NCBI GenBank assembly: GCA_024645005.1
Contig: JAHEGS010000004.1
Span: 1 to 44,319, forward strand
Length of the DNA: 44,319 bases
Origin: Bacteroidota bacterium
Lineage (GTDB): Bacteria > Bacteroidota > Bacteroidia > NS11-12g > UBA9320
Reading direction: 5' to 3'
Numbering within the stretch: the first letter of the stretch is position 1; the number at the start of each line of letters is the position of its first letter. Below, in pieces: positions 1 to 44,319 of the stretch. The position numbers were made by a program, and so were the translations under genes. A model generated the notes under the pieces. The model worked only from the letters and a program-made list of their open reading frames with translations, made no database searches and had not been told where the DNA came from.

Positions 1-2
1 AA

Positions 3-233
3 CTTGAAGATGCAGATGCACAAAGAGATGCGATGAGAAAAATGACTTGGTTTGCATTGTTTGGTATGTTACTATATCCAGCAATTATTTTGATTACTAC
101 TATTATGGGTCAAGATAAAGCCGCACAACTTATTAGTGATATCGCACCTACATATTTTGTCTCTATTTCTGTGTTGGTAGCAGCCTTCTTTGGCGCTGAT
201 GCTGTGAAAGGAAAACCATCAGCTAAGAAATAA
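3..233 (+). CDS. Small membrane protein, C-terminal part only (holin-like?); frame open to the left window edge
   Basis: The frame continues upstream of the listed ATG (LEDADAQRDAM-RKMTWF...). Two hydrophobic segments and a Lys-rich tail. Confidence 0.55.
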   Translation, partial: LEDADAQRDAMRKMTWFALFGMLLYPAIILITTIMGQDKAAQLISDIAPTYFVSISVLVAAFFGADAVKGKPSAKK

Positions 234-260
234 TATACATAATTTTGTTATGGAGTTATT

Positions 261-1046
261 ATGAAAAGAATGATATACCAAGTCGCCGTGGGCGCCAAAT
301 CTAGATTATATGAACACTGCATTGAGTCATGTGCAAACTATTGTGAAGCCCATGGCATTGATCATATTGTTCAACGAATTCCAATCTTAAAAATCAAACC
401 TGATGTATTTGCTACAAATCGTAGTAAAGAGTCATATGAGAAACATGGCGGATTTCTTCCAATTTATGAGAAGGAAAACGCCTTTTCTTATTGGGACAAA
501 TACGACCAAATTGCAATCATTGATGCCGACATTTGGATTAGACCTGGTTCTAAAAATATTTTTGATGAGATCAAACCTGATGTTTGCTTTGCTGGTGTTA
601 TTGAAAAGCAGATGCCAATAACTGCAAAATACAAACAGAAGATCCATAGTTATTCACGTATGCAATATGGACCAATTAAATTAGATTGGAACTGGGATGA
701 TGCAGGAGGTGATTTCTTTAATATGGGTATGATGGTAATGAATAAGAGCATTACTAAATATCTGAATGGAGAAACACCAGAACAGTTTATTCGCCGACCA
801 GAATTTAAAGGCTTTGTTGATGGACTTGGTGGTTGGAAATGGTCAACTGATCAAACACTTTTAAATTACTGGCTAAAGAAATATAATATTCCAGTACAGC
901 ACTTGCATTCTGAATGGAATTCATTATATGGTGCTTTAAGAGATAATAGATATTATAAAGAAGCCCAATTTGTGCATTTCTTTTTAAAGGATCATTTACC
1001 AAATCGTGGTGAAAACGTAGAAGAATTAATGAAAGCAGTTCAATGA
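261..1046 (+). CDS. Glycosyltransferase (DxD type)
   Basis: YDQIAIIDADIWIRPG has a DxD motif in GT context. 4-bp overlap with the next gene. Confidence 0.7.
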   Translation: MKRMIYQVAVGAKSRLYEHCIESCANYCEAHGIDHIVQRIPILKIKPDVFATNRSKESYEKHGGFLPIYEKENAFSYWDKYDQIAIIDADIWIRPGSKNIFDEIKPDVCFAGVIEKQMPITAKYKQKIHSYSRMQYGPIKLDWNWDDAGGDFFNMGMMVMNKSITKYLNGETPEQFIRRPEFKGFVDGLGGWKWSTDQTLLNYWLKKYNIPVQHLHSEWNSLYGALRDNRYYKEAQFVHFFLKDHLPNRGENVEELMKAVQ

Positions 1047-2185
1047 AGATATTTGTTTTAGGTGGTGATGGGTTTTGTGGTTGGCCTACAGCTTTAAAAT
1101 TAGCTAAAGAAAACCATGAAGTATGGATTATTGATAACCTATCACGGCGCAGAATAGATGAAGAACTAGAAAGCAATTCACTTACAGATATTGAGCCTAT
1201 TGGTAAAAGAATTGCTACTGCTCGTAATTTAGGATGGGATATTAAATTTTGGAATATTGATATTGCTAAATCTTATGGGTATTTTGCAAAAGCAGTAAAC
1301 GAATTACAACCAGATGCCATTGTGCACTTTGCAGAACAAAGAGCAGCACCATATTCTATGCTCGGCCAAACCGAACGGCGATACACAGTTGATAATAATA
1401 TAACCACAACACATAATGTATTAAACGCAATTGTAGATCATTGTCCAAGTTGTCATCTAGTCCACTTAGGTACAATGGGTGTTTATGGATATTCAAAAGA
1501 AATGGGTTCTATCCCAGAAGGTTATTTGGATATTACTGTAAAAGAAACTGGCGAAGATGCAAGTATTTTATATCCTACAAATCCAGGTAGTGTATATCAC
1601 ATGACAAAGTCTATGGATCAATTATTATTTCAGTTTTATAATAAAAACTGGAACATTCATATTACAGACTTGCATCAAGGTATTGTTTGGGGAACTCAAA
1701 CTGAAGAAACATCTATGGATAAAACACTAGTTAATAGATTTGATTATGATGGAATTTATGGTACTGTTCTAAATAGATTTATTTCACAAGCAGCAACTGG
1801 AAAAAATCTAAGTGTTTATGGTACAGGTGGCCAAAAGAGAGCATTTATTCATATCCAAGATACTGCAAATTGTGTTAAATTAGCCATTGAAAATGTACCA
1901 GATAATAAAAAAGTTAGAATTTTAAATCAAGTTTCAGAAGTACGTTCAGTAAAAGAATTAGCAATGATTATATCAAATTCATATGGAACTCCTATTGAAT
2001 TTTTAGATAATCCAAGAAAAGAACTAGCAGAAAATGATCTTGCAGTTGATAATCAAGGGCTAAAAAGTTTAGGGTTTCAACCTATTACACTAACTGCAAA
2101 TCTGATAGACGATGTACGATATATTGCCACCGAAATGCATAAAAATTTAAAAGAAGAAAATATCCTTAATTCTCCAAAGTGGTAA
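1043..2185 (+). CDS. sqdB-like: SQD1/SqdB-like UDP-sulfoquinovose synthase (extended SDR/NAD-dependent epimerase family)
   Basis: GGDGFCGW nucleotide-binding motif, IVHFAEQRAAPYSM, HLGTMGVYG, YHMTK (YxxxK), TDLHQGIVWGTQTEET, NRFDYDGIYGTVLNRFISQAATG. These match signature blocks of plant and cyanobacterial SQD1. Confidence 0.85.
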   Translation: MKIFVLGGDGFCGWPTALKLAKENHEVWIIDNLSRRRIDEELESNSLTDIEPIGKRIATARNLGWDIKFWNIDIAKSYGYFAKAVNELQPDAIVHFAEQRAAPYSMLGQTERRYTVDNNITTTHNVLNAIVDHCPSCHLVHLGTMGVYGYSKEMGSIPEGYLDITVKETGEDASILYPTNPGSVYHMTKSMDQLLFQFYNKNWNIHITDLHQGIVWGTQTEETSMDKTLVNRFDYDGIYGTVLNRFISQAATGKNLSVYGTGGQKRAFIHIQDTANCVKLAIENVPDNKKVRILNQVSEVRSVKELAMIISNSYGTPIEFLDNPRKELAENDLAVDNQGLKSLGFQPITLTANLIDDVRYIATEMHKNLKEENILNSPKW

Positions 2186-2189
2186 TATA

Positions 2190-2993
2190 ATGAAAACCAT
2201 AATTTATCAATATTGGGATGGAAACCCTACACCAGGTAATACTGCTGGTGTAGCAGCGATGGAAGAATATGCTAACAGAATAGGTGCTGAATATCTCTAT
2301 GAAGATAATCCAAGATGGAAAACAGATCTAGGTAAATATTCTCCTCATTATGGTGCTTTTAAACCACTCTTTACCGAATCGTTTTATAATTATGACTATG
2401 TGTTATTTGCTGATACAGATGTTTTCCCTGTAGCAAATTTAAATGAAAATATATTTGAACAGTTTTATAATACAGATATTGAATTAGGTATCTGTGAGGA
2501 ATGGCAGCAGCCTGAGGTTAGAAAAAAACATGACCTTGGTGGTATTAATAACGCCAACGATGAATATTGGGTTAAGTTAATAGAAAAAACATGGCCAGTT
2601 AAAATGCCTAGAACTGAAAATAAAGCACCTAGGGTATATAATTCTGGTGTGGTTGTATATTCAAATGCGGGTATGATAAAGGCTAGAGAAAATTTTATTG
2701 ATTTTAAAACATATGTGAATTTTATATCTAGCCATAGATTGCCACCATTCTATACGTGTGATCAGCCGTATCTACACGCTATGATACAGGCATGTAGATT
2801 TAAATGGAAAACAATGGACTATAAATGGAACAGTAGTGTACACTATGTACCAGGTACAAAAGATCCTAGACCTGTAAATGATTTAAGAAATAATCCAAAT
2901 TTTGTGCACATACAATTAAGAAATGCAGATAATTATAATAGTGATAAATTATATAGAATAACGAATTTACCGGTAAAGGAATGGAATTTATGA
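2190..2993 (+). CDS. Glycosyltransferase (DxD type)
   Basis: YDYVLFADTDVFPV DxD motif; same gene family as the neighbours. Confidence 0.7.
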   Translation: MKTIIYQYWDGNPTPGNTAGVAAMEEYANRIGAEYLYEDNPRWKTDLGKYSPHYGAFKPLFTESFYNYDYVLFADTDVFPVANLNENIFEQFYNTDIELGICEEWQQPEVRKKHDLGGINNANDEYWVKLIEKTWPVKMPRTENKAPRVYNSGVVVYSNAGMIKARENFIDFKTYVNFISSHRLPPFYTCDQPYLHAMIQACRFKWKTMDYKWNSSVHYVPGTKDPRPVNDLRNNPNFVHIQLRNADNYNSDKLYRITNLPVKEWNL

Positions 2994-3568
2994 GTAAAAT
3001 CTTTGATTACACATATGAAGAATATATAAAGGCACAAAAGAAACTTACAGATTTTAAGTTTGGCCGTATTGTATATGTAAAAAAAGACACTATAAGTGAA
3101 ATTTATAAACACTTTGCAAAAGATAATATTTTATCAATTTTATGCCATGGAACTAGATCAGGTGAAGAACAATCCCATTTTAAAAAATATTTTAACTGTT
3201 ATGTTATGGGGTCTGAATTATGTGAAAAAGCAACAGATACACCAGATACTACTATTTGGGATTTTAATAAAGTAAAAGAGGATTGGATTGGTAAATTTGA
3301 TTTAGTATACAGCAATGCCTTTGATCACTGTATTACACCAAGTGAAACAATTGGTGTTTGGCGAGATCAATTAAAGCCAGATGGTAGACTTCTTATTGAG
3401 TGGTCTGATTCACAGAATGGTAAAGGTGTTACAAATGGTGATCCACTAAATGCTACTGAAGAAGAAGTGACTGCATGGGCTGAAGAAAATGGTATGTTTT
3501 TAGAAGCAGAACTTATGAAAAAGAAATGTAAACACGCCGGTACTATTTTGGTTTATAAAAGAAAATGA
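2990..3568 (+). CDS. SAM-dependent methyltransferase-like protein
   Basis: ILSILCHGTRSGEE...VMGSEL...FDLVYSNAFDH...LKPDGRLLIEW is a class I MTase layout. ATGA overlap with the previous gene supports the start at 2990 rather than 2981. Confidence 0.6.
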   Translation: MSKIFDYTYEEYIKAQKKLTDFKFGRIVYVKKDTISEIYKHFAKDNILSILCHGTRSGEEQSHFKKYFNCYVMGSELCEKATDTPDTTIWDFNKVKEDWIGKFDLVYSNAFDHCITPSETIGVWRDQLKPDGRLLIEWSDSQNGKGVTNGDPLNATEEEVTAWAEENGMFLEAELMKKKCKHAGTILVYKRK

Positions 3569-4215
3569 AAAATTTAATACTACAACATTGGAATGGTCCG
3601 TTACCTTTATGGGCAGAAAAGTGTAAAAAAAGCATTGAGGATTATGCCGAGTTAGTCGGTGCTGATTATCAATTATTATCCGGGTATCCTTTTATTACAC
3701 CACCAGATAAATTCGAAATAAAGCCATGGACTGTAATACAAAAAATTCATATGTTAAGTGAAGTGTATGACAGTTATGATGATGTTTTAATGCTAGATAT
3801 GGACATGATGGCGATAAGCCGGTTCCCTGTCGATAATATTTTTAATTATGAAGGTATAGGCCGTTTACATTTAAAATCAATGTCTGGCCTTAATAACAGT
3901 AGATCCAAATTATGGCCTAAACTATATAAGGAAGGTGCTCCTGCATTTTTCGGTAATTGTGTAAAATTAACAAAAAGAGAAAGAGTTATTTTAAGAAGTG
4001 CTTGTGATAAACAGGTAATTTTAGATGCATCCAATGAGGATTTACCACCTAATGATGAAGTTATTATGCACTATTTAATGCATAAAACAAAAGTATTATC
4101 TGATAAAAACACATTGGAATTACCACATGACCGTTTTTGTGATTTAGTAGAAGAAGCACACCCAGAAGCAACTATTATCCATTTTTGTGGACCTAGGAAA
4201 AATCATATCAAATGA
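3565..4215 (+). CDS. Glycosyltransferase (DxD type)
   Basis: YDDVLMLDMDMMAISRFPVDNIF. ATGA-type overlap with both neighbours. Confidence 0.65.
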   Translation: MKNLILQHWNGPLPLWAEKCKKSIEDYAELVGADYQLLSGYPFITPPDKFEIKPWTVIQKIHMLSEVYDSYDDVLMLDMDMMAISRFPVDNIFNYEGIGRLHLKSMSGLNNSRSKLWPKLYKEGAPAFFGNCVKLTKRERVILRSACDKQVILDASNEDLPPNDEVIMHYLMHKTKVLSDKNTLELPHDRFCDLVEEAHPEATIIHFCGPRKNHIK

Positions 4216-4910
4216 AAAATTTAATCGTGCAACATTTTCATCCACAATACGAAAACGTGGGCAAACCTATGCCATGGATTGTGGAAAAAAGTACGGATAA
4301 TATTAAGCGATATGCAGAACAATTAGGCGCAGAATACAAACTATTGGATGGTGAACCATTCAGAAAAGATTTACGAGCACAATGTCAAAAGCTTTGTGTG
4401 TTAAATGAAGAATTTGATGAATACGATAATATCGCTGTATTCGATACAGATATGTTTTTAGTAAATGGCTGTAAGGAAAATATATTTGAAGCAAAGGGTA
4501 TTGGTACTCACCCAGAAGTTCACAAAACTAGAGTTATGGGAGATTTCCAAAGAGCATTTCCCAAACTGGCTAATCCTAATTATCCTATACTATCCGGATC
4601 TGCATATTCATTTCCAAAAGAATTTAGACAATTAATGCGTAAACAAATAAATTCAGGAATGGAATCAGTATTTAAATTAATAAGCCCTAAACCGTTTGTT
4701 GATGAGGGCATTTTACATGTACTAATGCAAAAGGCCAAATTTAAGCTAGACAATTACCTAGATGAAAAATGGTCATATAGTAGCTATTTGCCAGAGTTAA
4801 GTAAAGCATATATAATTCATGTGCGATATACACCATTTAAAAAAGGTGGGCCTATTGATAAAAGAGATGAGAATTGTAAAAAGTTGATGGATGAAGGAAT
4901 TATACAGTGA
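4212..4910 (+). CDS. Glycosyltransferase (DxD type), divergent paralogue of the preceding gene
   Basis: YDNIAVFDTDMFLVNGCKENIFE; starts MKNLIVQHF versus MKNLILQHW in the preceding gene. Confidence 0.65.
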   Translation: MKNLIVQHFHPQYENVGKPMPWIVEKSTDNIKRYAEQLGAEYKLLDGEPFRKDLRAQCQKLCVLNEEFDEYDNIAVFDTDMFLVNGCKENIFEAKGIGTHPEVHKTRVMGDFQRAFPKLANPNYPILSGSAYSFPKEFRQLMRKQINSGMESVFKLISPKPFVDEGILHVLMQKAKFKLDNYLDEKWSYSSYLPELSKAYIIHVRYTPFKKGGPIDKRDENCKKLMDEGIIQ

Positions 4911-5602
4911 AAGCCTATGTAATAACCTTAGATGATAATGTGCTTAGTCAAGATGGTGCTAATAATCTTATTACATCATCAAAAAAAGTAAAAAATGATT
5001 TTAACATTGAAATATTTGATGCTGTAACTTCAAAGATGGCCAATATTATTTTAATGGGAAATGGGCTAAAATGGAAATATCCTTGGGAAGGTCAAGAAAC
5101 AGATCTAAAAACCGGTTTAATTAAAACTGCATATCCAACACAGGTAAAGGAAAAAAGAATTGCCTGTGCCATGAGCCATTGGTTATTATGGAAAAAATGT
5201 GAATCATTAAATGAACCAATTTTAATATTAGAACACGATGCAATTTTTATTGAAAAATTAGATTATAAATCTATTTTAAAAAGTAATTTTAATATCATTG
5301 GAATTAATAGTCCTGCAGCTGCAACTCGTAAGGCACACCAGTTTCATGATATTGTGCAAAGTAAACCCGCCTGGATTCAACCAGTGCCAGATATTGATGA
5401 GTTTAATATCCCCCAAGGACTGGCTGGAAATTCTGCATATATAATTAAACCAGAAGGCGCTAAACTAATAATTGCAGCTAGTCATGAGCATGGTGTTTGG
5501 CCTAATGATGCTCTAATGTGTAAACAAATTATCCCCAACCTTGGTGTGACGAAAAAATACTTTACAAGAATCCAAGGGTTACCCTCAACAACAGTGAATT
5601 AA
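4907..5602 (+). CDS. GT25-like glycosyltransferase (LPS biosynthesis type)
   Basis: KAYVITLDDN...ACAMSHWLLWKKCESLNEPILILEHDAIF, typical GT25 blocks. Confidence 0.7.
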   Translation: MKAYVITLDDNVLSQDGANNLITSSKKVKNDFNIEIFDAVTSKMANIILMGNGLKWKYPWEGQETDLKTGLIKTAYPTQVKEKRIACAMSHWLLWKKCESLNEPILILEHDAIFIEKLDYKSILKSNFNIIGINSPAAATRKAHQFHDIVQSKPAWIQPVPDIDEFNIPQGLAGNSAYIIKPEGAKLIIAASHEHGVWPNDALMCKQIIPNLGVTKKYFTRIQGLPSTTVN

Positions 5603-5604
5603 AT

Positions 5605-6174
5605 ATGAAAAAATCAGTATTAAATCATGTAAAAACATTAAAACAATTTCACACAGAAATTTATAAACAGCAAGAAGAAAACCACAGAGAACACTATTGC
5701 GCAGTACATGATGCTATTGTAAAATATTGGAATTTAGGTAAGTGTCAATCATATATGGAATTAGGTGTTCATCAGGGCGGTACTGCATCAAATATTTTAT
5801 TACAAAAACCAAAAAAAGTAGTATTGGTTGATAAAAATTTAGATCTGTACAGAGAATATTTAGAACCAATTGCCATTCATTATTGTGATCAAAATGACAT
5901 TGATTTAAAAACAAAAGAGTGCGAGTCAATTGATCTATATGCAATGGAAGTAGAATGTGATATGCTTTTTATTGATAGTTATCATAAACCAGATTATATG
6001 ATCCAAGAGTTATCTACTCATGCACATAATACTAAGAAATATATAATAGCACATGATACATATTCTGTTAAATCATTGCACGAATGTTTAGAAAATTTTG
6101 CGATGAAAAATAAATGGGAAGTATTAGAATATAATAAAAAAAATGTGGGTTATACAGTATTGGGAAGAAAATGA
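5605..6174 (+). CDS. Class I methyltransferase-like (Methyltransf_24 / cephalosporin-hydroxylase-like)
   Basis: SYMELGVHQGGTASNILLQKPKKVVLVDKN...MLFIDSYHKPDY...IIAHDTY. Confidence 0.6.
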   Translation: MKKSVLNHVKTLKQFHTEIYKQQEENHREHYCAVHDAIVKYWNLGKCQSYMELGVHQGGTASNILLQKPKKVVLVDKNLDLYREYLEPIAIHYCDQNDIDLKTKECESIDLYAMEVECDMLFIDSYHKPDYMIQELSTHAHNTKKYIIAHDTYSVKSLHECLENFAMKNKWEVLEYNKKNVGYTVLGRK

Positions 6175-6821
6175 AAGCTTTTGTAATTACAATTATGGAC
6201 AATGAAAAATCTGTACAATCTGCAATGCGTTGTATGAAATCTGCAGAGAAATACGGATTGCATGTAGAACATCATATAGCGACAACCCCTAAAGATAAAC
6301 CTTGGGAAATTCTCCACAAAAAAGGTATTTCCCCTCACGGATTTGTTGAACGATATTCTAGATTAGAAAATTGCATGGCATGTTTTTTATCACACCATTC
6401 ACTATGGGAAATGTCTGTAAAACTTGATGAACCAATTGTAGTCTTTGAACATGACGCAATTGTTACTGGAGAAGTTCCGATCAATGAGAAGTTTGATGGA
6501 TGCATGACTTTTTCCAAACCTTCATACGGTAAATTTAATACACCAATGAAATTGGGAGTTGATGGATTAGTTCAAAAGCAATACTTCGGTGGCGCGCATG
6601 GATATATGATTAACCCAAAGGGTGCGAAAGAATTTATTAAAAAGGCAAAAATAGATGCATCGCCTACTGATGTATTCATTAATTTAAAGAATTTTAGTTG
6701 GTTGCAAGAGTATTATCCATGGTCTTGTATGGCAGTGGATACATTTACTACAATCCAAAAAGATGATGGATGTCAAGCTAAACATAATTATAAAGACGGA
6801 TATGAGATAATTGATGCATAA
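6171..6821 (+). CDS. GT25-like glycosyltransferase
   Basis: KAFVITIMDNEKS...ACFLSHHSLWEMSVKLDEPIVVFEHDAIV...GGAHGYMINPKGAKEFI. Confidence 0.7.
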   Translation: MKAFVITIMDNEKSVQSAMRCMKSAEKYGLHVEHHIATTPKDKPWEILHKKGISPHGFVERYSRLENCMACFLSHHSLWEMSVKLDEPIVVFEHDAIVTGEVPINEKFDGCMTFSKPSYGKFNTPMKLGVDGLVQKQYFGGAHGYMINPKGAKEFIKKAKIDASPTDVFINLKNFSWLQEYYPWSCMAVDTFTTIQKDDGCQAKHNYKDGYEIIDA

Positions 6822-7491
6822 AATTATTGATGAATTGGTAATTACTGGTTGTGATTCTAAGACCGAATGGCAACTTCCTTGGTTTTTAGATAATTATTTA
6901 ACACACAACAAAACACCAATTTGTGTTGCTAATTTTGGTGTTTCAGAAGAAATTAGAAATTGGTTAGTGTCACACCCATTTATTCATTGTGTAATGGATT
7001 TAAAAGAAACAAGGGATATAAAGGCTTGGTTTTATAAACCAACTGCAATGTTACATTTACCTGCTAAAAAAGGTGTTTGGCTAGATACAGATTGTCAAGT
7101 ATTGGATAATATTAGTAAAATATTTAAACTTATTGAACAAGATAAGCTTTTAATGGCAGTTGATAAACCATGGCTAAAGCGCCGTGGTGAATTATGGCAC
7201 AATAGTGGAGTTGTTGGTTGGAGTGGACGACCAGAAATTTTAAATAAATGGATTGCTGCAATTAAAGAAAACCCTAGTGTCGGAGATCAGGAAGTTTTAC
7301 ACAGTATTCTAAATCCTATTACCATGATGAAATATATAAAAGAGTTACCAAACGAATATAATTGGTTACGATTACAAATTGAAAATGATGGTGAAGATAG
7401 CCCTAATAAAAAAATTGTACACTGGACCGGCGAAAAAGGTAATGATCGTATCAGGGGTATGATGAAAATAAAGGAGACAATTCGTGCCTAA
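6814..7491 (+). CDS. Glycosyltransferase (GT32/capsular-polysaccharide-synthesis type)
   Basis: GVWLDTDCQVLDNI DxD motif and HNSGVVGW. ATG at 6814 preferred over the TTG used in the ORF track. Confidence 0.6.
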   Translation: MHKIIDELVITGCDSKTEWQLPWFLDNYLTHNKTPICVANFGVSEEIRNWLVSHPFIHCVMDLKETRDIKAWFYKPTAMLHLPAKKGVWLDTDCQVLDNISKIFKLIEQDKLLMAVDKPWLKRRGELWHNSGVVGWSGRPEILNKWIAAIKENPSVGDQEVLHSILNPITMMKYIKELPNEYNWLRLQIENDGEDSPNKKIVHWTGEKGNDRIRGMMKIKETIRA

Positions 7492-8176
7492 AACAGTACA
7501 CGTTGTTGGTAATGGTGATTCAGCTACATTTTTTAATGAAGCACCTCGTAGAGGGTTAAAACTAGCATGTAATTTGGCACCATTTCCTATTGAAAATTGT
7601 TACGCATCATGCATTGTTGATTTTAAAATGATGAAAACAATTCAGAGTGGAGTTGTGGATGTACCTGGTGAATGGGTACTAGGAGCAAGACCAAAGATTT
7701 TTATGGAAAAAAATCCTGGTTTTAGAATGCAAAGAGCACATCAAATTAAAACATTCTATACCAAACTCCCAAAGTATGCTTCTAATTATACAGATTTAAA
7801 TTGCGGACATATGGCAGTTTACTTTGCTGCTGAACACTTAAAGGCAGATGTAATTCATATGTATGGTTTTGATTCAATCTTTGATTTTAATCTTAGAAGC
7901 TATACAGATACCTTTATTAATTCTGATAGAGGTAATATGAATAATAATAGATTATCCACTAATTGGAGACCGCTGTGGATGAATATGTTTAAAGACTTTG
8001 ACGGATCTGGTAAAAACCAGAAAACAGAGTTTGTATTACATCATATGCATGATAATTTAAAATTTAATCCAGGTAATAATGTTATTATTGAAAAATACGG
8101 CCGTAGGGGCGAGATAAAGCCTCCAGCTGATAAAGTAAAAGGTAGTTGGCAGCCACCTGCAAATGGGATAATGTAA
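7484..8176 (+). CDS. Putative glycosyltransferase-like protein with a GNGxS N-terminus (DUF115/CST-like)
   Basis: VHVVGNGDSATFF...NLAPFP...CIVDFKMM; last gene of the cassette, 8-bp overlap with the previous gene. Confidence 0.4.
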   Translation: MPKTVHVVGNGDSATFFNEAPRRGLKLACNLAPFPIENCYASCIVDFKMMKTIQSGVVDVPGEWVLGARPKIFMEKNPGFRMQRAHQIKTFYTKLPKYASNYTDLNCGHMAVYFAAEHLKADVIHMYGFDSIFDFNLRSYTDTFINSDRGNMNNNRLSTNWRPLWMNMFKDFDGSGKNQKTEFVLHHMHDNLKFNPGNNVIIEKYGRRGEIKPPADKVKGSWQPPANGIM

Positions 8177-8185
8177 AAAAAACAC

Positions 8186-8214
8186 TTTACCTTTTCCAAC
8201 TTATGTATTATAAT
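8186..8214 (+). promoter_or_regulatory. Sigma70-type promoter, TTTACC-17-TATAAT
   Basis: TTTACC at 8186-8191 and TATAAT at 8209-8214 with a 17-bp spacer, just upstream of the ORF at 8222. Confidence 0.7.
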
Positions 8215-8221
8215 AAACATA

Positions 8222-8683
8222 ATGGAGAATGATATGATCTTTGTAGAAGGTGGAAGTAAACGCCAAAGAGAACTTACTTATCAGGCTGCAGAGTTTGCGT
8301 GGATGCAATTAATGCCAAGAATAAAAAAATGTGTTATTAATATCGAACTTAAAAAATTAAAGGGTTATGACGGTACATGCTTAGATATTGGCCATAGAGA
8401 ATATCTAATGGAGATTGATAAAAAGCTTAGTCTTGGTGAGAATTTTTTAACCACAATCTTTCATGAGATGGTTCATGTTAAACAGTATGTGAGAAAAGAA
8501 CTTTTCAGTGATGTCAATTTTTATAGCACTAGGGAAGAATATTTAAATCTACCATGGGAAATAGAAGCCTATGAAATGCAGGAGGTATTATTAGAGTTAT
8601 GGAATTCAAAGATCACCAACAATCGGAAACAGAACTTTACAGGCGCGAAATCATTAATAGAGAAGGCCAAATCGAAATTCTAG
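8222..8683 (+). CDS. Small zinc metallopeptidase-like protein (minimal gluzincin/SprT-like)
   Basis: IFHEMVHVKQYV (HExxH) followed by LPWEIEAYEMQE, a likely third-ligand Glu. Confidence 0.6.
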   Translation: MENDMIFVEGGSKRQRELTYQAAEFAWMQLMPRIKKCVINIELKKLKGYDGTCLDIGHREYLMEIDKKLSLGENFLTTIFHEMVHVKQYVRKELFSDVNFYSTREEYLNLPWEIEAYEMQEVLLELWNSKITNNRKQNFTGAKSLIEKAKSKF

Positions 8684-8826
8684 AAAATAACATATATGAA
8701 TTGCAAGAACAGCTACAAGAAGCATATAAACGCATCGATCACTTAAATGAGGAATTATCTAATGTTAAAGTATGTGAATGTCCCCCTATTGTCAGCGGCG
8801 TTGATGGTCTTGGCAACCCCTATTAA
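8599..8826 (+). CDS. Small coiled-coil protein
   Basis: Heptad-rich EILENNIYELQEQLQEAYKRIDHLNEEL. Overlaps the preceding ORF by 85 bp in another frame. Confidence 0.5.
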   Translation: MEFKDHQQSETELYRREIINREGQIEILENNIYELQEQLQEAYKRIDHLNEELSNVKVCECPPIVSGVDGLGNPY

Positions 8827-8878
8827 GACTAAAACCATTTTCTTTCAAAAATAAATTGAAAAAAATGCATTTTAGGGG

Positions 8879-8907
8879 TTTACATTTGCCTAAAAATGGT
8901 TTATAAT
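8879..8907 (+). promoter_or_regulatory. Strong sigma70-type early promoter
   Basis: TTTACA-17-TATAAT. Shares a long core (GTTTACATTTGCCTAAAAATGGTTTATAATATATTATAAAATCAAAA) with 10773-10801 and an A-rich upstream block with 13086-13114. Confidence 0.8.
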
Positions 8908-8942
8908 ATATTATAAAATCAAAAAAGGAAGAGGAGCCTATC

Positions 8943-9095
8943 ATGATTAAATTTATTATTACCGTAACTATGGAATCTGGTGAGGTTTGGGAAACTATTC
9001 GTCACACAAAGAATGGTATGCAAACTGTTTTGGATTCTATTTTTGCTTGTGGTGAATTTGTTAAATTTTCAGTTGAGGAGGTGCGTAATGACTAA
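8943..9095 (+). CDS. Hypothetical small protein, 50 aa (missing from the ORF track)
   Basis: MIKFIITVTMESGEVWETIRHTKNGMQTVLDSIFACGEFVKFSVEEVRND*; directly downstream of the promoter; SD AGGAAGAGGAG; 8-bp overlap with the next start at 9088. Confidence 0.6.
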   Translation: MIKFIITVTMESGEVWETIRHTKNGMQTVLDSIFACGEFVKFSVEEVRND

Positions 9096-9441
9096 AGATC
9101 AAATCAAACTCCAGGCTCATATCGAAGCAAAGAATGCTGAAGGTAAGAAGTGGATGGATGAAAATCCTGGTTCCTATTACGGTATGACTGTCACTGATCC
9201 TGCGCATTGGGCAGATCAAGGTATTACTACTGTCGAGCAGTATGAGTACCAAATGGAGTACTATGGTCTGTTTGACTATATTGCTAACTTGACATCAAAG
9301 GGCAATGCTCGGTATTTGCTAAGTCTTTGTTGCACTATGGACGATTTGAATGTGGCTTACGAAAAATTCAATTCTAACTATGAGCATGATCCGGATCCTG
9401 CTATGGAAGCAGAAAAGGCATGGTGTGAGGATGCAGCATAA
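9088..9441 (+). CDS. Hypothetical protein (true start probably 9088, not 8980)
   Basis: GAGGAGGTGCGTAATG gives a good SD. The upstream part of the track ORF overlaps the 8943-9095 ORF. Confidence 0.6.
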   Translation: MTKDQIKLQAHIEAKNAEGKKWMDENPGSYYGMTVTDPAHWADQGITTVEQYEYQMEYYGLFDYIANLTSKGNARYLLSLCCTMDDLNVAYEKFNSNYEHDPDPAMEAEKAWCEDAA

Positions 9442-9686
9442 TGGATAAAGTAGAAACGTCTGAAGCATTCGGTTCAATGTTTACCACTCATCCTATTTCA
9501 CTATATGATAGTGGCGATGAACCTTCAGTATTAAAAGAATTTTTTGATATGCTACGAAAAGATTATGAAGATGCCGGTAAAAGCATTATTAATATGCAAA
9601 CGTATTATAATAGTGGTTATAATGGAGCGACTGATCAGTATGAAGGTAAAAAAGAATTTGGAATTGAAGTTGAATGGATTTACTAA
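9441..9686 (+). CDS. Hypothetical protein
   Basis: 81-aa ORF, coupled start (ATAATGG) after the previous stop. Confidence 0.5.
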   Translation: MDKVETSEAFGSMFTTHPISLYDSGDEPSVLKEFFDMLRKDYEDAGKSIINMQTYYNSGYNGATDQYEGKKEFGIEVEWIY

Positions 9687-9737
9687 TTTAGGAGACGCTC
9701 CTGTCTCGCTCCTCTCTCAGTAGAGCGTCTCCTAAAT
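9686..9737 (+). repeat. Perfect 15-bp inverted repeat with a 22-nt pyrimidine-rich loop, immediately 5' of the tRNA pair
   Basis: ATTTAGGAGACGCTC (9686-9700) and GAGCGTCTCCTAAAT (9723-9737) are exact reverse complements. No U-tract follows. Confidence 0.85.
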
Positions 9738-9743
9738 CCTTAT

Positions 9744-9819
9744 GGTTCCGTAGCTCAGTGGATAGAGCAACAGCCTTCTAAGCTGTGGGTCGAGGGTTCG
9801 AATCCTTCCGGAATCGCCA
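9744..9819 (+). tRNA. tRNA-Arg(TCT), CCA encoded
   Basis: Acceptor GGTTCCG/CGGAATC, anticodon stem ACAGC-CTTCTAA-GCTGT, T-arm GGTTCGAATCC, 3' GCCA. Confidence 0.93.
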
Positions 9820-9823
9820 ATAT

Positions 9824-9899
9824 ACTCGGTTAGTTCAGCGGTTAGAACCACGTGCTCATAACGCGTTTGTCGGGGGTTCGAATCCCTCACCGAGTACCA
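9824..9899 (+). tRNA. tRNA with CAT anticodon (elongator Met or Ile2/lysidine type), CCA encoded
   Basis: Acceptor ACTCGGT/ACCGAGT, anticodon loop CTCATAA, T-arm GGTTCGAATCC, 3' ACCA. Confidence 0.9.
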
Positions 9900-9917
9900 A
9901 TTTAAAGAGAATCATAT

Positions 9918-10133
9918 ATGTTTAAAACCGATGGTGAAGTAATTAAAGAAGCCTCTATTGGAAATAATAAATATGAATTAAGAACGAATGGTATTTTTGT
10001 CTATTCTAAAAACTTAAAAAAGTGGAGTACTTATGCAAGAAGAAACCTTGATCGACACTGGATTAGAATTAAAACCACGAGCAAAAAGGCTGAGTCAATC
10101 GGAAACAGCAAGAATAAGAAGAAGGAAAAATAA
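9918..10133 (+). CDS. Hypothetical small basic protein
   Basis: 71-aa ORF starting 18 nt after the tRNA. Its 3' half overlaps another ORF. Confidence 0.4.
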   Translation: MFKTDGEVIKEASIGNNKYELRTNGIFVYSKNLKKWSTYARRNLDRHWIRIKTTSKKAESIGNSKNKKKEK

Positions 10134-10200
10134 AGTAATTGTTTCTGAAGTTCAAGAACGCAGATATGCTCGTAATAGACGAATACGAAAGAATAAATAA
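10033..10200 (+). CDS. Hypothetical 55-aa Arg/Lys-rich protein (not in the ORF track)
   Basis: MQEETLIDTGLELKPRAKRLSQSETARIRRRKNKVIVSEVQERRYARNRRIRKNK*; overlaps 9918-10133 in a different frame. Confidence 0.4.
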   Translation: MQEETLIDTGLELKPRAKRLSQSETARIRRRKNKVIVSEVQERRYARNRRIRKNK

Positions 10201-10311
10201 CAGAATGGGTTGGTCGCCTAATAGACCCGATAGTCCTTAATGTTAGGGACGAAAACAAAGGAGAATGCATCCAGCGTTTATAAGTTGGCTCTGCTCAATT
10301 AGGGAGACTAT

Positions 10312-10455
10312 ATGTTAACTTGGTACGATTACGCAATGGTAGGTATTTTTTCATATACTATCAGTCAAGGATTAATATATAGTTTCCCATTTGCTCTTAT
10401 CGCATGGATTTGTTGGGTTCAATATATGTACCAAAGGAGAGATGGTCGTGTCTGA
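10312..10455 (+). CDS. Small transmembrane protein, 47 aa (not in the ORF track)
   Basis: MLTWYDYAMVGIFSYTISQGLIYSFPFALIAWICWVQYMYQRRDGRV*; SD AGGGAGA; overlaps the next start (GTG 10448). Confidence 0.5.
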   Translation: MLTWYDYAMVGIFSYTISQGLIYSFPFALIAWICWVQYMYQRRDGRV

Positions 10456-10711
10456 TGATATGTTTGATTTCGGTTTTACTGCAGTAGATGAGTCTGAATT
10501 ACAGGCTGTACAAGATGCGCAAAAGGCTGCTGGTGATGTTTCGGTAGAAGCAAGAACAAGTCAAGATAAGTTAGATAAACTCTATAATGCTATTATACCT
10601 CTCCTCAACAATCTAAAGAAAAATCCCGAAAAAGAATATATCCTTTGGCCTAATCGTATAGATAAGGTGGAAAAGTTCGAAGAACACCTCCTCAAAATAT
10701 ACCGCTCCTAA
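10448..10711 (+). CDS. Conserved T4-like marine phage hypothetical protein
   Basis: MSDDMFDFGFTAVDESELQAVQ...LYNAIIPLLNNLKKNPEKEYILWPNRIDKVEKFEEHL. GTG 10448 has AGGAG at good spacing; the ATG at 10442 is too close to it. Confidence 0.55.
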   Translation: MSDDMFDFGFTAVDESELQAVQDAQKAAGDVSVEARTSQDKLDKLYNAIIPLLNNLKKNPEKEYILWPNRIDKVEKFEEHLLKIYRS

Positions 10712-10772
10712 ACTTTTTTTAAACTATTTTACAAGTGTTTATTTTTATTACAAAAAATAATGCACTTTTTTG

Positions 10773-10801
10773 TTTACATTTGCCTAAAAATGGTTTATAA
10801 T
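10773..10801 (+). promoter_or_regulatory. Strong sigma70-type early promoter
   Basis: TTTACA-17-TATAAT, nearly identical to the promoter at 8879-8907. Confidence 0.8.
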
Positions 10802-10830
10802 ATATTATAAAATCAAAAGAGGAGATATAA

Positions 10831-11103
10831 ATGATTTTAAAAAATATTACAAAGTTGGAAAAAACCCTTTGGAAAGAAATTGTTGAATATGTAGGCGTTG
10901 ATAATGAAATGGCAGACTTTGTTGCTCAGGACCGTAATGATGTAATTACCTGTAAGGAACTTCTCCAGGCTGGCAAAATTACAGCTCTTCGCAATAAGGT
11001 TAACCATCTTGATACATTTATTCGCGATGGAGTTGTTCTTGCTCTAGCCAAAGACCTTGGCGATGAATGGGTTTCTAATGCACTTGGATATGAGGTACGC
11101 TAA
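10831..11103 (+). CDS. Hypothetical protein
   Basis: 90-aa ORF downstream of the promoter with an AGAGGAG SD. Confidence 0.6.
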   Translation: MILKNITKLEKTLWKEIVEYVGVDNEMADFVAQDRNDVITCKELLQAGKITALRNKVNHLDTFIRDGVVLALAKDLGDEWVSNALGYEVR

Positions 11104-11400
11104 ATGACAAATATTGTAATTACTAAAAATTCTACTTATGATGAACGTATGGAAGCTATTCGCGATGCCGCGGATCGGTTTGCCAAAATTAAAGCAAGAC
11201 GCGCAAGACTTGCCGCAAGTGCAGCTCGTGTTCGTAAATATGTGGATGAGGAAGAAAAGCCTAAGCGGAAAAAGTTTGATGATATGATTTCCAAAATGGA
11301 TGAAAATTATAACCATTATCAAGATGCCCCACAATATGCGGAGAAATATTATGGCGATAAGATGCGCGATACTGTTGCTATGGATAACGATTGGAACTAG
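11104..11400 (+). CDS. Hypothetical charged helical protein
   Basis: 98-aa ORF starting directly after the previous stop. Confidence 0.5.
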   Translation: MTNIVITKNSTYDERMEAIRDAADRFAKIKARRARLAASAARVRKYVDEEEKPKRKKFDDMISKMDENYNHYQDAPQYAEKYYGDKMRDTVAMDNDWN

Positions 11401-11629
11401 TGCTCAGGCACAAGATTGTTTCTATCAACAAGAAACCCAGTATCAAAATGGTACTGCTATAAATTCAGTCACTAAATACGATTGTGAATCTCCACCAGAG
11501 GTGATAGTGATTGAAAAGCCAGTAAAGGCAAAACAAAGAACCTTTGGTGAATTTTTGTTTGGTGTTGAAGAAGAAAATAATGGTGTCAGTCATCTTTTCA
11601 GCACTTTGGTCAGTATAGGAGTTATGTAA
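11351..11629 (+). CDS. Secreted/periplasmic small protein with signal peptide
   Basis: MAIRCAILLLWITIGTSAQAQ-DCF is a Sec signal with an AxA-type site. GGAGAAATATTATG start at 11351 is preferred over 11300. Confidence 0.55.
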   Translation: MAIRCAILLLWITIGTSAQAQDCFYQQETQYQNGTAINSVTKYDCESPPEVIVIEKPVKAKQRTFGEFLFGVEEENNGVSHLFSTLVSIGVM

Positions 11630-11754
11630 TGATTAAGTTTGGTTTTGGTATGATTGCTGGTGGTGCACTGGTAATTTATAATCCAGAGGTATTGAATTGG
11701 TTTGTGTCCTCTGGTATGCGTGATAATATTGTATCTGTTCTACAAGGAGTTTAA
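11629..11754 (+). CDS. Small hydrophobic protein, 41 aa (not in the ORF track)
   Basis: MIKFGFGMIAGGALVIYNPEVLNWFVSSGMRDNIVSVLQGV*; coupled with its neighbours (TAATG). Confidence 0.45.
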   Translation: MIKFGFGMIAGGALVIYNPEVLNWFVSSGMRDNIVSVLQGV

Positions 11755-11755
11755 T

Positions 11756-12415
11756 ATGAAACGGTTAGCATTGATTCCCCTCGTTCTGGCAGTTTCTGCT
11801 TGTGATAAAACCCCACCAGAGACAGCAATGTCAAAACAGATGTATGAATATAAAAAGGCACAAGTCTCTGAACAGCTAGACACAATGCCTGAATGGTATA
11901 CGGCAATTCCGATAAAAGATGATGCTGTATATGCTGTTGGTACTGCACTAACCCCAGATATGCAATTGACAGTTGATATTGCCATTCTTTCGGCTAAGAC
12001 AACTTTGGCCGATAGAGCAAATAGTCGCCTTCGTTCACAATTAAAATTATTTAAAACTAAATTAGGTGTTGATGATTTTGATAGTGTTGTTCAAAATGAC
12101 TTTGAACAAGTAACTCGCAACATTATTGCAGATGCAGATGTTGCAGGTTATACAGTTAAGGAAACAAAACTTGTTCAAAACGGTACTCAATTCCGTGCAT
12201 ATGTTCTACTAGAATATAAAAATTCAGTAGCTAATCAAATGATTAAAACACGCCTTGCGAGTAATGAGCCACTTTATACTGAACTAAGAGCAGCAGTTGC
12301 ATTTAAGGAAATGGATACTGCCGTCGAAGCTCAAAAAAATAGTGAATTAAATGAGAAAAAAGCCATTATTGATCAAGTTATTGGTTTACAAACTCCAGAA
12401 AATGTAGTAGAATAA
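11756..12415 (+). CDS. LPP20-like lipoprotein
   Basis: MKRLALIPLVLAVSAC lipobox, then PEWYTAIPIKDDAVYAVGTALTPDMQLTVDIAILSAKTTLADR, an LPP20-type pattern. SD AAGGAG before ATG 11756. Confidence 0.65.
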   Translation: MKRLALIPLVLAVSACDKTPPETAMSKQMYEYKKAQVSEQLDTMPEWYTAIPIKDDAVYAVGTALTPDMQLTVDIAILSAKTTLADRANSRLRSQLKLFKTKLGVDDFDSVVQNDFEQVTRNIIADADVAGYTVKETKLVQNGTQFRAYVLLEYKNSVANQMIKTRLASNEPLYTELRAAVAFKEMDTAVEAQKNSELNEKKAIIDQVIGLQTPENVVE

Positions 12416-12419
12416 TATA

Positions 12420-12587
12420 ATGGAAAATTTATCTAGTGATCGTATGATGGCAATCAGCGTTTTTGAAGGTGAATTAGAGCGGATGAAAAACATTAAAAAT
12501 GGCGAATATGATGATATCGATAAAATCATTAGGCAATATCTTCAAGAGCGTATTAATGAAATGACTCGAAAAGGATACAACAGATAA
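12420..12587 (+). CDS. Hypothetical small protein, 55 aa (not in the ORF track)
   Basis: MENLSSDRMMAISVFEGELERMKNIKNGEYDDIDKIIRQYLQERINEMTRKGYNR*; TAATG overlap with the next gene. Confidence 0.5.
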   Translation: MENLSSDRMMAISVFEGELERMKNIKNGEYDDIDKIIRQYLQERINEMTRKGYNR

Positions 12588-12934
12588 TGACAATGCACCT
12601 CGTACGTGGTATGACTACACTATCAACACGCAAGCGAAAGTCACGTATTAAGACTGCAGCTGTGTTGGAAGAAGAACGCAAGACGGCTAAACTCCTCAAG
12701 TCTCTTGGGTATCAGAAAAATGCTAGTCGCTGGAAAGCTGACCTTCCAGATTATACCGTGTCCGAGACTGTGCCCACCAGCGACCTCATCATCAAGGTAG
12801 AAGGTAAGCGTAAAGCGAATCAGTATACTGGGGATGAGCTCGCTGGAATTGGCACCCTCCATAAATCAAATAGTGTTCCTATACGAAAGGATAGTAATGA
12901 TGCAAAAGAAATTGCTCGTATGCGTAGAGGTTAG
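12587..12934 (+). CDS. Conserved phage protein, possibly a PD-(D/E)XK nuclease-like fold
   Basis: ERKTAKLLKSLGYQKNASRWKADLPDY...SDLIIKVEGKRK (D-x5-ExK spacing)...GIGTLHKSNSVPI. The nuclease assignment is tentative. Confidence 0.35.
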   Translation: MTMHLVRGMTTLSTRKRKSRIKTAAVLEEERKTAKLLKSLGYQKNASRWKADLPDYTVSETVPTSDLIIKVEGKRKANQYTGDELAGIGTLHKSNSVPIRKDSNDAKEIARMRRG

Positions 12935-12970
12935 TCTATTTTTAAGTGGATGTGATAGAGCTAGAAATTT

Positions 12971-13054
12971 GCCCGCGTGATGGAATGGTAGACATAACGG
13001 ACTTAAAATCCGTGGCCTTAAGGCGTGGGAGTTCGAATCTCCCCGTGGGTACCA
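12971..13054 (+). tRNA. tRNA-Leu(TAA), long variable arm, CCA encoded
   Basis: Acceptor GCCCGCG/CGTGGGT, anticodon stem ACGGA-CTTAAAA-TCCGT, T-arm AGTTCGAATCT, 3' ACCA. Confidence 0.92.
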
Positions 13055-13085
13055 AAAATAAATTAAAAAAAATGCATTTTAGGGG

Positions 13086-13114
13086 TTTACATTTGCCTCA
13101 ATGCGTGTTAGAAT
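13086..13114 (+). promoter_or_regulatory. Sigma70-type early promoter
   Basis: TTTACA-17-TAGAAT, preceded by the AAAATGCATTTTAGGGG block shared with 8879-8907. Confidence 0.75.
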
Positions 13115-13141
13115 AGTATCATAATCAAAGAGGAGAATATT

Positions 13142-13471
13142 ATGAGATATGAAATTTACCAAATGGATAAGGAACATACTACATACCTTGTAGAAAATGA
13201 ACCAGATATCTATTTTAACATCAGTCGGGGTAATATTACACCCGTTGATTTTCTAGCACACTATCAATTAGTTGCTGAAATTGAAGCAAATGATTTGAAT
13301 GAGGTATTTAATATCGGTAATAATGTTGGACCAGAAGAAAAGATTACTAGGATTGCTAGAATGCATTCTATTTCTGTTGGTGATGTAATCCGAGATGATA
13401 CTAATAAACTATTTGTAGTGAAACCAATAGGTTTCGAAAGATTCCATGCATCAGCAACGGAGGTAGCATAA
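13142..13471 (+). CDS. YodL-domain-like phage protein
   Basis: YEIYQMDKEH...LNEVFNIGNN...RIARMHSISVGDVIRDDTNKLFVVKPIGFERF resembles the YodL pattern (HSLSVSDVV...GF). Confidence 0.45.
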   Translation: MRYEIYQMDKEHTTYLVENEPDIYFNISRGNITPVDFLAHYQLVAEIEANDLNEVFNIGNNVGPEEKITRIARMHSISVGDVIRDDTNKLFVVKPIGFERFHASATEVA

Positions 13472-13472
13472 C

Positions 13473-14603
13473 ATGCCTATGATTAAACGTAAAAAGAAAA
13501 CAGTTAGGGCTAGAGCTCGTACCGGTATTGCAGCTGCCCCTATTGAAAAAGGCTATGATGTTGTCAAGTATTATTTTCATATGGAACTAGATCGTAAGGA
13601 TCTTGCTGCTAGCATTAAAACTTATGTAAAACGTGTTTATAATAAAAAAGATGCATCTGCTATTTTGGCTAATCCTGAATATAAATTTACTGCATTCAGC
13701 CATTATGCATGTATCTCATTTTGGATGAATAGTGCATTACCTACAGATGAAAAAACCGAATATTGGGAAAACAGTCTTAAAAAATATTTGGCTGGCCTTA
13801 TTGAGTCTGGTAAAATCATTCTAAGTGAGAATGAAAAGAAAGTAGAAAATAAAGCAAATGATAATGTGATTACACTATCGCCTGCTCAAAGACTTGCTAA
13901 TAAAATTTCAAATACTATTATGCAAGATCTGCTTGATTTGGAAGATGCATGGATCGAGGGAGATAAGGCTGAACTCGATATATATCAACAATTTAAAAAG
14001 CATGGGTTGAGTGGTTCTGCCACAATCCCTGTGCGTAAAGTAATTGAGGGATGGGTCGTAGATTATGAAGATGCGTTCCACAAGCGTTGTGAGCAGGCAG
14101 TTGAAGGATATTCACACCTGAAGCGACCCGAACTCAAGCGACGGCTATCGGAGTGCAGTAAAATGCTCGATGATCTAGACCGTATAAAATCTGCTGCACG
14201 TGCCACTAGGGCTACAAAAGTCAAAGGACCTCGTGCAGCAGACAAACAAATTGGTAAGGTTAAATATAAAAAAGAGGATACCGAATTTAAGTTGGTATCC
14301 ATTCCACCAATTAAAATTATTGGTTCATTTAGGTTATATGTTTTTAATACTAAACATAAATCATTAACCGAATATGTTACCGAAAGTCCTAACGGATTTG
14401 AAATTTCTGGTACTACAATTAAAAACTTTGGTCCTACAAGCCGTTCAACGCGGCTTAGAAAACCACTAGATTTCTTACCTGTGGTATTAGGTAAAACTCC
14501 AAATCAAATTGATAAGGAGTGGAAGACACTTACTACTAAAACAAATACACCCAATGGTAGGTTAAACGAAGATACAATCTTATTAAGGGTATTGGATAAA
14601 TAA
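13473..14603 (+). CDS. Conserved T4-like phage hypothetical protein
   Basis: 376-aa ORF between the YodL-like and gp33-like genes. No catalytic motif recognised. Confidence 0.55.
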   Translation: MPMIKRKKKTVRARARTGIAAAPIEKGYDVVKYYFHMELDRKDLAASIKTYVKRVYNKKDASAILANPEYKFTAFSHYACISFWMNSALPTDEKTEYWENSLKKYLAGLIESGKIILSENEKKVENKANDNVITLSPAQRLANKISNTIMQDLLDLEDAWIEGDKAELDIYQQFKKHGLSGSATIPVRKVIEGWVVDYEDAFHKRCEQAVEGYSHLKRPELKRRLSECSKMLDDLDRIKSAARATRATKVKGPRAADKQIGKVKYKKEDTEFKLVSIPPIKIIGSFRLYVFNTKHKSLTEYVTESPNGFEISGTTIKNFGPTSRSTRLRKPLDFLPVVLGKTPNQIDKEWKTLTTKTNTPNGRLNEDTILLRVLDK

Positions 14604-14849
14604 ATGTCAACAGTAGAATCACACTTTCTGAGTAAGAGTAAATTCACAAAACTTATTGAAAGTACCGTAACCGAATTGAGGATCAGCTATATGGATGCTG
14701 TTCTTCATCTCTGTGAAAAGAATGATATTGATCCACAAGATGTCAGTAAATTCATTTCACCTATTATCAAAAACAAGTTGGAGGCCGAAGCAATGAATCT
14801 TAATTTTTTACCTAAAATTAATTCTATCGACTCGGCCTTTTTTGAATAA
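14604..14849 (+). CDS. 33: gp33-like late-transcription coactivator
   Basis: FTKLIESTVTELRISYMDAVLHLCEKNDIDPQDVSKFISPIIKNKLEAEAMNLNFL resembles T4 gp33; adjacent to gene 32. Confidence 0.7.
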   Translation: MSTVESHFLSKSKFTKLIESTVTELRISYMDAVLHLCEKNDIDPQDVSKFISPIIKNKLEAEAMNLNFLPKINSIDSAFFE

Positions 14850-14865
14850 AAACATTATATATAGT

Positions 14866-14894
14866 TTTACATTACAGCTATAATGTATTATAAT
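14866..14894 (+). promoter_or_regulatory. Sigma70-type promoter for gene 32
   Basis: TTTACA-17-TATAAT; TGTATTATAATAAACATA is shared with the promoter at 8186-8214. Confidence 0.75.
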
Positions 14895-14937
14895 AAACAT
14901 ATAAACATACTTCAGTCATACAAAGGATATAATCACT

Positions 14938-15843
14938 ATGTCATTCGAAGCACTAAAACGTAACCGTACAGATATCTCTAAACTCGTTCAAGCCGCAGAG
15001 GCCGCAGGTGGTCCAGGTGGTGAAAAGAAAAATTATGATGATGAACGAATTTGGAAACCAACTGTAGATAAGGCCGGAAATGGTTATGCAGTCCTCAGAT
15101 TCCTACCAGCAGCAGAAGGAACTGATCTCCCATGGGTTCGATATTGGGACCATGGATTTAAAGGACCAACCGGTTTATGGTATATCGAGAACAGCCTTAC
15201 ATCTATTGGTCAAGCTGATCCAGTCGGCGAACTCAACTCACGGCTCTGGAATTCTGGACACGAAGAAGATAAGGAAACAGCCCGAAAGCAAAAGCGGCGA
15301 CTACATTACGTAGTAAATGCTCTGGTTGTTGAGGATCCATCGGCTCCTCAAAACGAGGGACGTGTTGTTCTCTATAAATTTGGTAAAAAGATCTTTGATA
15401 AAATCATGGATGTTATGCAACCATCGTTTCAAGATGAAAAGCCTGTAAACCCATTTGACTTTTGGAGTGGTGCAGACTTTAAGTTGAAGATTCGCCAGGT
15501 TGAAGGTTATCGTAACTATGATAAATCCGAATTTTCATCCTCATCAGCACTATATGATGGTGATGAATCAAAATTGGAATCCATTTATAATGGGTTACAT
15601 AATCTAAGTGAATTTAATGATCCAAAGAACTACAAAACCTACGATGAACTAAAAACAAAATTGGCAAGAGTTCTAGGGGAAGAGGCATCTATGGGTGCTC
15701 CAACCATGCAACAGGAAGTGCAGATGAACACACCAGCTGCTCCGCCAGAATATAAAGTTGCAGAACCAGTTACAGCAGAACAAATGAATTTGTCTGATGA
15801 TGATACTATGTCATATTTTGCTAAGTTAGCTCAGGAAGACTAA
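14938..15843 (+). CDS. 32: gp32-like single-stranded DNA-binding protein
   Basis: MSFEALKRNRTDISKLVQAAEAAGG...YAVLRFLPAAEGTDLPWVRYWDHGFKGPTGLWYIENSLTSIGQADPV, with an acidic C-terminus. Confidence 0.92.
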   Translation: MSFEALKRNRTDISKLVQAAEAAGGPGGEKKNYDDERIWKPTVDKAGNGYAVLRFLPAAEGTDLPWVRYWDHGFKGPTGLWYIENSLTSIGQADPVGELNSRLWNSGHEEDKETARKQKRRLHYVVNALVVEDPSAPQNEGRVVLYKFGKKIFDKIMDVMQPSFQDEKPVNPFDFWSGADFKLKIRQVEGYRNYDKSEFSSSSALYDGDESKLESIYNGLHNLSEFNDPKNYKTYDELKTKLARVLGEEASMGAPTMQQEVQMNTPAAPPEYKVAEPVTAEQMNLSDDDTMSYFAKLAQED

Positions 15844-15851
15844 AAATAATA

Positions 15852-15875
15852 GGGCCACTCTTTATGGGGTGGCCC
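15852..15875. terminator. Bidirectional terminator hairpin between convergent gene 32 and the tape-measure gene
   Basis: GGGCCAC-TCTTTATGGG-GTGGCCC. On the minus strand it is followed by TATTATTTTTA (U-rich). Confidence 0.65.
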
Positions 15876-17445
15876 CTCCCCAAATATTATCGGCTGCATC
15901 TGATGAATTTAATTGAAGTCCCATAACATTTGTATCACCTGCTTTAGTTACAGATTGATCAATTGTTTGTGAAACTAGTTGTGCACCAAGTTGTCCTTGT
16001 TGTCTAATCATTTGATCTCTTAAAATATTATTTAAGTCTTGTCTCATTGGAGCTCTACTCATATCTGCTTTTACTTGTACTGCAGCTGCTTCACCATCAG
16101 GGCCCACCATATAATCATAAGCATTATTTCCACCAAGACCGGTACCTTCTTTTAAATTAGATGGATAATCAATACCTATATCTTTAGCAGTTAACCCTTC
16201 AAATTCGCCGTGTTGACCACCATACATCATTTCCGATGGCGTTGGAGTTCTTTTACCAGTTTTTATTTGCTCTAATTTTTTATTTTTTTCTATATTATCA
16301 AAATATCCACGTCTTTCATTTTGTAGGGCTTCAAGTTCTGCTCTTAATTTTTCAAATTCTATTTTTTCAGGTTTATTTGCAATATAATTATCACCTGCAA
16401 TATATTTGTATTGGCCTGCTAATTCAGCCATTCTAGCTTCTTTTTGTGAAATTTGACTTGCAACTTCCGGATTCACACTTGCATATTCATCTACCATTGT
16501 ACTTGTTATTTGAGTTTTACCAATACCCGAATTATTCAAAATAGTTTTACCTGCATCAATTAAATATGTTTTTATATCAGCAAATCTATTAGACAACCAA
16601 TTGTTTATATCTTTCATAATATCATTTATGGTATTTTTTAATGATGCCCAACCATCATCTACAAATTTCTTAAAATCATCATTTGTATTATAAGCAATAA
16701 TACCTGCACCAATTGCTGCAATAGCCATAACAATAATTCCAGCAGGTGTAAATAAAAATGGTAATACTTTTGTTAAAAGAGCAGGTATGAGTGCAGGTAA
16801 AAATAGTGCTCCTGCAGTTGCCGCATATTGAGTCATTTCTGTTGCAAATTTTGGATCATCAATATATTTTCCAAATTCATCTTCATAATAACCTTGAATC
16901 TTTTCAGCTGTTTCCTTATTCCATATAGCACCAAGTGCAGCACCTATGATACCACCTTTTAATGCGCCACCAGGGCCTCCAATAAGAAATCCAATTGCTC
17001 CACCCAATGCACCCCATTCTGTAACAGAACCTAAAATTTCACTACCTGTTAATTTTTTAACTGCTTCACCAAGCTCATCTGCTAATACAGCACCAAGAAA
17101 TGCCGGACCTACTCTATTTAATAAAAATGAAAATAATTTAGAAACATATGGTAATAAATTACCTACATCAAAAACACTTTTTAAACCACCAAAAAGACCT
17201 TTATCACCCTTTTGCGCAGCTCTACTTACTTGTGTAGCACTGTTACTTTTATCTTTTGCCCCTTCACGTTTATTTTCCTCATCTTGTTTTTCATCATCAG
17301 CAGCTGCTTCTTTTATCATTTTAAAGAAATCATCAAAAGATGATTTAAGGGCATCAACTCTATTTGAAGTATAGGTTTGTTTAGCACCTAAAACTGCAGT
17401 TTGTTTTTTCAAAGATTTATTGATATCAGAAAGTGATGTTGCCAT
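15862..17445 (-). CDS. Tape-measure-like tail protein (positional gp29 equivalent)
   Basis: 527 aa with several Gly/Ala-rich hydrophobic stretches and coiled regions; directly after the gp26/gp51-like genes. Confidence 0.6.
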   Translation of the reverse strand: MATSLSDINKSLKKQTAVLGAKQTYTSNRVDALKSSFDDFFKMIKEAAADDEKQDEENKREGAKDKSNSATQVSRAAQKGDKGLFGGLKSVFDVGNLLPYVSKLFSFLLNRVGPAFLGAVLADELGEAVKKLTGSEILGSVTEWGALGGAIGFLIGGPGGALKGGIIGAALGAIWNKETAEKIQGYYEDEFGKYIDDPKFATEMTQYAATAGALFLPALIPALLTKVLPFLFTPAGIIVMAIAAIGAGIIAYNTNDDFKKFVDDGWASLKNTINDIMKDINNWLSNRFADIKTYLIDAGKTILNNSGIGKTQITSTMVDEYASVNPEVASQISQKEARMAELAGQYKYIAGDNYIANKPEKIEFEKLRAELEALQNERRGYFDNIEKNKKLEQIKTGKRTPTPSEMMYGGQHGEFEGLTAKDIGIDYPSNLKEGTGLGGNNAYDYMVGPDGEAAAVQVKADMSRAPMRQDLNNILRDQMIRQQGQLGAQLVSQTIDQSVTKAGDTNVMGLQLNSSDAADNIWGGATP

Positions 17446-17615
17446 TAACTATTTGCCGCTTCTTTTTCTCTAAGATATTCTAACAGTAATGCCAGATATA
17501 CTTCTCTCTCCCAAGGTAACATATTATCTATTTCAGTTAACGAATAATGAAAGTGTTGTAGCAATTGAAAATTAGTTCTATAAAAATTTTCAAGTGTCTC
17601 ATGAGAGAGGTTTAT
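17445..17615 (-). CDS. gp51-like baseplate hub protein, no conventional start codon; possibly translated by -1 frameshifting from gp26
   Basis: (ATA)NLSHETLENFYRTNFQLLQHFHYSLTEIDNMLPWEREVYLALLLEYLREKEAANS*. An in-frame stop lies upstream with no ATG/GTG/TTG before the apparently conserved region. Confidence 0.6.
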   Translation of the reverse strand: MNLSHETLENFYRTNFQLLQHFHYSLTEIDNMLPWEREVYLALLLEYLREKEAANS

Positions 17616-18343
17616 GAAAAAAAATCTTGTAGGCCCTCCAGATTATGTTTATGTTTCTTATTACAATCCAAGCACGTGTATTCCATATTTAATGTTATTT
17701 TAGGAATTTTTTCTATAAATTCTCTCACCTTTGCAAATTGCTCTGAAGTAAGTGAATTCACAAATGTCTCAATTTCTTCCTTTGATTCATCCTTAAGTGA
17801 AATATGCTCATCTTCAGTTAAAATAGAATCCATGCATGTTATTAACATTTCAAATAATATTTCAGTACCCATGCGATCCGTATTCATAATTTTTTCATTC
17901 ATGGTAAAATCATAATATGATGGGTATTTCATTTTTAGTGAAATGTCTTCAGTAATTTTTACAGTTGATGGTTTTACATCTCCTGTTAATTTAATTTGAT
18001 CCAAATCAATTTCAACATCATTATCATGTGAGCAAGAGGGGCATTTAGCATTGATTGTAACTTTTTCCCCCACCGATTTAGATCTAATTTTTGTAAAAAT
18101 ATAATCTACATCAAATGTTGATAATTTATTTACATCGTATGCATTATCTGTACAGTTAGCAACACAGTTCAAAATAGCGTTAATAATTTGTTTTTGATCT
18201 TGTGATTCATATGCAATTAAAAGTAATTTTTGTTCCTTGATTAAAAATGGTCTGTATTTTAATTCTTCATTTGTTGAAGGTATATTTAATATATACTGTG
18301 AAGATTCATTCAAACGTGGTAGTGCCATTATGCGTTTCTCCAA
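17612..18343 (-). CDS. 26: gp26-like baseplate hub protein/chaperone
   Basis: MALPRLNESSQYILNIPSTNEELKYRPFLIKEQKLLLIAYESQDQKQIINAI...CPSCSHDNDVEIDLDQI; likely start at MALPRL. Confidence 0.8.
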   Translation of the reverse strand: MEKRIMALPRLNESSQYILNIPSTNEELKYRPFLIKEQKLLLIAYESQDQKQIINAILNCVANCTDNAYDVNKLSTFDVDYIFTKIRSKSVGEKVTINAKCPSCSHDNDVEIDLDQIKLTGDVKPSTVKITEDISLKMKYPSYYDFTMNEKIMNTDRMGTEILFEMLITCMDSILTEDEHISLKDESKEEIETFVNSLTSEQFAKVREFIEKIPKITLNMEYTCLDCNKKHKHNLEGLQDFFS

Positions 18344-18567
18344 ACATCCTTTGCATTCACCCGAATAAACGGTTTATTTGTTTCATTATTATTTGGATTC
18401 TTAATAGTCAACATAACGTTTTTGCCTTTTTTAAATGCTTCTACTTTTGCAAGCATTTGAGCAGTACTACCAATCCATTCTCTACGTGCTTCTTTTGTCC
18501 AACGAGAATTTATAGATTTACGTTGTCCTTTTGAAACTTGATTTGCTCTTTGTTTTTTCTTAGCCAT
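18328..18567 (-). CDS. Conserved T4-like phage small basic protein
   Basis: MAKKKQRANQVSKGQRKSINSRWTKEARREWIGST...; located in the tail gene run. Confidence 0.5.
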   Translation of the reverse strand: MAKKKQRANQVSKGQRKSINSRWTKEARREWIGSTAQMLAKVEAFKKGKNVMLTIKNPNNNETNKPFIRVNAKDVWRNA

Positions 18568-18576
18568 TATAACCCC

Positions 18577-19245
18577 TTATAAACTACCTAGGCCACCAAA
18601 AGCTTGGATCCAACCTTGGCCGCTGCTTGTTGGTTCCCAATTTGTATATGACATTGTCACGGATACTTGTGCAATTCCACCCATTTCATTACCTAATTCT
18701 ATTTGTGCTACGTCTAGAGGAAATGCATCTTTCAATCTAACTGTATATACAGAACCACCACCTAACCCAACATTTACTCTAATAGGCCCAGCACCAAAAC
18801 CAATATTTTTTAATGGTTTTCTTAACTGATGAATTTTAATATCTTTACTGTATTGTGATTTATACCCAACAGTCCCTTGATTTTCATCTAATACAATTTT
18901 TCTCCATTCATCAAAATATTTTTTTGTGCCATAGTCGTTCATTAAATAAAATGTCATATTCACATCAGGTGCAATATATCCATATGGAACTTTTTGCATT
19001 TCCATACCCATTGGTCTATCATGTGTTAATAGAGATTTGCCTGGCATTGTAACTGATGAACACAATAAATTTAAATCACCCCCACCAGAACCAAGACCGA
19101 CACCACTAGTTAAAAGAGTTGTCAACTGGCCAAGAAAACCACCACCTGATGCAAAGGTTGTGGGTAATTCAACTAAAAATTGATTTGCAATGGCAAAACC
19201 TAGTTTACTTGATGCCAATGATTTTAATTGATCTACTGATGTCAT
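18577..19245 (-). CDS. Tail-tube-fold protein (gp54-like baseplate tail tube initiator or tube)
   Basis: FLVELPTTF...CSSVTMPGKSL...PYGYIAPDVNMTFYLMNDYGTKKYFDEWRK...VSVTMSYTNWEP has a gp19/gp54-like layout. Confidence 0.6.
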   Translation of the reverse strand: MTSVDQLKSLASSKLGFAIANQFLVELPTTFASGGGFLGQLTTLLTSGVGLGSGGGDLNLLCSSVTMPGKSLLTHDRPMGMEMQKVPYGYIAPDVNMTFYLMNDYGTKKYFDEWRKIVLDENQGTVGYKSQYSKDIKIHQLRKPLKNIGFGAGPIRVNVGLGGGSVYTVRLKDAFPLDVAQIELGNEMGGIAQVSVTMSYTNWEPTSSGQGWIQAFGGLGSL

Positions 19246-19835
19246 TTAATTTTATTCCTTGAATCTTTATATATTGTTGATGAGTTAGCTCCAGACCAAC
19301 TAGCAGTAGGTAAGAAAGTTGCAATTTCCCATTCTGGAGCAGAAACTCTAGCCAATCTAGATTTTACATGCTGTGTAAGATAATGCTTAAAACAAGGTGC
19401 AAAATATTTTGATTTGCTTGCTTGTTTTAACATATCATAAGAAATTTGAAACCTCGTTGATTCATCATATTTTTTATTTGTGGTATTTTCAATTAATGCA
19501 TCTAATAGTTTTGCTCTTAATGTATTTGGCAAATAGTGTAAATTTAATCCATAAAATCCTTTTTCAGCAGGACCGACTATAATTGTCAGTGGGAATCTAT
19601 CATAATATGGTAAAGTATCTTTGTGTTTAGGATCATAAAAAAACATATTCATAGAACCAATTAAAGGATTCTGTCTGTTTACCAATTTCAATTCTTCAGC
19701 ACCCAATAAATCCATCCGATTAATTCTATTAATAGTACGAACCCTTTTACGGAACCAATCCTGAGCTTCTTTAGTTCTAGGGTTTATCCCAGCTCTATAA
19801 GCTTCATATTCTAATGTTTTAAATAAATTTGACAT
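19242..19835 (-). CDS. Conserved T4-like virion-associated protein
   Basis: MNMFFYDPKHKDTLPYYDRFPLTIIV...GFYGLNLHYLPNTLRAKLLDAL, a block conserved in marine T4-like phages. Exact gp number uncertain. Confidence 0.6.
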   Translation of the reverse strand: MSNLFKTLEYEAYRAGINPRTKEAQDWFRKRVRTINRINRMDLLGAEELKLVNRQNPLIGSMNMFFYDPKHKDTLPYYDRFPLTIIVGPAEKGFYGLNLHYLPNTLRAKLLDALIENTTNKKYDESTRFQISYDMLKQASKSKYFAPCFKHYLTQHVKSRLARVSAPEWEIATFLPTASWSGANSSTIYKDSRNKIK

Positions 19836-19848
19836 ACAACTATTTATA

Positions 19849-20346
19849 TTACTTTTTTGGTTTTTTACGATATGGTTTCAATGGTTTTAGAGGTTTCAGT
19901 TTACCCTTCTGTTCCTTCATAATACCCATTGATTTAAGAGTGTTTTCCGTCCATATTTGAAACTCCCAGCCTCTATCCTTAGCATATATATTAGCCGCTT
20001 CCCACTTGTTCATATTTTTCACATATGTCATTGCCTCACTTATGTATCGCTTACTTTTATTTGCATTTTTAGGAGGTTCTGTTTCTTTGGCTGGTTTAAT
20101 TTCAACCAGAATAGTTTTTCCATTATTAAATGTTATTTTAAGATCAATAAAATATCTGTGGTATTTTTTATCAATATCCCAAAAGTAAGGCACGACAACC
20201 TCTTCAGAACTCCACGACTTTATAGAGGGATTCCGATCACACCAAAGGAAACATAATTTTTCCCAGTGTGATCTATAAACAACTCCAGACGCATCACCGT
20301 TATATTTCTTTAGATTCTTTGGTGTGTACTTGCCAGAATATGCCAT
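19849..20346 (-). CDS. 4: gp4-like head completion protein
   Basis: MAYSGKYTPKNLKKYNGDASGVVYRSHWEKLCFLWCDRNPSIKSWSSEEVVVPYFW...HRYFIDLKI. Confidence 0.8.
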   Translation of the reverse strand: MAYSGKYTPKNLKKYNGDASGVVYRSHWEKLCFLWCDRNPSIKSWSSEEVVVPYFWDIDKKYHRYFIDLKITFNNGKTILVEIKPAKETEPPKNANKSKRYISEAMTYVKNMNKWEAANIYAKDRGWEFQIWTENTLKSMGIMKEQKGKLKPLKPLKPYRKKPKK

Positions 20347-20353
20347 TTTACCA

Positions 20354-20361
20354 TATAAATA
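20354..20361 (+). promoter_or_regulatory. T4-type late promoter TATAAATA
   Basis: Exact TATAAATA, 32 nt upstream of the gp48 start at 20394. Confidence 0.75.
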
Positions 20362-20376
20362 ATGAAGTAATAATCT

Positions 20377-20384
20377 TATTTATA
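20377..20384 (-). promoter_or_regulatory. T4-type late promoter TATAAATA (minus strand)
   Basis: TATTTATA on the plus strand equals TATAAATA on the minus strand; 30 nt upstream of the gp4 start at 20346. Confidence 0.75.
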
Positions 20385-20393
20385 GGGTGTGTC

Positions 20394-21650
20394 ATGGCGT
20401 ATGAAGGCGACTGGAATAAACCAAAACCAGGAACAAATTGGAAAACAAGAAGTTTTGTTCAAGATGATAATCGTGGTGGAAATACACAGGTAACATCAAC
20501 AAAATATAATGGTGGTGTTCCAGACTTTGTTAAAATGGTACCGGCCGGTTCTGGAGGTAGTGCTGTAAGTTTAAAATATCCTCTGGAAAATACCGATTTT
20601 TATAAAGCTGCTATAAAATTTAGTGTGCACACTGTTGATCCATACGAAGTAGATCTTATTAATGCTGCAGATATACTTGATGTACCACTAGTATTTGGCA
20701 ATAAGTTTGCAAAAAAACTTATGGAAACTATAAGAGAAAGAGAAAGACCAGATGACAGTGGTGATGATTTAGCAGGTAATAATCAACAAACTGGTAAGTT
20801 TTCTGTTGGAGCAGATGGTCCCGAACCATCTGAATTAGCAGCAGATCAATCTGCTGCTGCTAAACTTAAATCCAAGGAAAGAGAAGAGGCTTTTAACCAA
20901 AGTATTAAGGCTGGTGGCCGATCATTGGGTATGCTGACAAAAGATTTAAATAGAAAAGTTACATTATATTTTCCTCCAGGATTGGTAATACAAGATGCTG
21001 CACAATATGATAATGCAGAACTTGGTTTTATGGGTACAACTGCTTTAGGTGGTATCAGACGTGGAGGTAGCATGATTGGCTCTATGGGTAATGCTGTTAA
21101 AGAAGGGTTGGTTGATACTTTTCAGTTAATGTTAGGTAACTTTGCTCCAGGAGAGGCTGCACAATTAGCAGCTGCCCGTGCAGTAGAAAAAATTCCTTTT
21201 CAAGGTGTCCAGAACGCTGCTAAGATAGCATTACAAAGAGTCATCAGCCCAAATACCAGAACCATGTTTAAGGGTGTTCCCATTAAATCATATGCATTCA
21301 CATTTAAGTTTATTGCAACTTCAAAAGATGAAGCAGATGAAATTAAAAATATTATTAAGTTTTTTAGAACTGAAGTATATCCGGAATCAATGGCTCCAGG
21401 CGGGATACCTTTAGGTTATAAATTTCCAAATATTTTTAGATTACAATTTATGTGGAATGGTGGTGTTAACGAGACAATACCACAACCAATTTTATCATAT
21501 CTTGTAGATGTTTCCACAACATATAATCCATCATCGATGTCTTTTCATGAGGACGGCAATTCAACCGAAATTGATATGACATTAAGATTCCAGGAGTACA
21601 GAGCAATGTCTAGACAAGATGTTGAACGGCCTCTGGAAGGAGGTAAATAA
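20394..21650 (+). CDS. 48: gp48-like baseplate tail tube cap
   Basis: LKYPLENTDFYKAAIKFSVHTVDP...VTLYFPPGLVIQDAAQYDNAELG...KFFRTEVYPESM. MAYEGDW start at 20394, not 20268. Confidence 0.8.
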   Translation: MAYEGDWNKPKPGTNWKTRSFVQDDNRGGNTQVTSTKYNGGVPDFVKMVPAGSGGSAVSLKYPLENTDFYKAAIKFSVHTVDPYEVDLINAADILDVPLVFGNKFAKKLMETIRERERPDDSGDDLAGNNQQTGKFSVGADGPEPSELAADQSAAAKLKSKEREEAFNQSIKAGGRSLGMLTKDLNRKVTLYFPPGLVIQDAAQYDNAELGFMGTTALGGIRRGGSMIGSMGNAVKEGLVDTFQLMLGNFAPGEAAQLAAARAVEKIPFQGVQNAAKIALQRVISPNTRTMFKGVPIKSYAFTFKFIATSKDEADEIKNIIKFFRTEVYPESMAPGGIPLGYKFPNIFRLQFMWNGGVNETIPQPILSYLVDVSTTYNPSSMSFHEDGNSTEIDMTLRFQEYRAMSRQDVERPLEGGK

Positions 21651-22405
21651 TGGACTTTTTCAAAAATTTTAAATATGCGAATTATGTTTTTGGTGCAGAA
21701 GAAGGCACAAAAGTCTCTGGAGATTTAATCACATCACTTTTTACTAATGTAGCACAATATGTTGATGTTATTGATAGTGTTAAGGTAAATAATGCTTATC
21801 ACACAAAATATTATATTCAAGAAGGTGAAAGACCAGATCAAGTATCTATGAAAATTTACGGTGTACCATTTTACCACTGGACATTTTTTATGATGAATGA
21901 TAATCTAAGAGAACAAGGATGGCCTCTTACTTATAGACAACTTGATGAAGTAGTAAAGAGAGATTTTCCTCATACAGTATGTACTACAACAGATGATTTA
22001 ACTGGCCACTTTTTGCCAGGAGAAAGAGTTATTGGTTCTACATCTGGCGCTCGTGGTAATATTTTAAGAAGAAAATTGGATTTAGGTCAACTTATAGTTG
22101 AGCAAATTGGTTCTACTTCATTTTCACCTCGCGAGGTAATAACTTCAAGTAACGTAAGTGCCACTAGGACACAATCTGTATTGGTTGATACAGTAATAGA
22201 ATATAATGCACTACACCATTATGAAAATGCTGCAGGTGATTATGTTGATGTTGACCCTAGGGTTGCTAATCCAGGAATATATACTGCTGTTACTAATTAT
22301 GATCGGTATATAAAACAAAACGATGCACAAAAATTGATTAATGTTATAAAACCAGATAACGTAATCGAAATTGTGAATTTATATAAACAGGCTTTGAATA
22401 GTTAA
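21650..22405 (+). CDS. 53: gp53-like baseplate wedge protein
   Basis: YYIQEGERPDQVSMKIYGVPFYHWTFFMMNDNLREQGWPL. Confidence 0.8.
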   Translation: MDFFKNFKYANYVFGAEEGTKVSGDLITSLFTNVAQYVDVIDSVKVNNAYHTKYYIQEGERPDQVSMKIYGVPFYHWTFFMMNDNLREQGWPLTYRQLDEVVKRDFPHTVCTTTDDLTGHFLPGERVIGSTSGARGNILRRKLDLGQLIVEQIGSTSFSPREVITSSNVSATRTQSVLVDTVIEYNALHHYENAAGDYVDVDPRVANPGIYTAVTNYDRYIKQNDAQKLINVIKPDNVIEIVNLYKQALNS

Positions 22406-23772
22406 TGAGTACTCCTAAAACAATAATGAATGACGTTAATTCGTCTGATTTTTTAATAGAGACAATATTATTAATTTCAGATAGAGCAATTGAGCCTCTG
22501 GAGTTAAAATTTTCTGTCACTGATATTGCAATATTCGAGCATTTGGATAAACCATATCTAACTGGTTATATCACACTTTTAGACAGTAAAAGATTATTTG
22601 ATAGGTTTGATTTTCAAGGTTATGAGAAAATTGTTATATCAATAAAACGAACTGAAAAATCACCGGAGTATATTAAGACTTTTTTCATCGAGCAAATTGT
22701 AAAAGGTATAAAAGTGAATGATACTTCTGAAGTGTTCACTTTTAGATTAATCGAAGAAACACTTTTCCATTCAAATTTACAAAATGTAAATAGAGCATAT
22801 TCTGGAATTCCCTTTGATATTATTAGCCAAATTAGTAATGATTATTTAGAAAAACCAATTGAAAAAATTGGTGAGGTTGATTATCAAAGGAATATGAAAG
22901 TTATTATCCCTAATATGCATCCCATTCAAAGTATGTATTGGATAAAGGAACGAGCTACAACAGTAGATGGTTACCCACAATTTTTATTTTCAACTTGGGC
23001 AAAGACTAACTTATTATATGCAGATTTGGGAACTCTTTTAGAACAAAAACCTATAAATGAAAATACGCCATTCATGTATGCTATGAATGCCGGACAAGCA
23101 CCAAATGCAAATAAATTTTTTGGTATACAATCTTATAATTATAATAAAAATGAAAATTTATTTAAAATGATTGATCAAGGTGTTGTTGGTGCAAAACATG
23201 AATTTTTTGATACTACAAATAATGAAATGTATTCAGTAGATTTTGATATTAATAAAGAATTATCAGATATGGTAACTGAGAAAAATGCTAGACAACCAAG
23301 TTTGAATTTATCTAATGAGTTTAAATTTAATGAAAAATCTTTGGGTCAATTAAATAGTAAAGTTATAACAAATATTTCTAGTACCGGTGCATATAGAATC
23401 CCAGATGGCTATTATAATACATATGGCGAAGAAAATGATGTTGGAGGTCATAAAAAGAAAGTAATAGCACAAGCACTGAAAGCAATGATGAATAAAACAC
23501 CAATTGAGATTTCAGTGAGAGGTAGAGAGTTTCTTTCTGCACAAGAATCAGGGCCGAATCATAAAACAATTGGTAATATAGTTAAGATCATTTTCCTTGC
23601 GAACTCGCCAGGGGCTCTTAAAAATAAACCAAAAATAGACCCTTATAAATCTGGTGACTATCTAATTTTCAGTGTAAAGCACTTAATGCAATCACAAAGA
23701 TTTGATTCTGTTTTAACTTGTGTTAAAATTGCAAATTATACTTCAGATGAATTTCCTATTGGGGCAATGTAA
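22405..23772 (+). CDS. gp27-like baseplate hub protein
   Basis: 455 aa between gp53 and the gp5-like ORF; DIAIFEHLDKPYLTGYITLLDSKRLFDRFDFQGYEKI hub-fold pattern. Confidence 0.6.
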   Translation: MSTPKTIMNDVNSSDFLIETILLISDRAIEPLELKFSVTDIAIFEHLDKPYLTGYITLLDSKRLFDRFDFQGYEKIVISIKRTEKSPEYIKTFFIEQIVKGIKVNDTSEVFTFRLIEETLFHSNLQNVNRAYSGIPFDIISQISNDYLEKPIEKIGEVDYQRNMKVIIPNMHPIQSMYWIKERATTVDGYPQFLFSTWAKTNLLYADLGTLLEQKPINENTPFMYAMNAGQAPNANKFFGIQSYNYNKNENLFKMIDQGVVGAKHEFFDTTNNEMYSVDFDINKELSDMVTEKNARQPSLNLSNEFKFNEKSLGQLNSKVITNISSTGAYRIPDGYYNTYGEENDVGGHKKKVIAQALKAMMNKTPIEISVRGREFLSAQESGPNHKTIGNIVKIIFLANSPGALKNKPKIDPYKSGDYLIFSVKHLMQSQRFDSVLTCVKIANYTSDEFPIGAM

Positions 23773-24671
23773 TGAGACAAGTACCTAAACTAAATTTAGA
23801 ATATTATGGAGATGAAACTCGTTGGTTTGTCGGAGTGGCAGTTGATATTAATGATCCACTACAACTCGGCCGGGTGAAAGTAAGAATATATGGTATTCAC
23901 ACAGGTAATCAGTCTGATATATCACATTTTGATTTGCCATGGGCACAGGTAGTAACTCCTATTACAGAGGGTGGTAGTAGTGGTATCGGCGCAAATACTG
24001 GCATTAAACCCATGGCATTGGTGTTTGGTTTATTCATGGATGGTAAAAATTCACAAATGCCAATCATTATAGGTTCATTACCAAAATTTGAAACATCATC
24101 ATCTCAAAGCCCACCAGTAGCACCAGTTGATGATCCCATAAGACCATCCAATAATTCATTAGTTGCGACCACAACATTACCAGCTAAAGAAATTGATGAT
24201 AAGTATTTAGCTAAATATGGTACAGAAAATAAAGAAAGAGCCTATAAATTCTTTTTATCCAATGAGGGTGGTTCATTACAAACACACCAATCTGCTGGAA
24301 TTGTAGGTAATCTAATTGTGGAATCAAATGTTGATCCTAATGCATTAAATGAACCAGAAGGATCATATGGTATTGCTCAATGGAATCCATCTGCAAATGC
24401 TGGAAATAGAAAAGGAAAATTGGAAACCTTTTGTGCAGATCCGTCACGCAATTTACCAGTAAATAGCCTATATGCACAATTACTTTTTATTAATTATGAG
24501 TTATTCGTAGTTCCAGAAAATTTTGGCTTAAAACCGCTGCAGTCTTCCAAATCTGCAGAAGAAGCTGCAGAAGTATTTGCTAAATCTTATGAAAAGCCTA
24601 AAACTGGTACCGGCACAATTAAGAAAAGAAAAGAAACGGCCAAAGGTTTATTAGAAGGATTTGAAACATGA
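23772..24671 (+). CDS. gp5-like baseplate hub: N-terminal OB fold plus Phage_lysozyme2-like domain
   Basis: RWFVGVAVDINDPLQLGRVKVRIYGIH (gp5 OB) and SAGIVGNLIVESNVDPNALNEPEGSYGIAQWNPS (tail lysozyme type). Confidence 0.75.
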   Translation: MRQVPKLNLEYYGDETRWFVGVAVDINDPLQLGRVKVRIYGIHTGNQSDISHFDLPWAQVVTPITEGGSSGIGANTGIKPMALVFGLFMDGKNSQMPIIIGSLPKFETSSSQSPPVAPVDDPIRPSNNSLVATTTLPAKEIDDKYLAKYGTENKERAYKFFLSNEGGSLQTHQSAGIVGNLIVESNVDPNALNEPEGSYGIAQWNPSANAGNRKGKLETFCADPSRNLPVNSLYAQLLFINYELFVVPENFGLKPLQSSKSAEEAAEVFAKSYEKPKTGTGTIKKRKETAKGLLEGFET

Positions 24672-26533
24672 TTGATAAAAATGAAATGTTAGCCTTTTCA
24701 ACGTCAGTAACTAACAGCTTATACCAATCTGGATATATGTCTGCTGGAGAAAAATTACAAGCCGATGCAGCTGCAGTTCAAGCCGTAACAATTTTGGAAG
24801 AAGGTGTTGAGAAAGGTGGTTTTAAATCTCTTAATTCAAATGTTATTGAAGGACAGACAGTAACCGATGGTCCAATCATGGCATTATTAACCAATAACGG
24901 TACTGTTAAAATTGAAGAAACAAACACTGAGGCGACTGCTATCGGCGATCTAACTGGTAAGCCATCTGGTAATGGAACACTTAAAAAGGTTTTTGTTCAA
25001 GGAAGCCCAACAGCAATGAAGTCGGCATTAAAAGGAGTTGTAAAAGCAAGTGATGCCGATATCAAGGCAGTTGTGTCTGAAACATCTTCACAACCTACTC
25101 TTGTTTCTAGCGCCATTGATAAGGATCAAAAATCCGAGTTGGCCAAAGAAGTAAAAAAGGCAGTCGCAGAAAATAATAGAAAACTAGATAATCCAATTGC
25201 TTCTACTGAAGATCCATTTGGCTCACTTGGTGGTAAATTCGGTAATATTTTTGCCAGTATAGCTTCTGTTGTATCTGGTGGAAAATCATTTAAGTCTGTA
25301 GGTGCTGAGTTAAAAGATGTAACCACAGAAGTTATTGATCCAGTAAGTGGAGAAAAAACCAATCCAAATATTGTTAATGTAGACGGAACAACTAATATTA
25401 AAAATACGGTCACAAAAAGTGCTACAGGGGAATCAGTAAGTAATTCTGACACACCATTTGATGCCATTGAAAATGGTAAAAAATTTGGTACAGCAAGTTA
25501 TAAGTATGAGCCAGTAGATACTGCAGAAGAACTTGAATTAGAATTAAAAAAATGTAAAAGAGAATTAACTACCATTATGACATCTTGGTTAGAATTCCCT
25601 ATAAACTTTAATGGCACTTTAGAAAATTATAGCGACCTTATAAAGAAAAGGGATAAACAAGCACTTGATCAGTTTAGTGGAGCATTTGGTACTGGTGCTA
25701 GTGGATTCTTTAACCAATTTTCAGGCATTATAGATTCTATTGATTTGGGTGTACAAGAACATTATGTTATTTTAAGAAATGGTAAAGTGTTTAGAGGAAG
25801 ACCTTTAGCAAAAGCTCAAGCTAAAAAAGAAGATAAAATATGGTCAAAAGGTGTTATCAGTGTAGCATTTTGGGCTGGTTCAACAGAACCATATGAAAAT
25901 CCAAAATGGCGATCTTATATGAGTGTTAAATCAATATCAGCAGATCAATGGAAAGCATATGATTTAATTACCGATACCTTTTTAAAGGTATTTCCTGGAG
26001 GTGCTGTTATCTCTCTTGATAAAGTAAATAAAGATAAATCCCCAAACCCTGGATTTGATGCTGCAGAATATGTAAAGAGTAAATTTGGAAAAGAAAGTGT
26101 TTATGATGATGAGGATTATGAATTATCTGAACCATATACTGCTGAAGAAAAAGTAGAGAAAAAATCAAAAACGGCTGTAGCTCCGCCAACAGATCCTACC
26201 GAAGTTCCTTCTATTCAGGATATCAATAAAAAGGCCGCTGCTATTGCCGATATAGATAATTTAACAGGTGTAAAAAAAGATATAGATGCTGCACAAATAT
26301 CTACTGATTATAACAAGGCATTACAAGATGCGCAAAATGCATTAAGACAAAAGGATGGTATTTTAGGAGAAGCAATGAAAGCAGGAACCGGTTTATTAGG
26401 TTCATTCACAAATGCTGCTAATTCTAATGAATTATCACTAACCAGTGCTTTAAATTCTGCTCAAGGGTTTAGACAAAAAGCAATAGATGCTGGATACACA
26501 TATGACCCAGTAACAAAATCTTGGAATAAGTAA
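24668..26533 (+). CDS. Baseplate-associated protein with degenerate amidase-like domain
   Basis: Located between the gp5 OB/lysozyme and gp5 beta-helix ORFs. HYVILRNGKVFRGRPL...ISADQWKAYDLITDTFLKVFPGGAVISLDKVNKDKSPNPGFD resembles an Amidase_2 core with lost metal ligands. Confidence 0.5.
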   Translation: MIDKNEMLAFSTSVTNSLYQSGYMSAGEKLQADAAAVQAVTILEEGVEKGGFKSLNSNVIEGQTVTDGPIMALLTNNGTVKIEETNTEATAIGDLTGKPSGNGTLKKVFVQGSPTAMKSALKGVVKASDADIKAVVSETSSQPTLVSSAIDKDQKSELAKEVKKAVAENNRKLDNPIASTEDPFGSLGGKFGNIFASIASVVSGGKSFKSVGAELKDVTTEVIDPVSGEKTNPNIVNVDGTTNIKNTVTKSATGESVSNSDTPFDAIENGKKFGTASYKYEPVDTAEELELELKKCKRELTTIMTSWLEFPINFNGTLENYSDLIKKRDKQALDQFSGAFGTGASGFFNQFSGIIDSIDLGVQEHYVILRNGKVFRGRPLAKAQAKKEDKIWSKGVISVAFWAGSTEPYENPKWRSYMSVKSISADQWKAYDLITDTFLKVFPGGAVISLDKVNKDKSPNPGFDAAEYVKSKFGKESVYDDEDYELSEPYTAEEKVEKKSKTAVAPPTDPTEVPSIQDINKKAAAIADIDNLTGVKKDIDAAQISTDYNKALQDAQNALRQKDGILGEAMKAGTGLLGSFTNAANSNELSLTSALNSAQGFRQKAIDAGYTYDPVTKSWNK

Positions 26534-26535
26534 TC

Positions 26536-27990
26536 ATGGCTGAAAACGAAGATGATTTAGGACAAACACTTGAAGATGGATTTAAAGATCCACAAAATGT
26601 TTTTCCTAGAGTAAAGTATTATAACAAGCAATCTACCAACTTTGCTGCTAGAAATATCCAAAACAATGATTTATATATTGGTGGTGGTGACGTTGCTCTT
26701 AGTTTAGGGTTACAACCCCATACAGATACACAGTATCCTATGAATCAGGTTAGAGAAACAGTTTCTGGTCATGTAACAGAAATTGATGATACTCCTGGTG
26801 CTGAGAGAATTTTATTTAAACATAAAACTGGTGCTGGTGTTGAGATGAGAGCTGATGGTACCGTTATCATCAGTTCAACAAATAATACTGTTCAGATTAC
26901 CGGTGGAGATCAAAAGGTCATTGTTGAAGGTGACGGTGAAATAGTATATCATGGTAACCTTAAATTAACAGTAAACGGTAATTTTGATTTAAATGTAGGT
27001 GGTGATTTTAATGTTACAACCGGTGGTGATAATGTTGAAACTGTAAAAGGCAGTTATAAACAAACTGTATCAAATTTCCATGAAACAACAGTGACAAAAA
27101 GTAAATCACAATTTGTTGGTAAAAATACATCAAGTACTGTTTTGGGTGATAATAATACAACAGTAAAAGGTGAAAACAATAATTATAATCAAGGGGATTA
27201 TAATCTTCACGTTGGGTATTTTGATCCGGAAACTGGTGAGGATATTGGAACACTTCGAATATCAGCTACTGATGAAATCATGATGTCTGCAGCAAATATG
27301 AACGGAATGGCTACCGATATGACGTGGGTGGGAGATCATGGTGATATTGGTGGTGATAATATAGTTATGCACAATTATAATATGTACACCGGCCATTCTA
27401 TAGATGTTGGTGATACACTTACAGTTCCAACCATTTATAATGATACTCAAGTTACCAGTGGTCATATGAATATTCCTGTTGTATATGGTGATTTGCAAGG
27501 TACTGCAACTCAGGCGATGGTATCCAATCAAGCAGGACTTCATCCATCTAGTGGTGCTCATGCCGGCGCGGGATATGGTTACACAGCTGCAACTGACACT
27601 ACAGCAGATATACCAGTTGATCCATTTTTAAGAACAAGAGTAAATACCGCAATTGCGGATGAATACCTATATAGAAGTGATAGAGGTATTTCAGATGTGA
27701 ATATTGATTTTGGTGGAGAAATGCTTGATACTGTAGATAAATCTAGACCTTATGATAATATTAGCCAACGTAAATTAACCACACCTGAAATCAGATCAAA
27801 ATTAAGAGATCCAAATACACTTCGAAATGAAACATTTATTAATGCTCAAATTTTGGAAGGTAAATTATCAGCTGATTATATTAATCCTGTACCACCATTT
27901 GGATACGGACGTGTTGTAAATAAAGGAACAACTCCAATACGTGGTTCTGCCACATTACCTAATAGTGATATCACAAAGCGAGTTATATAA
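26536..27990 (+). CDS. gp5 C-terminal-like beta-helical spike protein
   Basis: VNGNFDLNVGGDFNVTTGGDNVETVKGSYKQTV...KGENNNYNQGDYNLHVG repeats typical of the gp5C/VgrG spike. Confidence 0.7.
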   Translation: MAENEDDLGQTLEDGFKDPQNVFPRVKYYNKQSTNFAARNIQNNDLYIGGGDVALSLGLQPHTDTQYPMNQVRETVSGHVTEIDDTPGAERILFKHKTGAGVEMRADGTVIISSTNNTVQITGGDQKVIVEGDGEIVYHGNLKLTVNGNFDLNVGGDFNVTTGGDNVETVKGSYKQTVSNFHETTVTKSKSQFVGKNTSSTVLGDNNTTVKGENNNYNQGDYNLHVGYFDPETGEDIGTLRISATDEIMMSAANMNGMATDMTWVGDHGDIGGDNIVMHNYNMYTGHSIDVGDTLTVPTIYNDTQVTSGHMNIPVVYGDLQGTATQAMVSNQAGLHPSSGAHAGAGYGYTAATDTTADIPVDPFLRTRVNTAIADEYLYRSDRGISDVNIDFGGEMLDTVDKSRPYDNISQRKLTTPEIRSKLRDPNTLRNETFINAQILEGKLSADYINPVPPFGYGRVVNKGTTPIRGSATLPNSDITKRVI

Positions 27991-28590
27991 ATGGCCATAT
28001 TTCAAGTTGCAAATGAATACAATCCTGAATTTCAATCTAAAATAACTAATAAAACTAAGTTAGCTATTGGTATTACTATGGCTAAATTTTTAGGTGGTTA
28101 TGGTTCTGCAAGTAATATGAATCACGTTTCTGATGATAATGAACGAATAAAAATTGCAAAACAGTATACAATGCAAGCGAATGCCATGAGAAAAATAATG
28201 ACTAATCAGGCTAAATTTAATGAATATAGACTGGTTGTTGCTGAAGGCCTTTATAAAAAATCACAAAATGAAACTATTGAACTAGATAGTATTAATGAAT
28301 TAAAAAGTAAAGGTAGGGCAGTTGTTTATGAACTACGGGATTTAAATGGACAGATTGCGCATGAAAAAACATTTGATCTTGCAGTTTATTGGAAAGATAA
28401 TTTAGAATTTGAAAAAATGATTCTTTCATACGATTCATATAATCCAGATCGATCAATCGTGACTCAACTTATTTTGGTTATGCCTGAAATCATTCCTGCT
28501 TGGACGGTGTCATACAAAAACGAAATTCAAACAATGTATAATAATAATGTGCAAACCAATGGAGAATTGGTTGAGATTTTGAATAAATAG
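27991..28590 (+). CDS. Hypothetical structural-region protein
   Basis: 199-aa ORF between the spike and gp25, head-to-tail with its neighbours. Confidence 0.55.
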   Translation: MAIFQVANEYNPEFQSKITNKTKLAIGITMAKFLGGYGSASNMNHVSDDNERIKIAKQYTMQANAMRKIMTNQAKFNEYRLVVAEGLYKKSQNETIELDSINELKSKGRAVVYELRDLNGQIAHEKTFDLAVYWKDNLEFEKMILSYDSYNPDRSIVTQLILVMPEIIPAWTVSYKNEIQTMYNNNVQTNGELVEILNK

Positions 28591-28605
28591 TAACAGGGAT
28601 AAAAA

Positions 28606-29046
28606 ATGGCCAAAGCTTTTTCAATTGAGGACGGAAATCAGAGTACTGCTACTCTAGTAGGGGCTAGAGCAAGATCGTACACTGATATAGATCTAGCTTT
28701 TATTAATAAAACTTCTGGTGATTTATATAAGAAAACAGAAGCAGCTGCTGTTAAACAGGCTGTAAAGAATCTTTTAATGACTGGCGAATCTGAAAAACCT
28801 TTCAATCCGTCATTCGGTGGTAATTTAGGAACTGCTCTTTTTGAATTAGATACAGAATATGATGCTAGAGATTTATCAGATAGAATTTTTAACACTATTG
28901 AATTGCATGAACCAAGAGCTAGAGTGTTAAATATAGATATTAAAACTATATCTGATAGAAACCAGTTGAGTGCTACAATTCAATTTGAAGTAGTAAATGT
29001 TGGGGAAACAGTTACTATAGATATAAACCTAACGAGGCTTAGATAA
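28606..29046 (+). CDS. 25: gp25-like baseplate wedge (lysozyme-like gp25/GPW family)
   Basis: YTDIDLAFINKTSGDLYKKTEAAAVKQAVKNLLMTGESEKPFNPSFGGNLGTALFE. Confidence 0.88.
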   Translation: MAKAFSIEDGNQSTATLVGARARSYTDIDLAFINKTSGDLYKKTEAAAVKQAVKNLLMTGESEKPFNPSFGGNLGTALFELDTEYDARDLSDRIFNTIELHEPRARVLNIDIKTISDRNQLSATIQFEVVNVGETVTIDINLTRLR

Positions 29047-29047
29047 A

Positions 29048-30886
29048 ATGGTACATGTTAATGCATCTGATCTAGATTTTGAACAGATTAAAACTAGATT
29101 AAAAACATATCTTAAACAAAAACCAGAATGGACAGATTACGATTTTGAAGCTTCTGGTTTATCAAATATTTTAGATGTTTTATCATATAACACACATTTA
29201 AATGCATTAACAGCTAATTTTGCAATTAATGAATCATTTTTAAATACTGCACAATTAAGAAGTTCAGTTGTTTCCCATGCTGAAAATTTAGGTTATGATA
29301 TTAGATCAAAAACTGCTGCAAAAGGACTTGTAAATCTTTCTGTTAATTTAAGCGGAGTTATTAACAGACCGGCAGCAATATCTTTACCAGAAGGTGCATC
29401 ATTTACAGCACAAGTTGATGGTACATCATATACGTTCAGAACGATTACTACTTATATCGCCAAGGATGTTGGTGGAGGAATTTATAAATTTACAACAAAT
29501 GCAGGTTCATTTGATATTCCAATATACGAAGGGACCTCAAAAACCAAAACATTTTTTGCGCCAGATAAATCTGAAAGACAAATTTATGTCATACCAGATG
29601 AAAATTTAGATAAAAGTACAGCCGTTGTAAGAGTATATGATAATGCAACATCTTCCAATTTTACAAATTATTCTCCGATTAAAGATGCTGTACAGGTAGA
29701 TGCAAATTCAGCATTATATACAATTAGGGAAACACCAAATGGATATTATGAGTTAAATTTTGGAGATGGTATTTCGTTTGGAAAATCCCCAGATGCTGGA
29801 CAAAAAATAGTTGTATCATACCTTTCAACTAAAGGCCCGCTTGCAAATACTGCTAGTGGATTTATACCATCAACCCAATTAATTGTAAACGGTATTAGTT
29901 ATAATATAGCTACTACGACTGTGGCAGTTGCTACAAGTGGTTCTGCTAAACAATCTATAGAATCCATTAAACAACTAGCTCCTTATGCCTATGCATCACA
30001 ACAAAGATTAGTTACTTCACTAGATTATAAAGCAATTATTCAAAGTAACTTTACTGATGTTCAAGATGTGGCAGTTTGGAGTGGTGATCAAAATGTTCCT
30101 GTAGATTACGGTAAGGTTTTTGTTTCACTTAAATTTGCAAACGGTACTCCAGCATCTACACAAGAGGCAATTAAAGGTAGTATTATAACCAACTTTACTA
30201 AAAATCTTTCTATTATGTCAATCAAGACACAGTTTGTAGATCCTGTTAACATGTTCCTCGAATTAAACACGGAATTTAATTTTGATCCAGCATTAACAGG
30301 TGATACTGTACAAGCAACAGAAACACAAGTATATAATTTCCAAAATGCTTACCTAAATACAAATTTAAATAAATTTGATTCAGTGTACCGCAGATCAGTT
30401 CTTGCTTCAGAATTGGATTCCTTATCGCCTGCTATATTATCATCTAGAGTTGAAGTAAAAGCCCAATTAAGATTTGTGCCTACATTAAATGTTTCAACAC
30501 AACATGAATTAAAATTTCCAATGCGAATTGCTGTACCAGATGATATTGAAAATACCGTTATATCTACTACGTTTGAATATAGTGGTGTGATTGGTCAATT
30601 AAGAAATAAATTAAGCAGCAGAACATTACAAATATATGATCTGGATGGTAATATCTTAGCAGACAATGTTGGAGAATATAATCCTACAACAGGTATTGTA
30701 AATATCATTGGATTTAATCCTGATAGATTATTATTTGGTGTTAACTATATTAAATTATCTGTGAAACCAGAAAATGAAGCTACAATAAAACCTTTAAGAA
30801 ATTATGTATTTTCAATTGATGCTGCAAAGTCTTCATCTACTGCAATTATTGATCGACAAACAACAACGTTGGAAATAAATGTCTAA
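29048..30886 (+). CDS. 6: gp6-like baseplate wedge protein
   Basis: LKTYLKQKPEWTDYDFEASGLSNILDVLSYNTHLNALTANFAINESFLNTAQLRSSVVSHAENLGY. Confidence 0.9.
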   Translation: MVHVNASDLDFEQIKTRLKTYLKQKPEWTDYDFEASGLSNILDVLSYNTHLNALTANFAINESFLNTAQLRSSVVSHAENLGYDIRSKTAAKGLVNLSVNLSGVINRPAAISLPEGASFTAQVDGTSYTFRTITTYIAKDVGGGIYKFTTNAGSFDIPIYEGTSKTKTFFAPDKSERQIYVIPDENLDKSTAVVRVYDNATSSNFTNYSPIKDAVQVDANSALYTIRETPNGYYELNFGDGISFGKSPDAGQKIVVSYLSTKGPLANTASGFIPSTQLIVNGISYNIATTTVAVATSGSAKQSIESIKQLAPYAYASQQRLVTSLDYKAIIQSNFTDVQDVAVWSGDQNVPVDYGKVFVSLKFANGTPASTQEAIKGSIITNFTKNLSIMSIKTQFVDPVNMFLELNTEFNFDPALTGDTVQATETQVYNFQNAYLNTNLNKFDSVYRRSVLASELDSLSPAILSSRVEVKAQLRFVPTLNVSTQHELKFPMRIAVPDDIENTVISTTFEYSGVIGQLRNKLSSRTLQIYDLDGNILADNVGEYNPTTGIVNIIGFNPDRLLFGVNYIKLSVKPENEATIKPLRNYVFSIDAAKSSSTAIIDRQTTTLEINV

Positions 30887-31946
30887 TAGTGAATCATTAA
30901 GAGATTATAATCGGCTTGGAGTAAACTTTAGAAAAAGTGTAGTTCAAGAAGTACTCCCGGAATATTATCAAACCGAATATCCAAACATAATTACATTTTT
31001 GGAAGGGTATTACGATAACTTAGATTCTGATGAAATGCCAGGTGGCATTATTAATGAATTACAAACTATTAGAGATTTTGAAGATACAGATTTAACTAAA
31101 TTAGATCTTTTGTTTAATGAACTTGCCTTGGGTATAGCACATGATAAAGTTGCCATGCCAAGAGAAGCTATTAGAAATTTTGGTAATTTCTTTAGAGTAA
31201 AAGGGACTATATTCTCTGGTGAAGGATTTTTTAGAGCATTTTTTGAAGAAAATGTTGAGATTATTTACCCCAAGGATAGACTATTTACTATTGGTTCATC
31301 AACAATCGGTACTGATGATGGTTATATTACACAGGATGGTGCTGTAAACCAAATATTTTCCGTTTTAATTAAATCTCCAATTTCATTTACATTTTGGGAA
31401 GAATTATATAGAAAATTTGTACATCCATCTGGTTTTTACTTATCTGCTAAAGTTGCATTAGAAGGTATACCAGACCCTATAGAAATTATAACTAATGAAT
31501 CTGTTCCAGATCCTTTTAAAAATATTGCCTTTGTAACAGAAACTGCCTTATTAGATAAACAAACGGGTGCTGGTGAAGCAAGTCATATAAATAATTATTG
31601 GACAGGAAGTGCTGTATCTATTAGTGGCCATATTAATTTACCACAATTTAGAACAAACCCTTATAGATTAATAGAACACTTTACAGATTCAGCCGTCGCT
31701 GCAAGTGTAGGTAATAGAGTTTATACTTCACTTGCTAATTTAGGATCTGCTTACAAAGACCTAAAAGAGCTAACGGATTACGGAATCCACTGGTCAAGCG
31801 CATTTGATTCCAATGGTACTGGGTTATCATTTGATAATTCATATGAAAAACTGGATCAACAAGAGTTTGAAACATATGCTTCTTATACTGCTGGTCCAGG
31901 TAATTATGTAGCTAATGGTTATATTCCGTTAGTTATTAAATCATAA
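30879..31946 (+). CDS. gp7-like baseplate wedge initiator
   Basis: FLEGYYDNLDSDEMPGGIINELQTIRDFEDTDLTKLDLLFNELALG...FFRVKGTIFSGEGFFRAFF; position after gp6. Confidence 0.6.
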   Translation: MSNSESLRDYNRLGVNFRKSVVQEVLPEYYQTEYPNIITFLEGYYDNLDSDEMPGGIINELQTIRDFEDTDLTKLDLLFNELALGIAHDKVAMPREAIRNFGNFFRVKGTIFSGEGFFRAFFEENVEIIYPKDRLFTIGSSTIGTDDGYITQDGAVNQIFSVLIKSPISFTFWEELYRKFVHPSGFYLSAKVALEGIPDPIEIITNESVPDPFKNIAFVTETALLDKQTGAGEASHINNYWTGSAVSISGHINLPQFRTNPYRLIEHFTDSAVAASVGNRVYTSLANLGSAYKDLKELTDYGIHWSSAFDSNGTGLSFDNSYEKLDQQEFETYASYTAGPGNYVANGYIPLVIKS

Positions 31947-31960
31947 TTGGTTAAAAACAT

Positions 31961-31968
31961 TATAAATA
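31961..31968 (+). promoter_or_regulatory. T4-type late promoter TATAAATA
   Basis: Exact TATAAATA in the intergenic gap before the ORF at 31996. Confidence 0.7.
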
Positions 31969-31995
31969 TAGAGTAACTCTACTGTAGGATTGAAA

Positions 31996-33663
31996 ATGGC
32001 TAGAAAAATTATTAACACAGGTGCTTTTGCAAATGACGGAGCTGGTGATGATCTAAGAACTGGTGCAACTAAAATTAATGATAATTTCTTGGAGTTGTAT
32101 TCACAACTTGATAATATTTCTTTGGCTACTAGTGGTGTTGCTGTAGCAAATGGTATTGGTTATGGCTTTTATGGAATTATGTTCGATGGAGCTACATCTG
32201 ATTCATTTGGTACTTCTACAAGATTAGTACCAGAAGATCCAACACAGATTAATACTATTACATTAAGAGATAGTAGTGGTGAGGTTGCATTTGTAGATGA
32301 TATTGGTAGAATTATTAACCGGAATTATATTCTGAACATTAAAAATAATGGTTACCAATTAAAAGATGAAAATGAAATTTTACAGTTAATTTATGATAAT
32401 TCAATTGACTCAGCTCGAGCTGTAGCCATCACAATTGACTCTGCAGAATTATTGGCTGCTGTTGATAGTGCATATGTTCAGTCTAGACAAATATTTGGCA
32501 CACCTGGCGAATTTCAACCATATATCGATAGCGCCGTAAATGTATTAAGAAGTGATCATGATAGCGACATTACTGTTAACAGATTTGATATTGATTTTCT
32601 ACTCGGAAACCAGGCGGCATTAAATACTGCAGATGTTACAGAAGCTCCTTCTAATCTTTATTATACCAAAACTCGGACAGATTCAGATATCAGTCAGGCA
32701 TTTGGGAGCATTTCACAAAACTTAATTCCGGCAGATGATAGCACATATGACTTAGGTTCTCCCACTAATAAGTGGAAAGATTTACATCTTTCAGGTAATA
32801 CAATTTTCTTAGGTAATACATCAATTACTAATGATGGTACCAATATTAATTTTGGTACTCCTATTAATGCTGAAATTGTTGTTACTAATTCTATGGATCT
32901 TGGATCAAATGTGATACAATCTTCGACCAATAGTCTTAGATTAAGACCTGCAGGTGGTCGTGATGTAAGATTGGAAACCATTGATGGTGTTCCTATATTT
33001 ACGGCAAGTACTGATGGTGATGTATATATTGGTGATTCTCCAGGTACCAATGCGTTATTACCTGGTAATAAAGGTTGGTTATATTTAGGTGTTAATACAG
33101 AGGCAGCCAGATCTGTTAAAATGAATGAAAGACATGGTCTAATACATTATAATGACAATCACAATACAATAGAGGTCTATGCTGATAATCAGTGGGATAT
33201 CTTAATGACTGAAACATTAGTTGATAGTGCTATTGTTGCAATTATTGATAGTGATCATGTTAAAGCTAGACAAGTGTCATCGCATTATTTACATTTTGGA
33301 TATGACCCAGACTTAATTGGTCTCCAATCTGACATTAAAATGCGCCAGACTGATGGGGTGACAACAACTACTGGTTATCATCTCCCATTACCAGGTAAAG
33401 TAACTCATATTACTTTTGATTGCACCTGTACGGCTGTTGGTAGTGGTGGCCAAACATTTAGCATTGAATTATGGAAAGCCGGTGTTGCAACTGGTTATAT
33501 TGCAACTTTCGAGCTTACCGGCGGTCCAGGTAGTGTCTCCTCTTCCGTAGGAGTTGATGAGCCGTTTGGGCCGAATGATGGGTTACAACTTAGGATTAGT
33601 CAGGACAGCGCTTTAACAACAAATAACATTATGGCTTCACTTAGAATAGAAGAAACATTATAA
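31996..33663 (+). CDS. Fiber/baseplate appendage-like virion protein
   Basis: MARKIINTGAFANDGAGDDLRTGATKINDNFLELYSQL N-terminal module plus DSA-rich repeats. ATG at 31996. Confidence 0.6.
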   Translation: MARKIINTGAFANDGAGDDLRTGATKINDNFLELYSQLDNISLATSGVAVANGIGYGFYGIMFDGATSDSFGTSTRLVPEDPTQINTITLRDSSGEVAFVDDIGRIINRNYILNIKNNGYQLKDENEILQLIYDNSIDSARAVAITIDSAELLAAVDSAYVQSRQIFGTPGEFQPYIDSAVNVLRSDHDSDITVNRFDIDFLLGNQAALNTADVTEAPSNLYYTKTRTDSDISQAFGSISQNLIPADDSTYDLGSPTNKWKDLHLSGNTIFLGNTSITNDGTNINFGTPINAEIVVTNSMDLGSNVIQSSTNSLRLRPAGGRDVRLETIDGVPIFTASTDGDVYIGDSPGTNALLPGNKGWLYLGVNTEAARSVKMNERHGLIHYNDNHNTIEVYADNQWDILMTETLVDSAIVAIIDSDHVKARQVSSHYLHFGYDPDLIGLQSDIKMRQTDGVTTTTGYHLPLPGKVTHITFDCTCTAVGSGGQTFSIELWKAGVATGYIATFELTGGPGSVSSSVGVDEPFGPNDGLQLRISQDSALTTNNIMASLRIEETL

Positions 33664-33673
33664 GGATTATAAA

Positions 33674-35023
33674 ATGCCAGCAATTGTAACTGATTCACTT
33701 AAAGCTTTATTAGCTAGACAATTTTTTGATCAATTCGCAAACGCCACTGCCAGATATTATATTAGTATTGGAAGATCAGAGCAATGGGATAGTTCAGATA
33801 ATGTTCCTACACCAATAAACACACCAGGGCAAATTGAAGCTGTAAGAAACCAAATGCAGTCTGTGAAACGTGTTCAGGCTACTTCTTTAGTTGTTCCAAG
33901 AACAACTTGGTCAAATGGTGGTATTTATTCCCAGTATGATGATACACAACAAGGGTATCCTAATCCACCATATTATGTCATAAACGAAAATAACAATGTT
34001 TATATTTGCTTAGAAACTGGTAGAACCAATGCGGGTGTTGCAGTACCATCAACAGTAGAACCATCTGGTTCAAATAACGACCCTTTTAGAACTGCTGATG
34101 GGTATGTGTGGAAATTCTTATTTACTATAAGTGCATCTAGAGGCAATTCCTTTATGTCATCTAATTTTTTGCCAGTGCAAAAACAAGGTCCCACAGATTC
34201 ATCTTCAACAGGTATTCAATTAAAACAAAGAGAAGTTCAAGATACTGCAGTTAGTGGTGCCGTTACTTCTGTAATTATTACGGATACTGGTGCTGGTTAT
34301 ACATCTGCACCAACAGTTACAATTACAGGCACAGGTGGTTCTGGAGCTCAAGCAATTGCATACATAGACTCTGCTACTGGAACTCTATCAAAAATTTCTA
34401 TGAAAGATAGTGGTACCACACTAACTCTTGGAAGTGGTTACACAAAGGCGGCAGTCGCGATTACCGGTGGTGGTGCAACAACAGATGCAACTGCCCGAGC
34501 TGTTTTAGGCCCAGATTCTGGTATTGGTGCTGATTCTCGTGTGGATCTTAAATCTTCTTCAATTATGTTTGCCACAACCATCGAGGGTACTGATAGTAAT
34601 TTCATTATAAATCAAGATTTTAGACAGGTATCTCTTATTAAAGATATTAGAGATGCTAATGGTAGTGTTTACACAGCAGAAACTGGTAATACTCTGAAGA
34701 AAATGACACTAGCAACTATTACTAATGCATTTACAAGAGATAAAAAAATCAGAGGTCAAACTACACTGGCTGAAGCCTATATAGATAATATAGACAGTAA
34801 CGAATTATATTATCATCAAACTGACAGTACCGGGTTTGTGGCTTTTCAAGATGGTGAAATTATTGCAGAAACAAATGGGCTTGGTGAAGGTATTAGTGAT
34901 TCATCACTTATTCTACCACTCACCGATCCGGCAACAGGTGATATCCTTTATATAGATAATAGAGCACCTATTTTGAGATCGAATGTCCAGTCGGAAGACA
35001 TTAAAGTAATTATACAGTTCTAA
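33674..35023 (+). CDS. 8: gp8-like baseplate wedge protein
   Basis: LKALLARQFFDQFANATARYYISIGRSEQWDSSDNVPTPINTPGQIEAVRNQMQSVKRV. Confidence 0.8.
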   Translation: MPAIVTDSLKALLARQFFDQFANATARYYISIGRSEQWDSSDNVPTPINTPGQIEAVRNQMQSVKRVQATSLVVPRTTWSNGGIYSQYDDTQQGYPNPPYYVINENNNVYICLETGRTNAGVAVPSTVEPSGSNNDPFRTADGYVWKFLFTISASRGNSFMSSNFLPVQKQGPTDSSSTGIQLKQREVQDTAVSGAVTSVIITDTGAGYTSAPTVTITGTGGSGAQAIAYIDSATGTLSKISMKDSGTTLTLGSGYTKAAVAITGGGATTDATARAVLGPDSGIGADSRVDLKSSSIMFATTIEGTDSNFIINQDFRQVSLIKDIRDANGSVYTAETGNTLKKMTLATITNAFTRDKKIRGQTTLAEAYIDNIDSNELYYHQTDSTGFVAFQDGEIIAETNGLGEGISDSSLILPLTDPATGDILYIDNRAPILRSNVQSEDIKVIIQF

Positions 35024-35032
35024 GGGTTAAAA

Positions 35033-38000
35033 ATGGCTATACAATATACCGAACAGTTATTTTCCACAAAATATAGAGATGATTTTAGGGATAGTGATCA
35101 CTATCACAGAATACTCTTTAACAGTGGACGTCAGTTGCAAGCCCGAGAGCTTACACAAATGCAAACGATTATTCAACGCGAGTTGGAAAGGTTTGGTAGG
35201 AACATCTTTAAAGAAGGTGCAGCAGTTGTTCCAGGTGGTATGACTATTAATAGTGCATATGAATTTGCAAAATTAGATACTTCATCAAATACATTACCTG
35301 GTAATACCACATCAATGATTGGCGACACATTCGTTGGACAAACATCTGGTGTTCAGGCACAAATTCTTCAAGTGGTACCAGTTGATGGGGCCGATCCTGC
35401 TACAGTATATGTAAAATATACAAATTCACTTTCTGGAACACCAGGCGCTACGGCTATCAGATTTACTCCAGGTGAAGATATTGTTGGTAATGCAAGTTCA
35501 GTATCACTTACTGTTCAAACAGTTAATACATTAGCTAATCCTGCTATTGGTAAAGGTACTATTGCTTCTATGCATAGAGGTACTTTCTTTACACAAGGAC
35601 ACTTTGTACAAGCCGATAATCAAAAAATTCTTGTTTCAAAGTATTCATCAACTCCTACAGAAACTGTAGGGTTTGTAGTAACACAAGATGTTGTTACAGT
35701 TGATGATACAAATGATCTTTATGATAATCAAGGGCTATTACCTAACCTCACATCGCCAGGTGCAGACAGATATAGAATTACTCTAACACTTGCAATTAAA
35801 TCACAAGTTCTTAGTACCGACACATTTGTTTATTTTGGTAAGATTAAGGACGGTGTTCTAGTTGAAGCAGTTACTGGTACAGAAGATTATAATAAAATTC
35901 AAGATTTTAATGCTCTTCGTACTAAAGAAATCAATGGTGATTTTATTAAACAAGCATTTAAAATTGAGTTTGATGAACACGATTCAGATATTACAAAATT
36001 GACTATGGATATAAGTGCAGGTGTTGCCTATGTAAATGGTTTTAGAGCATCAAAAGGAGCACCTTTTAAAATTGATGTTAACAAAGCACTTACTACAACC
36101 ACATTAAATGCAGAAGCAATTGCTGCATCATATGGTAACTATGTTTTATCAACAACTTTTGTTGGTTTACCAAATGTTGACACATTCGAATTACAGAATA
36201 TACGAGATACCATAGGCCATGGTGGTTCGACAATCGGTACTTGTAGAGTTAAGGCCGTAGAAGAAGATGGCGCGAATTACAGATTTTATCTAATGGATAT
36301 TAGAATGAATCCTGGTGAAACATTTAGAGATGCTAAATCTATTGGCACCAGTGGAGATCAATACTTTAATCCGATTTTAGAGAATGGTATTGTAGTACAA
36401 AAAGATGCTGTTAATAATAATATGCTATTCCCGTTCCCACAAGAACGTGTAAAATCAATTACAGATGTAAGTCTTACAACGCAACGTCGTGTGACTGCAA
36501 CAACTGATGGTTCTGGTAATGCTTCGTTACCGACATTGGGTGCTACTGAAGTATATTCAACTTCAACTCAATGGATTTTTGCAGAAGTTGGTGGCGGTGG
36601 TGCCACATTTACACCATCCTCTATTACCGGTGTTGGTACTAACTCAGCCTCTATTACGGGCGGCCCGGCGGGTGTTTCAATTGAGGCCTTGGTACATATT
36701 CAAAAGGACGGCATTTTAAGAACAAAGACTCTTACAAATACAACTAAAACAGCTACTATTGCAACTCCTTCTAATGGTGCTAGATATATTGATTTAGGTA
36801 AAGCAGATATTTATGATGTTACTAGAATTAGAGCAACTGATTCTAATGGTGCTGATTTATCTAGTGATTTTCTTTTAGATAAGGGCGCAAGAGATAATTT
36901 TTATGAAACAGGAAGACTTCTCCTTAAAGGTAATGCATCTGTACCGAGTGGAAGTGTTTTTGTAAGATTCAATTATTTTACACATTCTCCTAATGGCCAT
37001 TACTTTGCTGCTAGTTCATACGGCGGAATTGATTATGGTGATATTCCTGTCCATACATTAGGTAACGGTACAGAAATTGCTTTATATGATGTGTTAGATT
37101 TCAGATCACGTAAAGATGATACTAATGCTAACTTTAGTGCAGGTACTGCTAGAGTCAATGAAGTTCCTATTAACACAAGCCTTATTACTGCTGATACTGA
37201 ATATTATCTTCCAAGGTTTGACAAATTAGTCATTGATGAGCAAGCTAAAATCTCATTATTAAATGGTACTCCTTCACTTAACCCTCAATTCCCACCAATT
37301 CCGGCTAACAGTTTGGAATTGTATAATGTTAAATTTAATCCTGGGACAACAGATGAAAAAGATTTAACAATTCAGAATATTGAAGCCAAAGGTTTCACTA
37401 TGAGGGATATTGCTAAACTTGAAGAAAGAATTGAAAATCTAGAAGAATTTACAACTCTAAGTCTTTTGGAAAATGATGCAAGTAGCTTTGCAGTATTTGA
37501 TTCTATTGGTAATGATAGAACTAAATCTGGTTTCTTAGTTGACAACTTTATTGATCATGTTGCATCTGATACACAAAATACAGAATATAGAGCCGCTATT
37601 GACCCTAGAGAACAAATTTTAAGACCTATATTTAATGAAGAATCAATTAACTTAAGATATGATTCTTCACTTTCAACAAATGCTATTCTAAAAGGTGATA
37701 ATGTATACATTGATCATACAGATGTTCTTTATATCGATCAACCTCTTGCATCCGGCACAGAAAATATTAACCCATTTGCCGTAATTACTAACAGAGGTGT
37801 TGTTAATCTTTCACCTGGTTCTGATAACTGGAAAGAAGTTGTCTTTGTTGCAAATAGAGTTATCAATGGTGGTACTAGATTAGATACTAGACAAGCACTA
37901 CTTTGGAATAACTGGAACTGGAACTGGCAAGGTAACAGAATTAATAATTTAAGGGTCGGACAAACACTAGCATCAACAGATACTGGTTGGCAGCGCCGCG

Positions 38001-40102
38001 GCCGCGTTGCAACTAGAAATACTGTAGTTGATACTGTAGTAAGAGATGAAGTTGTAAGAGAACAAGTCGGAGATCGTGTAGTAAATGTTGCATTGATCCC
38101 ATTTATGAGATCACGAAAAATATTCTTTAAGGCTGAAGGTATTGCTCCTAATGTTAGAATGTGGGCATACTTTGATGGTACAAGAGTAGATAACTGGGTT
38201 CGTTCAGAATCATTCCAAAGAATGGCCGTTCAGCCAGATGATTATGGTAGCAAATATAATAATGCTACACAACACCCAGAGGCACCTTCAGCACTATTCA
38301 GTAATGCCCAAGGTGAGGTTGAAGGCTCATTCTTCATTCCTAATTCACCTGCTCAAAGATTCAGAACTGGCCAAAGAACATTTAAACTAATGGACATTTC
38401 TGCAAATAATGATGATGATGCAATTTCAATTGCCTCAGCACAATTTACATCAACTGGTATTTTAGAAACTCGTCAAAGAGACATCTTATCTACTAGGGTA
38501 ATTACTGTTGCTGGTACTTCTAGGCAACACAGAATGGTGTTTGATCCACTGGCACAATCATTCTTTGTGGATGAAGATAATGGTATGTTTATTACAAAAG
38601 TAAGAGCATATTTCCAATCAAAAGATGGCACTGTGCCAGTATCATGTGAGATTAGACCAATGGTTAACGGACAGCCATCATCTGACACAACTGTACCTGG
38701 TACCGTAAAATTCTTACCACCATCGTCTGTTAATACATCTTCAGATGCGTCTGTCGGTACAGATTTTGTATTTGATGAGCCAGCATATCTACTTCCTTAT
38801 ACAGAATATGCAATTGTTCTGAAAGCAGAATCAACAAGATATAATGTTTACATTGCAGAAACAGAACAGTTTGTTTTGGGTTCAACTGCTAAAAAGGTTT
38901 CAAAACAACCAACACTTGGTTCCTTATTTAAATCACAAAATGCTTCAACATGGGAACCTGCTCAGACTAAAGATTTAATGTTCCAAATATATAAAGCTAG
39001 CTTTAATACTGCAGGAGCTACAGTTGTATTGGAAAATACAAATGTACCGCAACAATTACTAGGTAATAACCCATTCAGCATTGCAGGTAATTCAAAAGTT
39101 GTTACTGTAACTCAAGCAAACCATGGATTTGATTCCGGTGACACTGTAACATTTGGTGGTTTGGATTCTGCTACAAACTATGGTGGTGGTATTCTTGGAA
39201 CAGCCATACTTGGCAATCGTAGTGTTATTTCACTTGATGAAAACCAGTATAAGTTTAATTCTGGAACTACCAATTCATCTAGCAATACATTTACATTTGG
39301 TGGTGATAATGCATTAGCATCAAGAAATTATATGTTTGAAACTGCAGTACCATTTATCGAAAACATGATACCACAAGAAACAAACTTAAATATTGTGGGT
39401 AAATTCACTTCAGGTAAATCACTTGCTGGTGCAGAGACTCCATATATCAAAGACGCTACAGATACAGATTTGGATATGAGAGAAAATAATTTCTTCCCTG
39501 TTGTAAAAATGATAGCAAGTAGAGGTGCAGAAATTTCTGAAATGGGTGGAGCAAGATCTGCTACCATTACAGTAAATCTTACAACTGCAGATCCGAATGT
39601 AAGTCCAGTATTAGATATGCAAAGGTCATCATTATGGGTGATTCACAATAATATTGACTTCCAGGACTCTGCTGGCTCACTTGGTATTTTATCAGGTACT
39701 AGAAACTTACCAATTAACTATGCTGATGAAACAGATCCTACTGGTGGTTCACACATTGCAAAACACATTGTGCGGCCTGTAACTTTAGAAAATGCAGCAA
39801 TTGGGTTAAAGATCTTGCTTGGTGCTAACGTACCTCAAGAGGCAGCATTTGATCTTTATTATAAGGCTGTTGAAGAAGATGTAGCATTTGAAGATACAAA
39901 TTGGGTTTATATCGCGCCGGAAAATAATTTACCTACTGATGAAAATCCAAATATCTTTAGAGAATATGAATATTTAATCGGAGGACAGAGTGGGTTAAGT
40001 AGTGCATTCACTAAATTCACTTTGAAAATTGTAATGAAATCTACTAATGCGGCTAAAGTGCCAACATTTAGAGATCTCAGAATTATTGCATTGGCGGTAT
40101 AA
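35033..40102 (+). CDS. Large virion structural protein (DUF4815-like)
   Basis: YTEQLFSTKYRDDFRDSDHYHRILFNSGRQLQARELTQMQTIIQRELERFGRNIFKEGAAVVPGG. Confidence 0.75.
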   Translation: MAIQYTEQLFSTKYRDDFRDSDHYHRILFNSGRQLQARELTQMQTIIQRELERFGRNIFKEGAAVVPGGMTINSAYEFAKLDTSSNTLPGNTTSMIGDTFVGQTSGVQAQILQVVPVDGADPATVYVKYTNSLSGTPGATAIRFTPGEDIVGNASSVSLTVQTVNTLANPAIGKGTIASMHRGTFFTQGHFVQADNQKILVSKYSSTPTETVGFVVTQDVVTVDDTNDLYDNQGLLPNLTSPGADRYRITLTLAIKSQVLSTDTFVYFGKIKDGVLVEAVTGTEDYNKIQDFNALRTKEINGDFIKQAFKIEFDEHDSDITKLTMDISAGVAYVNGFRASKGAPFKIDVNKALTTTTLNAEAIAASYGNYVLSTTFVGLPNVDTFELQNIRDTIGHGGSTIGTCRVKAVEEDGANYRFYLMDIRMNPGETFRDAKSIGTSGDQYFNPILENGIVVQKDAVNNNMLFPFPQERVKSITDVSLTTQRRVTATTDGSGNASLPTLGATEVYSTSTQWIFAEVGGGGATFTPSSITGVGTNSASITGGPAGVSIEALVHIQKDGILRTKTLTNTTKTATIATPSNGARYIDLGKADIYDVTRIRATDSNGADLSSDFLLDKGARDNFYETGRLLLKGNASVPSGSVFVRFNYFTHSPNGHYFAASSYGGIDYGDIPVHTLGNGTEIALYDVLDFRSRKDDTNANFSAGTARVNEVPINTSLITADTEYYLPRFDKLVIDEQAKISLLNGTPSLNPQFPPIPANSLELYNVKFNPGTTDEKDLTIQNIEAKGFTMRDIAKLEERIENLEEFTTLSLLENDASSFAVFDSIGNDRTKSGFLVDNFIDHVASDTQNTEYRAAIDPREQILRPIFNEESINLRYDSSLSTNAILKGDNVYIDHTDVLYIDQPLASGTENINPFAVITNRGVVNLSPGSDNWKEVVFVANRVINGGTRLDTRQALLWNNWNWNWQGNRINNLRVGQTLASTDTGWQRRGRVATRNTVVDTVVRDEVVREQVGDRVVNVALIPFMRSRKIFFKAEGIAPNVRMWAYFDGTRVDNWVRSESFQRMAVQPDDYGSKYNNATQHPEAPSALFSNAQGEVEGSFFIPNSPAQRFRTGQRTFKLMDISANNDDDAISIASAQFTSTGILETRQRDILSTRVITVAGTSRQHRMVFDPLAQSFFVDEDNGMFITKVRAYFQSKDGTVPVSCEIRPMVNGQPSSDTTVPGTVKFLPPSSVNTSSDASVGTDFVFDEPAYLLPYTEYAIVLKAESTRYNVYIAETEQFVLGSTAKKVSKQPTLGSLFKSQNASTWEPAQTKDLMFQIYKASFNTAGATVVLENTNVPQQLLGNNPFSIAGNSKVVTVTQANHGFDSGDTVTFGGLDSATNYGGGILGTAILGNRSVISLDENQYKFNSGTTNSSSNTFTFGGDNALASRNYMFETAVPFIENMIPQETNLNIVGKFTSGKSLAGAETPYIKDATDTDLDMRENNFFPVVKMIASRGAEISEMGGARSATITVNLTTADPNVSPVLDMQRSSLWVIHNNIDFQDSAGSLGILSGTRNLPINYADETDPTGGSHIAKHIVRPVTLENAAIGLKILLGANVPQEAAFDLYYKAVEEDVAFEDTNWVYIAPENNLPTDENPNIFREYEYLIGGQSGLSSAFTKFTLKIVMKSTNAAKVPTFRDLRIIALAV

Positions 40103-40308
40103 TGAGAAGATATGCTAGAGTAGAAGGTTCATCAAGCCTTATAAGAGATCTTAGAAATAATGCCGTCCTAAATATGGATAATGCAGCCATAGAGAAAGCC
40201 AAACAAGCTAAGATCTTAAGAAAACAAAAAGAAAAAGAGCTTGATGATCTTAAACAGGATGTGCTAGACATAAAAGAAATGCTTAACAAAATAGTAGAGA
40301 GATTATAA
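40102..40308 (+). CDS. Small coiled-coil protein
   Basis: KAKQAKILRKQKEKELDDLKQDVLDIKEMLNKIVERL; 1-bp stop/start overlaps on both sides. Confidence 0.6.
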   Translation: MRRYARVEGSSSLIRDLRNNAVLNMDNAAIEKAKQAKILRKQKEKELDDLKQDVLDIKEMLNKIVERL

Positions 40309-41441
40309 TGGCTCGTAAAATTCTTGTAGATTTAAGTAACTCCCTAGGGACATTCGTTCAAAAAACAAATGCTCTATCGAATTGGGTGGGAGACCTAGAT
40401 GATTTTAATCCTAGATTTGGTGCCAGTGGTACTGATTCAGATATTGTGAGTGTTATCAACTTTTTGGATTCACAATTGCAAGGTGTGCTTGGAGACAGTG
40501 CTAACTTCGCATACATGAGTGTTGACAGTGCAGACTTTAATGCACTTAGAGCAGAAAGTGCATATATTAACACACTGAATTTTGATAGCATATATGGTGG
40601 TGATATTCAAGCAGATAGTATTACTGCAAACTTTTTAAGAGCAGATAGTGCGTATATCACACACCTTTCAGTTGATAGTGCATATATTGATTCTGCAACA
40701 ATTGTTCGGTTACGTGGTGACAGTATTAGTTATAAGTATGCAACATTCAATCAAATTGATTTGGAATCAGACAGACTGATTTTTGATGAGTGGTCAATCA
40801 CAGAGGAATCTGCTAGTGGCCAAACATATTTCCCAGGTGATCCAGGCAAAAGATTTTTAATCAATCATAATAATCCAGTGACTGGTGTGACTCCTGTTTT
40901 ATGGTTTGATTCTAACCAAACTATTCACAGTGATACAAATATCCTACCTGTTTATAATCTTATTGATTCTTTCGGAGTATATGACAGTACAAGTCATACC
41001 GTCGGTTCTTATGCCAGAACATGGAATGAAATGCACGCTATTGATTTTATTGGTACTGCATTAAGAGCAAAATGGGCTGACTTGGCTGAAAATTATCTTT
41101 GTGATGAGGAACTTGAGGTTGGTACTGTAGTTGCAGTCGGTGGATCAAAAGAAATTACTAGAGGCAGTTATTTGAATGCACACTCGGTTATTGGGGTTGT
41201 TTCAGAAAAACCTGCTATTCTCATGAACCAAGATCTGATTGCTGGTAGTGATGAATATGTTGTACCTGTAGCTCTTAAAGGTAGGGTTAAGGTTAAAATC
41301 TCTGGTGCTGTCACAAAAGGTGATAGATTAGTTGCTAAGGAAAACGGTACTGCAGTAGCAGATAATAATAAAAACTCTTGGTCTTTTGCAGTTGCCCTGG
41401 AAGATGCATTATTTGATACAGTTGAAGCTATTATTCTCTAA
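40308..41441 (+). CDS. Tail-fiber-like protein with DSA(Y/D) repeats and conserved C-terminal domain
   Basis: SVDSADFNALRAESAYINTL...RADSAYITHLSVDSAYIDSA repeats; C-terminal LRAKWADLAENYLCDEELEVGTVVAVGG. Confidence 0.65.
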   Translation: MARKILVDLSNSLGTFVQKTNALSNWVGDLDDFNPRFGASGTDSDIVSVINFLDSQLQGVLGDSANFAYMSVDSADFNALRAESAYINTLNFDSIYGGDIQADSITANFLRADSAYITHLSVDSAYIDSATIVRLRGDSISYKYATFNQIDLESDRLIFDEWSITEESASGQTYFPGDPGKRFLINHNNPVTGVTPVLWFDSNQTIHSDTNILPVYNLIDSFGVYDSTSHTVGSYARTWNEMHAIDFIGTALRAKWADLAENYLCDEELEVGTVVAVGGSKEITRGSYLNAHSVIGVVSEKPAILMNQDLIAGSDEYVVPVALKGRVKVKISGAVTKGDRLVAKENGTAVADNNKNSWSFAVALEDALFDTVEAIIL

Positions 41442-41946
41442 ACAAGAATAAGTCTACTGGTACACATAATCTAAAATTACTTGTTGGTCTGACCGAGTGA
41501 TATAAAAAACTTGGAAACATAATTACTTGACCTTCCACGGGCTTGTAAATTTTTGATTCAAATAAATTTCTAAATGATAAATCGTAACCACGTGATGCAA
41601 AATGTCGTGGATCATATAATACTAATTCTCCATCATCTGCCGTCACTAAATAAAATATAGCAGACAGCCAAGATCCGGAGTGAGTATGATATTCCATACT
41701 TTCATCCTTTGAATATCTATTAACCCAAGCTGTTAATTTATAATCACTATAATAGGATAATCCGTGATTTAGTGTTTCATTTAGATATTTGTCAAAATAT
41801 TTTAAAGATATTTTTTCAATACCTTCTGTAATATTCTGTAAACTTTCTTGGATTAGATCTTCGGTAACAGTAAATTCATCTACCATTACGTCTGTAGGCC
41901 AACACTTATTTAAGCCTAATTCAAATGTCGTAAAATTCTTTTTCAT
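41431..41946 (-). CDS. 2OG-Fe(II) oxygenase
   Basis: MEYHTHSGSWLSAIFYLVTADDGELVLYDPR...EGQVIMFPSFLYHSVRPTSNFRLCVPVDLF has an HxH/D...H...R cupin layout, PF13759-like. Confidence 0.75.
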   Translation of the reverse strand: MKKNFTTFELGLNKCWPTDVMVDEFTVTEDLIQESLQNITEGIEKISLKYFDKYLNETLNHGLSYYSDYKLTAWVNRYSKDESMEYHTHSGSWLSAIFYLVTADDGELVLYDPRHFASRGYDLSFRNLFESKIYKPVEGQVIMFPSFLYHSVRPTSNFRLCVPVDLFLFRE

Positions 41947-42319
41947 AATATTTTCTCACATCAGGAACCATGCCTTCCATAGGAATTGGAAATTTTATGC
42001 TATCAAATAATAAATTATAGATTGCAGGTTCCTCATCATATGTTTTAAAGAATGGATCATTACCAGCTAGTAGCATTGGGTCTCTTAATAATTCCCAAAA
42101 ATCTTCATTAAAATCTACACTAATCCAATAGGCATAACAAAAAGCCACAAAGTATGATTTAGCTGGATATAACCACGTATCTATTTTTTCTTCAAAGTGT
42201 CTTATGGTATCATATTCAACATTCATTTCTTCGTAAACAATGTCTACTCTGTTTAAATCATCATCATGGTCTTTATTTAACCTATGATATAGTTCCTGTC
42301 TGATTCGCCATTCTTGCAT
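41921..42319 (-). CDS. Hypothetical protein
   Basis: 132-aa ORF overlapping both neighbours in the minus operon. Confidence 0.5.
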   Translation of the reverse strand: MQEWRIRQELYHRLNKDHDDDLNRVDIVYEEMNVEYDTIRHFEEKIDTWLYPAKSYFVAFCYAYWISVDFNEDFWELLRDPMLLAGNDPFFKTYDEEPAIYNLLFDSIKFPIPMEGMVPDVRKYYEKEFYDI

Positions 42320-42683
42320 ATTTTTTTATCGCTTTCATTAGAAAATATCTTTGAATTGAATTGTGTAAAAATGTGAATCTGCATTCCAATTTATAAACTG
42401 GTTCTGAAAATGTATATGAGTCTTCTATAACATATTTCACAAAGGGGTCATAAAAATCTATATGCTTAGATTTAAAACACACATGAGGATCATCATTAAA
42501 AAATCCATGACCTTCACAACTTCCAACAGTTTCAATACCTTGACTTATTAGGTAAAGTACATGGGGCCAAATCTTCTTTTCTATATTTATTTTAAATTCT
42601 GGATGTGTAACTGGTAAAGAATATCCTGTATATTCTTCGCCTATATGAGTAAAAGGCATAATTTTATTGTGCTGTTTTTCCAT
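42282..42683 (-). CDS. Small protein with SCEGHG motif, conserved-phage type
   Basis: QGIETVGSCEGHGFFNDDPHVCFK. Alternative start ATG near 42659 after the preceding stop. Confidence 0.5.
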   Translation of the reverse strand: MEKQHNKIMPFTHIGEEYTGYSLPVTHPEFKINIEKKIWPHVLYLISQGIETVGSCEGHGFFNDDPHVCFKSKHIDFYDPFVKYVIEDSYTFSEPVYKLECRFTFLHNSIQRYFLMKAIKKYARMANQTGTIS

Positions 42684-43566
42684 AATAATCCAACAATCCT
42701 TTATATCCGTTACAAGAATTATTTAGGTCTTTTACATACCGATAATGCTCTGTTAAACAATTACCCAAATAGTTACATGATTTGCATATTGGGCTTAAAT
42801 TGGTTTTTTCATCATCAGCCCATTTTAAATATTCACTATAACTATCTAGTTCTAAAAAATACTCTTTATCATTTTTATCAAATTCTAAAACACCAAATTT
42901 ACCATTTGGAGTAATATAAACATGATCATCTGAAAAGGCATTATATTCATTTGATAAGGATTCTTTTATTTTAATTTCATTTATAAATTCAAATCTCTTT
43001 TTTATAGGAGAATCTAACCACTTAATTACAAAGTCTTCAAATTGTTTATGTGTCACATTATGTGCATTTGCTTGATTAATAGAGTATGGTTTTATCTCTA
43101 CAGATTGAATTGCTGAACACATATTTAATTCTGAGATCATACGATCAATATCCATATTAACTACTTCTGGTGATGCTAGTACTAATACAGCAATTGGTAC
43201 TGGAGACATAAGCATGTTCTGAAAAACTTTATCACTTTTTTCACGTGCAGTAAAATCATATGATACAGATAGATATACATCGTTATCAAAGAATCCTTCG
43301 TGTATCATAGACATATTCGTAATAATGTTAATTTCACCATTGTAAAATTTACGAATAGAATCCTTTAATCCATAGAAATAATTTTTCTTTAACGCACCTA
43401 TTTCACCACCATATAAATCGATATACTCAATTTTAGGTATTTGAGATAATAAATTTTCAAGTTTTGATAACTCTATCTTTTTCGTGTCATTTAGCTGCTC
43501 TTTCGTTAAATAACAAAAGTCACATTTAAAATTACAGAAATAAGATGGGTTAATACTGATTTTCAT
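42664..43566 (-). CDS. Radical SAM protein with C-terminal SPASM-like Cys cluster
   Basis: CNFKCDFC (CxxxCxxC), YGGEIG, and C-terminal CKSCNYLGNC...C. Confidence 0.75.
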   Translation of the reverse strand: MKISINPSYFCNFKCDFCYLTKEQLNDTKKIELSKLENLLSQIPKIEYIDLYGGEIGALKKNYFYGLKDSIRKFYNGEINIITNMSMIHEGFFDNDVYLSVSYDFTAREKSDKVFQNMLMSPVPIAVLVLASPEVVNMDIDRMISELNMCSAIQSVEIKPYSINQANAHNVTHKQFEDFVIKWLDSPIKKRFEFINEIKIKESLSNEYNAFSDDHVYITPNGKFGVLEFDKNDKEYFLELDSYSEYLKWADDEKTNLSPICKSCNYLGNCLTEHYRYVKDLNNSCNGYKGLLDYYGKTAQ

Positions 43567-44319
43567 TAATGTATTCCGTAACTGCTATCTCTAATTTATT
43601 TGATTTAATAATATCTGGTGCTAGTTGTTTCATGTGATAACAGTGTTCTTCTACCATTCTATGTTGTTTCATATCCTTTATTGTCTTTTTACAACCATTA
43701 CAGATCTGAAACATAGGACAAGTATAACAGGCTTGTTTTAGACTATTTAAATTATATTCATTTGCTAACGGTGTAAAAAACTCACCAGCCATTTCTTTAT
43801 TAAAATCAATAGACATTTCCTTATCGTCACCAAAAGCACCACAGGAATAATAATCGCCCTCTGGTTGTATTGTCCTAATATGTGAATCACACCCTCTTGT
43901 TTGTGGGCATATCGTAGCTTCACCACGCAGTCTTTTCATCATCTGCTGTGTGTTATGTTCCCAATCAGCTAAACCTGCTTTCCAAATATCAATATATTTT
44001 TCATATATCTTTGAAAGTCTATATGGTTCACCCTGATCACCAGAAGCCATAGCATAATTTATTTTACAGACCACATTCATCCGTTTTGCTAATTCTACTG
44101 TCTGTATTACAGTATCTTCATTTTCTTCCGTAATGACAGCAATAAATGATGGTCTGTAACCACAATATTTTAATACGGCATTTGAACATTTCCAAAAATC
44201 TTCTTCTGTAAATACTGAGTAATCACCTTTTAATCTTCCGTTACCATATTGAAATGAAGTTGCAATACCTACTCTATGATGTGTAAAGACTTCCATCCAT
44301 TTATGTGGATTTTTATAGA
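43550..44319 (-). CDS. Radical SAM/SPASM protein, C-terminal part (truncated by the right window edge)
   Basis: The frame stays open past the listed ATG (YKNPHKW-MEVFTHHRVG). CPQTRGCDSHIRTIQPEGDYYSCGAFGD...CYTCPMFQICNGCKK...HCYHMK is a SPASM-type cluster. Confidence 0.7.
   Translation of the reverse strand, partial: YKNPHKWMEVFTHHRVGIATSFQYGNGRLKGDYSVFTEEDFWKCSNAVLKYCGYRPSFIAVITEENEDTVIQTVELAKRMNVVCKINYAMASGDQGEPYRLSKIYEKYIDIWKAGLADWEHNTQQMMKRLRGEATICPQTRGCDSHIRTIQPEGDYYSCGAFGDDKEMSIDFNKEMAGEFFTPLANEYNLNSLKQACYTCPMFQICNGCKKTIKDMKQHRMVEEHCYHMKQLAPDIIKSNKLEIAVTEYINENQY

Follow-up and report, generated by a model that had tools for sequence, protein, structure and literature searches.

Genetic organization of the gp26/gp51 region

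The analysed window is a 44,319-nt stretch of a binned genome assembly (contig JAHEGS010000004.1). On its minus strand it contains a gp26-family coding sequence (17612..18328; 238 aa), corresponding to the predicted short tail assembly chaperone (TAC-N), which is located between tail tube and tape-measure-like genes. The assignment is based on matches to T4_baseplate (PF12322, 5.5e-63) in Pfam and to phrog_150 (4.7e-64) in PHROG, as well as on the start codon, an ATG at 18328 (MALP...) that is kept in relatives. The upstream neighbours are genes for the tail tube (18577..19245, minus strand; phrog_45, 1.9e-28), a DNA end protector and head closure. On the other side, a gp51-like C-terminal extension (17445..17618, minus strand), comprising 57 codons (FINLSHETLENFYR...EAANS) and a stop, is readable after a −1 shift. 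It matched phrog_634, “baseplate hub assembly catalyst” (1.8e-22), and additionally the C-terminal end of phrog_150. Both domains of the T4-like gp26/gp51 (TAC) family, i.e. the gp26-family domain and the gp51 C-domain, are thus found at this locus. The next ORF (15862..17445, minus strand; 527 aa) is tape-measure-like, as judged from its position and from weak matches to PHROG tape measure families (best 3.3e-13); it starts at a TAATG in which the ATG overlaps the gp51 stop by one shared base.

The structure of gp26 was predicted with high confidence (pLDDT 91) and the model matched predicted baseplate hub proteins. Comparison of this model with solved structures gave nothing significant (HK97 TAC, 2ob9: E 2.9, prob 0.30, TMt 0.48). 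The gp51 part was modelled as four helices (pLDDT 87); a fold search with the 60-aa gp51 domain produced no significant match, and PDB sequence searches identified no relative of either gp26 or the gp51 part.

Several other features of the window were recorded. A 79-aa basic ORF with a weak match to an unknown PHROG (18331-18567, minus strand) lies between the tail tube gene and gp26 and overlaps the gp26 start. On the plus strand, a gp5-like baseplate hub/tail lysozyme gene is seemingly split into two ORFs (23772-24671 and 26536-27990, covering positions 10-114 and 331-564 of phrog_430, respectively) with a 621-aa ORF between them. The region 1043-8176 (plus strand) carries a series of ORFs of 190-380 aa, mostly without a Pfam match, which include an NAD-dependent epimerase and family 25 and family 8 glycosyltransferases. 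Two stretches of the plus strand, 9744-9899 and 12971-13054, together hold three tRNA genes: Arg(tct), Met(cat) and Leu(taa).

The 3′ end of gp26 reads ...CTG GAG GGC CTA CAA GAT TTT TTT TCA TAA... on the minus strand. It contains a T TTT TTT slippery heptamer (17618..17624) in the zero-frame register, enclosed in an 8-T run (17617-17624), and, 9 nt 5′ of the heptamer, the sequence GGAGGG (17634..17639), a Shine-Dalgarno (SD)-like candidate stimulator. The zero-frame TAA stop (17612..17614) follows one codon (TCA) after the heptamer. The heptamer has the form X XXY YYZ and is located inside the overlap of the gp26 and gp51 ORFs, the gp51-like −1 frame being open from 17642 to 17445 on inspection of the reading frames. 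The sequence and coordinates given in the original prediction were verified, as was the in-register placement of the heptamer. A run of seven T's is not in itself rare in this AT-rich window (27 T7 words observed, 54 expected).

The gp51-like frame had been described as lacking ATG, GTG and TTG ahead of its conserved part. This is the case: the first such codon, a TTG, falls at residue 22 of P0002, within NFQLLQ and already inside the domain, and the next candidate start is an ATG at residue 36 of P0002. Conceptual translation of the predicted gp26-gp51 fusion gives the peptide DFFFINLSHETLENFYR across the junction. The prediction of a fusion is supported, but not its length of about 299 aa, since translation from the conserved ATG would yield 294 aa; the larger figure fits an upstream TTG start in the mechanical ORF list.

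Conservation of the predicted slip site among T4-like phages

The junction was compared across 203 loci from viral contigs, a second T4-like contig of the same assembly (L002) and annotated phages. The resulting 208 sequences represent 207 loci with both parts (the window being counted twice), 146 distinct junctions and, after clustering, 39 representatives. The junction counts refer to related, non-independent sequences, in which run length, stop codon and flanks are nonetheless highly variable.

This analysis revealed that the gp51 part lies in the −1 frame relative to gp26 in all 207 loci, which supports the originally proposed reading as a programmed −1 shift. The sequence T TTT TTN occurs in the slipping register in 146/146 junctions and 39/39 representatives, placed two to three codons ahead of the gp26 stop in 144 of the 146. 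Away from the 3′ end, the same word in the same register was found at only 20 of 33,309 gp26 codons (0.06%), so its presence at the junctions is not due to chance. The P-site codon is TTT at all 146 junctions, compared with 76% of Phe codons elsewhere, and the codon preceding it ends in T in every case; the A-site codon varies between Phe and Leu (TTT 61, TTC 55, TTA 29, TTG 1). It is therefore the bases, and not the amino acids, that are kept. The T runs are 6 to 9 long, with exactly six T's at 85 junctions and 8 or 9 at 44. The original prediction had proposed aligning the junction in relatives, and the alignment agreed with it: the T run is conserved at all 146 junctions and, as in the window, ATG, GTG and TTG are absent before the conserved domain in 82 of them.

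The same frame relation is present in the cultured isolates P-SSM2, S-PM2, HTVC008M, Melnitz and phiM7. The slippery heptamer was also detected in Sinorhizobium phage phiM7, the KVP40-like Vibrio phage VH1_2019, Rhizobium phages RHph_Y68 and IC12, Stenotrophomonas phage Yut2, Acinetobacter phage SH-Ab 15599 and Nitratidesulfovibrio phage SRB7757. At the L002 locus (contig C94) the T4-like gp26/gp51 junction is diverged and shows the T TTT TTT signal as well, so that fragments of two or more T4-like phages are present in the bin.

None of the 15 annotated records in which gp26 is followed by the gp51 frame contains a joined gp26-gp51 gene. In these records gp51 is missing, begun at an internal Met or given as an independent gene; the annotations of L006, L220, L221, L005, L224, L007 and L223 omit gp51 or use an internal start, with loss of conserved N-terminal residues.

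The gp51 frame had a pN/pS of 0.21 in a set of 15 close relatives, and the remaining two frames gave dN/dS values of 0.89 and 2.8 and appear unselected. These substitution patterns show purifying selection acting on the gp51 part.

Candidate stimulatory signals and possible alternative routes to gp51

The GGAGGG of the window forms a duplex of −9.8 kcal/mol with the anti-SD sequence, the strongest among the gp26 stretches tested. In the 39 representatives the SD-like site had a mean of −6.0 kcal/mol, compared with −0.7 kcal/mol elsewhere in gp26, and its pairing exceeded that of coding-matched EG/KG sites by a modest margin (p 0.008, with a small control set). Glu at this site is encoded by GAG in 69/100 cases, compared with 24% elsewhere. 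The element singled out in the original prediction is thus conserved, and is stronger than coding requires.

No significant RNA structure was found downstream of the slip site in the window (z −0.6). In an exploratory comparison of the 39 representatives, the first 40 nt downstream were more strongly folded at six-T sites than at longer runs (z −1.42 vs −0.12, p 0.005); over 66 nt the difference was not significant (p 0.31). Examples among the six-T sites, likewise exploratory, are the hairpins of P-SSM2 (11 bp) and of L086 and L059 (8 bp). A 7-8 bp hairpin directly after the gp26 stop was considered as a family-wide stimulator and rejected. It is fully formed in only 11/142 sequences, its covariation only slightly exceeds that given by column composition (0.54 vs 0.50 when shuffled), and it is confined to some of the T TTT TTA phages, other clades having different hairpins.

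It is possibly a new detail that six-T phages tend toward a downstream hairpin and that phages with longer T runs, including that of the window, do without it. A tentative extension, which we consider somewhat less probable than its opposite, is that the T4 superfamily uses one −1 shift in two regimes, in which long runs (U UUU UUU) act without structure and six-T sites (U UUU UUC/A) act together with lineage-specific hairpins that begin about 5-7 nt downstream. If true, this would suggest that the ratio of short to long chaperone stays constant while the RNA signals turn over.

The gp51 part could alternatively be translated on its own as a small protein, with ribosomes that terminate on gp26 re-initiating, in a coupled manner, at a non-AUG codon. 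The candidate codons are the ATA that overlaps the gp26 stop in the window sequence and the TTG at residue 22. The ATA is not conserved, since the close relatives L103, L105 and L106 have GTA or ATT at this point, and the TTG falls within the conserved domain. In some relatives the junction has TAATG or TGATG (the KVP40-like phage, RHph_Y68 and Yut2), and the Ackermannviridae phages Ag3 and YC (L218 and L219) carry a TAATG overlap in the absence of a slippery run, which suggests re-initiation as an alternative route to gp51. At 26 of the 146 junctions an ATG follows the slip site ahead of the domain, and in those phages re-initiation could add a separate gp51. However, re-initiation would not need a slip run, yet the run is kept at all 146 junctions, even where an ATG is available. 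For the window we regard this explanation as very improbable.

A fusion identical to that predicted might also arise by transcriptional slippage, with RNA polymerase stuttering on the T8 run. Stretches of 8 or 9 T's can favour slippage of the polymerase, and such stretches are found at 44/146 junctions, but at 85/146 the run is just six T's long, within a TTT TTC or TTT TTA codon context that suits tandem tRNA slippage. The SD-like element, together with the downstream hairpin of the six-T phages, also fits a ribosomal mechanism, and a transcriptional origin is accordingly considered highly unlikely. Still less credible is that the 8-T run has been misread or misassembled and conceals either a single gene fused in frame or a pair of normal genes. 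Homopolymers are error-prone, but cultured isolates and about 140 independent contigs share the frame relation with runs of 6 to 9, and run length and the following bases vary while the −1 relation never does.

The comparative sequence data thus point to a programmed −1 ribosomal frameshift which, very probably, joins gp26 to the gp51-like frame. Most ribosomes would terminate at the gp26 TAA, giving the 238-aa short chaperone. A fraction of the ribosomes would be held through base-pairing between GGAGGG and the 16S anti-SD, and may then slip back by one base on T TTT TTT, pass the gp26 stop and read the gp51-like frame to produce the 294-aa gp26-gp51 fusion. We infer the slippage, its efficiency and the effect of the SD-like element from the nucleotide sequence. 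Together, the short and the long form would serve as tail assembly chaperone to the tape measure, whose gene comes next.

Comparison with T4 gp51 and other frameshift systems

The original prediction had stated that it was aware of no such frameshift in T4-like gp26/gp51. This has to be corrected: a 2025 paper on phage Adele (PMC12846349) cites Vladimirov, Gautam and Davidson 2022 for poly-T −1 signals as known in T4-like TAC-N genes. Judging by its title and by the citations in PMC10274946 and PMC12846349, the subject of that study (Virology 566:9-15) is the TAC genes of T4-like phages. In the PRFect paper (PMC10274946), Vladimirov et al. 2022 is the reference given for T4-like phages in which there is no shift and the long form is encoded, already fused, by a gene apart from the short one. 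Full-text literature searches yielded no other reports of a T4-like gp26/gp51 frameshift. To the extent that these citing papers convey it, the mechanism is already described in kind for phages, and the window locus adds another instance. The −1 shift appears to be the common state of gp26/gp51 in marine and several other T4-like lineages, and the junctions make up a natural set of slip sites in which the trade-off among T-run length, SD-like element and hairpin could be measured.

The TAC locus of Vandenendeviridae and Andersonviridae, as presented for phage Adele (PMC12846349), shares with the window a myophage TAC in which a poly-T −1 signal precedes the tape measure. Its signal is an invariant GTTTTT and, according to the same source, it is usually misannotated as two genes. 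These phages belong to other families than the T4-like locus of the window, and the likeness is one of locus layout and signal.

T4 gp51 contains, in one frame, a gp26-family domain (residues 1-201, 3.9e-52) and a gp51 C-domain (residues 147-246, 1.2e-23), i.e. the same domain architecture as the predicted 294-aa fusion. T4 gp26 and T4 gp51 also align to each other. Genes 26 and 51 are divergent and separate in T4, Aeromonas phage 25 and Proteus phage phiP4-3, in which gp51 is fused in frame as a gene of its own, whereas in the window a single gene would serve for both forms and a shift would be needed. The in-frame gene 51 of T4, seemingly derived from a duplicated gene, appears to encode the product that these phages would make by frameshifting. 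Judged from distribution and not from a tree, the separate gene 51 of T4 is probably a derived exception.

The −1 frameshift of E. coli dnaX involves an SD-like element, the slippery sequence A AAA AAG and a strong downstream hairpin. The window shares with dnaX an SD-like element that precedes a slippery heptamer by about 10 nt, but has no significant hairpin.

Frameshifting in lambda gpG/gpGT and other TAC genes was reportedly described by Xu, Hendrix and Duda in 2004 and by Levin in 1993. The lambda slip site is G GGA AAG, whereas the one found here is T TTT TTN with an SD-like element upstream. The parallel with lambda G/GT drawn in the original prediction is apt in both position and logic, as the gene adjoins the tape-measure-like ORF, and the predicted gp26-gp51 fusion has, by analogy, the logic of a G/GT-type tail assembly chaperone.

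Follow-up and report, generated by a model that had tools for sequence, protein, structure and literature searches.

A multi-enzyme radical SAM operon of tailed phages and a conserved C-terminal tag as its probable target

Described systems closest to the phage operon

In the His-Xaa-Ser (HXS) system of Haft and Basu (HxsA/HxsB/HxsC/HxsD), a C-terminal His-Xaa-Ser run is combined with two or more radical SAM (rSAM) enzymes. The phage operon described here includes, in relatives of the analysed phage, a protein with a folded body that ends in the near-invariant 16-aa tag C-H-x-S-C-H-x-S-C-H-x-S-R-G-R-R. Like the HXS run, the tag contains H-x-S, three times, but its repeat is C-H-x-S with a period of four and is followed by RGRR. 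Unlike HXS, the system is phage-encoded and has more enzymes, plus oxygenases. Membership of the HXS family was rejected on the curated cut-offs; the best scores are 24.5 of 370 bits for HxsB and 26.6 of 267.9 bits for HxsC, from rSAM-B and rSAM-C of a relative, and rSAM-D reaches 16.1 of 267.9 bits against the HXS enzyme model. No NCBIfam match at E 0.01, including TIGR03979 (HxsA repeat protein), was obtained for the tagged proteins of two relatives (L010 and L119), and a genome search with TIGR03979 returned only repeats below the cut-off, which are uninformative.

The maturases DarE, DynA and PapB of the darobactin/dynobactin and ranthipeptide systems share the rSAM/SPASM architecture and rank with the top family hits for rSAM-A and rSAM-C, but at 22–44 bits versus cut-offs of 340–650. 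In contrast to those systems, the putative substrate is the tail of a folded protein of 124–364 aa, and no peptidase or transporter is seen. The system also departs from typical RiPPs: the putative core hardly varies, a large folded domain serves as the "leader", and neither a protease nor an exporter is seen. The anaerobic sulfatase-maturating enzymes (anSME) are also protein-modifying rSAM/SPASM enzymes, and the SPASM part of rSAM-C finds anSME in the PDB (E 0.0027). The last unit of the tag, C-H-x-S-R, loosely recalls the sulfatase site C-x-(P/A)-x-R; unlike anSME substrates, the tag has no Pro/Ala preference at that position, and no sulfatase is seen in the operon.

Phage rSAM gene clusters have been reported since 2010, with no substrate assigned to them. 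Such modules occur in the Campylobacter phages CP220 and CPt10 (PMC2853527), inside the host-recognition cluster of pelagimyophages (PMC7029224) and in a T4-like ocean genome with 12 rSAM genes (PMC5332604). As far as the accessible text of these papers goes, the modules resemble the present operon in bringing several rSAM genes together in T4-like phages, but a metabolic role, an Fe-S role or no role is proposed, and no substrate or tag is named. The CP220 module contains sugar-nucleotide and amidinotransferase genes, and the CHxS tag is absent from the 100 kb of CP220 that were checked. We found no published description of the enzyme–substrate pairing, though the gene clusters have been noted before, and a literature search on the letters of the tag gave nothing relevant among the matches listed.

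The 3′ end of the operon in the window

The window, the whole stretch of DNA that was analysed (44,319 nucleotides), is an entire contig (C187) of a metagenome-assembled genome, and the assembly therefore holds no sequence to the right of position 44319. The genes relevant here are as follows.

20268–40102, plus strand: T4-like baseplate and tail genes beside the operon (context), matching PHROG baseplate tube cap, wedge and hub subunits
40308–41441, plus strand: structural protein resembling a tail fibre (PHROG 19602, tail fiber protein, 1.7e-13), its gene convergent with the operon
41431–41946, minus strand: 2OG-Fe(II) oxygenase, last gene of the operon, 171 aa
41921–42319, minus strand: fam3, conserved 132-aa operon protein
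42282–42683, minus strand: SCEGHG protein, putative accessory gene, 133 aa
42664–43566, minus strand: rSAM-D, radical SAM enzyme with CxxxCxxC and, at its C-terminus, a twitch-like cluster of four Cys, 300 aa
43550–44317, minus strand: rSAM-C, radical SAM/SPASM enzyme, 255 aa present, reading frame open at the contig edge

A sequence-only reading of the window had described an overlapping minus-strand operon, and five ORFs are indeed arranged in this way at 41431–44317, with overlaps of 17, 20, 38 and 26 nt between neighbours from rSAM-C to the oxygenase. These genes make up the 3′ end of a phage operon that extends much further, and the fibre-like gene at 40308–41441 marks the tail/host-recognition region. 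The order of four of the five genes is kept across dozens of phages, much more than chance would allow; only the SCEGHG gene departs from this, being found in very few relatives. A glycan gene cluster lies at the left end of the window.

The rSAM-C protein matches PHROG 1802 (4.6e-30) and the SPASM model TIGR04085 (7.5e-6; 26.3 bits, slightly below the cut-off of 27). Its cysteines follow the pattern CX10GX4C ... CX2CX5CX2C ... C and are invariant in 101 homologues. This pattern agrees with the SPASM subfamily signature (CX9-15GX4C - gap - CX2CX5CX3C - gap - C), with X2 replacing X3 in the last Cys pair. As the sequence-only reading had recognised, the SPASM protein is truncated; approximately 88 N-terminal residues, including CxxxCxxC, are lost at the contig edge. 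The nearest relatives of rSAM-C begin MDLIIKPTELCNFKCTFC, and an N-terminal CxxxCxxC is present in 98–99 of the 101 homologues, with CNFKCTFC in an 89% identical relative (L002). The concern that the upstream part might lack a radical SAM core is thereby answered from the homologues.

The rSAM-D protein carries the superfamily motif CxxxCxxC, which binds a 4Fe-4S cluster with SAM, within the window. It matches PHROG 1802 (1.5e-28) and Pfam PF04055 Radical_SAM (E 2.9e-6; 28.0 bits, slightly below the cut-off of 29.5) and has relatives at 120 viral loci. All seven cysteines of CxxxCxxC and the C-terminal CX2CX5CX14C are invariant in 102 of 102 homologues. The proposal of two consecutive SPASM-like enzymes thus holds for rSAM-C and for the presence of CxxxCxxC and a C-terminal Cys cluster in rSAM-D, but the latter has only four C-terminal cysteines and is twitch-like rather than a full SPASM protein.

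The assignment of the last gene as a 2OG oxygenase is confirmed by PF13759 2OG-FeII_Oxy_5 (1.4e-14; 54.7 bits versus a gathering cut-off of 27) and PHROG 81 (2.6e-23), and the gene occupies the same place in many relatives. The 132-aa protein matches PHROG 20737 (1.1e-36), is present in 93 loci and has 12 invariant residues among 50 sequences. Its structure is predicted with confidence (pLDDT 91), and a search for a solved-structure relative found none. The SCEGHG protein is probably a rare accessory. It has no Pfam or NCBIfam match and no match in cultured phages, its close homologues are limited to one contig (L014/L092), and a longer SC[EQHG]GH family varies in position across approximately 20 loci. 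Because of its rarity and the lack of a homologue in cultured phages, the SCEGHG protein was rejected as a core component, and its earlier inclusion as a pathway member is not upheld.

Complete operons and the tagged protein

The operon is known from more than 100 IMG/VR contigs and from seven jumbo-phage records, with Agrobacterium, Sinorhizobium, Burkholderia and Pseudomonas as hosts. Alongside three to five SPASM/twitch rSAM enzymes, the complete operons, which adjoin tail-fibre genes, encode several 2OG oxygenases, a cupin and, in many cases, a B12-rSAM. The sequence-only reading was correct in seeing consecutive rSAM enzymes with an oxygenase but underestimated the size of the pathway. 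The operon of the relatives begins, next to a tail-fibre gene, with a cupin, rSAM/SPASM A, the tagged protein, two conserved proteins and rSAM/SPASM B; it continues with a B12-rSAM, 2OG oxygenases, rSAM/SPASM C, rSAM D, the 132-aa protein and a 2OG oxygenase. A related fibre gene (fib16) stands directly before the operon in other phages. The rSAM-A of one relative reaches 28.5 bits against TIGR04085 (cut-off 27), and the best NCBIfam matches of rSAM-A are the peptide maturases TIGR04083, DynA, DarW and DarE, although all NCBIfam equivalog matches of the operon enzymes are far under the curated cut-offs. No peptidase or transporter family was recognised among the genes scanned, many operon families being without any match.

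The linkage between the tag and the rSAM genes was assessed by a DNA pattern scan for the tag alone, blind to rSAM genes. The scan found at least 120 viral loci and 10 genome contigs, and a decoy pattern in which C and H exchange places matched nothing. An rSAM gene is also contained in 122 of 129 tag loci. Among the 76 tag genes with at least 1.5 kb of sequence on both sides, an rSAM gene lies within 150 bp in 53 and within 1.5 kb in 70. Conversely, 60 of 77 rSAM-A loci fetched with the rSAM proteins of the window hold the tag; the other 17 are of a split-operon type or fragments, and five of those records have the tag elsewhere. The tag is present in the nearest gene-order relatives of the window (L004, L010 and L242) and in the same operon in all four cultured phages examined, which have rSAM A, C and D in common.

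The tag positions left free by the search pattern are conserved, with Ser at 159, 138 and 154 and Gly at 152 of 172; Cys, His and the three Arg were prescribed by that pattern and, in the sequences found by the scan, are not countable as conservation. Synonymous codons are freely mixed in the tag, and the mean top-residue frequency is 0.87 in the tail versus 0.49 in the body. AlphaFold2 predicts a folded body and a low-confidence tail. The body is conserved as a family, though variable, and neither profile nor fold searches matched it to a PDB entry. Its best viral-model matches include a member of its own family from Atu_ph07 and uncharacterised large proteins of Myoviridae sp. ctijX18, and the fold therefore does not settle the structural role of the tagged protein.

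No precursor had been evident in the window, and a six-frame search likewise finds no CHxxCHxx-type C-terminus; two pattern matches lie in short out-of-frame stretches. A small precursor ORF inside the window was rejected on these grounds. The rest of the assembly contains neither the tag pattern nor an rSAM-A match. A tblastn search of cultured phages with a 25-aa tag query missed even known carriers, the query being too short. The expectation of a RiPP-like pathway with its precursor past the edge finds good support in relatives, which carry a tagged protein upstream, but this candidate substrate is a protein of 124–364 aa with a folded body rather than a small precursor. The phage of the window may carry the tag beyond the contig edge; past 44319, the rest of rSAM-C would be followed by 2OG oxygenases, the B12-rSAM, rSAM-B, the two conserved proteins, the tagged protein, rSAM-A and the cupin.

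Proposed function and alternatives

The window is best explained as containing the 3′ end of an operon with which the phage likely modifies, post-translationally, the C-terminal tag of a protein of its own, most plausibly a virion protein near the tail fibres. The long, widespread enzyme gene set travels with a near-unchanging Cys-His-Ser tag, which makes it probable that its phages equip one of their particle proteins with unusual chemistry. The tagged protein, whose folded body varies and whose probably flexible tail reads CHxSCHxSCHxSRGRR, would first be made. Its Cys/His/Ser repeats would then be acted on by the rSAM enzymes and oxygenases through cross-linking, oxidation or methylation, and the finished protein would be built into the particle, where the modified tip may help receptor contact or stability. 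In the cultured Burkholderia phage FLC6 the tagged protein is gp72. A weak hint of a virion location comes from Agrobacterium phage Atu_ph07, in which the tagged gene is gp170, the first CDS of the virion cluster defined by mass spectrometry (CDS 170–215; PMC6102473). All three ranges in that paper are 46 genes wide, and this edge may therefore reflect a set range width rather than detection.

That the tag is instead an unmodified metal- or cofactor-binding tail, with Cys/His ligands or a CX3CH-type haem site and with enzymes that build the cofactor or act elsewhere, is unlikely. Three CH pairs at a period of four are plausible metal ligands, and rSAM-C weakly matches the haem-modifying rSAM families AhbD and NirJ. 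However, conservation extends to the Ser positions and to the basic RGRR end, neither of which would be required for metal binding by itself, and rSAM-A most resembles peptide maturases. Moreover, the tag was not found apart from the enzyme operon on long-enough contigs, the one exception (L226) ending early.

A reading in which the tagged protein is a bystander and the operon product is a small molecule, a modified nucleotide or a glycan used in anti-restriction or metabolism is quite unlikely. SPASM enzymes act mostly on peptides or proteins, and the linkage of the tag to rSAM genes is near-complete. Published annotators place neighbouring genes in nucleotide metabolism (PMC8066314 and PMC11898562), and two DHFR genes are present in FLC6, but DHFR genes were seen only in the one Burkholderia phage checked, whereas the tag and rSAM A, C and D occur in all four cultured phages. 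Sugar-nucleotide genes in the Campylobacter phage rSAM modules (PMC2853527) and the glycan genes of the window also fit a small-molecule product.

Release of the tag as a free peptide, a true RiPP acting as a toxin, signal or host-directed agent, is very unlikely. The basic RGRR terminus and the probably flexible tail resemble a processed core, but the tagged body is folded and itself conserved as a family, the operon has no recognised protease or exporter, and the tagged gene closely follows tail-fibre genes. A viperin-like antiviral or superinfection-exclusion function is highly improbable and was rejected; rSAM-D and rSAM-A match prokaryotic viperins weakly in PADLOC and NCBIfam (NF038283, 29.1 bits versus a cut-off of 180), and viperin is the nearest PDB match of rSAM-D (E 0.04), but these matches lie mainly on the generic radical SAM core, and to our knowledge viperins have no SPASM or twitch clusters and are not grouped with a tagged protein.

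Modification of the tag thus remains the preferred reading. Its fullest form is evenly balanced: tailed phages of several host groups would carry a dedicated RiPP-type line, made up of several 2OG oxygenases and three to five SPASM/twitch rSAM enzymes and frequently joined by a B12-rSAM, and a C-terminal (CHxS)3-RGRR tag on a virion protein would thereby become a cross-linked or oxidised tip, a non-standard chemistry for receptor binding or armouring. The tag provides a specific, testable target for phage rSAM clusters, and the reading is directly testable in cultured jumbo phages through mass spectrometry of one peptide. If it is true, these operons are a source of untested radical enzymes, and phages modify their own structural proteins in a RiPP-like way; host recognition or particle chemistry would then gain a new level.

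Genes of the operon end

The window is a complete contig, no. 187 of a metagenome-assembled genome, and carries T4-like baseplate and tail-fibre genes. ORF calling confirmed the five minus-strand ORFs that the sequence-only reading had described at its right end, and consecutive ORFs overlap by 26, 38, 20 and 17 nt.

Enzyme genes of the operon end
43550–44317, minus: rSAM-C, radical SAM/SPASM edge protein; SPASM-type cysteine set invariant across 101 homologues
42664–43566, minus: rSAM-D, radical SAM protein; CxxxCxxC and four C-terminal cysteines invariant across 102 homologues
Last gene of the operon, minus: 2OG-Fe(II) oxygenase; PF13759, 54.7 bits against a cut-off of 27

The operon breaks off within rSAM-C, and the CxxxCxxC motif of the lost N-terminus is seen in 98–99 of the 101 homologues, including the nearest relatives. 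The proposal of two SPASM-like enzymes in a row holds for rSAM-C, whereas rSAM-D, judged by its four C-terminal cysteines, is better termed twitch-like. The conserved 132-aa protein (41921–42319, minus) yields a confident structure model (pLDDT 91), but no known relative of it was found; at a guess, it might be a scaffold or serve in recognition. Proteins with an SC[EQHG]GH motif, presumably loosely like the SCSGR motif of TYW3, are encoded at varying sites in or beside the operon (window 42282–42683; family fam14, e.g. L008:9283–9987 and L088:8896–9621), and these varying positions suggest a mobile or stand-alone accessory.

At the opposite contig end, about ten overlapping genes (261–8176, plus) form a glycan cluster of the same phage; among them are genes for a nucleotide-sugar epimerase and for two family-25 glycosyltransferases, plus three that are related to one another and look like glycosyltransferase genes. 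Three phage tRNA genes (Arg-TCT, Met-CAT and Leu-TAA) are located at 9744–9899 and 12971–13054.

The operon in related phages

Scanning IMG/VR with the two radical SAM (rSAM) proteins of the window returned 37 and 120 loci, and clustering of the ORFs from the fetched loci revealed a same-strand gene order that recurs in dozens of phages. In L004, L010 and L242, the relatives nearest in gene order, each of which carries the order partly or wholly on its contig, the operon reads 5′ to 3′ cupin, rSAM-A, a tagged protein, two further families (fam4 and fam6), rSAM-B, B12-binding rSAM, 2OG oxygenases, rSAM-C, rSAM-D, the 132-aa protein and a 2OG oxygenase. rSAM-A, rSAM-B and rSAM-C each contain CxxxCxxC and SPASM-type cysteines. 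The B12-binding rSAM is of a further type (B12-binding, 1.1e-6; KedN5-like C-methyltransferase, 8.6e-24). In a second architecture, the operon is split, an extra rSAM family is present, and two tagged proteins often adjoin.

Such pairs (L107:410–1179, L169 and L188) differ in their bodies and share the tag. A neighbour block of the split type (L107:12532–16684 and L109) encodes a cytidylyltransferase-cupin protein and a protein judged by eye to be FkbM methyltransferase-like, without a Pfam match. A flavin tryptophan-halogenase gene lies within the operon at L103:8885–10222 (PF04820, 1.3e-72, tested for L103), and its family also occurs in L105, L114 and L115. Phage FLC6 (L265) carries two adjoining dihydrofolate reductase genes (gp77 and gp78) within its operon.

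The tagged protein and its linkage to the enzymes

The gene following rSAM-A encodes the candidate for the missing substrate, a protein with a variable body and the final 16 residues C-H-x-S-C-H-x-S-C-H-x-S-R-G-R-R. Mean top-residue frequency is 0.87 in the tail versus 0.49 in the body. Among 172 distinct sequences, the positions that the search pattern leaves free are conserved as Ser in 159, 138 and 154 and as Gly in 152. In the scan-derived set, the pattern itself dictates Cys or His at six positions and Arg at three, but the family fetched via the rSAM proteins has these residues as well. Codons vary synonymously throughout the tag (TGT/TGC and CAT/CAC near half each), so amino-acid identity is what persists, rather than a trace of recent spread.

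A DNA-level scan with the tag only, run to test for a by-product of locus fetching via rSAM, matched at least 120 viral loci and 10 loci in genome contigs, one of the latter out of frame by chance. When Cys and His traded places in a decoy pattern of the same composition, there were 0 matches. An rSAM gene of the operon is present in 122 of the 129 loci having a C-terminal tag. Of the 76 tag genes flanked on each side by 1.5 kb or more, 53 have a same-strand rSAM gene within 150 bp, and another 17 have one within 1.5 kb. Five of the remaining six have rSAM genes farther along the same strand, and the sixth (L226) is on a contig that stops after two operon genes. Conversely, 17 rSAM-A loci, of the split type, lack the tag in the fetched stretch; it occurs elsewhere in five of these records, and the others are fragments. 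The tag was not found in the window contig or its assembly, and a search of the assembly for rSAM-A gave no match; from relatives of the same gene order, we infer that the window's phage would carry it.

The tag lies within the operon in 4/4 cultured phage genomes examined.

Tagged genes of cultured phages, each annotated 'hypothetical protein'
FLC6 gp72, Burkholderia phage
Atu_ph07 gp170, Agrobacterium phage
Phosso gene 289, Sinorhizobium phage
pPa_SNUABM_DT01 PA10_00065, Pseudomonas phage

The same seven of 50,697 records hold rSAM-A, rSAM-C and rSAM-D. In bacteria the tag is rare, with 2/290 genomes in the phylum shared by G313 and G314 and 1/101 in the order of G315. It occurs on three bacterial-assembly contigs (L247, L249 and L250), two of them of Bacteriovoracaceae/Bdellovibrionaceae; its neighbours look bacterial in L247 and perhaps in L249, and these copies are perhaps a chromosomal version or an integrated phage.

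Possible virion location, known systems and proposed action

Three hints point to the virion. A tail-fibre-like gene, fib16, precedes the tagged gene in many loci. In the AlphaFold2 model, the body is compact and alpha/beta, with a mean pLDDT of 86, and the tail is of low confidence (54–57), as would be expected of a displayed tip. No PDB match was found for the body, so the fold does not give its role. Mass spectrometry of Atu_ph07 placed virion proteins in 'CDS 170-215' (PMC6102473); the tagged gene, gp170, stands at the edge of this range, which hints only weakly at a virion protein because each of the three ranges in the paper spans 46 genes.

The tag is reminiscent of the His-Xaa-Ser system. 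However, the operon enzymes score far below the HxsB and HxsC cut-offs, and the tagged proteins have no match to HxsA; on these sequence comparisons the operon would be a RiPP-type rSAM system in its manner of working, outside the described families compared. Phage rSAM gene clusters are noted in passages of earlier papers (PMC2853527, PMC5332604 and PMC7029224), the last describing such genes inside a host-recognition cluster. These passages name no substrate; the search covered open-access literature other than bioRxiv preprints, so an earlier description elsewhere is possible.

Among family models, peptide maturases (TIGR04083, DynA, DarW and DarE) match rSAM-A best. Since peptides and proteins are also the usual targets of rSAM/SPASM enzymes, these enzymes most likely act upon the Cys/His/Ser repeats of the tag. 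Hydroxyl and methyl groups could come from the 2OG oxygenases and the B12-binding rSAM, while the bonds formed on the tag cannot be told from sequence alone. That the tag hardly varies while the bodies do is consistent with one common set of enzymes, which would act on a single epitope borne by different proteins.
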